This document shows, piece after piece, positions 1 to 64,000 of a stretch of 64,000 bases of DNA. Numbering within the stretch: position 1 is the first letter of the stretch; the number at the start of each line of letters is the position of its first letter. The position numbers were made by a program, and so were the translations under genes. The notes beneath the pieces were generated by a model, which saw only the letters and a program-made list of their open reading frames with translations, was not told where the DNA came from and did not search any database. This DNA is from Kofleriaceae bacterium (lineage in GTDB: Bacteria; Myxococcota_A; Polyangia; Haliangiales; Haliangiaceae), in contig JANTGM010000009.1 of the NCBI GenBank assembly GCA_024762925.1, positions 1 through 64,000 of the forward strand. Direction: 5' to 3'.

Positions 1-172
1 GCTGGGGCAAGGAAGGATCTGAGCAACGATGAGCCGAAGGCGTTCAAAGGGCGAAAAGCCGAGCCAGGGCGTTCTATGCCTCTGGATCCCACACTAGTGC
101 CAAGTTCAGAAGCATAGATTTCCTCTCGCGAAGCAGGCTTGCTTTCTGGCGAGGCACGAACCTAGTGCTGGC
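1..172. repeat. Dispersed non-coding repeat, family A, copy 1
   Basis: The intergenic start of the window carries three modules that recur elsewhere. Bases 1-70 match, in reverse orientation, about 11030-11100. The module with GGATCC and CACTAG at about 72-105 recurs at 10800-10825 and 29843-29880. The module at 105-172 (core CTCTCGCGAAGCAGGCTTG) recurs inverted at 14862-14935 and, more degenerate, at 10825-10880. No ORF is conserved between copies, so I read it as a dispersed non-coding repeat of unknown origin. Confidence 0.6.
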
Positions 173-292
173 TGCATTTGAGTTCAGTTCTTGCGCAGAT
201 CGCGAGACCGAGCAGCCCTGATTCCGGCACTCGCAGGCCGCTCGGTTGGCAACTTGCTCTATGTGCTGACTGTGGTGTGGTAGCAAGGCACT

Positions 293-1054
293 ATGCAGGA
301 CGTGACACTCGGCGAGTGGCTAGAAGCACAGCCATTTTCCCTGGCGATGTCGTCAGGGTTCTTCAGCTTCTTTGCTCACACAGGCATGCTCAAGGCGCTG
401 GAGTCGGAAGGGCTCGCGCCTAAGAGTTTATCTGGTTCGAGCGCAGGCGCGTTGGTTGCGGGGCTATGGGGAGCGGGACTAAGCGCAGCCTCACTCGGTG
501 AGGAGCTGCAAGCGCTAAAACGGAGCGATTTTTGGGATCCGAAACCAGGGCTAGGGCTCCTTGGTGGGCGACTCTTTCGCAGCAAGCTGGAAGAACTTCT
601 CCCTGTTCAGAGCTTTGCCGAGTGTCGGGCACCTGTGTCGATTTCTGCCTACGACTTGGGGATTCGCAAGACTCGAATTCTTGAGGAGGGAGACTTGGCG
701 AGCGCGATTTTGGCATCCTGTGCGTTTCCGGTCTTGTTTCATCCGGTAAAGAGGGATGGTTGCCTGTTATCTGATGGTGGCATCGCTGACCGTCCTGGTT
801 TGGATGGCATGAAGCCAAGCGAGCGCACGTTCTATCACCACATCGCGTCGCGTTCGCCTTGGCGTCGCGCGGGAAGCAAGGCGCTGCAGATTCCCCGTCG
901 CGACTCGATGGTCAGCCTTCAAATCACCGAGTTGCCAAGAGCCAACCCGTTCCACCTCGACCGCGGAGTTGTGGCGATGGGAGCGGCAGAGGAGGCGACC
1001 AAACGTGCACTCTCGCTGCGCATCGAAGATTCGATCGTCTCTGTGATTGGGTGA
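293..1054 (+). CDS. Patatin-like phospholipase
   Basis: Predicted serine lipid acyl hydrolase of 253 aa. The patatin nucleophile elbow GSSAG is at residues 48-52 (Ser50). The partner Asp of the Ser-Asp dyad sits in SDGG at Asp161. The oxyanion-hole region, normally Gly-rich, reads SSGFFSFF (residues 20-27), so only part of the usual G-G-x-R/K-G motif is kept. There is no signal peptide, so it is probably cytoplasmic or an effector-like enzyme. It is convergent with the SDR gene, 5 bp away. The ATG has no clear Shine-Dalgarno sequence. The family call is secure; the substrate is unknown. Confidence 0.85.
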   Translation: MQDVTLGEWLEAQPFSLAMSSGFFSFFAHTGMLKALESEGLAPKSLSGSSAGALVAGLWGAGLSAASLGEELQALKRSDFWDPKPGLGLLGGRLFRSKLEELLPVQSFAECRAPVSISAYDLGIRKTRILEEGDLASAILASCAFPVLFHPVKRDGCLLSDGGIADRPGLDGMKPSERTFYHHIASRSPWRRAGSKALQIPRRDSMVSLQITELPRANPFHLDRGVVAMGAAEEATKRALSLRIEDSIVSVIG

Positions 1055-1059
1055 GCGAA

Positions 1060-1764
1060 CTACAGATCACCTGCGAGCGGGCGCAACACGATTTCTTCCA
1101 CCACCGTACGTTCGCTCAGCCGAACGATGGATAGAACGCTCTGTGCGATGTCCTCGGCTGGCATTAGCCGCCCCTTTGCAATCCCGCTTTCTTTCCAGCT
1201 CGGAGTGTCGGTCGCGCCAGGCATGATGGTTGTGACGCGAAGGCCCGCTTCTTGCGTTGCAAGGCGAACCGAGCGCGCCAAACCAAGTAACCCGTGCTTG
1301 GCGGCGGTGTAGGCCGCAGACTCTGCAAACCCCCGCTTGCTCGCCACCGATCCCATGAAGATGATCGTGCCAGTACCACGCTTCATCATGTCGGGAGCCA
1401 GTGCCCGTGTGATTTGGAAGGAACTCACAAGGTTGGTCTCGAGCGAGTCACGAAACTCATTTGCTGTGGTTAAGAACAATTCTTTCTGCGTAAATCGACC
1501 TGCATTGTTGATGAGTAGGTTTGGCGATTCTCCCAAGGACGCCAAAGTCGCCGCCACGTTGGTGACGGCATCCGCATCGGTTAGGTCGCACGGCAGAGCC
1601 TTGGCATGTGCTCCCAGCGCCTCGCAGCGGGTAGCCACGTTGGTTAGTGCCTCTTGGTTGCGAGCGATCAGGAAGAGCCGGGCGTCTGGTTCGGCGGCAA
1701 ACGCGAGGGCAATCGCCTCACCGATGCCTTGGCTTGCTCCAGTAATTACGGCCGAGATACTCAC
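1060..1764 (-). CDS. SDR family short-chain dehydrogenase/reductase
   Basis: Classical SDR of 234 aa with a Rossmann fold. The dinucleotide motif TGASQGIG is at residues 8-15, NNAG at 86-89, the catalytic Ser in MGSVAS near 139, and YxxxK at Tyr152/Lys156. It probably reduces a carbonyl using NAD(P)H; the substrate cannot be told. It begins with GTG overlapping the TGA stop of the upstream kinase gene (GTGA), so it is translationally coupled and is the last gene of the mltA-lipoproteins-kinase operon. Confidence 0.88.
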   Translation of the reverse strand: MSISAVITGASQGIGEAIALAFAAEPDARLFLIARNQEALTNVATRCEALGAHAKALPCDLTDADAVTNVAATLASLGESPNLLINNAGRFTQKELFLTTANEFRDSLETNLVSSFQITRALAPDMMKRGTGTIIFMGSVASKRGFAESAAYTAAKHGLLGLARSVRLATQEAGLRVTTIMPGATDTPSWKESGIAKGRLMPAEDIAQSVLSIVRLSERTVVEEIVLRPLAGDL

Positions 1765-3650
1765 AGATGCGTTGCCATAATTGCATAGGCCGCTGCACTG
1801 ATGACTCTTGCACTCTTCTTGGAGACAGAGTCAATGAGCATGCCTAACGTGCGCCGCCCGTCCATTGTGGCGAGACGCTTGCTCAACGATGGTCCGAGGC
1901 CATAGGATTCATACGGAGCATACTGAGCCAAGTTTGGAGCCAAATCGCGGCGAACCTGAATCCAGTCAGTCAGTCGAGTCTCTGGGATCAACTGCACCCC
2001 GCGAGCGACGATTCTGTGACTGCTAAGATGAAGAGCGACAGTGTCGTGGGGATTTTCTTGACCCGCTTGCCAAACAAAACGTCCGCAATCCCAACTGCAC
2101 GATCTTAGGAGTTTTTCTGATACTTGTGCTGCTAGTAAGTGGACGGCATCGACCGGTTTGAGCAAATGCAAACCGACCAAGGCCTGGCCGAGCTTGCCAC
2201 CAAAATGCGGCATGGTTGCAATGGCTCGGTCGAGCTGTTCTTGTGTGAGCAGACCCCGAAGTAAGAGGAACTGACCGAAGCGCTCTTGCGGATCGTTGGA
2301 AGCAACGAATATGGGGTGTCCATCGACAAAGTACGCCTGCTTGTTGATGTCGTCCCGCTCGAGCGTGAGTAGGCCGGTACGTTCATTGGCTGCAATCGCT
2401 CCCACCAGGTCGAGCGGCAAAAGAAACCCAAGCTCACCGTGCCCACAATCGAGGGCTTCACCCGCTTCGAGCGGGGTCTCGATCGTGACATCTTCATATT
2501 CGTCGGCAATTTGCTGCAGCACGTCGGGGCGACTGGTGATGACGGTGACACCCGCTGCACCCAGGGTCAGATCGATGGGCCTCACCGCTCCAAGCTCGAA
2601 CATCTCCCGCCCAACGTTGGCAGCACCTCTTGCTGCTAGCGAGAGGGCGCGAGTATTGGTGCCACTCAACGTGAGTGACCCTGTACCCTCGCCTTGGCTC
2701 GCTGGCTTAACGTAGCCTTCATCGGTGAGCTCTCGAATGTAAGACTTCAAGATGCTGGTGCTCATCCGCTGTTTGCCCGAAGCAAGCCATTCTGCGAGAG
2801 CATCGCGAAATTCACCTGCGGTGGCATACCGATCTTCTCGGTCTCGGGCTAGAGCCTTGCGGATGATTGCGAGCAGGCTCGGGTCGATGTGTTGGCCGTT
2901 TGCCTCCAGTCGACCTAAGTTCGCGCTTCGAACCATGAGCAGTACGTCGAGCTGATTGGTCGCTCGAAAGAGCCTTTTTGACATCAGCAGTTCTGCGAGG
3001 ACGATTGCAGTTGAGAATATGTCTGAGCGTCCATCGAGATGCTTTGCCTCAATCTGCTCAGGTGACATGTAACCGTACTTGCCCTTGAGGGTTCCCGTCG
3101 CGGTCTCTCGTTGGCGATCGTTGGCCCTGGCGATGCCAAAGTCTGCGAGTTTCACTCGGCCGTGCTGTGAGATCAGAACATTTCCGGGGGAAACATCTCT
3201 GTGAACAACACCCAGAGGGCGACCATTGATTTCCATGCTGTGGGCATAGTCGAGAGCTTCCAAGATGTGGCAGGTAATGTAGGCCGCGATCTCGGGTGGC
3301 ATTGTGGTGCGTCTCCGTGCTGCTCCCTTTAGAAGGCTAAGAAGATCTGGCCCCTCGATGTATTCGAGGATGATGTAGAGGCCATCCGAGTTCGCTTGGA
3401 AATCGAAGAGCTGAACAATGTTGGGATGGTCGAGTCGTGTTGAGATGCGAGCCTCGTCGACAAACATACTCACAAACTCGCGGTTTTCAGCGAGGTGCTT
3501 GTGCATTCGCTTGAGAACGATGGGGCGATCGAAACGCCCAGGTGTGATGCAACTGGCATGAAAGATCTCCGCCATGCCACCTGCGGCAAGGCGTTCTCCC
3601 AAGACGTACTGACCTAGCTGGGAGCTCTTCCCCAGCTTCTCATCTCCCAT
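1761..3650 (-). CDS. Ser/Thr protein kinase with C-terminal DUF4388-type domain
   Basis: Cytoplasmic eukaryote-like kinase of 629 aa. A Gly-rich loop near the N-terminus (GERLAAGGMAEIF) is followed by the ATP-anchoring Lys in VLKRM, the catalytic loop HRDVSPGN, DFGIAR and the activation segment GYMSPEQ. After about 330 residues, the remainder contains a DUF4388/PATAN-like helical region (RFGQFLLLRGLLTQEQL), typical of Myxococcota regulators. An upstream in-frame extension to 3869 is open, but it overlaps the lipoprotein gene, and the kinase domain begins just after the ATG at 3650. It lies between two envelope lipoproteins and the SDR in one operon, so it may sense envelope state. Confidence 0.88.
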   Translation of the reverse strand: MGDEKLGKSSQLGQYVLGERLAAGGMAEIFHASCITPGRFDRPIVLKRMHKHLAENREFVSMFVDEARISTRLDHPNIVQLFDFQANSDGLYIILEYIEGPDLLSLLKGAARRRTTMPPEIAAYITCHILEALDYAHSMEINGRPLGVVHRDVSPGNVLISQHGRVKLADFGIARANDRQRETATGTLKGKYGYMSPEQIEAKHLDGRSDIFSTAIVLAELLMSKRLFRATNQLDVLLMVRSANLGRLEANGQHIDPSLLAIIRKALARDREDRYATAGEFRDALAEWLASGKQRMSTSILKSYIRELTDEGYVKPASQGEGTGSLTLSGTNTRALSLAARGAANVGREMFELGAVRPIDLTLGAAGVTVITSRPDVLQQIADEYEDVTIETPLEAGEALDCGHGELGFLLPLDLVGAIAANERTGLLTLERDDINKQAYFVDGHPIFVASNDPQERFGQFLLLRGLLTQEQLDRAIATMPHFGGKLGQALVGLHLLKPVDAVHLLAAQVSEKLLRSCSWDCGRFVWQAGQENPHDTVALHLSSHRIVARGVQLIPETRLTDWIQVRRDLAPNLAQYAPYESYGLGPSLSKRLATMDGRRTLGMLIDSVSKKSARVISAAAYAIMATHL

Positions 3651-3684
3651 AGCCGAGGAGTATAGCCCGGTCTTGCGGGGCGGA

Positions 3685-4350
3685 TCACTTCTCAGCGTTT
3701 TTCCAAGCTTGTTCGCGGCTCTTTGCTTTGGCCTTGGCAGTCTTTGCCCGCTGAGCTGCTGCTTGGGCTCGGGACTTTGCACGCTTCTCCTGTTCCACGA
3801 ATCTTGCGAGTTTGAAGCCCTTTGGCACTGTTTCTCGCTCTTTGGCGAGTCGCGCCTTGGCGAGTTCAAACGTTGCCTCGGCCTGCAGCAACGCTAGTTT
3901 TGCATATGCAAGCTCTCGCTTCAGATAGCTACGTTGTGCCTTGAGGTAGCGAATCCGCTCACCTTGTGCGCGTCGACGTTTCTTCATTCCATTGAGCAGT
4001 GAGTCGGCGGCCTTGGCGAGATCTGCTTTGAAGAATGCGGTGCTCCGCTGACCTTGGAGCTTGGCAATCTTCTGCTCTTCTTTCCGCTGGGCTTTCTCGG
4101 CCCGAGCAATCTTCAACTCATAGTCAATGTCACGAAGTTGGTAGCGCACATGATCGAGTTCCTGCTGTGCTCGGTAGTGACCGCGATACGCTTCGGCAAC
4201 AGGACTTCTTGCCTCGACTGGAGTTGGTGCCAGCATTTCCATCGGGAGGTGATGCTTGATCGCGGGCGGCGACCCACCACAGCTTGCTCCTGCAAGCGCG
4301 GCGATGCTCACCAGGAGGAGCGCGAAGGTAGGAAGAATTCTTGGACTCAT
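3685..4350 (-). CDS. Coiled-coil lipoprotein, paralogue of its upstream neighbour
   Basis: 221-aa predicted lipoprotein. A hydrophobic signal (about residues 5-22) ends in a lipobox with Cys at GAS-C. The body is rich in K, E, A and R with heptad-like spacing (long alpha-helical coiled coil), and the C-terminus is very basic (repeated AKAKAK-type segments). It starts inside the stop of the preceding gene (ATGA overlap), so the two are co-translated. General architecture and composition match the upstream gene, which suggests a tandem duplication. Function is unknown. A periplasmic spacer or peptidoglycan-associated role is inference from the adjacent mltA. Confidence 0.8.
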   Translation of the reverse strand: MSPRILPTFALLLVSIAALAGASCGGSPPAIKHHLPMEMLAPTPVEARSPVAEAYRGHYRAQQELDHVRYQLRDIDYELKIARAEKAQRKEEQKIAKLQGQRSTAFFKADLAKAADSLLNGMKKRRRAQGERIRYLKAQRSYLKRELAYAKLALLQAEATFELAKARLAKERETVPKGFKLARFVEQEKRAKSRAQAAAQRAKTAKAKAKSREQAWKNAEK

Positions 4351-5285
4351 GATTTGGGCTCCTCAGTTGGCTTGTCCGAGGTCGGAGCAGGGGCGGTTGT
4401 GTCACCTGCCTCAGAATCCGAGTCCGGCGCATCTGGAGTTGCCGGCGTCTCAGGTGTGGGCTCTTCCTCCTTCGGAGCCACTTGCTCTGGATCTTCTTGG
4501 GCGTCGTTTGGCGGTGTGGTTTCTGGTTCAGGAGTTGTCTCCGGTGGGGTATCTCCTTCGAGTGGTTCCATAGGCGTCACCGGATCAGGCGGTGGCTGCA
4601 GCACCGGGCTCCCTTCTGCGGTCGCCACTGCGTTCTTGGCACCAAGAAGCTGCTTTTCGATTTCGCCCAACTTCGTCTTTTCGGCATCTACCGAGGCCTT
4701 GGCAGCCTTTGCGTTGGCAGCGCGTTCCGTGTACTGCGCCTTGTATTTCTTGGCATCAAAATTCGGTGGCTTGATGCCCGCTGCTTGCAAGCTCTTTGCC
4801 CGTGCCAGTTCCACCGCTGCCTCACGACTGCGAAGACTGCGCTGCTCATACATTAGCCTCTTGTCGAGGTAGCGTTTTGATTGCTTGGCACGCTCAATCG
4901 CCAGCTTGTGTACTTCAATGTTGAGTTCCGCGATGCGCTCTGCTTGTTTCTTTTCTGCAATGGCATTTTGATCGTTCGACTCATCGGCTGCCTTGCGTTC
5001 GAGTTTCGCATTCTTCACTGCGAGTTTGGCACTTGCCAGCGCGTTCTTCGCGATGTCAATGTCGAGTTTCGCGGCGCGCACCTGGCTCTCTGTGAAGGCT
5101 ACTTGCCACTCTGATAAGAAAAATTCCGTTTGAGCTTCTGCTTCAGCGGAACGGTCGGCAGCACTTACCGGCGCCAAGTGAGCCTGGCTTACCCGTCGGT
5201 TGAGTTTGCCATTATTGGAACCGCCGCATGCGGTGCCCAACACAGCCAAGAGGGCGGTCGTAAGCACGAGTTTTTGGGTGGTCAT
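4347..5285 (-). CDS. Coiled-coil lipoprotein with Pro/Glu/Thr-rich tail
   Basis: 312 aa. The signal peptide ends in lipobox LGTAC (Cys20). Residues about 50-210 form a long charged alpha-helical, coiled-coil-like region rich in AK/AE pairs. Residues about 230-312 are a disordered P/E/T/D-rich tail. The ribosome binding site AAGGAG lies 6-7 bases upstream of the ATG, behind a small hairpin with a GNRA-like loop. It is the second gene of the mltA operon. I do not recognise a named family; DUF4398-like helical lipoproteins are the nearest idea, at low certainty. Confidence 0.8.
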   Translation of the reverse strand: MTTQKLVLTTALLAVLGTACGGSNNGKLNRRVSQAHLAPVSAADRSAEAEAQTEFFLSEWQVAFTESQVRAAKLDIDIAKNALASAKLAVKNAKLERKAADESNDQNAIAEKKQAERIAELNIEVHKLAIERAKQSKRYLDKRLMYEQRSLRSREAAVELARAKSLQAAGIKPPNFDAKKYKAQYTERAANAKAAKASVDAEKTKLGEIEKQLLGAKNAVATAEGSPVLQPPPDPVTPMEPLEGDTPPETTPEPETTPPNDAQEDPEQVAPKEEEPTPETPATPDAPDSDSEAGDTTAPAPTSDKPTEEPKS

Positions 5286-5300
5286 TGAGTCTCCTTACGT

Positions 5301-5316
5301 CCCGCAGCGATGCGGG
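5301..5316 (-). other. Small RNA hairpin in the mltA-lipoprotein spacer
   Basis: CCCGCA and TGCGGG form a 6-bp GC-rich stem around a four-base loop (GCGA on the plus strand, TCGC in the minus-strand transcript). It sits in the 51-bp gap between the mltA stop and the AAGGAG of the next gene. It has no U-tract, so it is more likely an mRNA processing or stability element than a terminator. Confidence 0.35.
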
Positions 5317-5336
5317 CGAGCCCAGTGTACCAGTGC

Positions 5337-6599
5337 TTACGGCGACTTGGTGTGGGCTGCGGCAACCTCTACTGGTAGGAGCAAGTAGTATCTGCCCCGA
5401 CTCTTTAGACGTCCTGCGATTGCCGCGGCTCGGTCGCTTGCGCCCCAAAAGATGTCTGCGCGAACAGGCCCCCGGATCGCGCCGCCACTGTCCTGGGCAA
5501 TGACCAACTGCTGAAATGTGGTTTCGCCAGTGCCGTCTTCGGTGGGAATGGTTGTGTCAATGAAAAGTGGTGCGCTTTGCGGAATGAAGTTTCGATCGAT
5601 GGCAGCTGAACGTTCGGGAGTTAGTTCAACGTTTTGCGACCCGACTGGACCACTGCCGGAGAGCTCTGCAAAGAAGACGTAGGCTTCGTTTCTATCCATC
5701 ATCTCATCCGCCTTTTGGGGATTGTCAGTAAGCCAAGTACGAATCGCCTGCATGCTCATTGCTTCGCGAGTGATGTGTCCATCGCGCACAAGCTCCCGGC
5801 CGATCGCGGTGTAGCTGTGGCCGTTTTGTCCCGCATAGCCAATGCGCATTTCCGTGCCATCATTGAGCTTCACAAGACCCGAGCCTTGAATCTGCGTAAA
5901 GAAGCCGTCGACCTTGTCATCAATCCAAAGAAGCTCGAGGTTCTTACCCTTGAGTGCTCCTTGACGGATCTGTTTTCGCGTTTCATAGGGCCGCAAGAGG
6001 CCATTTACAACTCTGCCCGCAATGCGGCGCCTCGACGGCTTGGAGGTAAAATTGCGCATGTTGACCATGACGAGATCAGCGGGGCGCTTGTACAGCGGAG
6101 TTTGATACTTGCCCTGGCGCTTGCGAGAGCCATGCAGAGAAGCCTCGTAGTACCCAGTGAAACGTCCTTCCGGATCATCATGGTTCTTAGCGAGGAAGGG
6201 GCGAAAATGGGTTTCAAAATAGTCGCGGGCGGCCTCGTGATCCTTCTCATCAATCTTCTTTGCCGCCTCACAAGCATCTCGCCACTGACCGGCGGTGCCG
6301 CCGATTGCATCACGCCCAACGAGCTTTGCATCGGCTTTCTTTGCCAGCCGAGAACACGATTTGCGCAGGGCGGGAAGTGCCGCTCCAACAGAGTCTTGTT
6401 GCCAACCTGGAAGCGCTGCGAAGTCCACCAGTTCGAGGTGTAGCTTCGGCTCCAATGGCACAGGGGCATCCGCCTCGGTTGGTGCTTTGGGAACAGCTGC
6501 AGGACACTGAATTGGTGCGGGACAAGGCGTCTGTTTGGCGCCACATGCGGCGAGGTGTGCGCAAACAGCGAGACTCAATACGACAAGGTTGGTGTGCAC
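5337..6599 (-). CDS. mltA: Membrane-bound lytic murein transglycosylase A
   Basis: 420-aa lipoprotein (lipobox LAAC, Cys19). It is expected to cleave the MurNAc-GlcNAc bond of peptidoglycan with 1,6-anhydro-product formation. The MltA core is recognisable: FTGYYEASL (residues 147-155), LLWIDDKVDGFFTQIQGSG in the middle, and the C-terminal 3D domain with AQDSGGAIRG and RADIFWG (about 368-386) supplying the catalytic Asp residues. A GTG start is used, with no better ATG. It is the first gene of a five-gene minus-strand operon; a divergent lipoprotein starts 166 bp away. Confidence 0.93.
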   Translation of the reverse strand: MHTNLVVLSLAVCAHLAACGAKQTPCPAPIQCPAAVPKAPTEADAPVPLEPKLHLELVDFAALPGWQQDSVGAALPALRKSCSRLAKKADAKLVGRDAIGGTAGQWRDACEAAKKIDEKDHEAARDYFETHFRPFLAKNHDDPEGRFTGYYEASLHGSRKRQGKYQTPLYKRPADLVMVNMRNFTSKPSRRRIAGRVVNGLLRPYETRKQIRQGALKGKNLELLWIDDKVDGFFTQIQGSGLVKLNDGTEMRIGYAGQNGHSYTAIGRELVRDGHITREAMSMQAIRTWLTDNPQKADEMMDRNEAYVFFAELSGSGPVGSQNVELTPERSAAIDRNFIPQSAPLFIDTTIPTEDGTGETTFQQLVIAQDSGGAIRGPVRADIFWGASDRAAAIAGRLKSRGRYYLLLPVEVAAAHTKSP

Positions 6600-6765
6600 G
6601 GCTATTCATCCCGTAACGGCAACCGAAGGGCAACAATTCCCGCATATCCTCGTTGTTCGGGGCGACTTGCAAAAAAAACCACTGCAGGTTCCAGATTTGA
6701 GGAATTCGCGACTATCCTTGTTGTTCACAGGCGGCTTGGTGTTGGGGCCAACGCAGGAGAGTTCT

Positions 6766-8307
6766 ATGGTCTTCACACGTATCGCAATAATTGCCCTTCT
6801 TCTCGCCTGCGGCCCAGGCGGTGCCAGCAAGACGACTGAGCCTGCAACAACAAGAGCACCCGAGAACGATGCGCCAACCGCAGCGGAGTGGGAGCTTGGC
6901 GAAGGACCAACATCCCACCTGGGAAACGTTGATGGCGTTCGGGTGGTAATCGTGCCAGTTCGATCGACCACAGATCCATCGTTGGCAAATCGCTTTCTGC
7001 TGCGCGCCACCGGGACGCAATCGGAATATGATGGATTGGTGATCGTCGTGGAGCGCAAGCGTCGCGAGAAGACGCTTGCGTTTGTCGCGCAGTTGCGGGG
7101 GGCACCCGCTACCATTGTGTACCACAACAAGGACAGCACGAATTGGGGCTACGACGGCTACGACCCGGCGAGTCGTGATGACGAGACGCTTCAGCCTGTG
7201 GACGAGCCTGTGAATGCGGAGAGGTTGATTGCACTTCGCACCGAGCAGCGAGGGAGTGCGCTTCGAGCAGTTGAACCTGTTGGGCGCAAGGCCAAGCAAG
7301 AGTGGCAAGAGCGCATTCTCCGCGAGATGCAGGCCAAATTAGCCGAAGACTGCAGAGGCTTCAAGTTCTCCGTGGACTGGGATTCTGTGTCTGATGAGGC
7401 GCTTGCGACTACATCGATTGCCTCGACCTGTGGGCTACCAATCTACACTGTCGACGAGTTTTGCAAGCAGAACCCTCAATATGCCAAGAGCGTCCAGGAT
7501 TCTCTGGCACTGCAATGTGTCTACAAGAATCTGCAGGAGGAGCCTGAGCGTGAGTGGGCGATTGAGAAAAACTCCGATGGGACGATTGTCTTTACCGCTG
7601 GTCGTGGGGCCGATAGCCTCGCTGTGCTCAACGGAGGCTTGGACTACTTGCGGAAGCATTTCAATGCCGAACGCAAGGTGTTGCGCCTTGGCAAACTACA
7701 CTTCGTCATCGACTACACATTAGCTCAGGCTTCGTCCTACTATGGAACGGGCCCGGTGTTCTTTCCAGGTGGCACTTCTCGCGACACAGATCCCCAGAGC
7801 TTCAGCCTCCCCTCGGGCGGGGTGAATGCCAATTTGTATCGCAGAGGGGGGAAGTGGGAGTTGGCCTGTGATCTCCAGCGCCAGGCCCTCGAGGAACTCT
7901 CCGTTGCGGAGCGGGACGCAGTGCTCAAGAATGCGACATTCAAATCGGAGCCAAAGTGGAAGCGAGAACCCTACTTCCTCTCCAGGGACTCTCACGGAAC
8001 GTATTACTACGTGGATCGGTATATGAGAGCGTTCGGCGGCAAACGATATCGGGTCTTCGTGGGACGGCGTGGCCAGCTCAAACTCTCAAAACTCAAAGGC
8101 CTGGTTGAGGATAGCGAGGGAACACTTTTCTCCACCACCAGTGGCGATCTGCGGCTCGTTGTCAACAAGGGCAAGCGATCGGCAACGTGGATTCGCGGAC
8201 GCAACGAGACAGCTCTCACTCCGGTCAACATCTATACCAACAGGGCTCTTATATACGACGAACTAGGCGTCTACTATGGGGACGAGCTGGGCTTTGTCTG
8301 CGACTAG
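6766..8307 (+). CDS. Uncharacterised lipoprotein
   Basis: 513 aa. The frame is open from 6535, but the ATG at 6766 has a good ribosome binding site (AGGAGA, 5-base spacing) and starts directly with a lipoprotein signal (LLLAC, Cys15). The rest is soluble and mixed alpha/beta, with no motif I recognise. A segment near residues 270-330 (CGLPIYTVDEFC) holds several cysteines, and aromatic residues cluster in the C-terminal third. It lies just upstream of the tandem kinase gene on the same strand (12-bp gap), so the two may be co-expressed. Confidence 0.8.
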   Translation: MVFTRIAIIALLLACGPGGASKTTEPATTRAPENDAPTAAEWELGEGPTSHLGNVDGVRVVIVPVRSTTDPSLANRFLLRATGTQSEYDGLVIVVERKRREKTLAFVAQLRGAPATIVYHNKDSTNWGYDGYDPASRDDETLQPVDEPVNAERLIALRTEQRGSALRAVEPVGRKAKQEWQERILREMQAKLAEDCRGFKFSVDWDSVSDEALATTSIASTCGLPIYTVDEFCKQNPQYAKSVQDSLALQCVYKNLQEEPEREWAIEKNSDGTIVFTAGRGADSLAVLNGGLDYLRKHFNAERKVLRLGKLHFVIDYTLAQASSYYGTGPVFFPGGTSRDTDPQSFSLPSGGVNANLYRRGGKWELACDLQRQALEELSVAERDAVLKNATFKSEPKWKREPYFLSRDSHGTYYYVDRYMRAFGGKRYRVFVGRRGQLKLSKLKGLVEDSEGTLFSTTSGDLRLVVNKGKRSATWIRGRNETALTPVNIYTNRALIYDELGVYYGDELGFVCD

Positions 8308-8319
8308 GGCTGCTACGAT

Positions 8320-10680
8320 GTGTTCTGCATCGTGTCCGCTTCCGAATCCAATACTGATTCGCTCGTAGGGAGCCTCGTTGGAGAGTATCGAATTGTCGAA
8401 CTTCGCTCGGACGGCACGCACTACGCAATCTTTCGCGGCACACACAGCAAACTGGAGCGACAAGCAGAGGTGCGGGTTCATCATCTTGAACACTGCGACG
8501 ACGCTATGCACACAAGGCTTGAGCAAACCGCTCGCGTCATAAGTCGTATTCGACATGCCAACGTGGTTGAGCTCTACGACTATGGCCGCCTCAACGACGG
8601 GCGGGCCTATGTTGTGCGAGAATGGATCGAAGGGACTCTTCTTAGGGATAATACGGTACCGCTCTCGCCCGAGGAAACCGCGAGACTCCTTGCGGAAGTC
8701 TGTGCGGGGCTTGCCGTAATGCATCAGGTGGGGCTCGCTCACGGAGAACTCTCCCGCAGTGCAGTCATGCTCTCGAAGGAGGGGAAGACCGCGAAGATCG
8801 TGGGGCCGCTTCTCGACCGCTCTCCAGAACAGCGAAGTGCCGCATCGGTTCAGGGGGACATCTACTCGCTTGGAGCGCTGATTCAAGAACTCTTCGGAGC
8901 CTCCATGGAATCGGTAGCCGACGGAGGCGAACCGCTTGTGCCACGTGATATCGATGCGATCGTCAAGAAGTGCCATGCAGGAAGCGACGAAGAACACTAT
9001 TGCTCTGTCATCTCTGTCGCTCAGGCGCTAGAGGAGGCGCTCAGCGCATCCGAGAATCGCGATGACGGCTTGGCTCCCGGCACACTTATCGGGGATACCT
9101 ATCGCGTCTATGCGGTAATCGGCTCTGGAGGCATGGGCAAGGTGTACGAAGCTGTGCACAAACGACTTCCACAGCGAGTCGCGATCAAGGTAATCAGTGG
9201 TGAGCACCAACCTGAGTCGCTTGCACGGTTTCGTCAAGAAGCCGAGATAGCCTCAAGCGTTGGACATCCCCACATCGTTCGCGTTTTCGACTTCAACGCA
9301 CTTCCAGACGGTCGCCCGTATATGGTCATGGAGTTTCTTGAGGGTGAGGACTTGGCGAAGACGTTGGGGCGAGGTGCTGTGCCTGCCGAACGCGCACTTG
9401 TGATCGCTGGGCAAGTTGGCTCAGCGCTGTCGGCCGCCCATGCTAAAGGCATCGTGCATCGCGACCTAAAGCCGCCCAATATATTCCTGGGGTCGGTAGA
9501 GATTGGCGGCGAACGACGCGAGCACGCAACCGTGTTGGACTTTGGGGTCTCGAAGAAAGTCGATGCCGAGGACGCAATCACGCAGACGTCAGCAATAATC
9601 GGGACTCCTCGCTATATGGCGCCAGAGCAGGCAATGGGCCGGCACGATGAGGTTGGGCCCCTTTCGGACCAATTCGCGCTCGGTTGCATCGTGTACGAAA
9701 TGCTCAGTGGGCGAAGGTGTTTTGGCGGACGTGACCTCGCCGAGATTGTGCACAGCGTGTGCTACGTCGATCCGATTCCGCTTGCCGAAGTACAACCCGA
9801 CTTGGCCTCGAATGTGACGTCGGCGGTGGCACGCGCCATGTCCAAGTCGCCCTCAAAGCGCTTTCCTTCGATGGCGGAATTTGTTGCGGCACTTGAGGGA
9901 CGAACCTTGAAGGCGGATCCTGGGGTGGTGGAGTCGAGTCTCAAACTGGCACGAGAAGATGTTGCAGGAGACGACGCGACTGTGAGAGCGGGGCAGCCAG
10001 ACGCCGCAACCATTGCAACGGTTGCCAGTCGCCCATCGAGCCGAAAGAGCGAACTGCGTACACCCGAGAATTCGGAAACGAACACGGTCGCACCCAAATC
10101 TGCCACCGTTGCAGAAGCCCAGGATTCTAACGAGGCGGGAAGACGAGCACTCTTCCTTGGAGCCGTCGCTGCGACTCTAATGGCCGTTGCATTTGTGGCC
10201 TACCAAGCCAAGAAAGATGGTGGCTCCCGGTCGCAGAAGGTGGATGGTGGTGTCGCTGCGATCGTTCAGCCGCAACCTCCGGACGCTTCTGTGGCATTCG
10301 ACGCGCGTGCTGCAATCCCCTCGGACGCATACGTCATCGAGCAGCAGGGGAGTACAATCGCTGCGGCCAGCGCTCTGGATGCCAGCCCCAAAACGCCAAA
10401 GGCTGCACGCGTACACAGAGGAGCGCATTCGAAAGAGGTTGCTTCGGTGCTCGAGAAGGCTTCCGCACTGCTCGCCTCGGGCAAGTACGCTTCCGCAAGA
10501 AGAACTCTTAGTCAATCGCCAAGGGCTGCGAAGACCTCTCGTGGCTATGCGATCACAGTGATGAGCTTCTGCGGTGAACACAACTTTGGGGCAGCTACCG
10601 ATTGGATTGCCCGTGTTGCACGTGCCGATAGACGTCGGGTGCGTCAGTACTGCAAGTCAAGGCACGGAGTTGAGCTCTAG
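8320..10680 (+). CDS. Transmembrane receptor kinase: pseudokinase fused to active Ser/Thr kinase
   Basis: 786 aa. Residues about 20-245 have a protein-kinase fold but are degenerate: the VAIK Lys position reads VRV, HRD reads HGE (AHGELSRSAVML) and DFG is lost (KIVGP). Residues about 262-525 are a complete kinase with loop IGSGGMGKVYEA, VAIK (Lys near 290), HRDLKPPN (near 380), DFGVS (near 407) and YMAPEQ. A linker leads to one transmembrane segment (about 608-630) and a roughly 155-residue external tail. GTG start at 8320; another GTG at 8332 is possible. The N-terminal pseudokinase probably regulates the second domain. Confidence 0.9.
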   Translation: MFCIVSASESNTDSLVGSLVGEYRIVELRSDGTHYAIFRGTHSKLERQAEVRVHHLEHCDDAMHTRLEQTARVISRIRHANVVELYDYGRLNDGRAYVVREWIEGTLLRDNTVPLSPEETARLLAEVCAGLAVMHQVGLAHGELSRSAVMLSKEGKTAKIVGPLLDRSPEQRSAASVQGDIYSLGALIQELFGASMESVADGGEPLVPRDIDAIVKKCHAGSDEEHYCSVISVAQALEEALSASENRDDGLAPGTLIGDTYRVYAVIGSGGMGKVYEAVHKRLPQRVAIKVISGEHQPESLARFRQEAEIASSVGHPHIVRVFDFNALPDGRPYMVMEFLEGEDLAKTLGRGAVPAERALVIAGQVGSALSAAHAKGIVHRDLKPPNIFLGSVEIGGERREHATVLDFGVSKKVDAEDAITQTSAIIGTPRYMAPEQAMGRHDEVGPLSDQFALGCIVYEMLSGRRCFGGRDLAEIVHSVCYVDPIPLAEVQPDLASNVTSAVARAMSKSPSKRFPSMAEFVAALEGRTLKADPGVVESSLKLAREDVAGDDATVRAGQPDAATIATVASRPSSRKSELRTPENSETNTVAPKSATVAEAQDSNEAGRRALFLGAVAATLMAVAFVAYQAKKDGGSRSQKVDGGVAAIVQPQPPDASVAFDARAAIPSDAYVIEQQGSTIAAASALDASPKTPKAARVHRGAHSKEVASVLEKASALLASGKYASARRTLSQSPRAAKTSRGYAITVMSFCGEHNFGAATDWIARVARADRRRVRQYCKSRHGVEL

Positions 10681-11314
10681 CCGGCGCTTCACTCGCTCGA
10701 ATCTGCTTTGACTCGAATCTCCAGTACCTTGTTGATCCTGATCGTGTGAAACCCAAGCGCTTGCTCGCCGGATGGTCGTGCACGCACTTGGGCGCCCTGC
10801 CCGCACACTAGTGTGGGATCCAGAGAGATTGATTCGTGATCGCGAAGTCAGCTCGTTTTCTGGCGAGGCGGGAAGAGGAAGTTTGCTGGGGCAAGCGACC
10901 GATGAACAACGAAGAAGACTGGCAGAGCCCGTCTGTCTAGCGGGCGAGAAGATGAGTGAGCGCGTTCGATATTCATGAATCGCGCGCGAGTGTCGGATTC
11001 AAGACTCTTGCTCGCGCTCGCTCGGTTCTTCGCTCTCTGGACGCCTTCGGCTCTGCGTTGCTCAGCGCTCACTTGCCCCAGCAAACTCGTTGTTCACGCC
11101 TTGCCAGTGAACGAACTCCCATCACGATCGTCGATCAACCATTCTGAATCCGACACGAGTTTCTGAGAAGCTTCTGATGTGACACGGATCGATTCCGCAT
11201 GCTCCATGGCGGTTGGGGCGCACTCAGAACGAATCACCATACAGAACTTGATGAATTCGGAAGCGCGCGAGAGTTGGCCTCTGCAAACAAACTTGTTGGT
11301 GTCGTCTGGACTTC
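10681..11314. repeat. Gene-free interval with family A repeat in inverted arrangement
   Basis: I see no convincing gene in these 634 bases. From 10800 there is a family A copy: CACTAGTGTGGGATCCAGAG, then a degenerate TCGCGAAG...TTTCTGGCGAGGC block. A 15-base block GTTTGCTGGGGCAAG near 10883-10897 returns as its exact reverse complement near 11073-11088. Bases 11030-11100 also match the first 70 bases of the window in reverse. The segment therefore looks like two repeat copies facing each other, with a possible long hairpin of about 200 bases. Confidence 0.6.
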
Positions 11315-11761
11315 ATGAATGAGAGGAGTCAGCGCATTTTGGAGGACCAACTCATGCGAGATCGCCATAGCTCGCCAGGCACTTCTCCTTTAGGCTTGCT
11401 TATACCCATGCAGAACAATCCGCAGCTCTCGCCCCTTCGTGACTCCATTGCCTGTATTGCGGCCGCCATCATTGGCGTGGATGGGCAAGTCACCAAGTCT
11501 GAGCTCTCGCGCTTCCACGAGTTTTTCTCAGCGGAGTTTGGTGTTTCGGAAGCGGAGGCCGATGCACTACTCGAAACCGGCAAGAACGAGTTTGCGCGCT
11601 TAGACCATCACCTTCAAGTGCTCGCGAACGTGCTACCTGAAAACCTCGTCGAACGGGCGCGCTTTATGCGCTACTTCAACGACTCCATTGCGGTTGACGG
11701 TGTCGATGCAGATGAGTATCCGCTCTTCGACAAGATTCGCGACGTGCTCTTTCCGCAGTGA
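11315..11761 (+). CDS. TerB-like (tellurite resistance/DUF533-type) helical protein
   Basis: 148 aa, all-helical. The region from about residue 40 (LRDSIACIAAAIIGVDGQVTKSEL) to the end (YFNDSIAVDGVDADEYPLF) shows the paired acidic D-G-x-[VI]-x-x-x-E/D motifs typical of TerB-like domains, which bind divalent metal and act as scaffolds. Start is uncertain: ATG 11315 is the longest, but ATG 11354 or 11408 would also keep the whole domain, and none has a strong ribosome binding site. It is convergent with the YggS gene. Confidence 0.7.
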   Translation: MNERSQRILEDQLMRDRHSSPGTSPLGLLIPMQNNPQLSPLRDSIACIAAAIIGVDGQVTKSELSRFHEFFSAEFGVSEAEADALLETGKNEFARLDHHLQVLANVLPENLVERARFMRYFNDSIAVDGVDADEYPLFDKIRDVLFPQ

Positions 11762-11772
11762 TGCCTCTTTGA

Positions 11773-12471
11773 TTAGGCGTCGCGTGGGCCAAAGATGCGC
11801 GTTCCAACTCGAACGATCGTCGAGCCTTCGGCGATAGCGTCTTGATAGTCGCTGCTCATCCCCATGGAGAGTTCTGGCAAAGCCAGGCCCGTCTTGCTTC
11901 GTGCAAGGTCTCGCAACTCACGTAGGCGCGCGAACGCTCGTCGCGGTTCTTCTGCGGGGCTCGGTATGCACATGAAGCCACGAATCTCGAGGTGAGCAAG
12001 TGAAGCCAGCTGTTCGAGCAATGGGAGCGTATCGTCTGGAACAATTCCTGATTTGCTCGCTTCGTTAGAGATGTTGATGTTGAGAAGGCCGGGCAGGGTA
12101 CGCTGGAGCTGCTCTGCGGCCGCTGCGAGTTTCTCGGCAAGCTTGAGCGAGTCAACGCTGTGCACCAGAGTTACACCCGCAACACGCTTGGCTTTCTTGC
12201 TTTGAATATGGCCAATGAAGTGCCATCGCACGTCGTTTGGCAACCGCGCTTCATGGTTCTGAAGGCCTTGCACGTAATTTTCGCCAAAATCCCGGAGACC
12301 CGCATCATAGGCCGCCTGCACGCGTTCTAGGCTCTGCTTCTTGCTGACAGCTAGCAACATGACATCACTGGGAGAGCGGCCTGCTCGACGTGCAGCCTCG
12401 GCCATCGATGCTTGTATCTCTGCGATGCGATTGGCGACTTCGTTTGCTTCGTTTGCAGACACCCTATGCAC
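11773..12471 (-). CDS. YggS-family PLP-binding protein (PLP homeostasis protein)
   Basis: 232 aa, single-domain alanine-racemase-like TIM barrel. Motifs LLAVSKKQ (Schiff-base Lys), DFGENYVQ, WHFIGHIQSKK, NISNEASKSGI and the C-terminal LSMGMSSDYQDAI...STIVRVGTRIFG are diagnostic. Known members bind pyridoxal phosphate and balance vitamin B6 and amino/keto acid pools without being catabolic enzymes. Divergent from the His-rich lipoprotein. Confidence 0.95.
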   Translation of the reverse strand: MHRVSANEANEVANRIAEIQASMAEAARRAGRSPSDVMLLAVSKKQSLERVQAAYDAGLRDFGENYVQGLQNHEARLPNDVRWHFIGHIQSKKAKRVAGVTLVHSVDSLKLAEKLAAAAEQLQRTLPGLLNINISNEASKSGIVPDDTLPLLEQLASLAHLEIRGFMCIPSPAEEPRRAFARLRELRDLARSKTGLALPELSMGMSSDYQDAIAEGSTIVRVGTRIFGPRDA

Positions 12472-12537
12472 AGCTTAGCTGGATCGAGAGCCACAAATCT
12501 GGTCTGCTGGCTACAACTTCCAGCAAAGGTTTATGCG

Positions 12538-13206
12538 ATGAACAAACTACTAGCTTCCATTGTATTTGGCACAGGTCTCCTGCTCTCTGCGTGCACCGTG
12601 CATCACTATCACCACAGAGCCACAGATAGCGGAAAGAAGGCCAGTAAGTGCACCCACCACGGTGCAGAACACCAACTTCCGGAGGGGCATCCACCTGTTG
12701 GTCATCACGGCATGAAAGGTCATCACATGCCTGCGGGTCACCCACCCGTAAAAGGCCATGGAATGCCCCACGGTCACGGCAAAAATGGACATCACGACAT
12801 GCCTGCCGGGCATCCTCCTGTCAATGGTCACGGATCGATGAAAGGGCATCATGGCGGCATGACAGGACATGACGAAGCAGAGCACGACAAGCTGCACGCA
12901 AACCTACCTGCCCCGGTCACAGCGTTTCACGACTCCTTCGCAGAGGTGTGGCACGAAGAGAGCGATGCAGTTCGCAGCACGGCCGGATGCGCGAAAGCAC
13001 GAGAGTGGGAGACACTTGCAAAAGGCGTGAGCCAACACAAGGCGCAGCGAGAGCAAGCGATTGCCTACGCAACAGCGGCGAAGTCTCTTGCCGAGAAAGT
13101 GAAGGGCGTCTCGTCAGCTTGTCGCCAGAAGAAGGCGTCCGTGCAAGCGGAACTTGCCGCAGTTCATGATGCGCTCCACGGCGTCATGAAGGCGCTCGCT
13201 AAGTAA
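12538..13206 (+). CDS. Histidine-rich lipoprotein with GHPP repeats
   Basis: 222 aa. The ATG at 12538 opens directly on a signal peptide with lipobox LLSAC (Cys19); upstream codons overlap the divergent gene. Residues about 20-125 are extremely rich in His, Gly, Met and Pro, with imperfect repeats around MPAGHPPV and GHHGMKGHH. The C-terminal 95 residues are helical and include a CAK...SACRQKK cysteine pair. The composition implies binding of Ni, Cu, Zn or Co ions at the cell surface or in the periplasm, by analogy to other His/Met-rich proteins. No named family recognised. Confidence 0.8.
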   Translation: MNKLLASIVFGTGLLLSACTVHHYHHRATDSGKKASKCTHHGAEHQLPEGHPPVGHHGMKGHHMPAGHPPVKGHGMPHGHGKNGHHDMPAGHPPVNGHGSMKGHHGGMTGHDEAEHDKLHANLPAPVTAFHDSFAEVWHEESDAVRSTAGCAKAREWETLAKGVSQHKAQREQAIAYATAAKSLAEKVKGVSSACRQKKASVQAELAAVHDALHGVMKALAK

Positions 13207-13227
13207 AACACCTAGCCTTGTTTCTCG

Positions 13228-13250
13228 GCAGCTCCTCGCCTAGGAGCTGC
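13228..13250 (+). terminator. Stem-loop after the His-rich lipoprotein
   Basis: GCAGCTCCT and AGGAGCTGC make a perfect 9-bp stem with a five-base loop (CGCCT), 22 bases after the stop codon. The downstream sequence TTGATGATG is only weakly T-rich, so termination efficiency is doubtful. The 3' arm resembles a Shine-Dalgarno sequence, and the next gene starts 25 bases further. Confidence 0.5.
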
Positions 13251-13275
13251 TTGATGATGCAAAGGAGTTGCTCCT

Positions 13276-14700
13276 GTGATCGCTGACTGGCTCTCGCTGA
13301 TTTTATCTGCTCTAGCTATTTGGGCCGTCGTATTCTCAGTCTATGTGGTTTCAGAGCGGCGCTCACCAGCATCCACAATTTCGTGGGTGCTCACGCTGGG
13401 CTTTCTTCCAATCGTGGGCTTTGTCGTCTACTACTTCGTAGGACCTCGCCGTTTTGATCGCAAGAAGCGCCGTCGTGCACAAGCGCAGCAGGCTGTGAAG
13501 GAAGCTTTGGTCGCGCCCAGCGACGATGATTCTGTTGACAATGCGGAGGACGTTGAGTTTCTCGTTGCGATGAACAATGGCGCTCTCGGCGCATCCGCAC
13601 ACAGGCGCACTGCCGAACTCAAGCTGCTCTTCTCGGGAAACGAGACATACGGGCAGATTATCGAGGACATCGACAATGCCACGCATCATGTCAACATGGA
13701 GTACTACATCTGGGAGCCGGATTCGATCGGCACCCGACTTCGAGATGCTCTTGTCGCCAGTGCAGCGCGGGGCGTTGCGGTTCGCTTGCATCTCGACGGA
13801 GTTGGGTCTGCCAAGGCAAATAAGCGGTTTTGGCGGCCTTTAACAGACGCTGGCGGCGTTGTCGCGCACTTCAATCGACTGGCGCTGCGGCGCCGGACGG
13901 GCAACTTTCGGACTCACCGAAAAATCGCAGTCATCGATGGCAAGATTGGCTACAGCGGCGGCATGAACATCACCGATGTGCACTCCGAAGAGTTCTCAGG
14001 GGACGATTCATGGAGAGACACCCACCTGCGCCTTGAAGGCCCTGCGACCCGTGGGTTGCAAATGGTCTTCAACGAAGGTTGGTATGATTCGACGAGCGAG
14101 ATTCTCGATGGAGCCGAGTTCTTCCCGATCGAAACGACCGCTCACGCGAAGTCTCGAGCCGTGCAGATCGTTTCATCAGGACCCGATGAGAGCCACAATG
14201 CGATGCACAAGCTCATCGCCTCGAGCATCTTTGCTTCGGTTCGCCGGGTCTACATAACAACGCCGTACTTTGTCCCCGATCCCACAATCTGCGACGCATT
14301 AAACTCCGCTGCCCTGCGCGGTGCCGATGTGCGCATCATCGTTCCTCGAAAAAACGATCTGAAACTCATTGGTGCTGCCTCGCGCTCATACTATCCTGGC
14401 CTGCTGGACGTTGGCGTGCGCATCTTCGAATACGGCCCACGCATGGTGCACGCCAAGACCTTAGTCGTTGATGACACGCTCTCGTTGGTGGGCACAGCCA
14501 ATGTTGACAATCGCAGCTTTCGTCTCAACTTCGAAGTTGGCGTGGCTTGCTACGATGGCGATATCTGCGAGGAGTTGGTTGCAGCCTTTGAGCAGGACTT
14601 GGAGAACACAGTGGAGGTAACGTTGGAAATGGTTGCTCGGTATAGCCGTTTTCGACGATTGGGGCAGAGCTTCGCTCGGCTGGTTTCTCCCTTGCTCTAG
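13276..14700 (+). CDS. cls: Cardiolipin synthase (PLD superfamily)
   Basis: 474 aa. Two N-terminal transmembrane segments (about residues 5-25 and 35-55) precede two phospholipase D motifs: HRKIAVIDGKIGYSGG (His near 215) and HAKTLVVDDTLSLVGT (His near 392), each followed by the expected GGxN/NxDNRSF context. It should condense two phosphatidylglycerols, or PG and PE, into cardiolipin at the inner membrane. GTG start with AAGGAG 9 bases upstream. The TAG stop is made of a TA dinucleotide plus the first G of the adjacent MITE. Confidence 0.93.
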   Translation: MIADWLSLILSALAIWAVVFSVYVVSERRSPASTISWVLTLGFLPIVGFVVYYFVGPRRFDRKKRRRAQAQQAVKEALVAPSDDDSVDNAEDVEFLVAMNNGALGASAHRRTAELKLLFSGNETYGQIIEDIDNATHHVNMEYYIWEPDSIGTRLRDALVASAARGVAVRLHLDGVGSAKANKRFWRPLTDAGGVVAHFNRLALRRRTGNFRTHRKIAVIDGKIGYSGGMNITDVHSEEFSGDDSWRDTHLRLEGPATRGLQMVFNEGWYDSTSEILDGAEFFPIETTAHAKSRAVQIVSSGPDESHNAMHKLIASSIFASVRRVYITTPYFVPDPTICDALNSAALRGADVRIIVPRKNDLKLIGAASRSYYPGLLDVGVRIFEYGPRMVHAKTLVVDDTLSLVGTANVDNRSFRLNFEVGVACYDGDICEELVAAFEQDLENTVEVTLEMVARYSRFRRLGQSFARLVSPLL

Positions 14701-14813
14701 AGCGTATCTCACAACCACTGACCGAGCATGAGGGGCCGAGCTGAGGGCAGGTCCAGGAGTGAGAGCGCAGGCATAGTGGCTCTACGGCAAGGTTTCGCGA
14801 CCCCGAGATGCGC
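14700..14813 (+). mobile_element. MITE, truncated copy with one terminal inverted repeat
   Basis: Starts GAGCGTATCTCACAACCACT after a TA dinucleotide and matches the complement of 16527-16643 over about 114 bases with few mismatches and short indels. The distal end seen in the complete copy is missing; homology stops at 14813, where family A repeat sequence follows. It carries no ORF. It directly abuts the cls stop codon. Confidence 0.7.
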
Positions 14814-14819
14814 ATGGCC

Positions 14820-14940
14820 AGCGCTCTTCGTTGCTCAGTTCCTTCCTTACCCCGGTAAGGTCGTCGTTCGCGCCCTGCCAGAGAACAAGCCTGCTTCGCG
14901 AGAGGAAATCTTTCCTCCGGAACTTGGCACTAGCGTTACG
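14820..14940 (-). repeat. Dispersed non-coding repeat, family A, copy 3
   Basis: The reverse complement contains CTAGTGCCAAGTTC, GATTTCCTCTCGCGAAGCAG and a GGTAAGGAAGGA-CTGAGCAACGA block, all matching the start of the window (1-172). An internal short palindrome TTACCCCGGTAA lies near 14845-14858. The end of the desaturase gene just enters the repeat. Confidence 0.6.
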
Positions 14941-15532
14941 CCGCGTTCTGTGAGGCAGTAGTCTTCTTCTTCTTGTGTGGGCGGGCAATCACGTAGTTCT
15001 CTGCAAACTCCGGAAGCACCTCATTGTTTTCGTCGACAAGCCAGGGCACTTCAAAGAGCTTCCGTTCTGGAACTCGAACAATTCCCGATGGAGTGAGCGT
15101 GCCGAATACTCGATCCCAAATTGGCGAAGTCACTCCGTGATTCTCCTTTGGGCGGGTGTAATGGTGATGAAGGTGATGCTGCCGTAGCCAGGTACCGTAT
15201 CGAGATTTTGGCGCGTGCGTGTGGCACCGCCGATGCAGCCACTCATACATGAGGTAGGTTGAGGCAAAGGCACCCCCGTAGCACAACCCAAACAACGGGC
15301 CTGCAAGCCAAAGCACTGCTGGGGTTGCGACAGCCAGGGCAAAACTCGCGGCAATTGCCTTTTCTAGCGCCGGGGCGAAGTACTGACCGTTGGTGTGGTG
15401 TTTCAAGTGCTGCCGGGAGAATCGGTTTCGGCCTTTGGCTCCGTGCGCATACCAGTTGTGAAGGGCATACTCTGCGAACGACCAAGTGAGTACGCCGAGG
15501 ATGCTGCTAACAGCGATGTAGACAATGAGCAT
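14936..15532 (-). CDS. Sterol desaturase / fatty acid hydroxylase family protein
   Basis: 198 aa integral membrane di-iron enzyme. The His clusters are clear: HNWYAH, RQHLKHH, HRRCHTH and RQHHLHHH, with transmembrane helices at about 5-25 and 60-100. Family members hydroxylate or desaturate lipids, including sterols, carotenoids and fatty acids, using O2. The gene follows the TetR gene by 4 bases, so it is the likely target of that regulator. The C-terminus is basic (HKKKKTTA) and its last codons run into repeat DNA. Confidence 0.88.
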   Translation of the reverse strand: MLIVYIAVSSILGVLTWSFAEYALHNWYAHGAKGRNRFSRQHLKHHTNGQYFAPALEKAIAASFALAVATPAVLWLAGPLFGLCYGGAFASTYLMYEWLHRRCHTHAPKSRYGTWLRQHHLHHHYTRPKENHGVTSPIWDRVFGTLTPSGIVRVPERKLFEVPWLVDENNEVLPEFAENYVIARPHKKKKTTASQNAA

Positions 15533-15536
15533 GAAC

Positions 15537-16217
15537 CTATCCCTTCTTGGCCTCTTGAGGTGCGCCCCAGGCGATTAAGAGATTTTCTAGGAGTCCTTGT
15601 CCCACGCTCTGTGCTGAGAAAAGTTCTGGGTCAAAGCGTGAAAGCTTGCCGAGCGCAACAGCACCTTGAAGCGATGCCCAAAGCTGTATCGCCCTCTCCC
15701 GCGCCAGCCCTGGGGAGAGGGCACCTTCGTCTTGCGCTCTCGCAATCAGCTGCTCCACCAACATCATGAGCGCCACGAGTCTTGGTGCGGTCTCTGTAGC
15801 TATGGGGTCGCCAATCAAGACCTTGGGAGATGCCAGCATCTGACTTATCAAGCTGAGTTCATGGGCACAGTCGCCGGCGGTCGACTGCAGGTAGCACTCG
15901 GCCGCAGCACGCAGCTTTGCAATCTCATTGCCCTCACCTTCAAGTGGCGCCAACGCCTCGGCAATGCGCTTGTGGAGCGAGGCAATTGCGCGCCTCTGCA
16001 TATGGGCGAGAAGCACCTCCATTGATGGGAAATATCGGTAGAGCGCACCTGGGGTGTAGTCGAGCTCCTTTGCAAGGCGCCCCACCGTCACCTTTTCGAG
16101 CCCACCCTCAGCCAGAATTCGCATCGCCGTATCGACAATAAACTCTTTTCGTTCTAGACGTTTACGGCGAACTCGAGGTGAGTGTTCGGCCGCTGACGCG
16201 GCGATTTCGCGAGCCAT
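15537..16217 (-). CDS. TetR/AcrR family transcriptional regulator
   Basis: 226 aa with start at ATG 16217 (MAREIAASAAEHS). The frame is open further up, but that part would be the promoter. The N-terminal helix-turn-helix is clear: IVDTAMRILAEGG...VTVGRLAKELDYTPGALYRYF (about residues 25-65), followed by an all-helical ligand domain. Organised as tetR-desaturase, it probably represses both genes by binding the palindrome 9 bases upstream, responding to a lipid or acyl-CoA-like ligand (inference). Confidence 0.9.
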   Translation of the reverse strand: MAREIAASAAEHSPRVRRKRLERKEFIVDTAMRILAEGGLEKVTVGRLAKELDYTPGALYRYFPSMEVLLAHMQRRAIASLHKRIAEALAPLEGEGNEIAKLRAAAECYLQSTAGDCAHELSLISQMLASPKVLIGDPIATETAPRLVALMMLVEQLIARAQDEGALSPGLARERAIQLWASLQGAVALGKLSRFDPELFSAQSVGQGLLENLLIAWGAPQEAKKG

Positions 16218-16226
16218 GTTTAAAAA

Positions 16227-16241
16227 GTAAAGCGTATTTAC
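16227..16241 (-). promoter_or_regulatory. Putative TetR operator (palindrome GTAAA-N5-TTTAC)
   Basis: A perfect inverted repeat GTAAA GCGTA TTTAC lies 9-24 bases upstream of the tetR start codon, in AT-rich DNA that is otherwise unusual for this window. Size and position fit an autoregulatory TetR-family operator overlapping the promoter. Confidence 0.5.
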
Positions 16242-16451
16242 ATAAACTGCAACAACAATCGTACGGGAATGCTCGTTTTGGGAATGCATCGCCGATTCGC
16301 CGCCACGATTTGAGCCTCGCGGTTGGAGTCGAAGAAGCGGGCCAGGGCTTACCCTCACATCAAGCTGCTGCACTTGCGGACGGTAAATCGCCTAAGAATA
16401 AGTAGTAAACAGGTCTGCATCAACGCTACGCATGCGTGGTCTCACGTGGTC

Positions 16452-16480
16452 GCAAATTGATGCTCCTGAACTTGGAACTA
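16452..16480 (+). repeat. Family A repeat fragment
   Basis: Short piece (GCTCCTGAACTTGGAACTAG) matching the complement of about 98-120 with about two mismatches. It sits immediately beside the TA target dinucleotide of the complete MITE. Confidence 0.45.
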
Positions 16481-16643
16481 GAGCCTGTCTCACAACCTCT
16501 TTGGTCGTCTGAGTCCCGATCTGCGGCGCATCTCGGCGTCGCGAAACCTTGCCGTGGAGCCACTATGCTGCGCTGCGCTCTCGCTCCTGGACCTGCTTGC
16601 AACTCGGGCCCTCATACTCGGTCAGTGGTCATGAGATACGCTC
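16481..16643. mobile_element. MITE, complete copy with TA target duplication
   Basis: 163 bases bounded by imperfect terminal inverted repeats: left GAGCCTGTCTCACAACCTCT, right (complement) GAGCGTATCTCATGACCACT, 15 of 20 identical. TA flanks both ends (16479-16480 and 16644-16645), as expected for TA-targeting elements of the IS630/Tc1-mariner type. No coding capacity. It is inverted relative to the truncated copy at 14700-14813. The terminal C together with the TA forms the complement of the TAG stop codon of the minus-strand lipoprotein. Confidence 0.7.
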
Positions 16644-17380
16644 TAATCAATCGCGAAGCAGTAGATTCGGCCGGTCCCCGCGTTGCCATTGAGCGACTCT
16701 TCGTCGCAAGAACCACTGTGTTGGCTATTCCAGCTCTCACCATCATCAACTTCTGTGTCGGTATGCCCAACCTGTCCCTGGCTGTTGACGGTGCCGTTTG
16801 TCCAGTTGTCACAGGTTTCGCTGTCGCTATTTAGTGTGCCGTTTCTTGCACTTCCGGTGAGCGCATCATGTTCGTTGCCTGGAATTGTGGCTCCGAGTTC
16901 ATCAAACATGAGATTGCCGAGGATGCCGTCGGTGTGAAGCGCAGCGACGCTTGATGCGACCATCGTGCCCTGCTGGTTGAACCACGGGCCGGAGCCAATG
17001 CGATCGCGTGCATCTACCGCAGGCCCTGGTCCTGTGGCCCCTGTTGAGAGGTAGGCTCGCCAAGTGCGCGCACCTGCACCACCGTTTGTCGCCAGGTTTT
17101 GACACTTTGCATCAGCACCATCAAGCCCTCCAAGATCGCCACCATTGGCCCCACTACCGGTACTCGTGACGAAGAAGCTCATGTCAACATTTGGCATTGC
17201 ATCAGGGCCTAGACGAGCATCTGCGGGATCACCGCCACCATCGGTGGTGCCAGTCGAACCATCCTGCGCCTTGCCGCCATCCATGTCGCCGGGGTTGCCA
17301 TCGTCAGAACCTCCACAAGCCATAGATCCAATAAGCAATAAGAACGTAGCTAGGTTACGCATGCCATCGAATCGTATCAT
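16643..17380 (-). CDS. Lipoprotein with DUF1554-like / lectin-like domain
   Basis: 245 aa. Signal peptide with lipobox SMAC, then a D/G/P/T-rich spacer (about 25-70), then a compact domain starting SFFVTSTGSG. This contains GADAKCQNLA, TWRAYLSTGATGPG, DRIGSGPWFNQQG and a C-terminal GRIYCFAID. This pattern is that of DUF1554-like/endostatin-like surface domains common in Myxococcota and Leptospira lipoproteins. Probably surface-exposed; ligand unknown. ATG 17362 (MRNLATFLL) is an equally good start. The stop codon is partly supplied by the adjoining MITE. Confidence 0.8.
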   Translation of the reverse strand: MIRFDGMRNLATFLLLIGSMACGGSDDGNPGDMDGGKAQDGSTGTTDGGGDPADARLGPDAMPNVDMSFFVTSTGSGANGGDLGGLDGADAKCQNLATNGGAGARTWRAYLSTGATGPGPAVDARDRIGSGPWFNQQGTMVASSVAALHTDGILGNLMFDELGATIPGNEHDALTGSARNGTLNSDSETCDNWTNGTVNSQGQVGHTDTEVDDGESWNSQHSGSCDEESLNGNAGTGRIYCFAID

Positions 17381-17841
17381 GCAACCCAGGCTATTTGACT
17401 GCGCAACCCCTCTGGGCGCACATGCTTGGAGGTTGAGGTTGCACGAGAAACGCTCTGCACGACTGCCAAGGCCGAGAAGGCGCTCAGCATTTCGATCGAG
17501 AAGTACAAGGCTTCGTCCTTACTCGTCGATGCGGCCGGAATGAAAACAGCTCTTCGACTAGGAAGAACCGCTCACTTCGAGTGATCTGGCGTTCGATAGA
17601 AGAGACTTCGCGATTCGATGTTTGTGAGATGGGTGCCTGTGACGACCACGCCAGGGACAAGGAGAGGAGCCCAGGCGGCAGAAGAGTACCTAGAAGCAGG
17701 TTGTCGAGTCGCAAAAATGATTCCTCATCTCGGAGCCGACTGAAGACAACCAAAAGGCCGGCAGCGAGTGCACCGATTGCTGCTTTGAAGGGAGCACTAT
17801 AATTTGTGGTCGCGATCTTACCGCGTATTTCGCATGAAGTG
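17381..17841. other. Gene-poor interval with a doubtful hydrophobic ORF on the minus strand
   Basis: 461 bases. On the minus strand the frame ending at 17484 encodes a hydrophobic stretch (APFKAAIGALAAGLLVVFS and LLLGTLLPPGLLSLSLAW) that looks like two membrane helices. Its only in-frame start is TTG at 17753, inside the first helix, and the reading continues upstream without a start codon. It could be a degraded small membrane protein gene. Nothing else in the interval stands out. Confidence 0.3.
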
Positions 17842-18423
17842 CTAGAAGCTCGATCCCGGCTGCTCGAGGAAACGCACTTCCTCCGGAGTCGATTCTCGCC
17901 CTAGGATGGCGTTTCGGTGCGGATAGCGGTGAAATTGGTCGATTATCTTCTTGTGACGGATGGCGAAGTCGAGATTGTTATGCCCCTCTTCTTTGAGCGC
18001 CGCAAACTGTTCGATTGATTGTTCTTGGACTGAGAGTTGTTCTGAGTGCATAAGTGGCATCAGCGCAAAGCTCTTCTCTATGCGTGAGAGACTGCCAAGC
18101 ATGCCCGATGTTATGAGGTGTTGTGTGACTGAGAGAGCCAGAGGATCGGTGGCAAAAGCCGCAGGAGTATCGCGGTACATGTTGCGCGAGAGTTGATCGC
18201 ACAGAATTATGAACGCGAGGGCGCCGCGCGCATTGTCGGTCGGGGCTTGGATTTGCCCCTGTGCCGCGGCCTTGAGCTCTGCTTCGAACTCTTTGCGACA
18301 TAGTTTGTCAAAATCGTCGGACTTCTTCCACCAGCGCGCCTGCTTGGCGGCGGAAACACTGCCATCAGGGCCAAGCTCGCCAAACCAAAAGTCCAAGATC
18401 TGCTCTTGCAACGCATTCGTCAT
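17842..18423 (-). CDS. DUF924 family protein
   Basis: 193 aa, all-helical. The family signatures are ILDFWFGELG at the N-terminus, ARWWKKSDDFD, GALAFIILCDQLSRNMYRDT in the centre, and LMPLMHSEQLSVQEQS plus HRYPHRNAILGRESTPEE towards the end. DUF924 proteins have a TPR-like fold and no established biochemical activity. Full length for the family. Confidence 0.93.
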   Translation of the reverse strand: MTNALQEQILDFWFGELGPDGSVSAAKQARWWKKSDDFDKLCRKEFEAELKAAAQGQIQAPTDNARGALAFIILCDQLSRNMYRDTPAAFATDPLALSVTQHLITSGMLGSLSRIEKSFALMPLMHSEQLSVQEQSIEQFAALKEEGHNNLDFAIRHKKIIDQFHRYPHRNAILGRESTPEEVRFLEQPGSSF

Positions 18424-18677
18424 GTGCGAAGTGTAATGGCAGAACGACCAACCGCGCGCTATTCAAATGCTGCAAAGGCGAATGTGAGCTGCAGCTCTGC
18501 CTTGCCGTCATTTGATTCAAAGCCTGCTGCTGCTGGTCCCGAAACGACGATTTTGAACGAGCCGCTTAGCAGCCTGTCCAAGTCAAGGCCTTTAGCCGCG
18601 CCGGAATCGAAAGATACCTTAGCCCGATGTTTCGACTCCAACGTGCGTGCAGTGTAGAGGTCGCGTACCCTATGTAG
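18424..18677 (-). other. Interval with an orphan beta-rich ORF end on the minus strand
   Basis: A minus-strand frame ending at 18459 encodes a plausible protein tail (KVSFDSG...SGSFKIVVSGPAAAG...ELQLTFAF). It has only TTG starts (18743 and about 18620) and runs into the opposing lipoprotein gene. It may be the 3' remnant of a lost gene. No other signal seen. Confidence 0.25.
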
Positions 18678-19475
18678 GTGTCCCCTCAATGTCTCGGCCT
18701 TCTCACCATCGTTGCGTTGGGCGCCTGTGCGGTGCAAGAACAACCAAGCTCAGCATCGTTCAACACACCCGTTTCGACTTGGTCCGTGTCACAAGCCACG
18801 CCAGGGACGGGGGCAACATCAAAACCCGTGTCTGTGCCACCAGAGGCGATGCTTCGGGCCGAGCAAGGGCAGACAAAGGCCGCTGCCCGCATCATCAAGT
18901 GGACCAAGACGCTTCGAGACTCTGTTGTAGAGACGAAGTACCAAGGTCGTACAGTGGTACGAGCTGAGAGCGGTTACTACGCTTGGGATTGTTCTGGCAT
19001 GAGTTCTTGGATCCTCAAGCGCAGCGCTCCTGCAGCTCTTCGCGCTCTTGAGAAGTCGCGCCCAGTTGCACGCGACTATTTCAAGATGATCGATAGGTCG
19101 CCGACCAAGAGGGCACGGCGAGGCTGGCAGAAACTGCCTCACGTTTCTGATGCACGCCCTGGAGACGTTTTTGCTTGGCTCCGATCTCCGATTTCAAAGT
19201 CGCGAGTCTCGGGGCATGTCGGATTCTTCGTCACAGCGCCGACACCTCTTCCTGATGCACCAAGTATCTACATTGCTCGAATCATGGATGCGACTTCGCT
19301 GCCGCATGGCGATGACACCAGACCGCAAGAGGGGGAAGGGGGATTTGGCTTTGGCACGATGCTCTTTGCAACCAATGAGCTGGGTGAGACTGTTGGCTAT
19401 GGCTGGCACGGTGAGCGCAGTTTGGAGTGGGGCTTTATGCCAGCAGAAGTACTCTATGGACGTGTCTCTCGGTAG
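18678..19475 (+). CDS. NlpC/P60-like cysteine hydrolase lipoprotein
   Basis: 265 aa, GTG start. Lipoprotein signal with ALGAC (Cys17), then a Ser/Thr/Pro spacer. The catalytic region is YYAWDCSGMSSW (nucleophile Cys in DCSG), RPGDVFAWLR, and GHVGFFV (His), the usual order for NlpC/P60 peptidases that cut cell-wall peptides. The insertions between the motifs are longer than usual. Probably acts on peptidoglycan at the outer or inner membrane. Confidence 0.78.
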   Translation: MSPQCLGLLTIVALGACAVQEQPSSASFNTPVSTWSVSQATPGTGATSKPVSVPPEAMLRAEQGQTKAAARIIKWTKTLRDSVVETKYQGRTVVRAESGYYAWDCSGMSSWILKRSAPAALRALEKSRPVARDYFKMIDRSPTKRARRGWQKLPHVSDARPGDVFAWLRSPISKSRVSGHVGFFVTAPTPLPDAPSIYIARIMDATSLPHGDDTRPQEGEGGFGFGTMLFATNELGETVGYGWHGERSLEWGFMPAEVLYGRVSR

Positions 19476-19540
19476 ATTTCCTACGTGGACTTGCCATGTG
19501 GTTGGGATCTCGACCAGTAGTCCGTAGACACACCAATGGT

Positions 19541-19571
19541 TTGAAATCAGTGTGCTTTCAACCTTTAGAAT
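19541..19571 (+). promoter_or_regulatory. Weak sigma-70-like promoter for the giant gene
   Basis: TTGAAA (19541) and TAGAAT (19566) each match consensus at five of six positions, but the spacer is 19 bases. It lies 28 bases upstream of the start codon. Listed because this 9.7-kb gene needs its own promoter. Confidence 0.3.
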
Positions 19572-19598
19572 CCAATCAGATGCCCGATCCTTCGCTGA

Positions 19599-22500
19599 AT
19601 GGGGTGGCGCATATTCTTGGCAGTCGCGTGGTTTGGGCTCACAAGTGCCTGCAACGTAACGACCGGAGCTCCCGATGCCGGGGATGCTCCGATGAGCATT
19701 AGTGAAGCGATTGGACCAAACGGCGGAGAACTCAGGTTGGCTGGTGCTCGAGTGCAGTTGCCGGTAGGTGCGCTATCGAGCGAGTTGGTCTTGACGCTTC
19801 GGCGCGGGCTTGCGGTACCAGAGGGGCAAGAGGCGGTTTCAGAAGTATTCGTAATTGAGCCTGAGGGGCTAATCCTCGATGTTCCTGCGGTTGTCGAAGT
19901 CGTGGTCGCTGGAGATGATGTAGCGCTCTTTACCGTTGATGCTTTGGGAAGCAAGAACCTCAACGCCGAAACGAGAGAGGCGGGGCTGGAAGCCGAACTC
20001 GGAACGCTGGGCGTGATCTTTGGAGGCAAGAAGAACCCGTGCGGGCAGCTCCTTCAGGATGATGCCAACAACTGTGGCTCTTGCGGCCGCTCTTGCAATA
20101 ACAACAGTGGAATCGTGAGTTGTCGAGAGGGAAGCTGTGAGATTCGCTGCAACAATGGGCACGGCGACTGTGATGCTGATGCCGACACCGGTTGTGAGAT
20201 TGACCTGCGCGACGATGTCGACAACTGTGGAGGCTGTGGAGTTGTGTGCTCCGAGGATGCGATCTGTGAGCGGCAGGGTAATCGTTCCTTCTGCGCATGC
20301 ATCGAAGGCTTCGCTGGAGATGGCATCAACTGCGAAAAACTCCCAGACTGTCTAACAGGACATCGACGAGTAGAAGAAGCCTGCGTTGATATTGACGAGT
20401 GTGCTGAAGGGCTCGATTCTTGTGGCGACTCGGCGATCTGCGACAACACGGTGGGAGCATTCTCCTGTTCGTGCCCAGATGGATTTGAGCCTCTGCTTGG
20501 CACGTCTGGTTATGGCGATGGCGATGGCGGTTATGGCGGTGGCGATGGCGGTGGCGGTTATGGCGGTGGCGATGGCGGTTATGGCGGTGGCGATGGCGGT
20601 TATGGCGGTTATGGCGGTGGCGATGGCGGTGGCGGTTATGGCGGTGGCGATGGCGGTTATGGCGGTGGCGATGGCGGTTATGGCGGTGGCGATGGAAACG
20701 GTCCCAAGTTTGAGTGTGTCGATACGGATGAGTGTGCCATTGGTGCCAATAACTGCTCGAGTGATGCTGCGTGCCAGAATATTTCTGGTGGATTTCTATG
20801 CTCGTGCAAGCCGGGTTTTGAGGGCGACGGAGTAGATTGCCTCGACATCGACGAGTGTCATCTCGGAACAGATTCTTGTGCGACCGATGCCATCTGCACA
20901 AACACGCTAGGTAGCTTCACATGCGAGTGCAAGAGTGGCTATGTCGGAGATGGTTCGTTCTGTCAGGAGGTGGACGAGTGCGCGGGCAACGTCGCTGGAT
21001 GCGATGAGCACGCCACATGTGAGAATACTCCTGGTGCCTTCATTTGCTCATGCGTGGCGGGCTATGAGGGTAATGGAAACACCTGCTTGGATGTGGATGA
21101 GTGCGCACAAGGGATTGATACGTGTGATTCCAATGCGCAGTGCATAAATCGCGATGGCGGTTTTGACTGCACGTGTGAACCTGGCTACGAGGGAGACGGC
21201 CAGAGCTGCACAGACGTCGACGAGTGCGCCACCAAAGTCGCACAGTGCAGCCCAGATGCGCACTGTGAGAACGTTTCTGGCTCTTTTGCGTGTGAGTGCG
21301 ACTCTGGTTTCCGAGGAAATGGTTTTGCATGTGATGACGTTGACGAGTGTTTTGAAGAAAGTGATACATGTGCCGACGATGCAACGTGCAGCAATCGATC
21401 GGGAGGATTTGATTGTGAGTGCAACGCGGGATTTATTGGCGATGGGTTCGCTTGCCAAGATGTGGATGAATGCCAGGGAGACAATCTCTGCGCTGAGAAC
21501 GCGAGCTGTGAAAACACCGCAGGCGGCTACCAGTGTCAATGCAATCCCGGTTTCTCAGGAAACGGCGAGACATGCGACGACATCGATGAGTGTCAGGAGG
21601 TCGGTGTTTGCGGAGCTTTTGGTGTTTGTGAGAACGTCATTGGAAGCTTTGGCTGCGCGTGCGAATTGGGCTTCGAGCGCGTTGGTGAGCTGTGTGTGGA
21701 TATTGACGAGTGTCTGACCGAAGAGTGCGGTGAGCATGGGCACTGTGAGAACTCGCCAGGATCGTTTTCTTGCCAGTGTGACGAGGGTTTCGTTGGTGAC
21801 GGCATCACGTGCAACGACGCTGCAGAGCGCGTGATTCTCGTGAAAGCCGGTGGCGCACACACCTGCGCGCTCTTCGACAACAAGATGGTTCGCTGCTGGG
21901 GCTGGGGCATCTACGGCGAGCTTGGGTACGGCAACACAGACGATATTGGCGTCACGAACGAACCTGCGGATTCTCCCTACGTACAGCTTGGAGTGGCGGC
22001 GAGAGACTTGGACCTCGGCGTAACGCACACCTGCGCAATTCTTGAAGACGACACACTTCGGTGTTGGGGACGAAACTTCTATGGCTCGCTGGGCCTCGGC
22101 AATACCAATGATATTGGTGATACTGAACTTCCGAATTCTTCTGTGCTTGCTCTTGGCGGCAAGCGAGTGGCACAGGTTGCGGGCGGGGGGGAGCACACCT
22201 GTGCCCTGGATTTTGAAGGCAACGTGTTTTGCTGGGGGCTCGGTATCGATGGACAACTGGGGAATGGAAATGTGACACCCGTTGGCGATGACGAGGATCC
22301 TCTGTTCAGCGGATCAGTAAATCTCCTAGGATCAGCAACACAGGTTGTCGCAGGTCGAGACCACAGCTGCGCGCTTCTCGAAGATGGCACCGTTCAGTGT
22401 TGGGGGCGCGGGGAGCACAACCCAACAGGGTACGGGCACACCGAGAACATTGGCGATGATGAGCTACCGGTCGATGCTGGAGCGGTTGACGTTGGTGGCA

Positions 22501-25500
22501 CAGTACTTCAGCTCACCGCAGGCTGGTACCACACCTGCGCGCTGCTCGACGATGCGAGCGTTCGCTGTTGGGGCTATGGAAATCTAGGCGCTCTAGGATA
22601 TGCGAATCGCGACAGTGTTGGGGATGATGAATTGCCAGCTGATGTTGGAACGGTTGACGTTGGTGGCCCTGTGAAGCAGGTCGTTGCTGGCACCTACCAT
22701 ACGTGCGCGCTGCTCGAGAATGGCAATGTTCGCTGTTGGGGGTATGGAGGCGATGGTCAACTTGGCTACGGAAACACCAATACGATTGGCGACAATGAAC
22801 ATCCGTTTGAAGCTGGTGACGTTGACGTTGGTGGGCGAGTCACTCAGCTCACCGCTGGCTCGTTCCACACGTGCGCACTCTTGGACCGTGGCACCGTTCG
22901 CTGCTGGGGGTCGCGTGAGCACGGGCAGCTTTGTTATCAGGGGTCAGAAAATGTAGGAGACGATGAGCGGCCCGCGCGCATGGGAGATTGTCCCATTCTG
23001 GCCGCCGTGTGCCCTGGAGGGTTTCGACTCGGCGAAGATGGTGTGACATGCATGGATGTTGATGAGTGCGAACTTGGCGTGGATGCATGCAGTGCGCAGG
23101 CTACATGTAGCAATACCGAGGGCCGTTACGAGTGTGAATGCCATGCTGGGTATGAGGGCGACGGATTCGAGTGCGAAGACGTGGATGAGTGTGGAGATGA
23201 AACCGACGATTGCGCGGACTTCGCCACGTGTACGAATACGGATGGCGGGTTTTCGTGTGCATGCAGTGAGGGGTACTTTGGTGACGGAGTTAGCTGCGGA
23301 GGCGCATGTGCAACGTCAAACGATGAGTGCGATGAGAACGCCGAATGCACCGACGGTGATGGTACGTATAGCTGCGAGTGCCTGCCAGGGTTCGTTGGAG
23401 ACGGTTTCCTCTGCGCTGACATCGATGAATGTGCACTTGACCTCGATACATGTGATGTGAACGCTGGATGCGTGAATACACCAGGCGCTTACGAATGTGT
23501 ATGTCTTGAGACCTTCGTAGGCACCGGTGAAACATGCGCTTGTGAAGACGGCTACGAAGACGTCGGAGGGGCATGCGCCGACATCAACGAGTGCTCTCGA
23601 GGCCTAGATGATTGTGCGAATGATGAACTGTGCCTAAACACCGATGGCGGCTTTGAGTGCATTGGGGCAGGGGAGAATCCCGAGGACCCGGAGGAACCAC
23701 TCGTCTGCCCTGATGGCTACGTGCTCACGGGTGCCAGTGCACCAGGAGTCTCTCAGGGAACGATTGACGGCTTTGCCTCAGTGACCATGGAGCAGGGCGC
23801 GAACGATGCGATTGCCACCGCACAGCGGATTGTTGGCCCAACAACAGTGAGAGGAGCCGCCGATGCTGATAGCGATGCGATCGACATTTACCGCGTTCGC
23901 CTCCTTGCGGGGCAGGGAGCATCCCTCTTCATCAGTGCGGACGGCGTTCATAACGATCTAGAACTTCACTTGCACGACCTTCAAGGAGAACCAGTTCAGG
24001 GTTCTTCTGGCGGAGCAATTCGTTCACTCAGCACCTCGAGGTTTGAATCGGTGGTGGCAGAGGCCAGCGGGACCTACCTGGTTGTCGTACAGGCAAGCGC
24101 AGGAACTTCATCGTATTCGCTCGTTATCGGTGAGCCTCTTGGGGCAAGCGCTGCCCTCGGAAATATGGCAGAGCCCGAGTTCGTTCCCGGCGAGGTGATC
24201 GTGCGATTCGACCCTCGTGCCAACATGGCGCATAGCATCGCTACTGTCGCTCAATCGATGGGAACAAAGCAGGCGAGTGGCCAAAATGGTGGCATGACAC
24301 TCATGCGCCGGGCTGCGGGGCGCGTTGCGACGATGGCCACGGATCCGTCATCGGGGCTAAACATCCCCAACGATGCCGTGGCGATGGCAAAGACTTGGTC
24401 GCGGCGCTCTGATGTCCTAAGTGCATCTCCGAACTACCTCTACAAAGCGAGCGCAGTTCCAAACGATGAACACTTCGAAAGACAGTGGAACTACCCGGCG
24501 ATTCGACTTCCACAAGCGTGGGACAATGTTCCCGATGCAAGTGCCATCACTGTGGCTGTGATCGACACCGGAGTTATTCTGAATCACCCAGATCTCGATG
24601 ATGTTCTGGTTCCAGGATTCGATTTCATTCGCGATCCAAGCCGAGCACGCGATGGCGATGGCATCGACCCTGACGCGGATGATGTCGGGGATTCGGCAAG
24701 TCCTGGTGCGAGTTCCTATCATGGTACGCATGTTGCCGGGACGGTGTCTGCGGAGACGAACAATGGCATTGGTGTTGCGGGTGTCGCCCAGGGCGCTCGC
24801 ATCATGCCCCTCCGCGCTCTTGGTGCAGGAGGCGGAAGTAGCTATGACATCATGCAGTCGGTTCGCTTTGCTGCGGGCTTGCCAAACGATTCGGGAACGG
24901 TTCCGGATCGTCGTGCTGACGTTATTAATATGAGTCTTGGCGGCCCCGGACGAGATCCGGCCTTTGAAGCGCTAATTGCTGAAGTTCGTGCACTTGGTGT
25001 TGTGGTTGTTGCTGCTGCAGGTAACTCCAGCTCTTCTGTCTTGGCGTATCCAGCTTCGTATGAGGGAGTCATTTCGGTGAGCGCGACCGACGTTGAAAAT
25101 GCTCTGAGTTACTACTCAAACTTCGGTGGTGCGATTGACGTGGCGGCACCAGGTGGCGACGTACGCGTCGATCTCAATGGCGATGGTGAGGGCGACGGCA
25201 TTCTCTCTACGCTGGGTGCGGATACGAGTAGCGGAATTGCGCCTATCTACAAGCACTATCAAGGGACATCTATGGCTTCACCGCACATGGCTGGCGTTGT
25301 GGCACTGATGCGTGCTGCGAATATCGAACTTGGCCCAAGCGACATCGACGCTCTGTTGGCATCGGGTCTCATTACTACTGACCTTGGAGCCGCAGGGCGT
25401 GACGACAGCTTTGGACACGGCCTTATCAACGCGGAAGCGGCGGTGTTGCGTGCGCAAGAGTTTGTGGCGGGCGCGCCTCCTTCCGAGCAACCGTCACTGA

Positions 25501-28500
25501 TTGCTGAGCCATCCGCGATGAGTTTCCTCGACCCAGCCGAGACCAGCCAAAGCCTTGTTGTGCGAAACTCTGGCGAGGGGGCGATTGTCATTGATGCACC
25601 CACCGTCGACGCTCCATGGCTTCGCTTCGGTGCGGTCGAAATCATCGATGATGTTCACAGCTATCCGGTCGTGATCGACCGTGCGGGCCTTGAGGTTGGC
25701 AGTTACTCGGCGACCATTACGGTAACCTCTTCCGCCAACACGGCTTCGGTTCCCGTGGTCATGGAGGTTGCGGCGCCCCAGTGCATCGATGTTGATGAGT
25801 GTGAGCTGAACCTCGATGATTGTGCGAATCCAGAGCAAAACGGGGATTGTAGAAACCTGCCAGGCACGTTCGAGTGCTTCTGTTTCGAGGGGTACGAAGG
25901 AGATGGTAAGACTTGTTCTGATGTTGACGAGTGTGAAGCCGGCACTGACAACTGCAGCGATTTCGCGGTTTGCACGAATGCCGACCCGGGCTTCACGTGT
26001 GAGTGCCTCCCAGGGTTTGAAGGCGATGGAATCGTCTGTTCTCCCCCAAATGAGTGCGAACTCGGTTTCGACAACTGTGATGAGGATGCCACCTGCACTG
26101 ACACGTTCGAGGGCTTCGAGTGTTCCTGCAATGACGGCTATGCCGGAGATGGTGTTGAGTGTGAGGACATTGATGAGTGCGAAGACGGCAGTCACGCGTG
26201 TGATGCGAATGCCTTTTGCACCAACACCATCGGGGCCTACGAGTGCACCTGTTCTCCGCACTTCTCAGGGACTGGAGCAGGCTGTATCCCTGATGATGGC
26301 TGTCTGAGCCTTGAGAACTTCGAAGCCGATTGGCCGAATGCCACATGGCGAGAACCTCACGGTCTTGCGGTTGGCGGAATTGTTGCGGCGAGTTCTGCGA
26401 GAACGGGCAAGGTTGGCCTCACCCAGCTGGACGGAAGTGCTTTGCACACGCCCACTGCCCTCGGCGAGAGCCAAGATGCACTCGGAGCTTGGATACGCCT
26501 AGGGGATGTCGGAGCAATCGCGTCCCTTGTCTTCGGAAGTAGCGATGAAGGGGGCAGCTTCCTACAAGCGGATGGCAGCGGCGCGCTCGGTTTGTATCGA
26601 TGGACTCGAAGCGGGGAGCCGGCGCTCATCAACGAGGTCATAGCGCCTCTTCCAATTGGCGAGTGGCTCTATCTCGACGTTTTCTTTCACGGAGATGGTG
26701 ACGTTACCGCCAGTCTCTTTGGGCCCGATGGCGCTAGCACTGTTGCCGGCTTGAGCGGCTCTGTTGGAGAACTCTCAACGGGAAATGCGGGCCTTGAGTC
26801 CAACGGAGGAGCGGATCTCGATGGGGTGGTTGCATGCGCGTTCTTGCCACTGGTCGATGAATGCGAACTTGGTCTCGATGAGTGCGACGAAAACGCGACC
26901 TGCAATGATCTGCTAGGCGGCTATGAGTGTGTCTGCAACGCATCCTTTGTGGGAGATGGCTTCACATGCGAGGACGAGAATGAGTGCGAGACAGGCAATA
27001 ACAGCTGTAGCGCAAATGCGATTTGCACCAACACGATTGGGGCCTATGTATGTGCCTGTGCCGAGGGCTTTGAGGGAGATGGACTCATTTGCACAGACGT
27101 CAACGAGTGTGAACGCGGAACCTTCTCTTGCGACGATAACGCTACCTGCGTGAACACGTTGGGCGCCTATGAGTGTGCTTGCAACGCCGGCTATGAGGGG
27201 GATGGCAAGACGTGCTCCGATATTGATGAGTGTGCAATTGGCACCGATACCTGTGCCGACGATGCCGAGTGCATCAACATCCCCGGTAGCTACGATTGCT
27301 CGTGCCTTGAGGGTTTTGAAGGGAATGGCTTTGTTTGTGATGATGTTGATGAGTGCGCTCTTGGCCTCGACTCATGCCACGATGCAGCGACCTGCTTCAA
27401 CGCCGAGGGCAGCTACACATGCGAGTGCAACGGCGGCTGGGACGGCGATGGCTTTGAGTGTTTTGACATCGACGAGTGTGGGCTGGGTACAGATACCTGC
27501 GATCCACTGGCGGAGTGCTCCAATTCGCAAGGCTTCTTTACTTGTGTGTGCCCAGATGGCTTCACAGGAGATGGCTTCTCATGCATCGATGTTGATGAGT
27601 GCAGCGCCGGTCTCGACAACTGCGATTCGAATGCGGACTGCGACAACACCGCTGGCGAATTCACCTGCACTTGTAAGCAAGGCTTCCAAGGAAACGGCTT
27701 CAGCTGCGCCGATGTTGACGAATGCGCACTTGGTACCGATACATGCAGCGATGATGCGATTTGCCTCAACACCGACGGCGGGTTCGCTTGCGAGTGTGCG
27801 CCCGGCTTTGAAGGCACCGGGTTTGTCTGTAACGACATTGATGAATGCGCGCTTGGCACTGACACCTGCAGTGAGCGCGCGCTGTGTACCAATACAATCG
27901 GAGCGTTTGCATGCGATTGCCGGCAAGGCTTTGAAGGCGATGGCTTCACTTGCCTCGATGTCGATGAGTGCGCAACCGGCACCTTTGACTGCCCGCTGAA
28001 TTCCTCGTGCAGCAATACCGCTGGCGGCTTTGACTGCAACTGTCGCCGCGGCTATGACCTTGATGATGCCGGTGTATGCGTCGATATCGCGATCAAGGCA
28101 CAGAGCATTGGCGCGGGGGATGCGCATACCTGTGCGCTCATGAACGAAGGCGTCGTAAAGTGCTGGGGCTCTGGAAGCAACGGGCGAACTGGTCACGGCA
28201 ATACGCAAAACATTGGCGACGATGAAATCGCAGGAGACGCGCCCATCGTCAACATCGCAGAAGAGGAAGTGGTGCAGTTGGCAGTTGGTGGGGCCCACAA
28301 CTGTGTGCTTCTTGACGATGGGACGATTCGATGCTGGGGGCTTGGTCAACACGGTCGCCTAGGACACGCCGATAGCGAGGATGTTGGTGACGATGAAGTT
28401 CCTGCTGATGTAGGAAAAGTTCCGATGCCAGCAAGTGCGGTCGAGCTGGCCTTGGGACAAAAACACAGCTGCGCACTCCTTGAGGGAGGCGTCGTGAGTT

Positions 28501-29261
28501 GCTGGGGCGACAACTCCTTCGGGCAACTGGGTGCGGGCCTACAAGCCGATCCCATTCAGCGCAACGACGCTGTTGATGTTGGTGGTCCAGTGACAGCCAT
28601 TGCTGCCGGTGACTATCACACTTGTGCACTTCTCGATTCCGGCGAAGTTGTGTGTTGGGGGCTTGGCTCCTTCGGCCGGTTGGGCTACGGAAATAGCAAC
28701 GCAGTCGGCCTATTGAAGACCCCTGCGGACGCAGGCGCCGTCTCTTTGGGCGCCAGCGCAATTGCTTTGGCAGCCGGCGCAAACCACACATGCGCTTTGC
28801 TTGTTGGAGGCGAGCTTCGCTGCTGGGGGCGGGCGCTCTTTGGTGCGATCGGAACGGGCGTTCCAGGCAATGTTGGAGACGATGAAGTGCCAACGGCTGT
28901 TGCGCCAGTTGTGCTAGACGCAGCGCCAATCACGGTCACCGCTGGTAGCTCGCACACATGTGTAGCCTTTGCTGACGGTGAGGTGCAGTGCTTTGGGCTT
29001 GCGGCACAGGGGCAGCTTGGCTACGGAAACAAACTGAACATTGGTGACAATGAAGCTCCCAATCTTGCGGGCTTTGTTGATGTTGGCGGGCGGGTGCGTG
29101 AAATCGACGCCGGAGCCTTTCACACCTGTGTCGTCACGGACGTTTCCGAGGTGCGATGTTGGGGCAATGGAAGTCTTGGCCAACTTGGTTACGGTACGAC
29201 CTTCAATGTAGGCGATACGGAGTCTCCAGCTGATGTCGATGTCGTAAGGCTCGCGCCTTAA
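19599..29261 (+). CDS. Giant mosaic lipoprotein: EGF-like, RCC1 propellers and subtilisin-type protease
   Basis: 3220 aa, with a signal ending LTSAC (Cys18). Order: ZU5-like region (about 33-140); Cys-rich NCGSCG/NCGGCG modules; EGF-like modules 1-11 (to about 741) with a Gly/Asp/Tyr repeat inserted at 304-366; RCC1 propeller 1 (about 745-1135, seven HTCAL...CWG blades); EGF 12-16; PPC-like domain (about 1398-1514); S8 propeptide and protease (Asp1656, His1708, Asn1809, Ser1891 in GTSMASPH); a BACON/Ig-like domain (about 1964-2058); EGF 17-20; a LamG-like segment (about 2234-2418); EGF 21-30; RCC1 propeller 2 (about 2831-3220, seven blades). Most EGF modules carry the calcium-binding DxDEC start. 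Probably a surface adhesin-protease for prey, kin or substrate contact (inference). Confidence 0.93.
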   Translation: MGWRIFLAVAWFGLTSACNVTTGAPDAGDAPMSISEAIGPNGGELRLAGARVQLPVGALSSELVLTLRRGLAVPEGQEAVSEVFVIEPEGLILDVPAVVEVVVAGDDVALFTVDALGSKNLNAETREAGLEAELGTLGVIFGGKKNPCGQLLQDDANNCGSCGRSCNNNSGIVSCREGSCEIRCNNGHGDCDADADTGCEIDLRDDVDNCGGCGVVCSEDAICERQGNRSFCACIEGFAGDGINCEKLPDCLTGHRRVEEACVDIDECAEGLDSCGDSAICDNTVGAFSCSCPDGFEPLLGTSGYGDGDGGYGGGDGGGGYGGGDGGYGGGDGGYGGYGGGDGGGGYGGGDGGYGGGDGGYGGGDGNGPKFECVDTDECAIGANNCSSDAACQNISGGFLCSCKPGFEGDGVDCLDIDECHLGTDSCATDAICTNTLGSFTCECKSGYVGDGSFCQEVDECAGNVAGCDEHATCENTPGAFICSCVAGYEGNGNTCLDVDECAQGIDTCDSNAQCINRDGGFDCTCEPGYEGDGQSCTDVDECATKVAQCSPDAHCENVSGSFACECDSGFRGNGFACDDVDECFEESDTCADDATCSNRSGGFDCECNAGFIGDGFACQDVDECQGDNLCAENASCENTAGGYQCQCNPGFSGNGETCDDIDECQEVGVCGAFGVCENVIGSFGCACELGFERVGELCVDIDECLTEECGEHGHCENSPGSFSCQCDEGFVGDGITCNDAAERVILVKAGGAHTCALFDNKMVRCWGWGIYGELGYGNTDDIGVTNEPADSPYVQLGVAARDLDLGVTHTCAILEDDTLRCWGRNFYGSLGLGNTNDIGDTELPNSSVLALGGKRVAQVAGGGEHTCALDFEGNVFCWGLGIDGQLGNGNVTPVGDDEDPLFSGSVNLLGSATQVVAGRDHSCALLEDGTVQCWGRGEHNPTGYGHTENIGDDELPVDAGAVDVGGTVLQLTAGWYHTCALLDDASVRCWGYGNLGALGYANRDSVGDDELPADVGTVDVGGPVKQVVAGTYHTCALLENGNVRCWGYGGDGQLGYGNTNTIGDNEHPFEAGDVDVGGRVTQLTAGSFHTCALLDRGTVRCWGSREHGQLCYQGSENVGDDERPARMGDCPILAAVCPGGFRLGEDGVTCMDVDECELGVDACSAQATCSNTEGRYECECHAGYEGDGFECEDVDECGDETDDCADFATCTNTDGGFSCACSEGYFGDGVSCGGACATSNDECDENAECTDGDGTYSCECLPGFVGDGFLCADIDECALDLDTCDVNAGCVNTPGAYECVCLETFVGTGETCACEDGYEDVGGACADINECSRGLDDCANDELCLNTDGGFECIGAGENPEDPEEPLVCPDGYVLTGASAPGVSQGTIDGFASVTMEQGANDAIATAQRIVGPTTVRGAADADSDAIDIYRVRLLAGQGASLFISADGVHNDLELHLHDLQGEPVQGSSGGAIRSLSTSRFESVVAEASGTYLVVVQASAGTSSYSLVIGEPLGASAALGNMAEPEFVPGEVIVRFDPRANMAHSIATVAQSMGTKQASGQNGGMTLMRRAAGRVATMATDPSSGLNIPNDAVAMAKTWSRRSDVLSASPNYLYKASAVPNDEHFERQWNYPAIRLPQAWDNVPDASAITVAVIDTGVILNHPDLDDVLVPGFDFIRDPSRARDGDGIDPDADDVGDSASPGASSYHGTHVAGTVSAETNNGIGVAGVAQGARIMPLRALGAGGGSSYDIMQSVRFAAGLPNDSGTVPDRRADVINMSLGGPGRDPAFEALIAEVRALGVVVVAAAGNSSSSVLAYPASYEGVISVSATDVENALSYYSNFGGAIDVAAPGGDVRVDLNGDGEGDGILSTLGADTSSGIAPIYKHYQGTSMASPHMAGVVALMRAANIELGPSDIDALLASGLITTDLGAAGRDDSFGHGLINAEAAVLRAQEFVAGAPPSEQPSLIAEPSAMSFLDPAETSQSLVVRNSGEGAIVIDAPTVDAPWLRFGAVEIIDDVHSYPVVIDRAGLEVGSYSATITVTSSANTASVPVVMEVAAPQCIDVDECELNLDDCANPEQNGDCRNLPGTFECFCFEGYEGDGKTCSDVDECEAGTDNCSDFAVCTNADPGFTCECLPGFEGDGIVCSPPNECELGFDNCDEDATCTDTFEGFECSCNDGYAGDGVECEDIDECEDGSHACDANAFCTNTIGAYECTCSPHFSGTGAGCIPDDGCLSLENFEADWPNATWREPHGLAVGGIVAASSARTGKVGLTQLDGSALHTPTALGESQDALGAWIRLGDVGAIASLVFGSSDEGGSFLQADGSGALGLYRWTRSGEPALINEVIAPLPIGEWLYLDVFFHGDGDVTASLFGPDGASTVAGLSGSVGELSTGNAGLESNGGADLDGVVACAFLPLVDECELGLDECDENATCNDLLGGYECVCNASFVGDGFTCEDENECETGNNSCSANAICTNTIGAYVCACAEGFEGDGLICTDVNECERGTFSCDDNATCVNTLGAYECACNAGYEGDGKTCSDIDECAIGTDTCADDAECINIPGSYDCSCLEGFEGNGFVCDDVDECALGLDSCHDAATCFNAEGSYTCECNGGWDGDGFECFDIDECGLGTDTCDPLAECSNSQGFFTCVCPDGFTGDGFSCIDVDECSAGLDNCDSNADCDNTAGEFTCTCKQGFQGNGFSCADVDECALGTDTCSDDAICLNTDGGFACECAPGFEGTGFVCNDIDECALGTDTCSERALCTNTIGAFACDCRQGFEGDGFTCLDVDECATGTFDCPLNSSCSNTAGGFDCNCRRGYDLDDAGVCVDIAIKAQSIGAGDAHTCALMNEGVVKCWGSGSNGRTGHGNTQNIGDDEIAGDAPIVNIAEEEVVQLAVGGAHNCVLLDDGTIRCWGLGQHGRLGHADSEDVGDDEVPADVGKVPMPASAVELALGQKHSCALLEGGVVSCWGDNSFGQLGAGLQADPIQRNDAVDVGGPVTAIAAGDYHTCALLDSGEVVCWGLGSFGRLGYGNSNAVGLLKTPADAGAVSLGASAIALAAGANHTCALLVGGELRCWGRALFGAIGTGVPGNVGDDEVPTAVAPVVLDAAPITVTAGSSHTCVAFADGEVQCFGLAAQGQLGYGNKLNIGDNEAPNLAGFVDVGGRVREIDAGAFHTCVVTDVSEVRCWGNGSLGQLGYGTTFNVGDTESPADVDVVRLAP
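20508..20697 (+). repeat. In-frame minisatellite coding for GGYGGGD units
   Basis: About 190 bases of near-perfect repeats of a 21-base unit (GGCGGTTATGGCGGTGGCGA plus T) and shorter derivatives, all multiples of three. They encode Gly/Asp/Tyr only and sit inside the loop between the fifth and sixth Cys of the second EGF-like module. Repeat number is expected to vary by slippage without breaking the frame. Confidence 0.9.
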
Positions 29262-29307
29262 GAGGCCTGCAAACACAAAGCGGCAATTGTGATACACCGT
29301 TGCAGCA

Positions 29308-29769
29308 TTGGCGCTACGAACGATCAAGGGATTTCACGAAGACGAGATAGGCGATTGTGTCGTAGAGCTTTCCTGTGGCCACCAACAGCATCTCCGCCAC
29401 AAGCCTCCCTTTGAGGAGCGCATCGCCGTGACAACAGAGGTTGGTCGTCAGGCCCTTGTCGGAGAAGAACTCGACTGTCTTCTGTGCGACATGCCTACAT
29501 TTCCGGATGGACTATTCGCGTACAAGGCGACCAAGACGTTTGATGAGACGAGTGTCCCGAAAGGGCTCTTGAGCAACCACGCAACCAAGACCGGGACATG
29601 GGCTCGCATCGTCGTAGAGAAAGGCCGTTTGCTCTACACAATTGGCCAAGTGAGCTGGGTCTTGCGTCCTGGTGTGGATGGCATTGTTGAGCCAACCGTA
29701 CTGCACAAGGTTGCGCCACAAGGTGCGGTTCGCTTTCATGTTGAGTTCCTAAAAGCCAAAGAGCCATGA
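29308..29769 (+). CDS. DUF3565-DUF1971 fusion protein (tellurite-resistance-related)
   Basis: 153 aa. The N-terminal half (IKGFHEDE...ELSCGHQQHLRHKPPF...LDCLLCD) is a DUF3565 zinc-ribbon-like domain. The second half (PDGLFAYKATKTFDETSVPKGLLSNHATKTGTW to GIVEPTVLHKV...VRFHVEFL) is a DUF1971 cupin-like domain, often noted beside tehB. Both domains start close to their usual limits, forcing the TTG start at 29308. It is 46 bases behind the giant gene and has its own strong terminator. Biochemical role unknown. Confidence 0.85.
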   Translation: MALRTIKGFHEDEIGDCVVELSCGHQQHLRHKPPFEERIAVTTEVGRQALVGEELDCLLCDMPTFPDGLFAYKATKTFDETSVPKGLLSNHATKTGTWARIVVEKGRLLYTIGQVSWVLRPGVDGIVEPTVLHKVAPQGAVRFHVEFLKAKEP

Positions 29770-29772
29770 TGT

Positions 29773-29797
29773 CAACTTCACTGAAGTTGGTGTTTTT
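29773..29797 (+). terminator. Rho-independent terminator
   Basis: CAACTTC and GAAGTTG form a 7-bp stem with a three-base loop, followed at once by GTGTTTTTCTT. It begins 4 bases after the stop codon of the DUF3565-DUF1971 gene. Confidence 0.85.
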
Positions 29798-29842
29798 CTT
29801 ATGTCTCTTCGGTCGGATAGCCTTGTCGTAACGTCCGCATTG

Positions 29843-29880
29843 CGCACTAGACTGGGATCCAGAGGCATAGAACGCCCTAG
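29843..29880 (+). repeat. Family A repeat fragment (GGATCC module)
   Basis: GCACTAGACTGGGATCCAGA followed by GGCATAGAACGCCCTAG matches the complement of about 68-102 almost base for base, and the start of the copy at 10803. The fragment touches the stop codon of the thioredoxin-like gene. Confidence 0.6.
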
Positions 29881-30293
29881 TTCCTAGGCGGATAGACCTG
29901 CTCCTTGGTCCATTGCAGAAATCGAAGGAACATTGTCTTTGGGACCGAGCCTTTCAGCACGCGAAATCCTTTGCCATCTCGGCCCACGGCAACAACCGCA
30001 GGGATTGCGCGCACCCCCATGCGATGTGCGTATCTTTTGCCAGCAGTGGAGTCATAATCAAAGCGGCGAAACTCGACGGTCTCCAATGCTGCCTTCACTT
30101 CATCGTCGGAGAGAACGTTGGCTTCAAAGTGCTTACATGGGCCGCACCAGTCAGCGTAGAACTCAACAATTAGCACCTTCTTGGACGCATTCGCGTCATT
30201 GACGGCTGCATCCCATGACGTGCCCCCACAGGAAATGAGCATGCTGAGAGCAACAAGCAGAACCTGCCACCCGCGTCGATGCACCGTGATCAT
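29877..30293 (-). CDS. Thioredoxin-family lipoprotein
   Basis: 138 aa. Lipoprotein signal (LISC, Cys22) followed by a thioredoxin fold with active site WCGPC in VEFYADWCGPCKHFEANVL, and cis-Pro in RAIPAVV. Similar in build to DsbD C-terminal or thiol-disulfide carrier domains. Expected to be a periplasmic, membrane-anchored oxidoreductase. Divergent from the CDP-alcohol phosphatidyltransferase gene. Confidence 0.88.
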   Translation of the reverse strand: MITVHRRGWQVLLVALSMLISCGGTSWDAAVNDANASKKVLIVEFYADWCGPCKHFEANVLSDDEVKAALETVEFRRFDYDSTAGKRYAHRMGVRAIPAVVAVGRDGKGFRVLKGSVPKTMFLRFLQWTKEQVYPPRN

Positions 30294-30365
30294 ACTGGCA
30301 GCATAGCAGGCATGAGGGGGCGGGAGGCGAGGCTGCGATCCATGTGGCAGTATCTTGGTGCTCTA

Positions 30366-31058
30366 ATGAAGTCCCTACGCTATCTAGTGCCCACAAGCAT
30401 CACAGCATTGGCGCTGGCTTGCGGAGTTTGGGCGGCAGTCTATGGAGCACAGGGCAAGCCCGTTGAGGGAAGTTGGTTTGTTCTCTATGCAACGATTCTC
30501 GATCGTATGGATGGCCTTGCAGCGAGGGCACTCAACGCGACGAGCAAGTTTGGTGTATGGCTCGACTCTTCCTCAGACTTTGTCGCATTTGGTGTGGCGC
30601 CAGCTTTCTTGTTTCTCGGCGCTAGTCCCAGCGGCTTGCAGCCAATCCTGATCGTTCCAATGGCGGTCTACATTCTCGGTTGTGCTATTCGCTTGGTTCG
30701 GTTTTCGTTGCAAGAGGCGGCAAAGGAGTTTCGCGGTGTGCCAAGCACGCTCGCCGGAGGTGTGTATGCAGCTGGCATCAATTCGGGCTACAGCAATGGC
30801 TATGTCGACTCGCAGGCTCTGTGGATCTACGGTGCCGTCCTCGTTGCTTTCGGCTTGGCAATGAACACGCCGTGGATTCGATACGGTAAAGTTGGTGGCC
30901 TGTCCACGAGGTGGCTCAACTACTTCGGCGTGAGCGTCGTGGCAACCTGTGCGGTCTTCATCTTGATTGGCATCCTGCCAGAGTTTGTCTTTGGAGCGTC
31001 GTTTCTCGTGATGCTCACGGCGCCGCTAATCTCCCGCTACGAACGAACCAGTACCTGA
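30366..31058 (+). CDS. pssA: CDP-alcohol phosphatidyltransferase, probably phosphatidylserine synthase
   Basis: 230 aa, multi-pass membrane protein. The CDP-OH-P signature DG(2)AR(8)G(3)D(3)D is complete: DGLAARALNATSKFGVWLDSSSD (about residues 48-70) supplies the metal-binding Asp residues. Length and the following hydrophobic pattern resemble PssA-type serine transferases more than PgsA, but the alcohol substrate is not certain. Start chosen at ATG 30366; in-frame ATG 30342 is an alternative. Confidence 0.82.
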   Translation: MKSLRYLVPTSITALALACGVWAAVYGAQGKPVEGSWFVLYATILDRMDGLAARALNATSKFGVWLDSSSDFVAFGVAPAFLFLGASPSGLQPILIVPMAVYILGCAIRLVRFSLQEAAKEFRGVPSTLAGGVYAAGINSGYSNGYVDSQALWIYGAVLVAFGLAMNTPWIRYGKVGGLSTRWLNYFGVSVVATCAVFILIGILPEFVFGASFLVMLTAPLISRYERTST

Positions 31059-31075
31059 TTAACGGAGATAGGAAA

Positions 31076-31091
31076 CGCGCTACGTAGCGCG
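31076..31091. terminator. Palindrome between convergent genes
   Basis: CGCGCTACGTAGCGCG is a perfect 16-base palindrome that contains the stop codon of the minus-strand gene and lies 18 bases beyond the stop of the plus-strand gene. It could form a short hairpin in either transcript. There is no U-tract. Confidence 0.35.
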
Positions 31092-31775
31092 CGAGAAGAA
31101 GAGCGCGTTTTGGTAATCAGCTTCAGGAAATTCGATGTCCTGCCACGTAACCTCCTCGCAGCGACTCTCGCCGTACACGTGTTCGAGCACGGCCAAGAAT
31201 TCTTCGTTCTCATCGATCGACCAAACTCCAAGAACGCCACCTGGACGGAGATGCTTGGAAACCACAGTCTGGCCCTCTGTGGTGTAGAAGGGGGCGCTAT
31301 CTTCCGAAAGCCGAGCATCGGGCGCGTGGTCTACATCGACGAGAATCAGATCAAAGAGTTCCGTGGGTGGGGCCAGAAGGGTCTTGTACACGTCCTTTTG
31401 CGCAATGCTGATGCGATCGTCGTATCGGAACTGTTCTGAGAGCGGAAGCTTGCCCTCGTTCATCCAGTCGATGATGAACGTCATCTTCTCTGCAATGTGA
31501 ACACTCGCGATTCGCGGGTCGCCAAGCAGCGCCTGCGCTGTGTATCCTAGGCCCAATCCTCCGACAAGCGCGTTCAATGGGGCGGTGCCAGTGTGCTGGG
31601 CAAGCGCACTCGTCGCCAGCGCGCGTTCGGAAATCGGTGATAGGCTCGTCATCAAGACTTCGTCGCCAATGAGGATTTCAAAGACGCTCTTTTCAACCCC
31701 GAGTACGTCGCGCGTTCCAAGATAGATGGTGCCGATTTCGGTCTCGGCTACCTCAAGGATACTCAGCTCGGCCAC
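31080..31775 (-). CDS. Spermidine synthase-like methyltransferase-fold protein
   Basis: 231 aa from GTG 31775, chosen because the longer frame overlaps the upstream gene. Contains the Rossmann-type segment NALVGGLGLGYTAQALLGDP, then VHIAEK, and FDLILVDVDHAPD, as in spermine/spermidine synthases and related stand-alone homologues. The C-terminal GGVLGVWS is also typical. Whether it makes polyamines is unclear. It is 5 bases behind the HesB-rhodanese gene, so probably co-transcribed. Confidence 0.75.
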   Translation of the reverse strand: MAELSILEVAETEIGTIYLGTRDVLGVEKSVFEILIGDEVLMTSLSPISERALATSALAQHTGTAPLNALVGGLGLGYTAQALLGDPRIASVHIAEKMTFIIDWMNEGKLPLSEQFRYDDRISIAQKDVYKTLLAPPTELFDLILVDVDHAPDARLSEDSAPFYTTEGQTVVSKHLRPGGVLGVWSIDENEEFLAVLEHVYGESRCEEVTWQDIEFPEADYQNALFFSRAT

Positions 31776-31780
31776 AAGGC

Positions 31781-32401
31781 CTAATACCTGGGAATCGAGG
31801 CGTCCACAAGCTGGGACCACGCTTCGATGCCGCCATCAAGGTTGTAGAGCTTTGTGAAGCCAAGGCTTAGAAAGTGTGAGGCAGCTGCTCGACTGCGGAT
31901 GCCATGATGACAGTAGAATGCGATGGGTGTGGCTCTGTCGAGGCCGGCAATCGTAGCGCTTGCCTGCTCATCGAGAAGGAGCGATGATGAGAGCTTTGCG
32001 ATCTCTCGCTCCCAAGTGGTTCTCACATCGACGAGCAGTTCGATGACCCCGGATTCGAGAAGCTCTTTTAGGTCAGGGGCTGCAACCTCAGTAATCTTTG
32101 CGGGCGCGTTGGGGTTGTCGATCCGAAATCCTGAGCTGCCAGGATGCTCTACAAAGTCTATGTGAATGCCTTCTGCTTGCAGCGAGCTTTCGGGGTCTAA
32201 AGAGATTGCCACACCGCTGATCTGTGTGAGCGGGTTGCCAGAGATCGCCGGGCCAATTTCTAACGCGTGTTCAAAACTCGGGCTAATGGTTAGGTGAACG
32301 ACTTCGCCACTCTCGTCGATGGCATTGCGCAACGCTTCGGCTGCCTTGTCGGATATTGTAATGGTTGGGTGCATGGTGTCTAGTTCATGGGCATTGGTCA
32401 T
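31781..32401 (-). CDS. HesB/IscA-like domain fused to rhodanese
   Basis: 206 aa. Residues about 10-100 (TISDKAAEALRNAI... and GFRIDNPNAP) have the A-type Fe-S carrier fold, but the three cluster-ligand cysteines of IscA are absent. Residues about 105-206 form a rhodanese domain with active-site loop CHHGIRSR (Cys near 165). A sulfur carrier/sulfurtransferase role is likely; Fe-S binding by the first domain is unlikely. ATG 32374 is an alternative start. Confidence 0.82.
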   Translation of the reverse strand: MTNAHELDTMHPTITISDKAAEALRNAIDESGEVVHLTISPSFEHALEIGPAISGNPLTQISGVAISLDPESSLQAEGIHIDFVEHPGSSGFRIDNPNAPAKITEVAAPDLKELLESGVIELLVDVRTTWEREIAKLSSSLLLDEQASATIAGLDRATPIAFYCHHGIRSRAAASHFLSLGFTKLYNLDGGIEAWSQLVDASIPRY

Positions 32402-32646
32402 CAGAAACTAAGAGAGTTCGTTTGCAGGCAAGGCGCAAGTGACCTGTGACCAACGATGAGCAAAGCGGCCGGCGAGTGAAGAATCGAGTTTGCTAAGATG
32501 AGGCATAGTTCCAACGATGAACAAAGAGGATAGTGCTTTCTAAAAAAAACGCCATCCCCTGTTCGCACTAGCGGGGGAGGTTGACCTCGTGCATGCTCAT
32601 GAGAACGTCAGGAAGAATTCAATGCGAGAGCTCATAGGATGTCGTC
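32402..32646. other. Intergenic region with poly-A/T tract and repeat-like sequence
   Basis: Contains two CAACGATGA(G/A)CAAAG blocks (32452 and 32513), weakly like the start of family A, and an eight-base A tract at 32543-32550. On the minus strand a CCCC...GGGG stem precedes the corresponding T-tract, so it could be a leader terminator for the HesB-rhodanese gene. Evidence is thin. Confidence 0.3.
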
Positions 32647-32826
32647 ATGGATGATCTTGCAATGGTGCAGTGCCCGTATTGCTATGAACCGATCGAACTC
32701 TACGTCGACCCTGAAACGCAGGGGAGCTACGTGGAGGACTGCGCGATTTGTTGCAGGCCCTGGCGTGTCTTCGTCTCTCGTGATGAGGATGGTCGACTGG
32801 AGGTACAGGTTTGCCGCGATCAGTAA
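32647..32826 (+). CDS. CPXCG-type cysteine-rich small protein
   Basis: 59 aa ([20 protein letters not shown]...). Two cysteine pairs, CPYC near the N-terminus and CAICCRPW in the middle, flank an acidic segment ([13 protein letters not shown]). This matches the Cys_rich_CPXG family of small zinc-ribbon-like proteins, found alone in many proteobacteria and of unknown function. The first pair is CPYC followed by Y instead of the usual CPxCG. Upstream TAGGA may serve as ribosome binding site. Confidence 0.8.
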
Positions 32827-32848
32827 TGGGCAGGGGCTACGCTTTGGT

Positions 32849-33046
32849 GTGCGCTTGCTCATCCTACTCTCGGTTGTCGGAGGGGGCGTTATCGGTAAGT
32901 GTGCAGTGAAGGTTCCCGATGCCGGTAATTCGCGATTGGCAAGGACGACCACACACGCTTCATTGGCGCATCTTGGACAAGTAGCACCGGAGCCCAAGTC
33001 GCAACGCTACTCGTCCGCGGGTGGCTGGGTTGACGGAAGGCGTTGA
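32849..33046 (+). CDS. Possible small secreted protein
   Basis: 65 codons from GTG 32849: basic-hydrophobic N-terminus (MRLLILLSVVGGGVIGKC) followed by a polar tail. It overlaps nothing and starts 22 bases behind the Cys-rich gene, but no homologue is recognised and the -1 residue before Cys is Lys, which argues against a lipoprotein. The remaining 330-base interval shows nothing else. Confidence 0.25.
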   Translation: MRLLILLSVVGGGVIGKCAVKVPDAGNSRLARTTTHASLAHLGQVAPEPKSQRYSSAGGWVDGRR

Positions 33047-33158
33047 AGTTCACCTTACTTCATGGTTAGCCGTTTGCCACCCATGCAACGATTCAGTGAG
33101 AGCCGCATCGAACAGTCTGGCCAGAACGATCCCAGAACAATCTGATAAAGTGCCCGCG

Positions 33159-33905
33159 ATGATTTTTCGATTGACCTGCGCGCTTGCGCTAACTGTTGCG
33201 ACCGTATCTCTAACCCAAGTCGTAGCAGTTCGCGACGCCAAGGCCTGAGGACTCTCTCCCCCTGTTGGTCCAACGGGGTTGCCCTATGAATGCGATGGAG
33301 ACTCTGGCTCAAAGTCTTGGCGCGCGGGTGTCAGCGGTGGCGCGTTCTCAACAACGATCGTTTTCGAGGGAGAGCAGAACGTCGACATCAAGCAGGCCAG
33401 TGTCAGTGCCACGCTCGGCTACCAGGTGTCAACGCGGTGGGGCCTTGTCGGTTCGGCCGGAGGAATCCTTGGAGGCACGGTAAATCACGGGACAGAAGGT
33501 GACATTGGCTCAGGCCTTGTCGCTTCTGTGAGTGGCACGTATCTGGCTCTGTACGAGTCTGCGAAGCTTCCCTTCATTCTTGGGAGCCTAACCATTGGTC
33601 ACTCGAGAACGACGGCCGTTTCCGACGATGCCATGCGTCACGATTGGATTGCCTACGATGTGCGCGCCGGAGTCATGGTGGGCAAGACAATCGGTGATCG
33701 ATTCGTTCCCTTTGCCAGTGCACGCGCCTTTGGTGGCCCTGTGGATTGGAAGCTCGGTGGCGAGGATGTCATTGGGAGCGACAAGTATCACTACACCGTT
33801 GGTCTTGGTGCGACGTACCGAATTCCTGGCAAGGTCGACTTCTTCGCTGAAGTACTGGGCCTAGGCGAGAACAGCGTGAGTCTTGGTGGTAGCGTCGCGT
33901 TCTAG
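33159..33905 (+). CDS. Outer-membrane beta-barrel protein with in-frame TGA (possible selenocysteine)
   Basis: Reading from ATG 33159, 29 codons give a good signal peptide (MIFRLTCALALTVATVSLTQ then VVAVRDAKA). Then TGA (33246-33248) interrupts the frame, and 218 further codons in the same frame encode a typical barrel (alternating hydrophobic strands, glycine-rich turns, final Phe in GGSVAF). Both halves need each other: the barrel has no other signal or ATG start (nearest is TTG 33279). A bulged hairpin follows the TGA at the distance seen in bacterial SECIS elements. Alternatives are a nonsense mutation or sequencing error. Ends in a CTAG shared with the convergent kinase gene. Confidence 0.65.
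33246..33278 (+). promoter_or_regulatory. SECIS-like hairpin after in-frame TGA
   Basis: CCCC (33259-33262), a bulged T (33263), GTTG/CAAC and GGGG (33275-33278) build an 8-bp stem with loop GTC; opening one pair gives loop GGTCC over three pairs and a bulged U. Counting from the U of UGA, loop G23 and U24 fall at the same positions as in E. coli fdhF, and the bulged U is at 18 rather than 17. Structure is read by eye, not folded by computer. Confidence 0.45.
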
Positions 33906-35857
33906 CGACTAGGCTCGTCTCCAAGTCCATTCAGAGTATCTCTTACACGAGCGAGTAATCGATGCGAGCTAAATGGCTTGGCGAGAAACGGGAAACTCGG
34001 CGCACTTGGAGCGTGAATCTGTGCTGCATAGGCAGACATGCAGAGAATTTTCATATTGTGCTGCGACCGAAGTTGAGCAGCGAGTTCGTGACCCTGCATG
34101 GCGGGTAGGCCCTCATCAGTGAGAAGCATGTCAAAGCGAGGCGTTCTCTCAACAAGTTCAAGAGCGTCTTCCCCATCTTTGGCACACGCAACTTGGTAGC
34201 CAGCTCGGGTGAGAGCTCGCTCGACGAAGGTGCGAACTTGCTCATGATCCTCTACAACGAGGATTCTGGCACCAACCCGGTTTTGATACGGCATCGTTGG
34301 AGCCTCTGAGAATTCTTCTTCCTCTAGTTCAGAGCAGGGGAGAGTAATTTCGAATGTTGTGCCGGCACCGAGTACAGACTCAACGCGAATTTCGCCGTTG
34401 TTGGAACGAACAATGCCATAGACCGTGGCAAGGCCAATGCCCGTGCCTCGGTCTGGCCCTTTCGTCGTGAAGAATGGATCAAAGATGCGACTCGCTGTTG
34501 CCTCATCCATGCCAGTGCCTGTGTCCGTCACGCGCAGGATTGCGACGACTTGCCCACCAGCTTCCTTGTGCGAATCAGCCGAGATGTGGAGGTCGCCACC
34601 ACCGGGCATTGCGTCGCGAGCGTTCAGTGCCAGATTTGTGAGTACCTGCTCTAGTTGGCCGCGGTCCATTAGCAGTAGTGGCAAATCGTCTGCGACAGAG
34701 ATGGTCACATGGATTCGTTCGGTGAGTGTGCGGCTGAGCATGCGCGCAACGCCTTCAATCTCTCGCCGCAGGTCAAGCATGTGTCGCGATGGCAGCTGCC
34801 GTTGCCCAAATCCGAGAAGCTGTCGTGTGAGGCTCTTACTGCTCTTGATTGCCTGCCAGAGTTCTTCTGATGCATAGCGAATGTCTTCGTTCGCGTGCTC
34901 GGGGTTCTCTTCTACCCAATCGGAGATTTCGCCCGACGCACCCATGAAGACAACAAGCAGGTTGTTGAAGTCATGGGCAATTCCTGCCGCCAGTTGCCCA
35001 AGTGCTTCCATCTTCTCCGAGGCTCGCAATCGTTTGGCGGTGCTCTCTCGCTCTTCTTGCATCCGCACTCGCTCTGATAAGTCGCGAATCACTTCAACAC
35101 ACGCAGCCTTGCCGTTGAGAGTTGTCTCCCCACGGGAAACCTCGACCAGGAACTTCGCGCCATCGCGTCGAATGGCCTCATAGATCTTTGCGGTTGGACC
35201 CTCAGCTTGAATTTGCAGCGCGTGCTCGGTTTCCTCAAGCAGCGAAGAACGAGAAAGTCCCTCGAGCGATTCCACAGGGTACCCATACATGCGTGCTGCA
35301 GCATCGTTGGCGGTTCGGACTTGTCCACTTGCGCTATCGACGACGAGAATTGCGTCAGAAGATGCGTGGAAGAGAGCTCGGTGCTGCTGCTCGCTGGCCC
35401 GCAGTTGATCGACCAGCTCTCGCTCGTGTCGGTTTTGTCTCGTCTTGGCAACAGCATTGCGAGCCTTGAACACCAAGGTGCTCAATTGAAAGGGCTTGGG
35501 AACATAGTCAAAGGCGCCTGCCTCAACCGCTTCAATGGCTGAGTCCATTGAAGGGTACCCCGTGATCAGAATGAACTCTTGGTTGGGGCATTGCTGGCGC
35601 AGGCGACGGATGGTGGCCAATCCCGATCCATCGGGAAGGTTCTTGTCAACGATGACCAAATCGAACGGGCCGTCCTCGTTGAACCGCTGGATGCCCTGAG
35701 CTACCGAGCTTGCGCGGCAAATGTCGACTTCAAGGATGGCTTCGATCGCATCGACGATGGCGGGCTCATCATCAATGACCAGCACCTGCGCGTCGGCTAG
35801 GTAGGCAAGTCCATGCTCAAGTAGGTTTGGCGCGTTATGAGAGCTATCGCTCGACAT
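33902..35857 (-). CDS. Hybrid histidine kinase: REC-PAS-HisKA-HATPase-REC
   Basis: 651 aa, no membrane segment. An N-terminal receiver (VLVIDDEPAIV, phospho-Asp in LVIVDKNLPDG, Lys in YVPKPF) leads into a PAS domain (about 155-280), an H-box [11 protein letters not shown]-box NLALNARDAMP, G-boxes DTGTGMD and GTGIGLATVYGIV, and a C-terminal receiver (LVVEDHEQV, LLTDEGLP, LAKPFS). Cytoplasmic phosphorelay hub with no cognate regulator next to it. Its 5' side borders the CTCTTCCGG repeat array. Confidence 0.92.
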   Translation of the reverse strand: MSSDSSHNAPNLLEHGLAYLADAQVLVIDDEPAIVDAIEAILEVDICRASSVAQGIQRFNEDGPFDLVIVDKNLPDGSGLATIRRLRQQCPNQEFILITGYPSMDSAIEAVEAGAFDYVPKPFQLSTLVFKARNAVAKTRQNRHERELVDQLRASEQQHRALFHASSDAILVVDSASGQVRTANDAAARMYGYPVESLEGLSRSSLLEETEHALQIQAEGPTAKIYEAIRRDGAKFLVEVSRGETTLNGKAACVEVIRDLSERVRMQEERESTAKRLRASEKMEALGQLAAGIAHDFNNLLVVFMGASGEISDWVEENPEHANEDIRYASEELWQAIKSSKSLTRQLLGFGQRQLPSRHMLDLRREIEGVARMLSRTLTERIHVTISVADDLPLLLMDRGQLEQVLTNLALNARDAMPGGGDLHISADSHKEAGGQVVAILRVTDTGTGMDEATASRIFDPFFTTKGPDRGTGIGLATVYGIVRSNNGEIRVESVLGAGTTFEITLPCSELEEEEFSEAPTMPYQNRVGARILVVEDHEQVRTFVERALTRAGYQVACAKDGEDALELVERTPRFDMLLTDEGLPAMQGHELAAQLRSQHNMKILCMSAYAAQIHAPSAPSFPFLAKPFSSHRLLARVRDTLNGLGDEPSR

Positions 35858-35961
35858 CGTCGTTATAGGGAAATCGGACAGTATGCTGAAGTTCTGTAGT
35901 GGTGGAGTACACTTTCTGCGACATGCTTTGCCCGCGTATTTCTCCGTTTCTTGGGTAGTTG

Positions 35962-36235
35962 GCTCTTCCGGCTCTTCCGGACGGCTCTTCCGGACGGTTC
36001 TTCCGGCTCTTCCGGCTCTTCCGGCTCTTCCGGCTCTTCCGGCTCTTCCGGACGGTTCTTCCGGCTCTTCCAGCTCTTCCGGGCTCTTCCGGGCCGAGGG
36101 TTGTTCTCACGGCTGAGCGGCTCCATGTCCGCCGCTCTTCCGGACCGGGCTCTTCCGGACCGGGCTCTTCCAGGCCGGGCTCTTCCGGACCGAGGGTTGC
36201 CGCTCTTCCGGACCGAGGGTTGTTCTCACGGCTGA
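35962..36235. repeat. Tandem array of GCTCTTCCGG-type units
   Basis: Around 25 imperfect copies of the 9-base unit CTCTTCCGG, alone or spaced by GACGG, GACCGGG or similar to make 9-, 14- and 16-base periods. Nearly every unit carries GCTCTTC or GTTCTTC. A 40-base segment (CCGAGGGTTGTTCTCACGGC and onward to TCCATGTCCGCC) occurs twice within and just after it, at 36094-36133 and 36213-36254. It lies about 105 bases upstream of the REC-PAS-kinase gene. Confidence 0.85.
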
Positions 36236-36426
36236 GCGCGGCTCCATGTCCGCCAACGCCGAATCTGACGTCTCAAGCCGCAAATCGACTGTCCATTTGC
36301 CCTATTGCAAGCCTAGACATGAGAGTTTTTCTCTCGGTCCCACGCAGCAGACGCAACGAAGCACCAAAGCGACTTCCCTTGGTGCTTTCCTCGCCGCTGT
36401 TGCTCCGCCCGCGCCTCCGAAGAGGT

Positions 36427-36770
36427 CAGGTGGGAGCGGGCTCGACGAGCACGTTCCAGCGCTGAACAGCGAGATAGCTGCCATAGGGAAAGACAACGCC
36501 CTCTTCGCCCGCTTTCCTTCGAAGCCGGGCCTCTTCGTGCCTCTCCCAAAAGCGTCGTAGCCGTGCGATTGCGGTGAGTCGATCCTTCTTCACCCGAGCA
36601 CCGATGAGAGGCGCGAGCCTAAAGAGCTTGTGCGGCGATTTGGGATACGACTTCGGATCTGCTTTCTGATCCGTGACATCACAGCGGAACGGCTTGCCCG
36701 AGCATCACGCATTTCGCGATGTTCCTTCTCATAGGCAAGCACTCGTGTTTCTAGCAAGTGGTCCAGCTCA
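36427..36770 (-). pseudogene. Transposase-like C-terminal remnant, frameshifted, copy 1
   Basis: Read on the minus strand, FELDHLLETRVLAYEKEHRE continues after a one-base shift into KPFRCDV...PKSYPKSPHKLFRLAPL and ends RLRRFWERHEEARLRRKAGE then VVFPYGSYLAVQRWNV. The final FPYGSY resembles the C-terminus of REP-associated (Y1-type) transposase relatives in Myxococcota; I am not sure of the family. Bases 36597-36720 are duplicated at 40205-40330. Confidence 0.4.
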
Positions 36771-36820
36771 AAGCGCTGCCAAATGACCGGTACACATCAG
36801 ATTTGGGTTAGAATTGAACT

Positions 36821-38371
36821 GTGATCTCCTCGAATGAAAAGCTCGCCGTCTTCCAGCGAGGTCCCGTGGTGCTCTTTCAGTGGCACAACGCCGAAGGCTG
36901 GCCCGTTCATTGGTGCTCTCCCAACGTAAAAGACATTTGCGGTTACAACGCCGAGGACTTCATGTCGGGAACGGTGGCATATGCTGGTTTAATACACCCA
37001 GACGACATCGATCAGGTCACCCAAGAAGTCACGGACGCACTCGCCAAGAACCTCGACTCCTTTGAACACGAGCCCTATCGCATCATTCATCGCGACAAGT
37101 CCGTTCGCTGGCTCCACGACGTCACCCACCTACTTCGCAAGGGCGACGAGGTTACACACTTTGTAGGCTACGTTGTGGATATCACCAGCCGCATGAATGT
37201 GATGCAGAGGTCCATCGACCTGGAAAAGCAACTTCTGCACGCCCAAAAGCTTGAAAGCCTGGGTGTGCTCGCCGGTGGCGTAGCCCACGATTTTAACAAT
37301 CTGCTAACGGGCATATTGGGCGAGGCAACTCTGGCCCGATTGGAGTACGGGACACCCAACGGTGAAACTCTTAGAAACATCGATCAAATCGAACTTCTCG
37401 CGATGCGGGCCGCTGAGCTCACAAGGCAGCTTCTAGCATACTCCGGTAAGGGGCGGTTCGTCGTGCAGCCGCTAGACCTCAGCGAACTCATGCGCGAAAT
37501 CACCAGCATGCTCAACGTCGCTATTTCAAAAAAAGCAGCACTTGAGTTACACCTCTCAGACGATCTGCCCGCCATTGCCGCTGACCAGGCACAAATCCAG
37601 CAGATCGCGATGAACCTACTCACCAACGCCTCCGATGCCTTAGGCGAGGAGCAAGGGGTGATCCGAATAAAGACGGGTCGTGAAACCGTATCGGCGGACA
37701 CGCTGCGAGAAGTCTATGGCGCCAAGGACTTGCCTTCAGGTGTGTACGTCACGCTGGAAGTATCTGACAACGGCTGCGGAATTTCGGCCGAGACCCGAAA
37801 AAGACTCTTTGACCCATTTTTTACCACCAAGGCGACTGGCCGCGGCTTGGGGATGTCTGCAGTTCTAGGAATTGTTCTGGGGCACCAGGGAGCAATTCGT
37901 GTGTACTCTGAACCAGGCCAAGGAACCGCATTTAAACTACTGTTCCCTGCCATCGAAGACACTGCGATTGCTCTCCGCAGTAGTGAAACCAAGAAGCAAT
38001 GGAAAGGCACAGGCACAGTGCTCGTCGTCGATGACGAACCTTCTGTTCTCAGCGTGGCAACGCGAATGCTAACGCACCTTGGTTTTGAAGCCATCGTCGC
38101 AAGCAATGGCCAAGAAGCCCTTGCGATGTATCAACAACACTCCGACGATATCGTTTTGGTACTACTCGATATGATGATGCCTGTCATGAATGGGAGAGAG
38201 ACCCTAGCCGCTCTGCGGCGCATCACTCCGGATCTGCCCATCGTCATGTCCAGCGGCTTCAACGAACAAGAGGCCATCAGCCGCATCGCAGCACGAGGCA
38301 TGACCTCCTTCCTGCAAAAGCCCTACGAGTTGGAAGACCTAGAAGCCGCTGTGCGCGCTGTAATCCACTAG
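36821..38371 (+). CDS. Hybrid histidine kinase: PAS-HisKA-HATPase-REC
   Basis: 516 aa, soluble, GTG start. PAS_3-like sensor at about 20-125 ([15 protein letters not shown]...[10 protein letters not shown], a YKGLIHPDD-type motif). H-box [17 protein letters not shown]-box [12 protein letters not shown]-boxes DNGCGIS and [13 protein letters not shown], then a receiver with [11 protein letters not shown], phospho-Asp in [13 protein letters not shown] and Lys in [11 protein letters not shown]. No neighbouring response regulator. Preceded by the decayed element rather than an operon partner. Confidence 0.92.
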
Positions 38372-38492
38372 CGCGTTCGTCTCGACTCGAACGTTATGAA
38401 CGGCGCCCAAAACGGAGCAAAGTGATTGGTCTGTGGAGTTCCACGAACGTGCAATCGTTTGAGGCGTCCGGGCCTTTTGAAACTACGACTCC

Positions 38493-38966
38493 TTGGACCT
38501 GCTCACTGAGCGAGTCGCATCGATCACGCAGCGTGTGGTGGGCGGGGTTGAGCTTGGCGTTGCGACCATCGCATCTCGAACCGGCGACACCAAGCAGTGG
38601 ATTGAGGCAACGATCGCTGCGCCAGGAACGGCGATTGAGATCCAGTGTGGCTCGGGCAACGCACTGAAACTCGAAGATAAGAGTGTTGCCCAAAGTGACA
38701 TCAACGGCGTTGATATCAACTCTTTTGCCGTGAAAACCAACAAGCTCCTTACCAACGCCAACTACCGAGATCGATTCTCGCGATCCGGAGATTGTTGCGG
38801 TGCGTACTCCGCATTTGGCTGGCACGCATGGACCGAAGTTGAAATCGATGGTCACTGGGTGCAAGTCGATCCAAGTTGGGACGAAGTCGTCGGCAGTGCA
38901 ACGCACATCAGCTTGGGTGAGGACGCCGCAATGAACCTCAGCGCCATCAAGCTTGAGGTCTTGTAG
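38493..38966 (+). pseudogene. Transglutaminase-like gene with internal deletion
   Basis: The 157-codon frame ends in a clear transglutaminase-core tail: FGWHAWTEVEIDGHWVQVDP, then SATHISLGED and LSAIKLEVL, carrying the catalytic His and Asp. A GDC motif that would hold the nucleophile Cys is only about 11 residues before HAW, whereas family members have roughly 30-40 residues between them (the GIPAR-type segment). There is no good start codon (TTG 38493) and no signal peptide. I read it as a truncated remnant. A 240-codon antisense frame is probably its shadow. Confidence 0.55.
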
Positions 38967-39101
38967 CGACGCTCGCCATGGCTCATAGGCCGTGATTTTC
39001 AGACTCGTGTGAGCCTCAGTCTCGAACTTCGAGATGACATGAGCTAACAAGGCGATAAATGCTGGTTCGCTCGGGGCCTTGGGCGGTGTACTCTGCGCCA
39101 C

Positions 39102-40184
39102 ATGCTCGCTGCTCACATCGCGTCGATTCTCACTGTATCGTTGGCCCTGGCAAGCTGTGGGGCTGATGATGGCAAAGCCGACGGGGATGCAGGAGCGGAC
39201 CTTGTCGACGCTGGCGGCGCTGAGTGCGCAACAGCGGTCGGTGCAAACCCTGAGTGGCTTCTAGGCGCTCAGGATAGCGATCTGCGACAGCTCACAGGCA
39301 TTGAGGCAACGATGACTGGCGCTACGCTCGCGGAGAGATCGACCGTTAGCAATCGCGCTGCGACCAGAGAGTTTCTGCAGGCGCGTTTTGCGTCTCTCGG
39401 CTACAGCCCGATGCTCGACAACTACGGCACGGGCGCCAACGTCTTCGCAGAGCTGCCAGCGACTGTGGAGACCACTGATACCATCGTAGTCGGCGCGCAC
39501 TTTGATTCGGTTCCCGGAAGCCCTGGAGCGAACGACAACGCAACGGGGGTAGCCATGGTTCTCGCCGCAGCGCGCTATGCCGCAGAGCTCGATTGTCGAT
39601 CGCAGCACATCATCTTTGTCTTGTTTGATGAAGAAGAAATTGGCCTCGTTGGCAGCGATCAGTTTGCGCAGCTAATCGGTCGGCCTGAGTTTGGCGCGAA
39701 TGTCACTGCGGTTCACACCATTGATCAAAATGGATGGGACGAGGATGGCGACCGAGCGTTCGAACTCGAACGACCCGACGGAACCCTCTTCGACGCATAT
39801 ACGAGTGCCAAGCAAGTCGCGGGCTCAAGCATGCCGATTCACCAAACCAACACAGGCTCAACGGATCATGTCTCGTTTCGACAGCATGGGTTCACTTCCA
39901 TCGGCATCACCGAGGAGTACGTCAACGGCGATACAACGCCGCACTATCACCTCTCGTCGGATAGCTATGCGACGGTAGACCGCGACTACTTGGCTTCGAC
40001 TACGCGCCTCATGCTCACGATGCTTCACAGCAGCGTGATAATCGATACGGCTGCTTTGCGATCGCTAGACTCATCGCAACCTCGCGCGAGTCTAGCCAAG
40101 CGCTATCAAGCCGCGACGGTTCTTGAGCGTGACGCCTCTCCGCTTCGACCAACTGGGTGTCGTTCGCTCGGCCTTAGTCGATAG
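39102..40184 (+). CDS. M28-family metallopeptidase lipoprotein
   Basis: 360 aa. Signal with lipobox LALASC (Cys19), D/G/A-rich spacer, then an aminopeptidase-type M28 domain: HFDSVPGSPGANDNATG (first zinc His near 133 and bridging Asp), FDEEEIGLVGS (catalytic Glu pair), HTIDQNGWDED, TDHVSFRQHG and HYHLSSD (last zinc His). Probably a surface or periplasmic exopeptidase. The last 30 residues look unrelated to the family and run up to the transposase-like repeat, suggesting an altered 3' end. Confidence 0.88.
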   Translation: MLAAHIASILTVSLALASCGADDGKADGDAGADLVDAGGAECATAVGANPEWLLGAQDSDLRQLTGIEATMTGATLAERSTVSNRAATREFLQARFASLGYSPMLDNYGTGANVFAELPATVETTDTIVVGAHFDSVPGSPGANDNATGVAMVLAAARYAAELDCRSQHIIFVLFDEEEIGLVGSDQFAQLIGRPEFGANVTAVHTIDQNGWDEDGDRAFELERPDGTLFDAYTSAKQVAGSSMPIHQTNTGSTDHVSFRQHGFTSIGITEEYVNGDTTPHYHLSSDSYATVDRDYLASTTRLMLTMLHSSVIIDTAALRSLDSSQPRASLAKRYQAATVLERDASPLRPTGCRSLGLSR

Positions 40185-40204
40185 GTTGGTCGTCGACCCA
40201 GGAC

Positions 40205-40330
40205 ACCAATGAGAAGAGGCGCGAGCCCAAAGAGCTTATGCGGCGACTTGGGATACGACTTCGGAGCTGGTTTCTGGACCGCGACATCACAGCGAAATGG
40301 CTTACCCTCGGCATCACGCATTTCGCGACT
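40205..40330 (-). repeat. Transposase-like remnant, copy 2
   Basis: Direct repeat of 36597-36720, about 85 percent identical by eye. On the minus strand the frame is intact here: EMRDAEGKPFRCDV then PKSYPKSPHKLFGLAPLLIG. The extra base in copy 2 shows that copy 1 suffered a one-base deletion. No intact element is present. Confidence 0.5.
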
Positions 40331-40337
40331 GATGCCT

Positions 40338-40907
40338 CTACGAGACGCGACGTAGCGTATTGATATCGCTGTGATCAAATAGCTCTTCAACACCGTTCAT
40401 TTTCATGAACATGTGTTCTTCGTAGTGCAGCTCATCTTTGATGCTGGTGTTGATCTTCAGTGTGTACTCAACGGTCTTGAATTCTTTGGTGAGAAAGGGA
40501 CTTGAGCAGATTCCGAAGACTTCTGAGCCAGCCTTTGCTTCCAGGGCAAACTCGGTGGCATCCGGTTCTGCAGTTCCGCCTGCGAGAACTGCCATTCCAC
40601 GTGGTGGCATAAATGAGCGAATGATGAGCTTGGATGCTGCATCCCACATCCAGTAGCCAACCTCTTCGTGAAATGGGTCGTCTGAGCCAACGCGCCATGC
40701 GGTTGTGTTGTAGCGAAGGCCAAAGAGCTTTTGTTCGTGATTGTCAACGCGGCCTGTCGCTTCAAAGACCATGCGTTCACGGTACTTGCTGGTCGCGATC
40801 TGGCGATCCGTTTCGGGCTTATCCGAAGGAGCTAGATCGGTTCCCTTTCCTCCTTCCCAAATTCCAAGAAGTGGTGCGAGAGGGCCAAGTTCATCAATTG
40901 TGCTCAT
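40338..40907 (-). CDS. Nitrobindin / heme-binding beta-barrel family protein
   Basis: 189 aa. LAPLLGIWEGGKGTD at the N-terminus is the GxWxGxG heme-distal motif of the THAP4/nitrobindin family (DUF1794). The rest fits a ten-strand barrel: RMVFEATG, EVGYWMWDAASKLIIRSFMPPRGMAVLAGG and a late HYEEHMFMKMNG. Known relatives bind ferric heme and nitric oxide or isomerise peroxynitrite. The insert after GTD is longer than usual. Confidence 0.85.
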   Translation of the reverse strand: MSTIDELGPLAPLLGIWEGGKGTDLAPSDKPETDRQIATSKYRERMVFEATGRVDNHEQKLFGLRYNTTAWRVGSDDPFHEEVGYWMWDAASKLIIRSFMPPRGMAVLAGGTAEPDATEFALEAKAGSEVFGICSSPFLTKEFKTVEYTLKINTSIKDELHYEEHMFMKMNGVEELFDHSDINTLRRVS

Positions 40908-40952
40908 GAGCGCATCTTATGGCATTTCGCGCTACAGTGTTCGTTGAGATGC

Positions 40953-41396
40953 TTAGCTTCGGAGCCCAAGGTGTCCCGCGACCATGGCTTCCAAACTCGT
41001 GAGGCCAGCTTCTCGGCCGATTTGGAGGGCCTGCTCGGGGCTCGCCCCCTGCAGCCAGTGAGCGCGCAGCGCCAGTAGCGCTCCAACCCGATTTCCTGAC
41101 GCGCAAAACACAACAGTCGGCCCGGTTGCCTCCACAAGAGCGCGATCCAGCGCAATTGCGTTTTCTCGAGTGAGCCCAGCTGAACCTGCGACGGGGATAT
41201 GGAGGTAGTAGGCCTGCAATCTTGCGAGCGCTTCTCGAGATTCGGTAACGCCGCTTTCTCCCACAGAGCGCAGGTCAATAAAGACGCTGTAGCCCTGAGA
41301 ATGAGCCTCCTCCAGGTGGTCTGGGCTGGGCGTGCCTCCCACCAGAAGCTCGCCAATGACGATAGCATTGCGCATCTGAGGAATGGACTCGGACAT
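40953..41396 (-). CDS. DUF442 phosphatase-like protein (Blh N-terminal type)
   Basis: 147 aa dual-specificity-phosphatase fold. Active-site loop VFCASGNRVGAL (C-x5-R with the CxxxNR variant) identifies DUF442. In other bacteria this domain is fused or linked to the ETHE1-like persulfide dioxygenase. In this cluster it likely serves sulfide/persulfide metabolism, perhaps as a sulfurtransferase-like enzyme. It lies 2 bases behind the TSUP exporter gene. Confidence 0.88.
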   Translation of the reverse strand: MSESIPQMRNAIVIGELLVGGTPSPDHLEEAHSQGYSVFIDLRSVGESGVTESREALARLQAYYLHIPVAGSAGLTRENAIALDRALVEATGPTVVFCASGNRVGALLALRAHWLQGASPEQALQIGREAGLTSLEAMVAGHLGLRS

Positions 41397-41398
41397 GA

Positions 41399-42250
41399 TT
41401 ACGCTGCTCCTAGTTCGGTTCGTTGGCCGTACTTATTGCGGAATGCAAAGGCGGCGATACCGAGCCCAGCGAGTACTAGTCCGGAGAAAACCATGGATGA
41501 TCCCAAAATCGGTAAGAGTTCTTTGGAGAGGATAAAGGTGCCCATGATTAGGACAAACCAAGCAAAGACGACTCTAAGTATGTCACCGGGAATCTTGGAG
41601 GAGTATCGCGCACCAATGATGGAGCCGACCACAGCAAATCCGGCGACGGTCATCGTGAGTCCCCAGTCGATGTCGACATGTGTGAGGTGACCTGCAACGC
41701 CCGCCAGGGACTTCATTGCGATGACAAGAAGTGAGGTGCCAATTGCTTTGTGCATGGGAAGTCCACCGAGAATCACGAGCGCTGGTACGACGAGAAACCC
41801 GCCGCCCGCACCCACGAGGCCTGTCACCGCACCGACGAAAAACCCTTCAAGCGCAATCATCGGGAGACCTGCTTCTGATGGTACGTGGTTCGTTGGTTTG
41901 CTCTTGCGAAGCATGATGACCGAGGTTGTGACCATGAGTCCTGCGAACAATGCTAGGAGCAACCAGTCTGCTACAAAGACTGCAAGTCGTCCGCCGACAA
42001 ATGCGCCTACCATGGCTACACCGCCAAAGATGATTCCGGTCTTCCATTCAACCCCACCGCGTTTTGCGTGATTTACAGCCCCAACGAGACTTGTGACACC
42101 TACGACCACCAAGGAGGATGCGATCGCTTCTCCGGCGGGCATGCCGGCGACGTAGGCCAAGATTGGAACAGTGAGAATGGAACCGCCTCCTCCAAGGAGT
42201 CCAAGTACCGAGCCCATGAAGAGTGCGAGTAAAGTGATGACCAAGAACAT
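41399..42250 (-). CDS. Sulfite exporter TauE/SafE family (TSUP) membrane protein
   Basis: 283 aa, about eight transmembrane helices in two repeats. The family glycine motifs GLLGGGGSILTVPIL (about 18-32) and GLVGAGGGFLVVPALV (about 140-155) are clear. It probably exports sulfite or thiosulfate produced by the neighbouring dioxygenase. A -24/-12-like element lies directly upstream, with almost no leader before the ATG. Confidence 0.92.
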   Translation of the reverse strand: MFLVITLLALFMGSVLGLLGGGGSILTVPILAYVAGMPAGEAIASSLVVVGVTSLVGAVNHAKRGGVEWKTGIIFGGVAMVGAFVGGRLAVFVADWLLLALFAGLMVTTSVIMLRKSKPTNHVPSEAGLPMIALEGFFVGAVTGLVGAGGGFLVVPALVILGGLPMHKAIGTSLLVIAMKSLAGVAGHLTHVDIDWGLTMTVAGFAVVGSIIGARYSSKIPGDILRVVFAWFVLIMGTFILSKELLPILGSSMVFSGLVLAGLGIAAFAFRNKYGQRTELGAA

Positions 42251-42261
42251 GTTGCACTCGA

Positions 42262-42279
42262 TTGCAGACTTTGGACCAA
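42262..42279 (-). promoter_or_regulatory. Candidate sigma-54 promoter of the TSUP-DUF442 operon
   Basis: On the minus strand TTGGTCCAAAGTCTGCAA has GG and GC separated by ten bases, close to TGGCAC-N5-TTGCA. Transcription would start only a few bases before the TSUP ATG. The divergent gene encodes a sigma-54 activator, which supports it. Confidence 0.4.
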
Positions 42280-42355
42280 CTAGTGCTCTGCCCTAAGTGT
42301 CTGAATCTACATCGGAAAAAATCGAATCCGCGATGGCGAAATGCAATGACTTGTT

Positions 42356-42373
42356 TCATGATATGCAACATGA
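42356..42373. promoter_or_regulatory. Candidate activator-binding inverted repeat
   Basis: TCATG-ATATGCAA-CATGA is a perfect 5-bp inverted repeat with an 8-base spacer, about 80 bases upstream of the -24 element of the TSUP promoter. That is a usual place for an enhancer site of a sigma-54 activator. It overlaps possible start codons of the activator gene. Confidence 0.35.
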
Positions 42374-43332
42374 GTCGCAACGCTGCTACAGGAGGCATAA
42401 CACGCCCTACAGTGAGCCCCGTCGAGTTTCACGGCATGCTCACTTCGGCGCCTTGCATGCTTGAACTCTTCGAGATTATCGCGCGAGTGGCCAAGACAGA
42501 ATCGACCGTCTTGGTGCGGGGCGAAACGGGCACAGGCAAGGAATTGGTCGCGAACGCTGTGCACGAATGCAGTGCTCGCGCAGACAAGCCGTTCCGGGCA
42601 ATCAACTGTGCGACACTAACACCCGAGCTACTTGCATCAGAACTATTCGGGCACGTCCGCGGTTCCTTCACGGGGGCTGTGCGTGACCATGATGGGCTCT
42701 TTGCTCAGGCCGACACGGGTACGATCTTTCTCGACGAAATTGCAGAGCTACCACTTGTCCTGCAATCGCAACTCTTGCGAGTACTTCAGGAACGCAGCTT
42801 TGTTCCCGTAGGAGGGACCAAGTCCCAGCGCGTCGATGTTCGACTTGTCGCTGCCACGAACAAAGCGCTTCGCACGGAAGTTGCCGAGGGAAGGTTTCGC
42901 GAAGACCTCATGTATCGCGTTCGAGTGATACCCATATTTCTGCCACCGCTGGTGGATCGCAAAGGTGATGTGGAATCACTCCTGTGGAGGTTCATCGACA
43001 ACTTCAATGCTCACGGCTTGCGACAGATTGAGAGTATCTCGCAAGAAGCGATAGCAGCAATCAGGGACTACTCGTGGCCCGGAAACATTCGAGAGCTGCA
43101 GAACTTGGTCGAGTATGCGTTTGCGCTCGGCACGGGCCCGGTCCTGAAGCTCAAGGAGCTGCCACCGGAGTTTCGTGGTGTCGCGCCGACAGTACGACGT
43201 GTCATGGGGGATGAGCGAGAGCGGATTCGCCAAGCGCTGGAGCAGGCCAATGGTCGGAAAGCTGATGCCGCTGCCACGCTTGGCATGAGTCGTTCTACGC
43301 TGTGGCGCAAAATGAAAGAGCACTCCTTGTAG
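42370..43332 (+). CDS. Sigma-54-dependent Fis-family activator without receiver domain
   Basis: 320 aa from ATG 42370; the frame is open from TTG 42262, and GTG 42413 would also keep the core. AAA+ domain: Walker A GETGTGKE, GSFTGA (GAFTGA loop), Walker B GTIFLDEI, and RFREDLMYRVRV. The C-terminal Fis-type helix-turn-helix is RKADAAATLGMSRSTLWRKM. There is almost no N-terminal sensor. The 36 codons before ATG 42370 would add four cysteines (CPKC and CFMIC), interesting for a persulfide sensor like FisR but unproven. Divergent from the TSUP operon and convergent with the MBL operon. Confidence 0.88.
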   Translation: MSRNAATGGITRPTVSPVEFHGMLTSAPCMLELFEIIARVAKTESTVLVRGETGTGKELVANAVHECSARADKPFRAINCATLTPELLASELFGHVRGSFTGAVRDHDGLFAQADTGTIFLDEIAELPLVLQSQLLRVLQERSFVPVGGTKSQRVDVRLVAATNKALRTEVAEGRFREDLMYRVRVIPIFLPPLVDRKGDVESLLWRFIDNFNAHGLRQIESISQEAIAAIRDYSWPGNIRELQNLVEYAFALGTGPVLKLKELPPEFRGVAPTVRRVMGDERERIRQALEQANGRKADAAATLGMSRSTLWRKMKEHSL

Positions 43333-43340
43333 AGTGCTCT
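43317..43340. terminator. Bidirectional terminator between activator and MBL operon
   Basis: AGAGCACTC and GAGTGCTCT form a perfect 9-bp stem with a six-base loop that includes the activator stop codon. On the minus strand it is followed by TTCATTTTG, giving a fair U-tract for the MBL operon; on the plus strand the tract is poor. Confidence 0.6.
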
Positions 43341-43366
43341 TCCGGGGATTTGTGTGACGGCTTCGG

Positions 43367-44227
43367 TTAGACGACGTTGAGAGGAATGTGTAAGAACTGC
43401 TTCTCGTTTGGTGCAGGCTTTGGCAGTCGCCCCGCGTCGATGTTGACTTGAATCGACTGATACAAGAGCCTTGGAGCTGCGAGCGTCTTGTCACGCGCTT
43501 GGCGCATTGCAACGTAGTCTTTCTTCTCGGTTAGGCTTGTGATTTGAATGTTACGAGCCTTCTCGGCGCCCAGGGTGCTTTCAAACTGAACCTCGCGTCC
43601 TGGCGTTGGATAGTCATGCCCCACAAAGACGCGGGTTGAATCGGCAAGTGCGTAGAGCCCCTCGTGAACAGAGTCGTAGAGGTCGCTGGCGCTTCCAGCC
43701 GGAAAGTCGCAGCGACCTGTTCCAACATCAGGCATGAAGAGGGCGTCTCCTGTGAAGAGCATGTCGTCGATGAGGTAGCTTGAACACGCTGGTGTGTGAC
43801 CTGGCGTTGGGATACCAGTCAAGGACAGCGAGCCCGCACGAAGCGTGGCGTTGTCTTCAAAGAGCAAATCAAACTGGCTTCCGTCAGTGGCGACCTCATC
43901 GCCCAGATTCAACGCTTCGTGGAAGATGCGCTGCACCTGGGTGATTCGATCGGAGATGCCCACTTTCGCGTCGGGAAACTCGGCCTTGAGCATTTGCGCG
44001 CCAGAGAGGTGATCCGCATGTGCATGAGTCTCGAGGATGAGATGCGGCACAAGCTTCTTGCTCTTGAGAAACGCAATCACCCGATCGACAGACTCGGTGA
44101 AGACTTTCGACCCAATGGGATCGTAGTCGAGCACAGGGTCTATGACGAAGGCATCGCGAGTGTCCTCGTCCCAACCAACGTAGGTGATAGTGGCGGTTCG
44201 CTGATCGTAAAATCCTTCAACTTGCAT
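43367..44227 (-). CDS. MBL-fold hydrolase, ETHE1-like persulfide dioxygenase type
   Basis: 286 aa; ATG 44227 has AAAGGA upstream and starts right at the domain (MQVEGFYDQRTATITYVGWD). Metal motif THAHADHLSG, then GIPTPGHTPACSSYLI (third His), FTGDALFMPDVGTGRCDFPAG and VFVGHDYPTPG match the persulfide dioxygenase/Blh branch, which oxidises glutathione persulfide to sulfite with non-heme iron. It is last in an operon behind two YeeE-type genes, with 2-base spacing. Confidence 0.9.
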   Translation of the reverse strand: MQVEGFYDQRTATITYVGWDEDTRDAFVIDPVLDYDPIGSKVFTESVDRVIAFLKSKKLVPHLILETHAHADHLSGAQMLKAEFPDAKVGISDRITQVQRIFHEALNLGDEVATDGSQFDLLFEDNATLRAGSLSLTGIPTPGHTPACSSYLIDDMLFTGDALFMPDVGTGRCDFPAGSASDLYDSVHEGLYALADSTRVFVGHDYPTPGREVQFESTLGAEKARNIQITSLTEKKDYVAMRQARDKTLAAPRLLYQSIQVNIDAGRLPKPAPNEKQFLHIPLNVV

Positions 44228-44229
44228 GA

Positions 44230-44655
44230 CTAGTTTCCTTTCTCTAAGTGGCGCTCCATCTTGGTGTGAGCGGTCATTCCCGCTGCCATCGCTGCCACGA
44301 AGATGAAGATATCTGGCTCGAAAGTGGCGAGGGAAGCGATTGCAGGGCCAGGGCAAAGCCCACCGAGTCCCCATCCTGCTCCGAACAGCAACGCACCACC
44401 TATGAGGGCAGGGTTTACGTCTCGACGGGTCGGAATTCGGAACTTAACATCGAATAGTGGTCGCCTCTGTGAGGCAGTGAATCGTTTGATTGCAGCGAGG
44501 GTGGCAACAGCACCGCCCATCACGAACATCAGTTCTGCTTTCCAATCTCCGAAGAAATCCAAGAAACCGATGATGTTGTCGGGCTGTGTCATTCCAGCAA
44601 TGGCGAGACCCATGGCAAAGAGTGTTCCTGCAATGAAGCTTGATGTGAGTCGCAT
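44230..44655 (-). CDS. YeeE/YedE-family half-transporter (DUF6691 type)
   Basis: 141 aa, about four transmembrane segments. GLAIAGMTQPDNIIGFLDFFGDW near the N-terminus and LFGAGWGLGGLCPGPAIASL later are characteristic, with the conserved Cys in GLCPGP. YeeE-like proteins carry thiosulfate or sulfur compounds. This half pairs with the next upstream gene, 8 bases away, to make a full transporter. Confidence 0.88.
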   Translation of the reverse strand: MRLTSSFIAGTLFAMGLAIAGMTQPDNIIGFLDFFGDWKAELMFVMGGAVATLAAIKRFTASQRRPLFDVKFRIPTRRDVNPALIGGALLFGAGWGLGGLCPGPAIASLATFEPDIFIFVAAMAAGMTAHTKMERHLEKGN

Positions 44656-44663
44656 GAGGTTCC

Positions 44664-45068
44664 TTAGCCGGCCACGGCCACAGTGAGAGCGCCGGCTCCA
44701 ATAAACGTAAGCGTCGCGATAAGAGAACGAGGTGAGAAGCGCGAGATGCCACAGACTCCGTGTCCGCTGGCGCAGCCACAACTAAGGCGCGTGCCAAATC
44801 CTACGAGCAGCCCGGCCAGAATTATTCTGATAGCCGACGGAGAGGATGATGCAACGGCGAATTGCCCTGGCGCGATGACGAGCATCAAGGCCCCGCCAAA
44901 GACGAGACCAATGAGAAAGACACTTCGCCAGTCGCGTTCGCTTGGGTCTGGCGAGAGGACTCGTCCTGCAATGCCGCTGATGCCCGCAACTCGGCCAATA
45001 AGGACGTGCAGGGTGGCGGCCCCAAGGCCGAGAACAATGCCGCCAAGAAGGGCGATTAGGAAGCTCAT
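44664..45068 (-). CDS. YeeE/YedE-family half-transporter
   Basis: 134 aa, about four transmembrane segments. It contains SCGCASGHGVCGISRFSPRSL, the GC-SGHG-CG sulfur-channel motif of YeeE/YedE. The ATG at 45068 has AGAGG seven bases upstream. First gene of the YeeE-YeeE-MBL operon; a sigma-54-like element precedes it. Confidence 0.9.
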   Translation of the reverse strand: MSFLIALLGGIVLGLGAATLHVLIGRVAGISGIAGRVLSPDPSERDWRSVFLIGLVFGGALMLVIAPGQFAVASSSPSAIRIILAGLLVGFGTRLSCGCASGHGVCGISRFSPRSLIATLTFIGAGALTVAVAG

Positions 45069-45102
45069 TGTGAAACCTCTAGTTGCATGTCCATTTATGC
45101 AA

Positions 45103-45118
45103 TACAAGCGGCGTACCA
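45103..45118 (-). promoter_or_regulatory. Candidate sigma-54 promoter of the YeeE-MBL operon
   Basis: On the minus strand TGGTACGCCGCTTGTA matches TGGCAC-N5-TTGCA at most positions, although the -12 GC reads GT. It would give a leader of about 23 bases. An inverted repeat ACAT-N8-ATGT (45163-45178) lies about 50 bases upstream. Confidence 0.35.
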
Positions 45119-45304
45119 GAATGAAAGCGTAGTAATATTAGTAGAGTATCGGGGTTAAACCTACATGCACGCCAATGTGTTGCAACGCTTGTTGAAACGC
45201 TGCGACGTCCCGGGCGGTTGGGAGAAGCAATCCTTCAAAGGGATCGCGCGACAGTGGAGAGCAGCCAGCCGTAGCCGCACATCAGCAAGCCTTCACATCG
45301 TGAA

Positions 45305-46234
45305 CTACGCGTCCAAGAGGTTCAAGAAGCTCTTGGAGACTTCGAGCTTGTGCATGAGCTCGGTGTAGATTTTGTCCACAGAGATTGAGCTGAGCCCAAG
45401 ACGCTCAAGGGCGGTGAAGTCGTGCTTTTCAGGAGCGGGCGAACCACTATCTCCAAGTTTGAACACACGAGCCATCTCATCTGCGACCGCCACGATATCC
45501 ACTAGCGACATCAGAGAGGGGGCGAGTTCATTGCGAACTGAGTTGCGATGGGTTGCGTGATGATGCTCGATGGGAAGTGCAAGCTCGTAGGGAAATTTCC
45601 ATTTCTTTGCGAGACGACTTCCAATCTTGTCGTGAGACGGTAGCCCTATGTCCTTCTCTGCGTCGGACATGCACTTGCCGTTTTGCCTGGCGTCATCGAG
45701 TGCTCCACCAAAGAGTTTTGGAGCCGCCTTTGCGAGAGCAATCTTGCCAACATCGTGAAGTAGTCCCGCTGTGAAGCATGCACCACTTTGTCGAAACCGA
45801 ATGTGCTCGGCCAAGACTTCGGCGCACGAGCCAACAGCAAGTGAGTGGGTCCAAAGCCCTTTTGCATCAAAGCTTGAACCTTTTGGTGTCTTCAGCGCAT
45901 CCAAGACCGAGACGCTCAAGACGACTTGATGAAGGGTGTTGAAGCCAATAAAGGAGATGGCCCGCTGTACATCGCTAACGCCACCGGGAATCGCATAATA
46001 GGGCGAGTTGACCAGCTTCAGCACTTTTGCCGAGAGGCTTGGATCCTCCGCCATCGTCGCGGCGATCTCAGTGGCGGTGATGCCAGGATCGTTCACCATC
46101 TGCCCCACTTTCATGGCAACCAAGGGCAACGTGGGAAGGTTGTCGACTTTCCGCAAGACAGAGTCAGTACTGACCCGGCGCTTTTCTCGAACTTCTGCGT
46201 CTCTGTTGCGAGATTCTTTAAACTTAAAGGCCAC
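45305..46234 (-). CDS. HDOD domain protein
   Basis: 309 aa. LPTLPLVAMKVGQMVNDP opens the HDOD domain; EDPSLSAKVLKLVNSPYY, AISFIGFNTLHQVVLSVSV and the helix with GLLHDVGKIAL plus HDKIGSRLAKKW and EHHHATHR follow. HDOD is an HD-like signalling domain; an HD pair is retained here (LLHD). Members act in stress, chemotaxis or motility signalling. Soluble, stand-alone, with a basic N-terminus. Confidence 0.9.
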   Translation of the reverse strand: MAFKFKESRNRDAEVREKRRVSTDSVLRKVDNLPTLPLVAMKVGQMVNDPGITATEIAATMAEDPSLSAKVLKLVNSPYYAIPGGVSDVQRAISFIGFNTLHQVVLSVSVLDALKTPKGSSFDAKGLWTHSLAVGSCAEVLAEHIRFRQSGACFTAGLLHDVGKIALAKAAPKLFGGALDDARQNGKCMSDAEKDIGLPSHDKIGSRLAKKWKFPYELALPIEHHHATHRNSVRNELAPSLMSLVDIVAVADEMARVFKLGDSGSPAPEKHDFTALERLGLSSISVDKIYTELMHKLEVSKSFLNLLDA

Positions 46235-46243
46235 GATTTTACC

Positions 46244-46684
46244 TCAGGGAGAGAGGCCCCCCGCATCTAGCTGTACGGCCACTGAGCCGTCAGCTGAACC
46301 CAGAACTCTTCCCGACCCTGGAAACTCAGGGGGCGAACTCGAACTCATGCCACCGCTACTGGCATCGGCGGGTGGAACAAGGCCTGCGTCAAGGATTGTG
46401 GCGCCGCCATCGACGTCGGGCGTCGGCATCGCGTCGGGGCCAGGCATCGCGTCGGGGCCAGGCATCGCGTCGGCATTGGAAGACATGGCGTCCGCGATTC
46501 CTGAGTCGGAGATCGCGCCGTCAACCACAACGATGGGTTCGGCAATACAGACTCCCGATGGACCACAGATGTCTTGCGGTGGACAGTCGCTGTGCCGTGT
46601 ACACAGGTCGGTCGTGCATGCGCCAGCGTAGGTCGCTAGTAAGCATACGAGGAGGGGGTAGGAATAGTTCTTAGAAAACGTCAA
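46244..46684 (-). CDS. Small lipoprotein with DAMPGP repeats
   Basis: 146 aa from TTG 46684, inside the last codons of the upstream gene, with GGGAG six bases before it. Signal with TYAGAC (lipidated Cys), a Cys-rich segment CTRHSDCPPQDICGPSGVCI (typical of Myxococcota surface proteins), then a D/A/P-rich stalk with PDAMPGPDAMPTPD repeats and a Ser/Gly-rich end. Probably a surface-exposed spacer lipoprotein. Overlap by 14 bases implies translational coupling. Confidence 0.7.
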   Translation of the reverse strand: MTFSKNYSYPLLVCLLATYAGACTTDLCTRHSDCPPQDICGPSGVCIAEPIVVVDGAISDSGIADAMSSNADAMPGPDAMPGPDAMPTPDVDGGATILDAGLVPPADASSGGMSSSSPPEFPGSGRVLGSADGSVAVQLDAGGLSP

Positions 46685-47204
46685 ACGCCACTCCCAAAAC
46701 CGCTTGCACCTGGGTCGCGATGCGGCCCTCGGGAATGTCCGATCCCAAGCCAAAGACGGTGGCTTCGAGATCGGTGCAAAACCCCATGCCTCCTTCAACG
46801 CCAATGCAGCGTCCAAGGCCAACCGTGGCCCCATAGGCGGAAAACGGCAGCCCCATTGCGACGCCAGCCACCGACACGCGATTTCGCCCGGCACCAGGAT
46901 TGAGGCGGAGCCCGAGTAGGCCACCAATGGCCGCGCGATTGCGTCCTTCAAAGACAAGGCCGCCGTACACCGATACCCAAGGGTCGGTATTGGTCGCATA
47001 GGTAGCAAGCGCGCTGACACTGAGTGGGGAGAGGCGCCATGTCGATTCGCCAGAACCGCCTCCAAGCGCTAGCCCTTGCCCGATCCGCGCCTCCGCAAGA
47101 CCCAGGGGGGCTTGTTCTCGAACCTTCTCGGCTCGAACCGACTGCCCAGTGAAGAGCAGCATGAAGAACACTAGCGTAGATAGGTACAAGCAAACGCGCA
47201 CCAA
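46671..47204 (-). CDS. Predicted secreted or outer-membrane protein of unknown function
   Basis: 177 aa with a clear cleavable signal peptide (about 1-25, ...SVRA). The mature part is Gly-rich with alternating hydrophobic strands (LSVSALATYATN, VSVYGGLVFEGR, AIGGLLGLRL, ending VLGVAFDVF), as in small beta-barrels. A single Cys pair (GRCIGVEGGMGFC) is conserved in spacing with a loop. Start is TTG or GTG at 47204/47201. It is coupled to the lipoprotein downstream. Confidence 0.7.
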   Translation of the reverse strand: MVRVCLYLSTLVFFMLLFTGQSVRAEKVREQAPLGLAEARIGQGLALGGGSGESTWRLSPLSVSALATYATNTDPWVSVYGGLVFEGRNRAAIGGLLGLRLNPGAGRNRVSVAGVAMGLPFSAYGATVGLGRCIGVEGGMGFCTDLEATVFGLGSDIPEGRIATQVQAVLGVAFDVF

Positions 47205-47324
47205 GCACCATTGTGCAATGCTGGTGCCGCGCCCTCGCGCCTAGGATCTTCAGGACTTGTGCTGGCCTTGATGAGAAAGTGATGTCGAGATTGGCGGCCG
47301 GAAGCTGGAACGCTTGACGATCGG

Positions 47325-48476
47325 CTAGGGCGGGTAGCTGGCGATCCACAGATTGCTCGTCGATCCCTTGACCGTCACCGGAGCGGAGTTTGCGGTTCGA
47401 AAGACGACCTCACCACGAGCGAGTTCTAGCTGTGTGTCGGATTGCAGCTCAAGTTGAGCCCCTAGATTTAGCCAAATTTGGGCAGATGGAGAGGACATCA
47501 CCACCTCGCCTGCAGCGCCCAGTTGCCGTTGCATGTGCCATAGGGAGAAGTCCCGGCAGGGAGTGTGGTAGGTGCGCAGCAGACCTGTGCCTTGAGCGCG
47601 GAGAATCTCATAGGGGGTGTGCTCAAATCGCAGGACACGCTGTAGCTCGGCTGGATCGACGTGCTTGGACGTTAGACCTCCGCGTAAGACATTATCTGAG
47701 TTGGCCATGATCTCAAGGCCCGTGCCGCGAAGATAAGCGTGCAACTCGCCAGCGTCGAGGTACAGACCTTGCCCCGCTTCGAGCTTGACGAGCTGCAGGA
47801 CAAGCGCTGCGGTCGCGCCGGGATCGTTTGGATAGCGCGCGAGCAGGCCCTGAGACCAGGACGCCTCTGGCATTGGCAAGTTGCTAAGACCGCGTGCCAG
47901 TTCACTGAGAAGCACCTTGGTCGCTTGAGCGTCGAGGGCGAGGAGGGCACCGTAGAATGCTCGAAGACCGCCGCTCGCGAGTAGCTCCAAGAGTGTCGTT
48001 GCCGAGGTGAGATTCGCGCGCCGAAACAGCTCTGCGATGGCCTCGGGCGATCGAAATCCTTTCAGCGCCCAGAATTCTTCTAAGGCCACAATAAGCTCTG
48101 GCTTGTGGTTCGCATCACGGTAGTTGCGATTTGGCGCGTCACGGCGAATACCTGCCGCTTCTTCTCTGGCAAAGCCCTCTTCTGCTTGCGCTTTGCTTGG
48201 ATGGCATTGGATGGAGAGCGGAGCCTCTGCGGCGAGAATCTTGAAGAGGAAGGGCAGCGCGCCAGGCCTGCCAAGCGCGGCATTTGGGGCTTGCGCAATG
48301 AAGTCGACAAGGCTTGTGCCGTCGCTGAGGTGACTTGGAGCTTTTGGGTGAGCGCCCATCCACAATTCGGCCCAAGGTTCTTGCTGGGGCGAAGCTGCTC
48401 CGAGTAGAGAGGGGATGCTGGTCTTAGAGCCCCACGCGTAGTGTTGCACTGAGCAGTGCAGTGGCAGCAGCGTCAT
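47325..48476 (-). CDS. manA: Mannose-6-phosphate isomerase, class I
   Basis: 383 aa. N-terminal LHCSVQHYAWGSKTSIPSLLG and AELWMGAHPKAPS, zinc-ligand segment LSIQCHPSKAQAEEGF, DANHKPELIVAL, and YLDAGELHAYLRGTGLEIMANSDNVLRGGLTSKHVD are all diagnostic of type I PMI. Interconverts fructose-6-P and mannose-6-P for polysaccharide or glycoconjugate synthesis. Starts 24 bases behind the phosphatase gene, same strand. Confidence 0.95.
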   Translation of the reverse strand: MTLLPLHCSVQHYAWGSKTSIPSLLGAASPQQEPWAELWMGAHPKAPSHLSDGTSLVDFIAQAPNAALGRPGALPFLFKILAAEAPLSIQCHPSKAQAEEGFAREEAAGIRRDAPNRNYRDANHKPELIVALEEFWALKGFRSPEAIAELFRRANLTSATTLLELLASGGLRAFYGALLALDAQATKVLLSELARGLSNLPMPEASWSQGLLARYPNDPGATAALVLQLVKLEAGQGLYLDAGELHAYLRGTGLEIMANSDNVLRGGLTSKHVDPAELQRVLRFEHTPYEILRAQGTGLLRTYHTPCRDFSLWHMQRQLGAAGEVVMSSPSAQIWLNLGAQLELQSDTQLELARGEVVFRTANSAPVTVKGSTSNLWIASYPP

Positions 48477-48500
48477 GGCGTCCTCCTGTTTACGTTACTA

Positions 48501-50195
48501 CTACTTATTCTGATTCTTCGCCTTGGGTTTTGGAGCCCCCTCTAGCGGCGCTGCTGGTAGGGGCCAAGCAAGGTTCAAGAGTGCGGCGATGGTGGGTGCC
48601 ACTCGGTTTTGCTCTGAGACGCTCGATTTGTGGACTTTGTGAACACCTGCGCCAATGCCGAGCACCGATACTTCGCGATCCGCGTCCCATGGTGTTCCAT
48701 GACCCGTACCCAAGGTGCCCTTGACGGATGAGCCGACATGGCCCTCGGCAGGCACAACAAAGTAGGCCTTGGCAGTGGGCGATACTGTATTGGCAACATC
48801 ACGTTCAAGCCAGTTCTTGCTCTCCCGTAGTGTGCGTGCCACGCTCGCTGGGTAGACTGCTTGCACCGCGGGATCTTCGCGAACGTAGGAGTCAATGAGC
48901 GCTCGTAGTTCTGAGAGTTTTCCCGAACTCTCCGCATGTTCGCTAAGATACAGGTATGGTTGAATATATGTCTCAAACCACGGGCCTTTGCCGAGAGTTT
49001 TGCTAGCGGCCGATTCGAGCGCTTCGAGCATGACGTCACCATAGAGGCGCCCGCCCGGCTTCCCTTCGGCGATGCTCTGTTCTGCCAGTGGAGTTCCACC
49101 GTGATCAGAGGTGAGCAATACTGCAACCTCTGTGGTCGCTTCGAGTTCGCGAACCAAAGCGCCAAGGGCGCGGTCGGTCTTGATTAGCACATCGAGGTAC
49201 TCCCAAGACGACGAGCCAAATGAATGCCCTGCGTAGTCTGTGGTCGATACTGAGAGCATCAGCAAGTCGGGATGCTTATCTTCCCCAAGCTGATATTGCT
49301 TTGTCACGGCGCGTGTCATGTCCAGCAAGTACTCCATGCTGTATGGTGTCGCTACAAACGTTTTTTCCGGCTTTGCTGTGCCCGCGGTGTCATGTGGAAA
49401 CGTCGTGCCCAATCCATACCAGTTCGATTCGCCAGGCGCGTCATCTGGACCGAGCAGCTTCTTGTACAGTTCGGGGGATTCCGCGGTCCATGGCTGAAGA
49501 CGCTCGGTTACCGGGTTGTCCGCGTTCCACGATGCGAGCCAAGCGGGAAGAGACTCTGCGTAAAACTCTGAGGTCGTGAAGCCGGGAATCTTTGGGTCGT
49601 ACCAGGTGACAAAGTTGGGAGTCTGGCCACCGGAGACCACTGCAGCTCGCGCCTTGAGTGATACTGAGACGACTTTCGACTGTGGGGACTGCTTGCGCAG
49701 AAGGTCACCGACTGTAGGTTTCAGCAAGCGAAAGGGGCTCGCAAAGCTGCCTTCCACACCAAATACGGCGTGCTTGCCATCGTTGACGATCTGAATACGC
49801 CCCGTCTCACTTGTGTAGATGTCATTGCGATCGATGCCGTGATCCGCAGGTAGTTCACCAGTGTAAATTGACGCGTGACCCGGTGCGGTGTTGGTGCCGG
49901 CATAGCCGTAGCGAACACGTTCGTGAAACATGCCACGTTCGATCGCACGGCGGATTACCCCGTCCTTGGGAAGGTAGGGGGCGAAACGGAGGACTGCTGA
50001 ACTTGGGAGTTGGTCCAGAACAATTCCGAGAACAAGTTTGGCAGAGGGCTCTGTGACACGTTCATGCTCGCCACCGCGCACAATGGGTGTCTCGGGCTGA
50101 GACTTTGCTCCCCCTGAGGGGCAGGCCGAAAGACTGAGCGCAGCAAAGGTCGCGAAGAGTGCGGACAGTGGAGTCTGGCAATACATCGACGGCAT
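48501..50195 (-). CDS. Alkaline phosphatase family lipoprotein (PafA-like)
   Basis: 564 aa. Lipoprotein signal (LSAC, Cys25). The alkaline phosphatase superfamily core is seen as GIVLDQLPSS (metal Asp), nucleophile Thr in GTNTAPGHASIYTG, STTDYAGHSFG, and LLTSDHGGTPLAEQS (metal Asp-His), with a late GHGTPW His. It resembles PafA-type monoesterases and related phosphodiesterases. Probably releases phosphate from organic esters at the cell surface or periplasm. Confidence 0.9.
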   Translation of the reverse strand: MPSMYCQTPLSALFATFAALSLSACPSGGAKSQPETPIVRGGEHERVTEPSAKLVLGIVLDQLPSSAVLRFAPYLPKDGVIRRAIERGMFHERVRYGYAGTNTAPGHASIYTGELPADHGIDRNDIYTSETGRIQIVNDGKHAVFGVEGSFASPFRLLKPTVGDLLRKQSPQSKVVSVSLKARAAVVSGGQTPNFVTWYDPKIPGFTTSEFYAESLPAWLASWNADNPVTERLQPWTAESPELYKKLLGPDDAPGESNWYGLGTTFPHDTAGTAKPEKTFVATPYSMEYLLDMTRAVTKQYQLGEDKHPDLLMLSVSTTDYAGHSFGSSSWEYLDVLIKTDRALGALVRELEATTEVAVLLTSDHGGTPLAEQSIAEGKPGGRLYGDVMLEALESAASKTLGKGPWFETYIQPYLYLSEHAESSGKLSELRALIDSYVREDPAVQAVYPASVARTLRESKNWLERDVANTVSPTAKAYFVVPAEGHVGSSVKGTLGTGHGTPWDADREVSVLGIGAGVHKVHKSSVSEQNRVAPTIAALLNLAWPLPAAPLEGAPKPKAKNQNK

Positions 50196-50226
50196 CCTAA
50201 CACCTGTCGGTGTCGCGAGCGTGACG

Positions 50227-51285
50227 CTAAGAACGCAACCTGCGCAGCTTTACAAGCCTTCGGCTCACAGTTCGGGGCCACAATGGGCCGCCATAAATGA
50301 ATGCTGTGTAGGCCTGAACCAAGGTGGCTCCCGCGTCGAGTCGGGCCAGAGCTTCATCACCCGTCTCGATGCCGCCCGCCGCGACTAGGACCAGGCGCTC
50401 GCCGACTCGAGCTTTGAGCCGTCGCAAAACAGAGAGGCTGCGATCTCGAAGTGGGGCGCCGCTAAGCCCGCCTGCACCAATGCGTTGGACTTCAGATTCG
50501 GCGCTGTGCAAACCTGTGCGAGCGATTGTGGTGTTGGTCGCAATGATGCCATCAAGTTCGAGTTCGAGTGCGAGGTCGGCAACCGCATCAATATCCGCAT
50601 CCGCCAAGTCGGGGGCGATTTTCACCAACAGCGGAAGGTGCGAATCTGGACGAGCACGGTTGAGAGTTTTTCTCACTTCCACCAGCAGTGGTCGAAGCCT
50701 CTCCACGGACTGCAAGTCGCGCAGGCCTGGTGTGTTGGGTGAACTCACATTTACAACCATGTAGTCGCAAACAGGTGCCAAGCATTCTGCACTTAGCACG
50801 TAGTCTGCGATTGCATCCTCCGGTTCTACGGCCTTTGTCTTGCCGATGTTCGCCCCAACGATAAGCGAACTATTCTTAGGTCGGGCCCGAAGTCGTTTGG
50901 CAGCTTTCTCTGAGCCGGCGTTGTTGAAGCCCATGCGATTGACGAGTGCTCGGTCGCGGGGCAATCGAAACATTCGAGGCTTTGGGTTGCCATCCTGGGC
51001 CTGTCCTGTGACAGTGCCGATTTCGACAAAGCCAAAGCCCAGGGCCCCAAGTTCTTCGAAGCCCACAGCGTTCTTGTCGAATCCCGCTGCTAGGCCAAGT
51101 GGCGAGGGAAACCGGAGGCCCAAAGCCTCCACTGCTAGCTCTGAGTCACGGGGAGCGAGAAACCTTCGCGCCAGGCATTTGACTCCAGGCACGGCCATGA
51201 CAAGTCGCAACATGAAGAACGCCCCACGGTGTGCGGTCTCTGCGGGGATCCGCGACAAGATGAGCCAGTAAAAGAAGCGGTACAC
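50227..51285 (-). CDS. pyrD: Dihydroorotate dehydrogenase (quinone), class 2
   Basis: 352 aa. The N-terminal amphipathic helix ([20 protein letters not shown]) for membrane docking, [44 protein letters not shown], the catalytic Ser in [15 protein letters not shown], and the FMN-binding TNTT and [10 protein letters not shown] match class 2 PyrD. Oxidises dihydroorotate using quinone in pyrimidine synthesis. Confidence 0.97.
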
Positions 51286-51481
51286 AGGCTGGCGAACCTT
51301 GTCGCAACGGGAGCTTTGGACGCAAGCAGCAGCTCTGCTTTCTATGCTGCGTCGGGGCCGAGAACAGGGGACGCGAGAGTCATGCCAAGGAATAAAGCAA
51401 GTCTGGGGCCACGACCAAATGATGGGTAACTGCCTAGAATTAAAGACAGGAGGTGCGCTGCTGGTGTCTCACAAACCCAGG

Positions 51482-53107
51482 TTAGCTGGGGAGGGCAAGC
51501 TCCTCGATGGCATCGAGCAGTGCATCTCGACTCACCGGCTTATCCAAGAGTCTAGGCTTTGTATTGTCCAAAAAACTCGACATGCGGTCCGTGAAAACCC
51601 CGCCACTAAGATAGACGAGCTTGTCAACCAGCTGTGGATACTTCTCCTGAAGCTTCTCGTAGACGTGGAGGCCATCGACTTCGGGCATCATCAAATCGCA
51701 GATGATCACATCAAAGTCTTGCTTTGCGAGCGCCTCAACACCGAGCGCTCCGCCGGTGGCAGCGACGACATCGTGATGTGAGTGCAGCATGCGCGCAAGC
51801 GACTTGAGAAGGAGCGGCTCGTCATCGATAAGAAGAACTCGTAGTCGCTTGCTGCCCTCTGCAGCTTCAGCTGGGCGAGCTTCGGTCGGTGCGGCGACTG
51901 GGGCTCTAAGTGTGCTCTTTACAGGTAGGGTGAGCGTGAATGTGGTGCCCTCTCCAACCGTGCTCTCAAATTCCAGCTTGCCTTCATGAAGGGCGGCGAT
52001 TTCTCGGCAAATCGGCAGCCCAAGCCCAGTTCCAAGGCTATGTTCCTTGGTGGTGTAATACGCTTCGAAGATCTTTTCTCGATCACGCTCAGGAATGCCG
52101 CAGCCGGTGTCATGCACTTGGATAACAACATTCTCACCATCGAGTTCACACGAGACGCGAATGAGGTTCTCGTTGCTCTTGCCCTCTTGAATCGCATGGG
52201 TCGCGTTTATCAGAAGATTTACGAGAATCTGACTGAGCTTAGAACGCGAACCCACAATCATAGGCACGTCACCGACATGCTTTTCGAATCGAGCGCGATA
52301 TCGAATCTCGTTGAGTGTCATCGCGCTGGTATTCGAGATGAGTTCGCTGATGTCGATGTACTCGTATGCAGCATCATCGCTACGTGCGTAGCTCTTTAGC
52401 TCTCGTGAGATCGAAGCAATCAGGTCGACGCCACGACGGCAGTCCTGTGCCATGTCCGCAATGAGTTCCAAGTCGCCTGGCTTTGCAGTGCCGCCCGATA
52501 GCCGCCCGACGATCTCCTCAATCTGGCGTAGGTTGCTCAGAACATAGGTTGCAGGGTTGTTGATCTCGTGAGCGACGCCAGCTGTTAGCTGCCCAAGCGC
52601 GGCGAGCTTGTCGGAATGCTCAAGCCGAAGTCGGAGGTTGTTGGCTCGGTGGCGGGAGATCGCATAGCCAAGAGCGCGACGAAGATTCACGGTCGAGAGT
52701 TCGTCGCGGTCCAGGTATTCCTGTGCACCTTCTTCTAGGCAACGCAGCGAAAGTGACTCTTGGCCAACTTTGGTGAGGATGATGACCGGCGCCTTGCCAG
52801 TCCCCACCAACGCCTTCACGGCGTCGACGGCTCCATTCTCTTCGAGGTCCAAGTCAAAGAGGACAGCGTCACTGCCATCTCTTTGTAGGGTTGCCATGGT
52901 GTCCGCAAAGGTTGCGGTGTGATTGCACACAAAGCGTCGGGTTGGCCCTGGATCGACAAGGGCATCGATAGAGGCATTGAGCGAGGGATCCCCTGTCGCT
53001 ATGAGGATTCGTCTCGTTGGTTGGTTGTCCTTCGATGTCTTGCCCGATTGCGGCATTGCCCCTACGCTCCGTTCAGCTCTCGTCGCTGTGTCGATCCCCG
53101 CAGACAT
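51482..53107 (-). CDS. Hybrid histidine kinase: REC-HisKA-HATPase-REC
   Basis: 541 aa, start ATG 53107 (MSAGIDTATRAERS); the frame is open to 53167. A degenerate N-terminal receiver-like domain (ILIATGDPSL, VLFDLDLEENG, VIILTKVG) precedes the H-box GVAHEINNPATYVL, N-box NLLINATHAI, DTGCGIPE, GTGLGLPICREI, then a C-terminal receiver (VLLIDDEPLLL, VIICDLMMPEVDG, LLDKPVS). Soluble. Third orphan hybrid kinase of the window. Confidence 0.9.
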   Translation of the reverse strand: MSAGIDTATRAERSVGAMPQSGKTSKDNQPTRRILIATGDPSLNASIDALVDPGPTRRFVCNHTATFADTMATLQRDGSDAVLFDLDLEENGAVDAVKALVGTGKAPVIILTKVGQESLSLRCLEEGAQEYLDRDELSTVNLRRALGYAISRHRANNLRLRLEHSDKLAALGQLTAGVAHEINNPATYVLSNLRQIEEIVGRLSGGTAKPGDLELIADMAQDCRRGVDLIASISRELKSYARSDDAAYEYIDISELISNTSAMTLNEIRYRARFEKHVGDVPMIVGSRSKLSQILVNLLINATHAIQEGKSNENLIRVSCELDGENVVIQVHDTGCGIPERDREKIFEAYYTTKEHSLGTGLGLPICREIAALHEGKLEFESTVGEGTTFTLTLPVKSTLRAPVAAPTEARPAEAAEGSKRLRVLLIDDEPLLLKSLARMLHSHHDVVAATGGALGVEALAKQDFDVIICDLMMPEVDGLHVYEKLQEKYPQLVDKLVYLSGGVFTDRMSSFLDNTKPRLLDKPVSRDALLDAIEELALPS

Positions 53108-53292
53108 ACTAGTATAGAGGGTCGGGCTCCGCGGAGGCAAAGAAGTGCCCAAAATGCTTGAGCCCATTGTGGAATCAGAGAATTTCGCAGCGCCGCGGAA
53201 GTGAACCTGTCACAAAGTTCGACCCCTTTCTGGCAAACTTCACCCGCCAGATGCGATTGCTCTTTGGCCCGTGTAGGCTTGGTTCTCAGCCT

Positions 53293-54024
53293 ATGATTAC
53301 TCAAGCCGTATTACTCGCAGCTGGCACAGGCACCCGTCTGATGCCCCTCACCGCCGATCGTCCCAAGTGTATGGTCGAAGTTGCGGGTCGAGCGATCGTT
53401 GACACTCTCCTAGACGCGCTTACAGAGTTGGGTGTTGAGGAGATTGTGGTTGTGACTGGCTATCGGGCAGAGGCGCTTGAGGCCTATCTACGAGATCGCG
53501 GTGGCTTTCGCTGGCAGTTCATTCACAACGAGCGCTATGCCACCACCAACAACATTCTCTCCCTCCAAGTAGCGAATGAAGCAATACAGGCCCCCTTCCT
53601 ACTGGTTGAGAGTGACATTTATCTAAGTCCAGAGGTGCTCAGTCCACTTGCAAAGGAAGATCAAATCCTCGTGGCGCCGTACACATCGGAGATGGACGGC
53701 ACGGGAATCACAATCGGGGCCGATGGTCGTGCTGAGGAAATGGTTATTCGCGCCCACTTGGCACGCCCCAAGACCCTGAGCGAGATGCACAAGACCGTGA
53801 ACTTCTATAGCTTTTCTAAAGAGACGTGGGGCGTCTATAAAGAGGCTCTCGACCGCTGGGTTGCTGAGGGACGGCTCGATCAATACTACGAGGCTGTCTT
53901 GGCTGAGCTCATCAACAATGGCAGCATTCGGATGCAGGCAGCGGACATCGGCCCCAATGGTTGGGCCGAAGTTGACGATGTTCAGGATTTGCAACGATTA
54001 GAGAGCAAGCTGGCCGCGCAATGA
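53293..54024 (+). CDS. Sugar/choline-phosphate nucleotidyltransferase family protein
   Basis: 243 aa. MITQAVLLAAGTGTRLMPLT is the GxGTRL...P signature, followed by DRPKCMVEVAGR, VVVTGYRAEAL, and a YATTNNILSL motif that is typical of LicC/PntC-like CTP:phosphocholine or phosphonate cytidylyltransferases. LLVESDIYLS holds the metal Asp. ATG 53293 begins the domain; upstream codons are leader. The exact acceptor is unknown. Confidence 0.85.
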   Translation: MITQAVLLAAGTGTRLMPLTADRPKCMVEVAGRAIVDTLLDALTELGVEEIVVVTGYRAEALEAYLRDRGGFRWQFIHNERYATTNNILSLQVANEAIQAPFLLVESDIYLSPEVLSPLAKEDQILVAPYTSEMDGTGITIGADGRAEEMVIRAHLARPKTLSEMHKTVNFYSFSKETWGVYKEALDRWVAEGRLDQYYEAVLAELINNGSIRMQAADIGPNGWAEVDDVQDLQRLESKLAAQ

Positions 54025-54044
54025 GCTAGGTTTGCCGCTGGCTC

Positions 54045-54266
54045 ATGGAAACCCGTCGTCGCAGTCTTGTGAAGTCGCTCAGCTGGCGCTTTCTAGCAAC
54101 CATCATCACCGCAAGTGTCGCGTATGGAATCACCGGTGAGGCAAGCTTCGCTGTGGAAATTGGTCTGCTAGATACGTCGATCAAATTCTTCGTGTACTAC
54201 CTGCATGAGCGCGCTTGGGTCCGCATTCACTACGGCGAAGCGAAAAAGCCCGACTACCAGATCTAG
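54045..54266 (+). CDS. DUF2061 small membrane protein
   Basis: 73 aa. RRRSLVKSLSWRFLATIITASVAYGITGE with a second hydrophobic stretch (VEIGLLDTSIKFFVYYLHERAWVRIHYG) is the DUF2061 signature. Two transmembrane helices. Located 20 bases behind the nucleotidyltransferase gene, so perhaps co-transcribed; relatives sit beside sulfate-activation or sugar nucleotide genes. Function unknown. Confidence 0.9.
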   Translation: METRRRSLVKSLSWRFLATIITASVAYGITGEASFAVEIGLLDTSIKFFVYYLHERAWVRIHYGEAKKPDYQI

Positions 54267-54456
54267 CGAGGTCTAAGGCGTTCCCTCAGCCAGCCGAGCA
54301 ACGCCACATATCGCATTGCGGAAGCGCACCAACCTGGTCGAGCCTAGAGTGTGTCGGCGAATCTTGATGGAATATGCTGTCGTGCTATTCGAGGAAGGAG
54401 GAGCGGATCTGGGCAACCCCTTGATCTTGCGCGCCACCAGAGGGTATTCACGGCCC

Positions 54457-56193
54457 GTGAGTGGGATAATTCCAAGACGTGCTCTTGTTGGTGTGATGGT
54501 GGTGTTGCTGTTTGTTGGCGGCTGGATGGGAGTTGCGCGCGCTCAAGAAAGCGATGCAGCGGCAGACGCCCCTGCTGAAACGAACACTGAGACTGCCCCA
54601 ACGACACCGGTTGCTGCCGAGCTCAAAGCGGAGAACGCCGCAGTTTTGGCAGCGAGGCGTACGCCCTCGCCAGAAACGGAAGCAGCTCCGGCAGAAGAAC
54701 CTGCAATGAAGGCAAAGAAGAACGCTGGCTTTGAAGCCAAGGTCAACAAGTTCTTCGGCACGTACTTTGTGACACCGATTGCCAAGGTCTTCTTCTATGA
54801 CGTGGTCTTTTGGGACAACGACTCGGCCACAAACATCAGCGTTCCGATGTTGGTCCTCTGGTTGGTGATCGGAGCCTGCTTCTTCACATTGCGAATGGGC
54901 CTTATTAATGTGCGTGGTCTCGCACACGCTGTGCAAATCGTTCGTGGCAAGTACGACGACCCCGATGACGTTGGCGAAGTCACGCACTTCCAAGCCCTGA
55001 CCGCTGCGCTCTCGGCAACCGTGGGGCTTGGCAACATTGGCGGCGTTGCGATTGCCATCGGAATCGGTGGGCCCGGCGCAACCTTCTGGATGATTGTCGC
55101 AGGCTTCTTGGGCATGGCCTCAAAGTTTGCGGAGTGCACCCTGGGGCAGAAGTACCGAACGATTGAGCCCGATGGAAGTGTCTTGGGAGGGCCAATGCAG
55201 TACCTTAGCAAGGGCCTTGCCGAAATCAATCTTCCTACTCTAGGTAAAGTTCTGGCCTTATTCTTTGTGATTCTGTGCATCTTTGGATCCTTTGCGGGAG
55301 GCAACGCCTACCAGGTGAACCAATCTCTCGGAGCCATTCAGCAAAAGATCACCTTCCTCGCTGACAATCACTGGGTCTACGGCGCCATCATGACGGTGGG
55401 CGTCGGCATTGTGATCGTTGGTGGCATTCGGCGTATCGCAACCATCGCCGAGGCAATTGTGCCGCTCATGTGTGGCATCTACGTGGCGGCTTGCCTCTAT
55501 ATCTTACTATCCAATGCCGGCGCAGTTCCCGAGGCCATGGGTGCCATCGTTGAGGGCGCGTTCTCTCACAAGGCTGGATTGGGCGGCATCATTGGCGTTG
55601 TCATGGTGCAGGGGTTTAAGCGCGCAGCATTCTCCAACGAAGCTGGCGTTGGGTCAGCGGCCATTGCACACTCAGCAGCCAAGAGCGCCTACCCTGTGCA
55701 GGAAGGGCTTGTGGCCCTTCTCGAGCCATTCGTCGACACCATTGTTGTTTGCACAATGACGGCCCTCGTGATTGTCATTACCGGCGCGTGGAATAACCCG
55801 GAGTTTGCCGACTTGGTCGCTAGCAACAACGGCGCTGGGCTCACATCGCAGGCGATGGGATCGGAGATTTCATGGTTCCCATGGATCCTAGCCGTAGCCG
55901 TGGCGCTATTCGCCTTCTCCACGATGATTTCCTGGTCGTACTACGGAGAGCGCTGTTGGACGTGGCTCTTTGGAAGTGGGACTGGCATGTACTACCGCGG
56001 CGTGTTTCTCGTCTTCACCTTCATGGGAGCACTTATGACTGGCACGACCGTCTTGGATTTTGGCGACTTGATGATTCTCGGCATGGCACTTCCAAACGTC
56101 TTGGGTGTCATCTTGCTTTCAGGAAAAGTCAAAGCCGACCTCGACGATTACCTTGGCAAGGTGAAGAGCGGCGAAATCAAACCAACGTCGTAG
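54457..56193 (+). CDS. Alanine/glycine:cation symporter (AGCS) with N-terminal extension
   Basis: 578 aa from GTG 54457. Core AGCS motifs: TALSATVGLGNIGGVAIAIGIGGPGATFWMIVAGFLGM, GGPMQYLSKG, KRAAFSNEAGVGSAAIAHSAAKS and EPFVDTIVVCTMTALVI. It imports Ala/Gly with Na+ or H+. Unusual: a cleavable-type signal peptide (to ARA-QES) and a roughly 65-residue Ala/Glu/Pro-rich stretch precede the transporter. A longer form from TTG 54316 or ATG 54367 is possible. Confidence 0.92.
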   Translation: MSGIIPRRALVGVMVVLLFVGGWMGVARAQESDAAADAPAETNTETAPTTPVAAELKAENAAVLAARRTPSPETEAAPAEEPAMKAKKNAGFEAKVNKFFGTYFVTPIAKVFFYDVVFWDNDSATNISVPMLVLWLVIGACFFTLRMGLINVRGLAHAVQIVRGKYDDPDDVGEVTHFQALTAALSATVGLGNIGGVAIAIGIGGPGATFWMIVAGFLGMASKFAECTLGQKYRTIEPDGSVLGGPMQYLSKGLAEINLPTLGKVLALFFVILCIFGSFAGGNAYQVNQSLGAIQQKITFLADNHWVYGAIMTVGVGIVIVGGIRRIATIAEAIVPLMCGIYVAACLYILLSNAGAVPEAMGAIVEGAFSHKAGLGGIIGVVMVQGFKRAAFSNEAGVGSAAIAHSAAKSAYPVQEGLVALLEPFVDTIVVCTMTALVIVITGAWNNPEFADLVASNNGAGLTSQAMGSEISWFPWILAVAVALFAFSTMISWSYYGERCWTWLFGSGTGMYYRGVFLVFTFMGALMTGTTVLDFGDLMILGMALPNVLGVILLSGKVKADLDDYLGKVKSGEIKPTS

Positions 56194-56203
56194 CGGGTCG
56201 TCG

Positions 56204-57112
56204 GTGGCTGCAGAACTCGAAGAGCGGATTCGCCTGGCCTATGAGGCGCGGGCGAGCATGCACGCCGATCCAGGGCTTGAGGCCTATCGACTCTTTCACG
56301 GATATGGCGAAGGCGGTCCAGGGCTTCTGATCGATCGTTACGGTGATGTCGTCCTCATTGAGAACCGCGGCGCCGAGGCCAGGGATGTAGCGATTGCGTC
56401 GCGAGTTCTACAGCGGCTAGATGAGTTTTCATGCATCGTGCTCAAGGAGCGTGGTCAGGATCCGCGGGCTCTCCTAGGAACTCTTCCTAGTGAACGAACC
56501 GTGGTTCGGGAAAACGGCCTGTCATACTGGGTGGAAACCTGGGCACCTCGAAATCCCGGGCTCTATCTCGATGCCAGGCCAGCCCGCGATTGGCTACAGA
56601 GCAACAGCCACGGTCGGCGGGTGCTCAACCTCTACTCGTATGCGGGAAGTCTAGGTGTTGCCTCTATAGCCGGTGGTGCCCGCAGCGTGATTCACGTCGA
56701 CACACAGAAGCGTGCACTGGCCCGCTGCCAAGAGAATCACAGGCTCAATGATCAGCGTACGGATGCCCGCGACCTCGAGCGCGTTGATGCCGTGAAAATG
56801 CTTCGCAAGGCGGCAACTTCAGGGCGCAGGTTCAGTGGCATCATTGTCGACCCACCACCGCCGGGTGTGGGGGCTGGTGATGTAGCAACTCCAATTTCGC
56901 TCGCGCCCTATCTTGCGAACGTTGCTGAGCCTGGCGCGTGGATTCTGTGTTTCTTTCACCACGATCCGCGGAGCTGGGACGAGCTCGAAGCAGTCATGGG
57001 AAACTCCTTAGACCGCCCCTATGAGCCAATTTGGCGCGGTCGCAGTGGTCCCGACTTCCCAGAGTCTACTGCCGAGCGCGACCTTCGCCTCAGCGCGCTG
57101 CTGTTGCCCTAA
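56204..57112 (+). CDS. RlmI/RlmK-like SAM-dependent methyltransferase
   Basis: 302 aa, GTG start. GLLIDRYGDVVLIENRG and the SAM-binding RVLNLYSYAGSLGVASIAGGA (about 140-160), VIHVDTQKRAL, and GIIVDPPPPGVG (catalytic DPP motif) match class I 23S rRNA m5C methyltransferases. The N-terminal PUA domain of RlmI is absent, and no cysteine follows the DPPP motif, so the methylated base is uncertain. Confidence 0.82.
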   Translation: MAAELEERIRLAYEARASMHADPGLEAYRLFHGYGEGGPGLLIDRYGDVVLIENRGAEARDVAIASRVLQRLDEFSCIVLKERGQDPRALLGTLPSERTVVRENGLSYWVETWAPRNPGLYLDARPARDWLQSNSHGRRVLNLYSYAGSLGVASIAGGARSVIHVDTQKRALARCQENHRLNDQRTDARDLERVDAVKMLRKAATSGRRFSGIIVDPPPPGVGAGDVATPISLAPYLANVAEPGAWILCFFHHDPRSWDELEAVMGNSLDRPYEPIWRGRSGPDFPESTAERDLRLSALLLP

Positions 57113-57148
57113 ATTGAATGGCCACACACAAGATGCTACGAAGGCTTG

Positions 57149-58495
57149 GTGACGATAAGTAACTGGTCGAAGGCGTCGTGGCAGTCCAAGGTCGCCTCTC
57201 AGCAGGCAACCTACCCCGACCAAGGGGCGCTTGAGGACGCCTTGATGCGTCTGTCAAAACTTCCTCCGCTCGTGACGAGTTGGGAAATCGAGGAGCTAAA
57301 GAGCAAGCTTGAGCAGGCCTCCCGAGGCGAGTGCTTTGTCTTACAGGGTGGCGACTGCGCTGAGAGTTTTGATGATTGTGAGTCGAGCATCATCGCGAAC
57401 AAGCTCAAGATCCTCTTGCAAATGAGCTTGGTCCTAGTTCACGGAACCAAGAAACAGGTCGTGAGGGTAGGGCGCATCGCAGGTCAGTACGCAAAGCCAC
57501 GCTCCGCCGACATGGAGACTCGTGATGGAGTTAGCCTGCCTTCGTACCGCGGCGATCTGGTCAACCATCCGGGCTTCACGCCCGAGGAGCGCACGCCCAA
57601 TCCCGAACTCTTGCTGCGCGGCTATGAGCGCGCGGCTCTTACGCTCAACTTTATTCGCTCGCTTGCCGACGGCGGGTTTGCGGATTTGCATCATCCTGAA
57701 AATTGGGGGCTCGACTTTGTGAAACACTCTGCCCTCGCCGAAGAGTATGGGCGCATTGTTGAGTCGATTCGGGACTCGCTCGAGTTTATGGAAGCTGTTG
57801 CCGGTGCGCGCACGAGCACCAATCGCGTGGACTTCTACACCAGCCACGAAGGGCTGCATCTGCACTATGAGGAAGCGCAAACCAGAGAAGTTCCGAACCG
57901 TGACGGTTGGTACAACCTCTCGACGCACCTGCCCTGGATCGGCAAGCGAACAGCCGAAATCGAGGGTGCGCACGTGGAGTTCTTTCGAGGCATTCGCAAT
58001 CCACTCGGCATCAAGATTGGACCAGATGTTACTTCCGATTGGCTAAGAGAACTTCTTAATCGCGTCGATCCTGAGCAGGAGCCAGGCCGTATTATGCTTA
58101 TTCACCGCATGGGAGCTGACAATCTCGGGGACAAGCTTCCAGCGCTTATCGATGCGGTTCGCAACACGGGTCGCCGCGTGCTGTGGGAGTGCGATCCGAT
58201 GCATGGCAATACGGAGACAACGACAAATGGCATCAAGACCCGTCGGTTCGACAACATCCTGCGCGAGCTTGAGCAAGCCTTCGAGATTCATGCAGCGAGC
58301 GATTCTGTTCTTGGTGGAGTTCACTTTGAACTCACTGGTGAAGACGTGACGGAATGCATGGGCGGAGCGCGTGATCTTTCCGAACTCGACCTAGAGCGCG
58401 CCTACCATTCGCGAGTCGACCCTCGTCTCAACTACGAGCAAGCGCTCGAGATGGCAATGAGCATCGCGCGGCACATGGCGAAGATGAGAAGCTAG
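57149..58495 (+). CDS. Class II 3-deoxy-7-phosphoheptulonate synthase
   Basis: 448 aa (GTG 57149; TTG 57146 adjacent). CFVLQGGDCAESFDDC (catalytic Cys), VVRVGRIAGQYAKPRS, LPSYRGDLVN, SHEGLHLHYEEA, WIGKRTAEIEGAHVEFFRGIRNPLGIKIGP and WECDPMHGNTETT (metal ligands) are diagnostic of plant-type AroAII. Catalyses PEP + erythrose-4-P to DAHP, the first shikimate step. Its TAG stop is immediately followed by the PHP gene ATG. Confidence 0.96.
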   Translation: MTISNWSKASWQSKVASQQATYPDQGALEDALMRLSKLPPLVTSWEIEELKSKLEQASRGECFVLQGGDCAESFDDCESSIIANKLKILLQMSLVLVHGTKKQVVRVGRIAGQYAKPRSADMETRDGVSLPSYRGDLVNHPGFTPEERTPNPELLLRGYERAALTLNFIRSLADGGFADLHHPENWGLDFVKHSALAEEYGRIVESIRDSLEFMEAVAGARTSTNRVDFYTSHEGLHLHYEEAQTREVPNRDGWYNLSTHLPWIGKRTAEIEGAHVEFFRGIRNPLGIKIGPDVTSDWLRELLNRVDPEQEPGRIMLIHRMGADNLGDKLPALIDAVRNTGRRVLWECDPMHGNTETTTNGIKTRRFDNILRELEQAFEIHAASDSVLGGVHFELTGEDVTECMGGARDLSELDLERAYHSRVDPRLNYEQALEMAMSIARHMAKMRS

Positions 58496-59311
58496 ATGCG
58501 AATTGACTTGCACTGTCACTCCACTCATTCAGATGGAACTCTTCCCGCTGCCGAAGTCGCTGAGCGCGCCAAACGTCGCGGTGTGCAGGTCTTTTGCTTG
58601 AGCGATCATGATTCGTGCGCGGGCTACGAGGCCACTCGCGAGGTCTTCCCCGATGCAATTCGCGGTGTCGAACTTAGCTGCACCGAGGAGGGCAAGACAG
58701 TGCACATCTTGCTCTACGGCCTGCCCAATTCCGACTGGACGGTCATCGACGCTGCGCTCACAAGACAGCGCGCGGTCAGGCGTGAACGCGTTCACATCAT
58801 TGCAGAGCGATTGGCGGCCCACGGAGCGGTGTTCGACGCGGAGGCAGTTCTTGCGCGCCACAAGGGCACGGTTGGAAGGCCACATGTCGCTGCGGAACTC
58901 GTGCGCACAGGAGTTGTCTCCTCGCGAGACGAAGCCTTCTCACGTTTTCTCAAAGATGGCGGGCCAGGCGATGTCAAAGTGAGTCGGCTCTCGGTTGCCG
59001 ATGGCTTGGACTTGGCCACTGCTGCTGGCGCCCGCGCGAGCTTGGCTCATCCACATCTGCAGGGAAATCGAGTTGAGGCCCTCATCGAGCGTCACCGACC
59101 AGCGGGGCTCTCTGGGCTCGAAGTGCATTATGCGATCTATCCTACAAAAAAGCGTAAGACTTGGGCGGCCTTAGCAAAGCGACACAAGATGGTTGGCACC
59201 GCGGGGTCAGATTTCCACGGCGAAGGCGTGACCTCTGTGTCCCAGCTTGGTGTGGACGTGCCGGAGGACGATGCGGCCAGGCTGCTCGATTGGTTAGAGA
59301 TCAGTTCCTAG
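58496..59311 (+). CDS. PHP-domain phosphoesterase (RNase AM/YciV-like)
   Basis: 271 aa. MRIDLHCHSTHSDGTLPAAE and FCLSDHDSCAGYEA carry the metal-binding HxH and DHD; GVELSC, ARASLAHPHLQG and TAGSDFHGEG complete the PHP set. E. coli RNase AM (YciV) removes nucleotides 5' to 3' from RNA and cyclic phosphates. Starts with no gap behind the DAHP synthase stop, so translation is coupled. Confidence 0.92.
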   Translation: MRIDLHCHSTHSDGTLPAAEVAERAKRRGVQVFCLSDHDSCAGYEATREVFPDAIRGVELSCTEEGKTVHILLYGLPNSDWTVIDAALTRQRAVRRERVHIIAERLAAHGAVFDAEAVLARHKGTVGRPHVAAELVRTGVVSSRDEAFSRFLKDGGPGDVKVSRLSVADGLDLATAAGARASLAHPHLQGNRVEALIERHRPAGLSGLEVHYAIYPTKKRKTWAALAKRHKMVGTAGSDFHGEGVTSVSQLGVDVPEDDAARLLDWLEISS

Positions 59312-59482
59312 GTGCGCGCTCCAAGTGCTTGGTCTGCAATCGCCAACTAGCGATCTCAGCGTCCATCAGCAGGATCGAAACCTACCTAGCGCATCATCTG
59401 GGTAGGGAATTACCCAATTGTGACAGAGACATGGTCGATTTTTCTCGCCTGTTTGGGCCCACATGTGGCCAAACTCCCCGCC

Positions 59483-61273
59483 ATGTTTGCAGTAGATGCC
59501 GGGAAGCATAGTTTCACAATTCCTGTGATGGGAATTGCCTTTACCGTGGACTCCCCACTGAAGCTTGCTCGTTACGGAATTTCATCAACCGTATCGCTCG
59601 TTGACGACGCCTTCCTCGAGCAGATGCGCAAGCACCACAGCGCAGAGTGTGGTGATGACTATGTACCGATCAAGAAAAATGCTCCCAACGGTCGAGCACT
59701 TCGGATCACTGCGTATCTAGACTTCCTCGACAGACAGGTCGCCAAACAAATGCGTGTGATGCGCGCACTCCCTTTCGAAGAAGGCTCAGACATTTGCCGA
59801 TACTTCGAATTGCTGCCGCCAAGCCCACTCCGAACCGAATACGAGGCAATGCAAGCTTGCACGGATGCCACAGAGAAGGAGCGCATGCAAGAGTCGCTTC
59901 GCGGGCAAATCAAGGCGGGTGCGATCAACGCAAATATCATGACCAAGCTCGACCGGGACAGAGACCGCAAGGGAGTTCCGTTGCCACTTGGTGACTCGGA
60001 TGCACTTGCAGCTGCCCGTGGCTTTGCGAAGAGCACCGTCGACGGTTCACTCATTCTCTCTGCGGGAATGAACCCCAGGCTCTTTGCGTACATTGCGACC
60101 TTAGAAGAATTCCGACCCGACGCTAGCGGCTACATTAAGAAGCGCTTGGTTCTCAAGGTAAGCGATTTTCGGTCTGCCGATGTACAGAGTAAGGTGCTCG
60201 CAAAGAAGGGCGTGTGGGTCTCTGAATATCGTATCGAATCAGGCCTAAATTGCGGTGGCCATGCGTTCGCAACCGCTGGTCTGCTCATGGGGCCAATTCT
60301 CCAAGAGTTCAAAGACAATCGCGTCGCACTCGCCGAGAAGATCATGGTCATCTACAACAAGGCTCGTGTCAAAGCCGAGCTGCCGACCTTCGATGCTCCT
60401 CTAACCACCCATCTCACGTTTCAGGGCGGGCTGGGAACCGCAGCAGAGCAGAGTTTCTTGCACGACTACTTCAACGTCGACAGCACGGCTTGGGGGTCAC
60501 CATTTCTGCTGGTTCCCGAGGCTTCGAATCTCGATCAAAAGACGCGTGCCGACCTCGCTGCGTGCAAGGACGAAGACATTCAGCTGAGCCCAAACTCGCC
60601 TCTCGGAGTCCCCTTCTGGAACTTCGTGAATTCTGGCAGCGAAGAGGCGCGTCGCGAGCGAATCGCTGCCGGCAAGCCGGGAAGCCCATGTCCAAAAGGC
60701 CATGTTGCTCTTAAGTGGGACTTCCAAGAAATTCCCCTGTGTCGTGCCTCGCGCACCTATCAGAGTCGGGAGCTCAAGCTTCTTGAAGAGTCCGAAGAAT
60801 CCCTAGAACTCAAAGAGAAGAAGCGACTCACGATCATGAACCCCTCGTGCATCTGCCACGACCTAAGTGGCTGTGCGACCCTTGAAGCTGGCATCGATCT
60901 AAAGGCGCGGCCGGCGATTTGCCCTGGTCCAAACGTCGTCAACTTCAAGAAGGTGATTAGCCTCGACGAGATGATCGGTCACATTTACGGACGCTGTGTT
61001 GCGATGCACAGGCCCGAGCGCCCCCATGTTTTCTTGCGCGAACTTGAACTCTACATTGAAGAGCTAGGCAAGCAGATCGCCGAAGAGGCTCCTCGGTTAG
61101 CAAAGTACGAAAACAACCTGCGTGCCGGAATTGCCTACTATCGCGATTTGGCAACTGCCGAGTTTGGCGATGAAGCCGAGGCGTTCATCGCAAAACTCGA
61201 CATTTTGGAAGCAACGGTTCCCAGTGTGGAGTCCGCTGCAAAGCCGGCAGCTGCTGCTGTACCGGCACTTTAA
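59483..61273 (+). CDS. Large conserved protein of unknown function
   Basis: 596 aa from ATG 59483; the frame opens at GTG 59420. It starts FTIPVMGIAFTVDSPLKLARYGISSTVSLVDDAF, a pattern I associate with an uncharacterised family in Bacteroidota and others. A central SGLNCGGHAFATAGLLMGPI and a C-terminal Cys cluster (NPSCICHDLSGCATLEAGID...AICPGPN) suggest a cofactor or Fe-S site. No transmembrane segment. An Ala/Pro-rich tail follows. Flavin-dependent, TIM-barrel-like chemistry is possible but speculative. Followed by a good terminator. Confidence 0.75.
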   Translation: MFAVDAGKHSFTIPVMGIAFTVDSPLKLARYGISSTVSLVDDAFLEQMRKHHSAECGDDYVPIKKNAPNGRALRITAYLDFLDRQVAKQMRVMRALPFEEGSDICRYFELLPPSPLRTEYEAMQACTDATEKERMQESLRGQIKAGAINANIMTKLDRDRDRKGVPLPLGDSDALAAARGFAKSTVDGSLILSAGMNPRLFAYIATLEEFRPDASGYIKKRLVLKVSDFRSADVQSKVLAKKGVWVSEYRIESGLNCGGHAFATAGLLMGPILQEFKDNRVALAEKIMVIYNKARVKAELPTFDAPLTTHLTFQGGLGTAAEQSFLHDYFNVDSTAWGSPFLLVPEASNLDQKTRADLAACKDEDIQLSPNSPLGVPFWNFVNSGSEEARRERIAAGKPGSPCPKGHVALKWDFQEIPLCRASRTYQSRELKLLEESEESLELKEKKRLTIMNPSCICHDLSGCATLEAGIDLKARPAICPGPNVVNFKKVISLDEMIGHIYGRCVAMHRPERPHVFLRELELYIEELGKQIAEEAPRLAKYENNLRAGIAYYRDLATAEFGDEAEAFIAKLDILEATVPSVESAAKPAAAAVPAL

Positions 61274-61296
61274 GAAAACCTAGGTGATCCATTTTG

Positions 61297-61318
61297 GGCT
61301 CCAGCTTCGGTTGGAGCC
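61297..61318 (+). terminator. Rho-independent terminator
   Basis: GGCTCCA and TGGAGCC make a 7-bp stem with an eight-base loop (GCTTCGGT), followed by TTTGTCGTTT. It lies 24 bases beyond the stop of the large unknown gene, between it and the convergent EVE gene. Confidence 0.75.
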
Positions 61319-61338
61319 TTTGTCGTTTCGGCGTCTCT

Positions 61339-61815
61339 TTACGCTTTGGCTATTGTGTTGCCGAGCTTCTTCACAAGAGCAAACTCGTCTTTTGTTGTGG
61401 GTTGAATGCTCAGTCGCATGCCCTTACGGATAACCAGCATGTCAGATAACGCTGGGATTTCCTTCATTTCATTGAGGGATACCATGCGCTTGAACGTTGA
61501 GACGTAGCCCACATCCACCATCATCCACCGCGGATTCTCCGGGTCGCTCTTCGGGTCGAAGTAGTTGCTCTTCTTGTCGAATGCGTAAAAGTCTGGGTAG
61601 GCAGATCTACTAACTTTCCCTATGCCAACCACACCTGGCGGCTTGGCGTTGGAGTGGTAGAAGAGCACGCCATCACCTACCTTCATGTCGTCACGCATGT
61701 AGTTGCGTGCTTGATAATTGCGTACTCCTTCCCAAGGAGTCGTACCGTCTCGTTTTAGATCATCAATCGAGTACGTGTTTGGTTCGGATTTCATCAGCCA
61801 ATATCGCTTTGCCAT
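61339..61815 (-). CDS. EVE domain protein (thymocyte nuclear protein 1-like)
   Basis: 158 aa. YWLMKSEPNTYSIDDL, WEGVRNYQARNYMRDDMKVGDGVLFYHSN and PGVVGIGKVSR span the EVE domain (PUA-like), which in characterised homologues recognises modified cytosines in DNA or RNA. Full length, cytoplasmic. Confidence 0.95.
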   Translation of the reverse strand: MAKRYWLMKSEPNTYSIDDLKRDGTTPWEGVRNYQARNYMRDDMKVGDGVLFYHSNAKPPGVVGIGKVSRSAYPDFYAFDKKSNYFDPKSDPENPRWMMVDVGYVSTFKRMVSLNEMKEIPALSDMLVIRKGMRLSIQPTTKDEFALVKKLGNTIAKA

Positions 61816-61839
61816 GGTCGGGGTAATCTGCCATGCTGA

Positions 61840-62484
61840 ATGCGTTTTGGGGGGAATTGGGTGAGGCTACCGGAGCCGGGCAAAGTCCATATTGGATTCT
61901 CGACACAGAAGGGACTGATCTCGTGGTTTATCCGAACCGCGACGCGCTCTCCCGCATCACACTCATTCCTGCTTTTCTTCAGCGAGCAGTTCGATCAGCA
62001 CATGGTTCTTGAAGTGCAAGGACGAGGTTTTGTGCAAGTGCCATTTGAAGCGTGGAAGAGAACCAACAAGCTCTTGGCGCTCTACGAGATTGAACGCGAG
62101 GACAAGGTCACCGCAGGCGCGATGCAAATGCTAGGGCATCGCCTCGGTGCTCTCTACGACAACTGGAGCCTGATCGGATTCTTGCTCATCTATGTTGTGC
62201 GTATCTGGGATCGCAACGATCTTGACGACAAGAAGAAGCTTGTGTGCTCGGAGATGGTCGCGCTCTTCCTGCGCTGGTGCAGAATCCCACTTCAGACGCA
62301 TATCGATCGGGTTGTGCCGCGAGATCTTTGGCGGCTTGCCGAAACCCATTGCGATAGTTTCAGCCTCGCCTACTCATCACAGCGTGGTGCGCGATGCTTA
62401 AAGCGCGTCAAGAAGATGGGCAGGACATTGGTGACTCCAAAGCAGCACAAAACTGCAACCGGCCCAATCACTCAGGTTGAATAG
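61840..62484 (+). CDS. YiiX/YebB-like permuted NlpC/P60 hydrolase
   Basis: 214 aa. ISWFIRTATRSPASHSFLLF (His) early and KKLVCSEMVALFLRW (Cys) late give the circularly permuted papain-like order of YiiX-type NlpC/P60 superfamily proteins, which include lipid acyltransferase and amide hydrolase relatives. There is a hydrophobic helix at about 105-120 and a basic C-terminus. Cytoplasmic or membrane-associated; substrate unknown. Confidence 0.78.
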   Translation: MRFGGNWVRLPEPGKVHIGFSTQKGLISWFIRTATRSPASHSFLLFFSEQFDQHMVLEVQGRGFVQVPFEAWKRTNKLLALYEIEREDKVTAGAMQMLGHRLGALYDNWSLIGFLLIYVVRIWDRNDLDDKKKLVCSEMVALFLRWCRIPLQTHIDRVVPRDLWRLAETHCDSFSLAYSSQRGARCLKRVKKMGRTLVTPKQHKTATGPITQVE

Positions 62485-62718
62485 CGGCCTCACTCGATCC
62501 TAAGTGTCAACTAGGGAGTGATACGTTGGCTGAAGAAGCCTGGGATCTGTGGGAGACATCGCAAACTGGGGCGGCTACGGGCGTTCAATCCTCATCCCGG
62601 AAAAGACAAGGCTTCTAGGCAGGTGGTGCTCTTGACACCTCCTTGGCTGCGCAATGAAAATTCCATCGCATCCAAGCTCTAGTTATAGAGATGCGCCTAC
62701 TTCCTTGAAGGACACGAA

Positions 62719-62898
62719 ATGAACAAACTTGTTTTCGCTGCCACGATGGCTCTGCCATCCGTTGCTCTCGCTCACCCTGGCCACTCTCATGCCGGCATGA
62801 GCCCCAACCACCACATCGTCGAGGGTCTTGTCGTCCTTGCTATCGCTGCAGGAACCTTCTTTGCTGCTCGCCTCTGGAAGCAGAAGCGCTCTCGCTAA
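62719..62898 (+). CDS. Small His-rich membrane protein upstream of sodN
   Basis: 59 aa: signal (MNKLVFAATMALPSVALA), then AHPGHSHAGMSPNHH (five His), and a C-terminal transmembrane helix (LVVLAIAAGTFFAARLW) with a basic end. AAGGA sits 7 bases before the ATG. Located 26 bases before the nickel SOD gene on the same strand. The His-rich, membrane-bound design suggests nickel (or other metal) handling for SodN, which is inference. Confidence 0.8.
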   Translation: MNKLVFAATMALPSVALAHPGHSHAGMSPNHHIVEGLVVLAIAAGTFFAARLWKQKRSR

Positions 62899-62924
62899 CC
62901 CCTTTGCTACCACAGGAATAGAAC

Positions 62925-63401
62925 ATGCTGAAAAACCTCATCAATCGCGCACACGAAACGCTCGCCGTTCAAGACGCTGAAGCACACTGCGACGGCCCAT
63001 GCGGCATCTACGATCCAGCTTCGGCCCGGATTGCGGCCGAGGCAGTTCGCTCCATGACCAAGAAGATTATGGCAATGGAGCCAGCCGATCACAGTGATTC
63101 GGCTGCGGTTGCTCGATACCACAACACCATGGCTCGCTACGTTGCCATCAAAGAAGAAGAAGCCGAGACCGCCAAGCGGCAGCTTCTGATTCTGTGGACC
63201 GACTACTTCAAGCCGCCACATCTTGAGAAATACCCCGACCTGCACACAATCATCTGGGAAGCCACCAAGCTGTGCTCCGCATGCAAAGTGGAAGTGAGCC
63301 CGACCCACGCCGACGAGCTCATCGCAACCGTCGAGAAGATTCATGGAATCTTCTGGGCCACCAAAGGGCGAGAAGTCGATTGGGTTCTCGCTGGAGGCTG
63401 A
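62925..63401 (+). CDS. sodN: Nickel superoxide dismutase
   Basis: 158 aa including a propeptide of 20. The nickel hook HCDGPCGIYDP starts at His21, which becomes residue 1 after cleavage; Cys22 and Cys26 are the thiolate ligands. The rest is a four-helix bundle (EAVRSMTKKIMAMEP, YFKPPHLEKYPDLHTIIWEATKLCSACKVEVSP) as in Streptomyces SodN. Dismutates superoxide; hexameric in known members. Followed by its protease gene. Confidence 0.97.
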   Translation: MLKNLINRAHETLAVQDAEAHCDGPCGIYDPASARIAAEAVRSMTKKIMAMEPADHSDSAAVARYHNTMARYVAIKEEEAETAKRQLLILWTDYFKPPHLEKYPDLHTIIWEATKLCSACKVEVSPTHADELIATVEKIHGIFWATKGREVDWVLAGG

Positions 63402-63554
63402 TGCGTTCTGAATCCTGCGGCCATACCGCTTGGCGGCAGGATTCAACTCGTCGTCGATGCTGCGATGATCGCGCATCGTTGGCACTTACTCCTGTCTACC
63501 AGATCAGAGTTTTTCTGTTCTTGGGAAACTGCTTTGGGCCAAGCGGGCACTCGT

Positions 63555-63941
63555 ATGAACTGGCGACGGGCCTCTAGCCAAGTTCAGAAGGGTGTCAAGC
63601 TGGCACAGATCGCGGCTACTTGGAGGCATGGGCACCACCAACTATTTCGCGTACGTGGACGAAGCATGCTTCCCACACTGCAGCCAGGCGACTATGTCAT
63701 TGCCGACACTCGAGCCCTTGAGCATGTCGAGTCTGATGCACTTGTCGTCGCAAGAGAGCCGACTGCCAAGACCATCGTCGTCAAACGCGTTCGCTCCAGA
63801 GGGGACTCAACGGTCTACCTCGGCAGCGATAACCCCAATGAAGGGCGCGATAGTCGACACTTTGGCTCGATTCCGATCGACGCTCTGCTCGGTGAAGTTG
63901 TTTTGCATCTAGGCGTCGGGCGCCTGATGTCTGGACGTTAG
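63555..63941 (+). CDS. sodX: SodX: nickel SOD maturation protease (S26 family)
   Basis: 128 aa from ATG 63555. The signal-peptidase S26 core GRSMLPTLQPGDYVIA (Ser37) and TIVVKRV (Lys77) make the Ser-Lys dyad; LGSDNPNEGRDSRHFGSIP is the conserved substrate-cleft strand. It lacks the usual membrane anchor, as expected for SodX, which trims the SodN propeptide in the cytoplasm. It lies 153 bases behind sodN; the interval shows no other gene. Confidence 0.9.
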   Translation: MNWRRASSQVQKGVKLAQIAATWRHGHHQLFRVRGRSMLPTLQPGDYVIADTRALEHVESDALVVAREPTAKTIVVKRVRSRGDSTVYLGSDNPNEGRDSRHFGSIPIDALLGEVVLHLGVGRLMSGR

Positions 63942-64000
63942 CCCTCTACCGGGCCGCACAAGCAGAGCTTGACAAGGCTCGGAGTCAGACCTTCGCGACA
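63942..64000. other. Window edge, no feature
   Basis: 59 bases after the SodX stop; no gene, terminator or repeat recognised. Confidence 0.5.

Follow-up and report, generated by a model that had tools for sequence, protein, structure and literature searches.

The window analysed, i.e. a stretch of 64,000 nucleotides from a Kofleriaceae bacterium, contains a pair of short repeats between the genes for a cardiolipin-synthase-like protein and a putative lipoprotein (the latter name is that of the preliminary description). The genes and features at the locus are as follows.

13276–14700, plus strand: cls, encoding a cardiolipin-synthase-like PLD protein (PF13091, PF00614, PF13396); stop codon TAG at 14698–14700
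14697–14700, no strand: CTAG junction, read from the sequence, common to the cls stop codon and an element end
14700–14813, minus strand: right arm of family A, an inverted partial copy (element positions 46–163, 87% identity to the 163-nt element)
14814–14933, plus strand: family C arm joined to the A arm and reaching the CTAG at 14930–14933 (the own genome has 41 further matches, many of them partial)
14936–15532, minus strand: gene of the fatty acid hydroxylase family (PF04116); stop codon TAA at 14938–14936, two bases from the CTAG at 14930–14933
15537–16217, minus strand: TetR-family regulator (PF00440), start codon uncertain
16458–16477, plus strand: probably the remains of a family C end (TGATGCTCCTGAACTTGGAA), immediately before the CTAG at 16478–16481
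16481–16643, plus strand: MITE-like element of family A with both ends present and TA on either side; plus-strand flanks CTA before and TAA after
16643–17380, minus strand: DUF1554 lipoprotein (PF07588); stop codon TAG at 16645–16643

The element at 16481–16643 is 163 nt long, with TA at 16479–16480 and 16644–16645, and its ends are identical at 15 of the first 20 bases of each (hand count), which agrees with the imperfect inverted ends and flanking TAs described for it before. A search for further copies in the own genome yielded 42 matches, the window element counted (40 of 74 first-look candidates were scored), the best other copy matching with E=3.2e-61. The family A consensus measures 159 nt, 4 bases fewer than the window copy, and has the ends GAGCGTATCTCA and TGAGATACGCTC. 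The end pattern gave 60 hits with at most 2 mismatches and its reversed control none; together with the copy number this excludes chance. At 159–163 nt the elements lie within the length range of MITEs (about 100–400 nt) and are too short for a transposase. Two further hallmarks of MITEs were found, namely the terminal inverted repeats and dispersed copies with a short target duplication, TA/G (the slash marks the element end) being present at both sides in 11 of 19 two-ended copies. No match to family A was found in the congeners G001 and G002 or in 26 of the 27 other genomes of the same family, where at most 28 candidates were scored in each. Jointly with the explanation of stop-neutral insertion given below, it is highly probable that family A is MITE-like, a non-autonomous element with inverted repeats and no transposase, which inserts into CTAG.

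TA lies beside both ends, as had been described; the target is mostly CTAG and not just any TA, as 48 of 71 family A ends read CTA/G and 52 of 71 read TA/G. Two end-hits in the window with 4 mismatches and no TA (contig C9, 33200 and 43030) were excluded before the junctions were counted. In the sequences, CTA precedes the element and TAG follows it, giving CTAG at both junctions. The other flank of the window copy is CTAA instead of CTAG, which means that either one base has changed or CTAA was the target. With a CTAG target, a 2-bp duplication of TA and a 4-bp duplication of CTAG are indistinguishable. The single informative family A copy has CTAG/CTAA flanks, and in family B, a third family of 175 nt with the same CTAG target, four copies carry direct 4-bp repeats of CTCG or CGAG, a count from a scan of 34 pairs in which several chance hits of the loose pattern and one element entered with two right ends were kept.

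The second copy, at 14700, is inverted and adjoins a TA, as was first noted, but the match to family A covers 14700–14813 alone. The remainder (14814–14933) matches family C, a dispersed, CTAG-bounded family distinct from A, and the copy is thus a chimera bounded by the CTAGs at 14697–14700 and 14930–14933. The sequence at 16458–16477 is probably what is left of another family C end, its likeness to family C ends having been judged by eye. The two A copies do face each other around a two-gene stretch, which holds tetR and a hydroxylase gene; the latter, taken for a desaturase in the preliminary description, matches Pfam FA_hydroxylase. Such a pair could be a composite transposon that brought tetR and the hydroxylase gene here. 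Both outer ends are A right ends with TA outside, and the ORF after the lipoprotein gene differs in G002, so that synteny breaks at the element. However, the outside TA follows from each single insertion, and the left element is chimeric and carries a CTAG of its own (14930–14933); no evidence was found that the A pair moved the tetR–hydroxylase stretch, and we regard a composite transposon as unlikely.

Both outer genes end on an element. Cls ends CTC-TAG and the lipoprotein gene GAT-TAG, where TA is the flank and G the first element base, so the TAG stops are formed as originally described. From this it had been concluded that insertion at a TA in or beyond the coding sequence probably made new stops and thereby fixed the C-termini of both proteins. 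The outcome that the preliminary description itself had given as contradicting this was found. Three lipoprotein homologues of congeners (L115, L116 and L190; one in G002, two in G001) lack the element and end ...YCFAID-TAG at the same residue, each with GAC-TAG, i.e. with CTAG. These lipoprotein 3' ends in G002 and G001 represent the empty site, compared on one side since the far flank is not conserved; a DUF924 gene neighbours the G002 homologue, as it does the window gene. Homologues of Cls end SPLL-stop in 21 of 21 cases, namely 12/12 distant ones and 9/9 loci of the same family; the nine include L118, which is split over two frames and was counted by its C-terminal piece, and exclude the G018 match and the G001 match, which runs off its contig without the C-terminus. 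Although TA plus the element's G forms the present TAG in both genes, the creation of new stops is thus refuted for the lipoprotein and hardly credible overall. As judged from these homologues, gene length and stop were kept after insertion: the element-free genes show this for the lipoprotein, and for Cls it is strongly supported. The empty sites lie in other species, and neither transposition nor strain-level polymorphism was seen.

Other genes with a family A copy on the stop likewise have predicted C-termini that look intact. In one, the match to TIGR04551 reaches the final model position (519/519) at residue 480 of 480. In another, a match to MYXO-CTERM (TIGR03901), a domain that suggests Myxococcota, is complete (34/34) and stops two residues short of the C-terminus. 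Two match an OmpA domain as far as its final position, and a DUF3127 protein ends DADIPF.

The frequency of such arrangements was assessed with gene calls from a home-made codon score. A codon-scored gene whose TAG is the exact junction was present at 16 of 37 evaluable family A elements (14/35 without the two that raised the question); 15 of 52 elements were left out because they had no intact TA/G junction with 300 nt of flank. This is far more than the 101 of 844 CTAG sites overall that are stops (p=4e-6) but does not differ significantly from the 101 of 298 non-coding CTAG sites (34%; 464 kb sampled; Fisher p=0.28). CTAG targeting with loss of gene-breaking insertions therefore suffices. 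A transposase, or its partners, could also select stops or the ends of genes in addition to recognising CTAG, as the proportion slightly exceeds the 34% null and family B copies, too, occur on stops (5 TAG stops, counted over a random sample plus the window). Given that the excess is not significant and that family B sits on stops less often than A (3 of 20 fetched copies), such targeting is improbable. The same counts bear on the possibility that the elements are kept for a role in RNA, as hairpins or as terminators working in both directions between converging genes (cls and the hydroxylase gene, for example). The predicted fold joins one end of the element to the other over its full length (z=-2.85 on the minus strand and z=-1.78 on the plus strand), but any inverted-repeat element would tend to do this, 21 of the 37 evaluable copies lie off stops, and 14500–16800 contained 0 terminator-like sites against a mean of 2.3 in shuffles. 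We consider a hairpin role quite improbable.

Overall, the data favour stop-neutral insertion, which very probably explains the arrangement. Insertion into CTAG would leave the element with CTA in front and TAG behind, so that both junctions read CTAG once more; where the TAG of this CTAG is a stop codon, the stop would be rebuilt and the gene would keep its length. Insertions at stops would then be invisible at the protein level, and those inside genes would be lost by selection. Since about one third of the non-coding CTAG sites are stops and TAG is the commonest stop, many copies are expected exactly on stops without any stop-seeking. With every insertion the number of CTAG sites would also double, and this would account for the end-to-end placing of A, B and C and for chimeras such as 14700–14933. 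A palindromic CTAG target would thus make stop codons a neutral landing place, where the stop is split yet rebuilt, and would account for repeat–gene overlaps that resemble gene truncation; annotators should not take such overlaps as altered C-termini. No paper on stop-codon-neutral insertion by CTAG-targeted MITEs was found in the literature searched, in which subscription journals are poorly covered.

The transposase presumably came from a transposon that would now be present at most as decayed relics, IS630-like or IS5-like. Searches with PF13358, PF01609 and PF13340 and scans for ends found no transposase with family A ends in the own genome, a draft of 246 contigs that may lack it: PF13358 gave 4 partial hits, PF01609 one below the cut-off and PF13340 none. 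Decayed IS630-like and IS5-like relics adjoin family-type arms, and no intact parent was found. The IS630-like parent suggested earlier has a hint in one IS630-type relic (L058, contig C40), but its end resembles family C (score 24, reached by 2 of 2000 shuffles, a comparison weakened by the choice of family C ends with a pattern containing GCATAGA) and not family A (scores 10 and 8). An IS5-like fragment on contig C213, below curated cut-offs, lies inside mosaic repeats, between B-like sequence and an arm bounded by CTAG. The fetched stretches around transposons of relatives had no convincing terminal repeats, and no 4-bp repeat was present among the best 8 pairs per locus.

Several known systems resemble family A. 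IS630 reportedly goes to TA within CTAG, going by the title of a study by Tenzen and Ohtsubo from 1991. IS5 of E. coli duplicates a tetranucleotide, CTAG being 15 of 24 targets listed in the account used here (PMC5493358); IS5 and IS630 share the CTAG preference but are autonomous, with their own transposase, whereas family A lacks one. RUP of Streptococcus pneumoniae is described as a 107-bp element with 108 intergenic copies at TA targets, whose mobilisation in trans is attributed to a transposase of the IS630 type, that of IS630-Spn1 (PMC2229807). Like family A it is, by its description, a short non-coding inverted-repeat element at TA sites; unlike RUP, family A has a strong CTAG preference, and the searches for a transposase whose ends match those of family A found none. 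MITEPsy1 of Pseudomonas syringae (100 nt, marked "IS5?") is recorded as duplicating CTAG or YTAA on insertion, with ISPsy2 of the IS5 family as its likely source (PMC3189936). It is also a short MITE with a CTAG-type target, but the ends of family A differ and, in place of a known likely source, just the IS5-like relic in mosaic repeats is seen here. QMITE of Coxiella burnetii inserts at gene 3' ends, as family A does, but is reported to alter the C-terminal amino acid composition (PMC5896051), whereas family A appears to leave stop and C-terminus as before.

Apart from the TAG usage of the host, the families are an ordinary MITE swarm. TAG is as a rule a minor stop in bacteria, at about 20%. 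In the sampled parts of this genome it is the commonest stop (160 of 288 long ORFs), which makes the genome useful for studying how stop-codon usage evolves. A stop of CTAG or YTAR type always reads TAG once an element has inserted there, so a swarm could shift usage in this direction. The combined reading, in which stops shelter CTAG-targeted elements in a lineage rich in TAG stops and the two reinforce each other, a long-lived swarm having helped push stop usage toward TAG, is nevertheless very unlikely. A repeated 14-mer within 60 nt of the stop was found at 13 of 188 TAG, 3 of 77 TAA and 0 of 72 TGA stops, counts that include some tandem repeats and would miss old eroded copies. With a repeat near just 13 of 188 TAG stops, the elements were dropped as the explanation of TAG dominance.

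The intact 163-nt element and the inverted partial copy facing it, which had been noted in the preliminary description, were seen both by direct reading of the sequence and by repeat detection. The genes and repeats concerned are:

10817-10985, copy of repeat family B (repeat match)
13276-14700, plus strand, cls
14700-14813, family A part of the inverted partial copy
14814-14933, segment of repeat family C, up to a second CTAG
16481-16643, intact copy of family A
16643-17380, minus strand, gene for a DUF1554 lipoprotein

A search for further copies in the organism's own genome (G000, 6.79 Mb in 246 contigs, with the window as C9:1-64000) yielded at least 42 matches to the element, itself counted, with 40 of 74 first-look candidates scored. 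The end pattern TAGAGCNTRTCTCAYAACC gave 60 hits with at most 2 mismatches, and the pattern read backwards gave none. The alignment of 15 near-full-length copies resulted in a consensus of 159 nt (mean column identity 89%; ends GAGCGTATCTCA and TGAGATACGCTC). No matches were found in the two congener genomes or in 26 of 27 other genomes of the same family (up to 28 candidates scored per genome); the remaining one, G021, showed a match of 47 nt (E=1.8e-5). The element represents a new MITE-like family within a CTAG-targeted repeat swarm; in other respects it is of a familiar kind. As expected of an element with inverted repeats, it folds over its entire length, end to end (z=−2.85 for the minus strand and −1.78 for the plus strand). 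A scan of 14500-16800 detected no terminator-like sites, and the element is explained without any host function.

Because the TAG stops of cls and the lipoprotein gene coincide with element ends, insertion had been proposed to have fixed both C-termini. Empty sites, compared on the gene side because the far flank is not conserved, were found in the congeners. The lipoprotein homologue of G002, which has the same DUF924 gene neighbor as in the window, ends in RLYCFAID (ATC-GAC-TAG) and lacks the element; one homologue in G001 (contig C808) has the same end (ATT-GAC-TAG), and a second (C301), also without the element, ends in RTYCFAID (GAC-TAG). In all three the stop site is CTAG. Since these element-free homologues share the terminal residues and the TAG, the lipoprotein site was a stop beforehand, and the proposal is wrong for this protein. 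For Cls it is very unlikely, judged from sequence comparison: the end SPLL-stop of the window protein recurs in 12 of 12 distant homologues and in 9 of 9 loci from the family, a set that comprises genomes other than the congeners.

Other genes with an A copy on the stop were inspected likewise. Of the 14 outside the cls-lipoprotein pair, 12 were put through family searches (two rounds of 10 and 6, with 4 in both), and none looked shortened. The match to TIGR04551 reaches its last position at the last residue of the C20 gene, the C128 gene ends in a MYXO-CTERM signal, OmpA domains were matched through the last position in two genes, and a PilZ domain up to position 101 of 102 in another. The gene at C9:81556 encodes a DUF3127 protein with terminal residues DADIPF, which may resemble the tip of single-strand-binding protein. 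Several stop-sited genes (e.g. at loci L030, L016 and L050) match no library model and are thus uninformative on C-termini.

The location of the copies was then compared with that of CTAG sites. After two spurious hits with 4 mismatches were left out, the fetched sequence contains 71 A ends, and the junction is TA|G at 52 of them and CTA|G at 48. With a gene caller based on a codon score trained on the window, the TAG of a gene lies exactly at the junction in 16 of the 37 elements that could be evaluated, or in 14 of 35 when the cls-lipoprotein pair is set aside. In 464 kb of this genome there are 844 CTAG sites: 546 in genes, 197 between genes and 101 at stop codons. The excess of elements on stops is significant relative to all CTAG sites (p=4e-6) but not relative to the non-coding ones (101 of 298; p=0.28). 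On the plain reading, a preference for CTAG together with the loss of gene-breaking insertions explains the stop-sited copies.

TAG is the commonest stop in the same 464 kb (L061-L080 plus the window), ending 160 of 288 long ORFs. The congeners have 29 of 49 (G002) and 16 of 42 (G001, with TGA at 17); in small samples from seven family genomes at greater distance, most stops are TGA or TAA, except in G010 (TAG in 6 of 12). In a survey of 736 bacterial genomes, TAG makes up about 20% of stops and very frequent TAG is rare (PMC3549826). A sampled repeat adjoins only 13 of 188 TAG stops, so the elements alone do not account for the TAG dominance.

The copy at 14700 is a chimera. Its A sequence is confined to 14700-14813, and the following 120 nt match the dispersed family C, not A; with 40 of 148 candidates scored, this segment has at least 42 matches, itself counted, and many of these are partial. 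By eye, a likeness to a C end is also present at 16458-16477, directly ahead of the intact A copy, and single-ended A copies show further A-B-C mosaics in their bodies. Family B is 175 nt long, starts with TGCGCGATTCATG and has at least 54 matches (40 of 405 first-look candidates scored). A clear gene ends at the junction in 3 of 20 fetched B copies (L139, L150, L152), and a B end directly follows 5 TAG stops in a random sample plus the window. In the window, 10809-11156 is a mosaic of the B copy and another inverted-repeat element with ends GTGTCGGATTC, set between CTAG- and CGAG-type junctions, and a single CTAG at about 94-97 is common to two back-to-back ends of the family C type. Short hairpins (TTTTTGTCCCTATCGGGACGGAAA, TTCGCGTCCAACTGGGACGCGAA, CTGGTGTTCCACACCAG and others) occur in flanks of A copies, often at contig ends and linked to family A via CTAGCTAG or similar (e.g. 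C2:61018, L060; C49:4776, L037; C95:85, L009; C109:157, L011).

Eleven two-ended A copies have TA|G at both junctions. In 10 of them C is present in both flanks; in the remaining one, the window copy, one flank has C and the other T. With a CTAG target, duplications of TA and of CTAG look alike, and family A therefore cannot tell them apart. In family B, identical 4-mers flank 17 of 34 element pairs (13 CTAG, 2 CTCG and 2 CGAG). Four pairs with a repeat other than CTAG are more than shuffled pairings yield (P=0.0014), which points to a 4-bp target duplication for B.

Transposase profile searches and end scans of the genome did not find a transposase with family A ends. Two fragments lie among the repeats:

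C40 (L058), about 2188-2572, IS630-type relic keeping the transposase 3' end (stop at 2546-2548)
C213 (L113, G000:C213:1-520), IS5-like transposase fragment (NF033581, E=3.7e-8, below cut-off)

The C40 relic has an end TGTCTGGATCATAGGCATAGAA, read from outside, 24 nt past the transposase stop and flanked by CTCG. A family B arm lies on its other side (by eye and by end scan) and a family A arm follows the relic (by eye). The end of the relic is similar to those of family C, scoring 24, a value reached by 2 of 2000 shuffles with C ends pre-picked by a GCATAGA-containing pattern; against A ends it scores 10 and 8, i.e. no resemblance. C140 and C170 carry more pieces of the relic, and C87 has a less closely related one. 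IS630 reportedly prefers CTAG, going by the title of Tenzen and Ohtsubo from 1991. The C213 fragment has B-like sequence on one side and another CTAG-bounded arm on the other; IS5 is described as CTAG-preferring in PMC5493358.

Elsewhere in the window, translation of 19599-29261 gives a single ORF of 3220 codons. The encoded protein presumably has many stretches that resemble EGF and RCC1 and one part that resembles a subtilase.

Follow-up and report, generated by a model that had tools for sequence, protein, structure and literature searches.

A giant putative surface lipoprotein of a Kofleriaceae bacterium, best read as a protease cassette inside an older double-propeller EGF stalk

Introduction

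The best match in the Protein Data Bank to the protease described here is Pro21717 of Pseudoalteromonas arctica (PDB 5yl7), which, like AprV2/BprV, has a subtilase catalytic domain from which a prosequence is removed, as is predicted for the present protein. Pro21717 differs in carrying its PPC domains after the catalytic domain, and in being a secreted enzyme with no scaffold. Its prosequence is removed autocatalytically during refolding (PMC5821440).

Eukaryotic RCC1-like propellers (UVR8, the HERC2 RLD, RCC1) have the seven-bladed fold also found here (TM about 0.8 to UVR8), whereas the propellers of the present protein appear to be an extracellular form with one cysteine pair per blade. 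There is no sign in them of Ran exchange or light sensing, and Ran exchange or chromatin binding would not be expected of them outside the cell. In the myxobacterium Myxococcus xanthus, the RCC1-repeat protein MXAN_0889 occurs in outer membrane vesicles, together with S8 proteases and many lipoproteins; the text of that paper makes no mention of EGF (PMC4158809). The present protein shares with it the description as an RCC1-repeat protein. By analogy, because these vesicles hold an RCC1-repeat protein, S8 proteases and lipoproteins, a surface or vesicle location would be plausible for the present protein too. A search of one literature collection for RCC1 with EGF in myxobacteria, or for RCC1 in Myxococcota, returned no paper.

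The present study characterised one gene of the window, i.e. the whole 64,000-nucleotide stretch of a Kofleriaceae genome that was analysed (GCA_024762925.1, contig JANTGM010000009.1). A preliminary description had proposed a lipoprotein combining two RCC1 propellers, about 30 EGF modules and a subtilase. The product is best read as a giant surface lipoprotein in which a protease cassette appears to lie inside an older double-propeller stalk that had no protease.

Results

Architecture of the protein

The open reading frame contains zero internal stops, and a TGA stands immediately 5' of its ATG. Together with the same order of parts in an independent metagenome-assembled genome (MAG) and purifying selection on the frame, this upholds the single 3220-residue chain proposed earlier. 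A Pfam scan matched EGF_3 and EGF_CA (28 stretches each), RCC1_2 (14), RCC1 (8) and Peptidase_S8, in agreement with three of the domain types named in the preliminary description. The parts are as follows (window coordinates, strand, description and basis); G331 and G653 denote two homologs described below, and L039 is the ortholog.

19599..29261, +, whole gene, 3220 codons plus stop (list of open reading frames; ortholog L039)
19599..19652, +, putative signal peptide and lipobox, TSA-C18 (sequence; LAGC in homolog G331)
19701..19931, +, ZU5-like domain, residues about 35-111 (via homologs G331 and G653)
20034..20333, +, STIG1-like Cys-rich module and first EGF, residues 146-245 (weak Stig1 match)
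20388..20717, +, EGF2, its Cys5 (292) and Cys6 (373) separated by a Gly/Tyr/Asp repeat (cysteine pattern)
20718..21812, +, N-terminal EGF array (Pfam, cysteine pattern)
21813..23003, +, RCC1 propeller 1, seven blades (Pfam, motifs, AlphaFold2, Foldseek, tree)
23055..23591, +, middle EGF array (cysteine pattern)
23580..23708, +, split EGF, first part, Cys1-Cys5 at residues 1332, 1339, 1345, 1354 and 1370 (alignment to the intact G331/G653 module)
23784..24098, +, PPC domain, first of the inserted cassette (ortholog and stand-alone relative)
24132..24452, +, internal subtilisin prodomain, predicted cleavage near 1618/1619 (Fervidolysin_NPro-like; 5yl7 alignment)
24453..25478, +, S8 subtilase catalytic domain, D1656, H1708, N1809 and S1891 (Pfam, alignment)
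25494..25772, +, BACON_2-like Ig domain, end of cassette (BACON_2, AlphaFold2, fold search)
25782..25784, +, Cys2062, Cys6 of the split EGF (cysteine pattern, homolog and ortholog alignment)
25788..26300, +, four EGF modules behind the cassette (cysteine pattern)
26301..26837, +, LamG-like domain, C2235...C2413 (Laminin_G_3 under cut-off; same place in G331 and G653)
26850..28088, +, C-terminal EGF array, 10 modules (cysteine pattern)
28089..29258, +, second seven-bladed RCC1 propeller, at the C-terminus (Pfam, motifs, tree)

The N-terminus shows, by eye, a basic residue, a hydrophobic stretch and a lipobox of the less common form TSAC. It is plausible as a lipobox, and the homolog G331 has LAGC there; export and lipidation are predicted. 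The domain behind it, overlooked in the preliminary description, appears ZU5-like by homology: Pfam gave no ZU5 match in the window segment itself, and the orthologous segments of G331 and G653 exceed the cut-off of 21 bits with scores of 30.8 and 31.1, window residues 11-247 being 41% identical to G331. The STIG1-like module had also been passed over; its label is weak (Stig1 E 6.2 in the window and 0.0036 in the G331 segment, both under cut-off), and all 12 cysteines of this module and the first EGF are kept in the ortholog.

Six-cysteine EGF modules were counted by pattern as 28 clean ones, one with the Gly/Tyr/Asp insert and one split, close to the number first given; 23 of the 28 clean modules carry both calcium-binding signatures which, with the EGF_CA matches, bears out the calcium-binding type. 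The whole protein has 229 cysteines, i.e. that of the lipobox and 228 others. The HTC...CWG blade motif occurs exactly seven times at residues 754-1090 and seven times at 2843-3175, as previously counted, and the 14 RCC1_2 matches reach E 5e-113. For block 1, the one modelled with AlphaFold2, seven times three strands were obtained (pLDDT 85, pTM 0.88), and Foldseek aligned the model with the seven-bladed UVR8 at TM 0.76-0.81. The proposed LamG-like segment fared less well: Laminin_G_3 matches weakly in the window (E 0.0042, 17.7 bits vs a cut-off of 27.6) and the corresponding segments of G331 and G653 gave no Laminin_G match in Pfam; the domain position is common to all three proteins, and the label is weak.

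The mixture had been called rare, which holds for the complete combination and not for RCC1 or EGF modules singly, both common in relatives: RCC1 proteins are near-universal (54 of 56 related genomes), EGF_CA modules are present in 28 of the 56, and EGF-RCC1 mixtures without protease were found in the genomes G051, G331 and G653.

The gene stands alone: neighbouring genes are unrelated, with no operon partner hinting at function, and a promoter and terminator scan gave matches no commoner than chance. Just upstream on the same strand lies a 265-aa putative lipoprotein (18678-19475, +) whose DCSG...GDVFAW...GHVGFFV pattern resembles an NlpC/P60-type motif, with no Pfam match. Elsewhere in the window, positions 33902-38371 hold a pair of genes for hybrid histidine kinases with PAS, HATPase and response regulator domains, one gene on each strand. 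A low-complexity stretch (35844-36235), where one strand can be read as (KSR)n or (PEE)n and the opposite strand as (ALP)n or (GSS)n, sits just upstream of the kinase gene at 33902-35857.

An ortholog in a second Kofleriaceae genome

The same order of domains, beginning with the STIG1-like region and running through the final blade, was found in the Kofleriaceae MAG NORP324 (L039, identical with contig G001:C335), at about 60% identity overall and with the cassette at the same place. That contig starts within the gene, so the comparison covers the STIG1-like region onward, the ortholog N-terminus lying outside it. The S8 domain is the most conserved region (77%), followed by RCC1 block 1 (71%) and block 2 (59%), with the EGF arrays at 55-67%; the prodomain (51%), LamG-like (48%), BACON-like (45%) and linker plus PPC (41%) regions diverge further. 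Among the aligned cysteines 221 of 222 are kept, and C1370 and C2062 are among these. Saturation of synonymous sites is complete or almost complete, whereas pN is 0.16-0.41 and lies well under pS in every domain; purifying selection acts on the frame. EGF_CA had no match in G002, which is 86% complete and is the third genome of this genus.

The ortholog carries two frameshifts, near position 2987 of L039 (in an EGF module) and near 6380 (in the LamG-like domain), which lend some colour to the idea that the fusion is a misassembled chimera or a decaying pseudogene. That idea is nevertheless very improbable. The L039 frames are open and conserved on either side of both frameshifts, as assembly indels would give, and such indels are the likely, though unproven, explanation; the window frame is fully open as one gene, with pN well under pS throughout; and an assembly chimera is rejected by the same order in an independent MAG.

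Protease-free relatives and the insertion site

With the LamG-like segment as query, two distant scaffold homologs were recovered within the class, from two genera that share a different family: G331 (contig C451, 2810 aa) and G653 (contig C109, 2446 aa). Both run lipobox, ZU5, STIG1-like module, spacer, EGFs, seven-bladed RCC1, EGFs, LamG-like domain, EGFs and a second seven-bladed RCC1. They thus resemble the window protein in all these parts and differ from it in having no PPC-prodomain-S8-BACON cassette and an intact EGF at its site. A shorter relative in G051 has the order EGF, RCC1 (seven blades), EGF, RCC1 (seven blades). The propeller tree separates all first blocks from all second blocks, with branch support of 87/90, and did so in every bootstrap tree looked at (200 of 200), so that the double propeller is older than these lineages.

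The alignment to G331 breaks cleanly. Window residues 205-1386 match G331 391-1576 (46%) and residues 2061-3218 match 1611-2809 (42%), with no G331 counterpart for 1387-2060 in the alignment. At the junction both homologs have an uninterrupted EGF with the same unusually long Cys4-Cys5 spacing:

G331: ...FRC-EGEPAPI-C-PDGFRLSGDT-C-VDVDEC
G653: ...FEC-IDGEPVA-C-PTGFAANDQGH-C-VDVDEC
Window: ...FEC-IGAGENPEDPEEPLV-C1370-PDGYVLTGAS...(cassette)...APQ-C2062-IDVDEC

Given the intact module of the homologs and the complete lack of cysteines within the cassette, C1370 and C2062 are Cys5 and Cys6 of a single EGF; this split module had also been overlooked. In the standard EGF fold Cys5 pairs with Cys6, and a C1370-C2062 disulfide should therefore form. 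The AlphaFold2 model of the split EGF with the cassette, built from three sequences, reached pLDDT 40, and closure of this pair is a sequence argument. Residues between Cys1 and Cys6 make up 76% of the EGF arrays; since chance alone would place an insertion there about three times in four, its position is no proof of selection for tethering.

A Cys5-Cys6 loop may tolerate inserts more generally, as the repeat of EGF2 is located in one too. It is a tandem Gly/Tyr/Asp repeat at 20513-20687, with 27-, 21- and 78-base periods, and is missing from the ortholog. G331 has an (SDGD)n spacer behind its first EGF.

A cassette that lies between propellers 1 and 2, in a scaffold found elsewhere without it, could also be a maturation or shedding device, in which the protease chiefly trims its own or neighbouring scaffold and has no role in nutrition. 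Disulfide-rich EGF arrays are probably protease-resistant, which would leave the linkers as targets. The G331 and G653 scaffolds, however, have no in-chain protease, so that trimming is not needed for maturation there, and this reading is regarded as doubtful, the least favoured of those that take the chain as genuine.

The protease cassette and its relatives

The cassette is a complete protease unit. Peptidase_S8 matches residues 1649-1941 (E 3.6e-54), the Asp-His-Ser triad named in the preliminary description (1656, 1708, 1891) is present and retained in the ortholog, and the oxyanion N1809 can be added to it. The PPC and BACON domains, also proposed earlier, fall below the Pfam cut-offs in the window and above them in stand-alone relatives: PPC reaches E 1.6e-4 in the ortholog (under cut-off) and 2e-8 in a stand-alone relative, and BACON_2 E 0.031 in the window. 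The AlphaFold2 model of the BACON-like domain has pLDDT 76-88 across most of its length and an Ig/ASH-like fold (Z about 10). Between PPC and S8 lies a Fervidolysin_NPro-like segment (E 0.0019, slightly under cut-off), and the first residue of crystallised mature Pro21717 aligns opposite window residue 1619. By these matches the S8 domain carries its own prodomain within the chain, a point the preliminary description had overlooked.

An internal prodomain raises the alternative that self-cleavage frees the C-terminal half, with its protease, LamG-like domain, EGFs and second propeller, to the medium or to prey in the manner of ordinary secreted subtilases, much as mature Pro21717 is secreted without prosequence and PPC domains (PMC5821440). 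Against this stand C1370 and C2062: the cysteine count and the intact module of the homologs leave them as each other's sole partners, and their pairing would hold the halves together. Parts could still be released through further cuts elsewhere, and release of the whole half is considered unlikely, if somewhat less so than the trimming role above.

The cassette aligns over nearly its full length with stand-alone gammaproteobacterial proteins of about 840-1100 aa (38-51% identity). Among the genomes searched, which are samples and not all known genomes of these groups, such a protein occurs at E < 1e-100 in 18 of 143 Gammaproteobacteria, and of the 317 genomes that belong to the window's class but not to its genus, 4 have full-length stand-alone units. 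The stand-alone PPC-prodomain-S8-BACON lipoprotein proteases, mainly from Gammaproteobacteria (e.g. L099, L100, L102 and L103), share cassette order, sequence and triad with the window protein; they differ in having their own signal peptide and an extra C-terminal domain, and in lacking EGF and RCC1. Because that post-BACON domain is absent from the window, where the cassette has 2061 as its last residue, next to Cys6 of the EGF, the window cassette is derived from the stand-alone group and is not a stand-alone member of it.

In the S8 tree, the window protein and its ortholog group with 21 gammaproteobacterial proteins (support 99/97). Grouping of the window S8 with the 28 first-sampled Myxococcota S8 domains was rejected (AU p < 0.001), and a clade of the 21 gammaproteobacterial proteins excluding the window was not (p 0.34); once the four Myxococcota stand-alone units are included, the deep order is ambiguous. 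Acquisition of a gammaproteobacterial-type protease is likely, the donor not being fixed, and transfer from Gammaproteobacteria is only suggested.

A separate giant S8 family of about 2940-2970 codons occurs in several families of the class (L089, L090 and L091, i.e. G080:C337, G076:C6 and G034:C151; also G074:C119 and G086:C147). The examined parts of L089, L090 and L091 contain no EGF or RCC1 motifs.

Full-size scaffolds with the LamG-like domain were found in only four genomes, two with the cassette and two without, which does not by itself fix gain over loss. Gain is the preferred direction, since few other members of the class have the cassette, which elsewhere is common as a free protein. 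The protease is better read as a later cassette added to an older, protease-free scaffold than as an integral part of the chain.

Discussion

The reading favoured here, at a probability of roughly 0.6, is a calcium-binding EGF/propeller stalk with an inserted protease that cleaves itself and is tethered by a disulfide. The stalk would be lipid-anchored, with calcium-binding EGF rods bearing the two seven-bladed propellers and the LamG-like domain. In an ancestor of the genus, a whole stand-alone protease would have entered one EGF at its Cys5-Cys6 loop. After export, the prodomain would aid folding of the subtilase and then, as homology to subtilases suggests, be cut by it near residue 1618. 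Such a cut gives computed halves of 163.7 and 163.5 kDa (about 164 kDa each), which the C1370-C2062 pair would keep joined; as these two cysteines are predicted to pair, the active protease would stay on the stalk, between the propellers. A polymer or a partner surface is the probable ligand of the propellers, and the enzyme may serve in the digestion of nearby protein. A role in feeding, or in the adhesion and digestion of other cells raised in the preliminary description, is unproven.

The stronger form of this reading, namely that a zymogen inserted in the terminal disulfide loop of an EGF makes an obligatory self-cleavage that nicks the host protein and cannot release it, is put forward more tentatively, with somewhat less than even confidence. 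It gives an idea of how an enzyme obliged to cut itself may stay attached to the cell surface. The comparison also offers a before-and-after view, with a protease-free double-propeller EGF scaffold on one side and, on the other, a genus in which a whole protease appears to have been spliced into one module, and so shows how a giant eukaryote-like matrix protein may be assembled in bacteria.

Follow-up and report, generated by a model that had tools for sequence, protein, structure and literature searches.

A TGA codon in the window (the whole stretch of 64,000 nucleotides that was analysed) is almost certainly decoded as selenocysteine (Sec), as judged from the corresponding codons of related genomes. 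The codon lies in one frame between a signal peptide and a 218-codon segment encoding an outer-membrane barrel, and the sequence and coordinates that the initial annotation gave for these parts were correct on re-reading (Table 1). The gene would give rise to one 248-residue selenoprotein, in which SelB and tRNA-Sec would read the UGA as Sec, directed by a hairpin that starts at nucleotide 15 from the U of UGA. The Sec translocon would export the chain, and signal peptidase I would cut it after AKA, so that Sec would become the first residue of the barrel protein, on a flexible periplasmic tail. Sec1 and a nearby conserved cysteine (at positions 12–16, or at position 3 in other classes) could then form a reversible selenenylsulfide, or a metal site with two ligands, facing the periplasm. 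The gene probably represents a family present throughout the Myxococcota, in which an exported Sec forms the free N-terminus of an outer-membrane barrel and is, together with the nearby cysteine, redox- or metal-reactive on the periplasmic face.

Table 1 Parts of the barrel gene, with positions in the window
Feature	Position	Strand	Description	Basis
Signal peptide MIFRLTCALALTVATVSLTQVVAVRDAKA	33159–33245	+	29 residues, ending in AKA; signal peptidase I type	Ala at −3 and −1
UGA codon, almost certainly read as Sec	33246–33248	+	Predicted residue +1 of the mature protein	Codons of homologues and co-occurrence with Sec machinery
SECIS hairpin	33260–33278	+	33260–33267 pairs with 33271–33278; loop 33268–33270 (GUC)	
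Cys16 of the mature protein	33291–33293	+	Proposed partner of Sec1	Cys conserved nearby in relatives
Predicted mature protein, 219 residues	33246–33902	+	Sec1, flexible N-terminus, outer-membrane beta-barrel, last residue Phe	AlphaFold2 and Foldseek
Real stop codon TAG	33903–33905	+		Direct reading of the sequence

When 290 genomes of the class (Polyangia) were searched at the protein level, 73 proved to contain a homologue, and the codon beside the signal-peptide cleavage site was read at each locus, a few loci cut by a contig end being left out. The initial annotation had proposed to establish whether relatives carry Cys, Sec (TGA) or a sense codon at this site; they carry TGA or Cys, and the hairpin is kept in the TGA forms. 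Right after the AxA of the signal peptide, the codon is TGA in 50 class loci, TGC in 19, TGT in four, and TCA (Ser) in one, and neither TAA nor TAG occurs there among the class homologues read. A phylum-wide search provided 15 resolvable members from outside the class, 13 of which have TGA at the same place, and the distant L198 and L200 have neither Sec nor Cys. The DNA pattern of the SECIS element was also run over one genome per species, 84,980 species altogether, and returned 46 loci, each with a signal peptide before it and the family N-terminus in frame after it. Forty-five of these loci are titled Myxococcota or Deltaproteobacteria, and one (L146) is titled uncultured bacterium.

The initial annotation considered it quite possible that the TGA had arisen by nonsense mutation or reflected a base error. 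In a single genome, a one-base change of a Cys codon (TGC or TGT) to TGA would look alike; however, a sequencing error is excluded because the TGA recurs in some 60 independent genomes. The 50 class loci and 13 outside loci with this TGA have long conserved frames after it, and TAA or TAG never take its place, which leaves a negligible probability that the codon results from a nonsense mutation, pseudogene formation, or an error. One genome (G228) contains, beside an intact TGA copy (L024), a paralogue (L059) with TCA (Ser) in place of TGA and a still intact hairpin; this is apparently a recent loss of Sec.

The genome from which the window originates encodes the machinery for Sec insertion. 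The initial annotation had named selA, selB, selC, and selD as genes to look for, and selA (580 bits), selB (332 bits, cut-off 242), selD (374 bits), and a tRNA-Sec with the anticodon TCA are all present. Within the class, tRNA-Sec or selB was found in the genomes of 49 of the 50 TGA loci as opposed to one of the 23 Cys loci (Fisher p = 2e-16). The exceptional TGA locus lies in a genome (G205) that has selA (470 bits), and the exceptional Cys locus shares its genome (G179) with a TGA paralogue. In the 22 genomes with only Cys forms, tRNA-Sec, selB, and selA are all absent. Outside the class, selA is present in 13 of 13 TGA genomes; the genome of L198 has selA and that of L200 lacks it. No TGA genome checked is entirely without genes of the Sec machinery, and the absence of single components from some of them is put down to incomplete assemblies. 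A tRNA-Sec was counted at 59 bits or more, as shorter and weaker hits of 47–58 bits resemble tRNA-Ser cross-matches; this threshold was chosen after viewing the list, and selA and selB were therefore used as independent checks. The selD gene of the source genome (L055, contig 125, 12235–13164) has an in-frame TGA of its own, in the context EHGG-U-AAKLSP, followed by GTTG-AGTC-CAAC, the arms and GU loop of which are nearly those of the barrel-gene hairpin.

The reading of UGA as a residue other than Sec, by tryptophan insertion or by a suppressor, is highly improbable. Nothing specific speaks in its favour, and the aligned residue in homologues is Cys, never Trp. The tRNA-Sec (TCA), selA, selB, and selD of the genome and the covarying hairpin with a GU loop argue against it, as does the presence of Cys, within the class, wherever the machinery is absent. 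In the tree, the root of which is not known, the Cys forms make up two clades (19 and four rows) nested among the Sec forms. This suggests that Sec was replaced by Cys twice, in lineages that lost the machinery. The interchange of Sec and Cys, like the decoding of UGA, is shown by comparison of the relatives.

The UGA could alternatively be a true stop, with the first frame encoding a leader peptide and the barrel being produced by re-initiation. Translation might restart at a TTG at 33279, and in a few relatives a start codon follows soon after the TGA; however, 26 of the 50 class TGA loci have no ATG, GTG, or TTG within 25 codons past it. Furthermore, a barrel without a signal peptide would not be exportable, and the Cys homologues are single unbroken frames. 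The conservation of the protein from the first codon past TGA, and the use of TGA as the only stop at the site, also speak against re-initiation, to which we assign a very small probability.

The hairpin that follows the Sec codon, CCCUGUUG-GUC-CAACGGGG, has a folding energy of −10.9 kcal/mol. Counted from the U of UGA, stem columns 15–22 pair with columns 26–33 in eight pairs, and nucleotides 23–25 form the loop. The count confirms the initial placement of the loop G and U at nucleotides 23 and 24. By contrast, the U at 33263, initially described as bulged, is better read as part of a U-G wobble within an unbroken stem of eight base pairs. Column 17 is a C-G pair in 47 of 47 sequences, and column 18 is paired in all 47; because the latter is mostly C or G in the relatives, there is no conserved bulged U. 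The SECIS of E. coli fdhF has its loop G and U at the same nucleotides, 23–24 after UGA, and its GGU codon is likewise placed. However, the fdhF-type bulged U is absent here, and the stem is an unbroken 7–8 base pairs with a loop of three nucleotides. An fdhF-type SECIS with a bulged U at nucleotide 17 was rejected by the alignment of the 47 sequences.

Folding of the single sequence is no better than chance, with z = +0.70 for a 61-nucleotide stretch and −1.3 for the hairpin. The hairpin rises far above chance only by comparison, in its pairing and covariation relative to shuffled and slid versions. The 47 sequences used for the comparison were found through protein similarity and hence were not picked for the hairpin. 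In this set, 95.2% of stem cells are paired, 26 are doubly changed, and five of the eight pairs have changes on both sides. The covariation score is 0.258, compared with 0.086 for shuffled alignments, and none of 500 shuffles reaches any of the observed values; slid versions of the hairpin are at most 54% paired. Both partners of the pair 18–30 are third codon positions, and all 47 sequences form this pair, with five pair types, whereas the shuffle mean is 27.6 and the maximum in 100,000 shuffles is 40; since shuffles ignore relatedness, the slid controls and the amino-acid-changing pairs weigh more. Compensatory changes that alter both amino acids convert V/T to I/M (L083), G/P (L029 and L065), or A/A (L062), and the compensatory pairs outside the class encode A/V or A/A, with T/V in L196. 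The codon that contains the GU of the loop (33267–33269) is GGT in 61 of 62 sequences, whereas GGT makes up 11% of the other Gly codons of these genes. On this comparative evidence, the hairpin is a SECIS element. Its loop of three nucleotides (GUC), eight base pairs, distance of 19 nucleotides from UGA to the loop, and folding energy lie within the published bSECIS constraints (quoted in PMC13188914), and covariation adds to these values. A covariance model recovers the TGA sites of the family, among them that in the absent 5′ half of a gene divided between two contigs, and a search with it found no other genes with the same SECIS below E = 0.001. Since most of these sites had served to train the model, the informative outcomes are the divided gene and the lack of further hits.

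The frame before the TGA is strongly hydrophobic in 50 of 50 TGA homologues, with a mean maximum hydropathy of 2.39, compared with −0.13 and 0.20 in the other frames. An AxA-like end precedes the TGA in 48 of the 50, with Ala at position −3 in 46 and at −1 in 48, and mostly Glu or Arg at −2. A lipoprotein with Sec or Cys in the lipobox (L-[ASTV]-[GAS]-C) was ruled out by the residues at −3, −2, and −1. Ala at −3 and −1 together with a mostly charged −2 residue fits signal peptidase I rather than a lipobox. Cleavage is predicted to occur exactly before Sec, which should therefore become residue 1 of the mature protein.

The structure predicted by AlphaFold2 from a 41-row alignment is a barrel with a mean pLDDT of 90.2 and a pTM of 0.84, in which residues 1–13 are disordered. 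Foldseek retrieved only generic outer-membrane barrels with a TM of about 0.5, and the protein has no match in Pfam, NCBIfam (E up to 1), or PDB sequences. The C-terminal residue is Phe, likewise in many relatives. With a signal peptide, a barrel fold, and a C-terminal aromatic residue, the protein is predicted from its sequence to be an outer-membrane beta-barrel. The barrel gene is present as a single copy in the 6.8-Mb source genome.

A second Cys is located at positions 12–16 of the mature protein in 49 of the 50 class Sec forms and in all Cys forms; the exception (L081) has Cys at position 3. Outside the class, the second Cys is mostly at position 3, forming a Sec-Gly-Cys (UGC) motif. L198 and L200, which have lost residue 1, contain no Cys in the N-terminal stretch inspected. 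The segment PVGPTG between Sec1 and the second Cys is present in all Sec forms and was lost by most Cys forms, whereas the Cys pair stayed. The loss of PVGPTG together with Sec indicates that RNA constrains the linker and protein constrains the two chalcogen residues. Probably, and jointly with the reading of the family as exported Sec-barrels, the SECIS occupies linker codons that are otherwise little constrained, and the protein sequence that they encode is for the most part retained only as long as Sec is in use.

Our best guess, with about even chances, is that Sec1 and the second Cys form a reversible Se-S redox pair on the periplasmic tail. In the Archangium/Myxococcaceae lineage, a gene for a di-haem cytochrome c peroxidase (CCP_MauG, PF03150) lipoprotein is located downstream of the Sec-barrel gene at eight loci from Myxococcia (L106, L107, L118, L125, L133, L138, L142, and L148). 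This neighbour is a weak hint of peroxide or redox chemistry, and it does not adjoin the barrel gene in the other lineages examined. The clustering of neighbourhoods was noisy because of shadow open reading frames in the GC-rich DNA, and only the di-haem peroxidase stood out.

It is possible, with a lower probability, that a soft metal ion is bound by the second Cys and by Sec1, the latter through its selenolate and free alpha-amine, and that the barrel handles metal at the outer membrane. The two soft ligands of such a site would lie near each other on a flexible tail. The second Cys may lie before or after the hairpin, at position 3 or 12–16, which implies that nearness matters and exact spacing does not. 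However, no metal-related gene was seen adjoining the barrel gene, and the peroxidase loci of Myxococcia point to peroxide or redox chemistry. We consider it improbable that Sec1, instead of being a reversible redox site, forms a one-way bond with a structural or anchoring role. The tail is disordered on its own in the prediction, and a bond could order it; however, structural bonds rarely need Sec, and the retention of Sec over the tree suggests selection for reactivity.

The initial annotation regarded Sec at the mature N-terminus of a barrel protein as new. Sec in an outer-membrane barrel is already known (PMC13188914); however, no record was found of the family from the window, or of an exported protein whose mature form is predicted to begin with Sec. 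The family is absent from the 119 selenoprotein families in Table 1 of PMC13188914 (2026), and it is not included by name among the new deep-Sep families (PMC12013277). In the literature searched, subscription papers, preprints, and supplements aside, nothing relevant was found on selenoproteins in myxobacteria. The GSU2204 family CXXCH protein (NF041027) is a selenoprotein with an outer-membrane barrel of the MtrB/PioB type (PMC13188914). Like the protein from the window, it is an outer-membrane beta-barrel selenoprotein; however, its chain contains CXXCH, whereas the window encodes a 219-residue barrel with Sec at residue 1 and a nearby Cys, and without a match to NF041027. The TonB-dependent receptor of the FCYXU motif type (NF049945) is a computationally predicted outer-membrane selenoprotein (PMC13188914; PMC12013277). 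It belongs to a large receptor family with a CxxU motif, which the protein from the window does not match, although both are outer-membrane proteins. Selenoproteins with the UGC motif comprise the UGC-containing TlpA family and DUF1573 (PMC13188914). The same Sec-Gly-Cys starts most members of the barrel family outside the class; however, the known UGC-motif proteins have thioredoxin-like or DUF1573 domains, whereas the present family is a barrel without a Pfam match.

The results add a selenoprotein family that extends across several classes of Myxococcota. Gene finders are likely to call the Sec-barrel as a headless barrel or to miss it. With Sec as the first residue of the mature, exported chain, a free amine and a selenol would be brought together. 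The family also provides an unusually clean data set for SECIS elements, with covariation at third codon positions, compensation that alters amino acids, and a motif that decays once Sec has given way to Cys. The loci found with the SECIS pattern include those of the cultured members Polyangium fumosum DSM 14668, Minicystis rosea DSM 24000, Enhygromyxa salina, and Plesiocystis pacifica SIR-1, which makes direct testing possible.

The barrel gene of the window stands alone, between an upstream Fe-S_biosyn/rhodanese gene and a downstream response-regulator/kinase gene, both on the opposite strand, and no functional pointer was found in this neighbourhood. Upstream of the kinase gene, positions 35844–36235 are of low complexity, with frames reading GSSGSSGSS or EEPEEPEEP. 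A fusion of DUF3565 and DUF1971 at 29308–29766 adjoins a thioredoxin gene at 29880–30293. Positions 19599–29261 encode a predicted 3220-residue protein, the translation of which contains many EGF-like repeats, RCC1-like repeats, and an apparent protease region of the subtilisin type.
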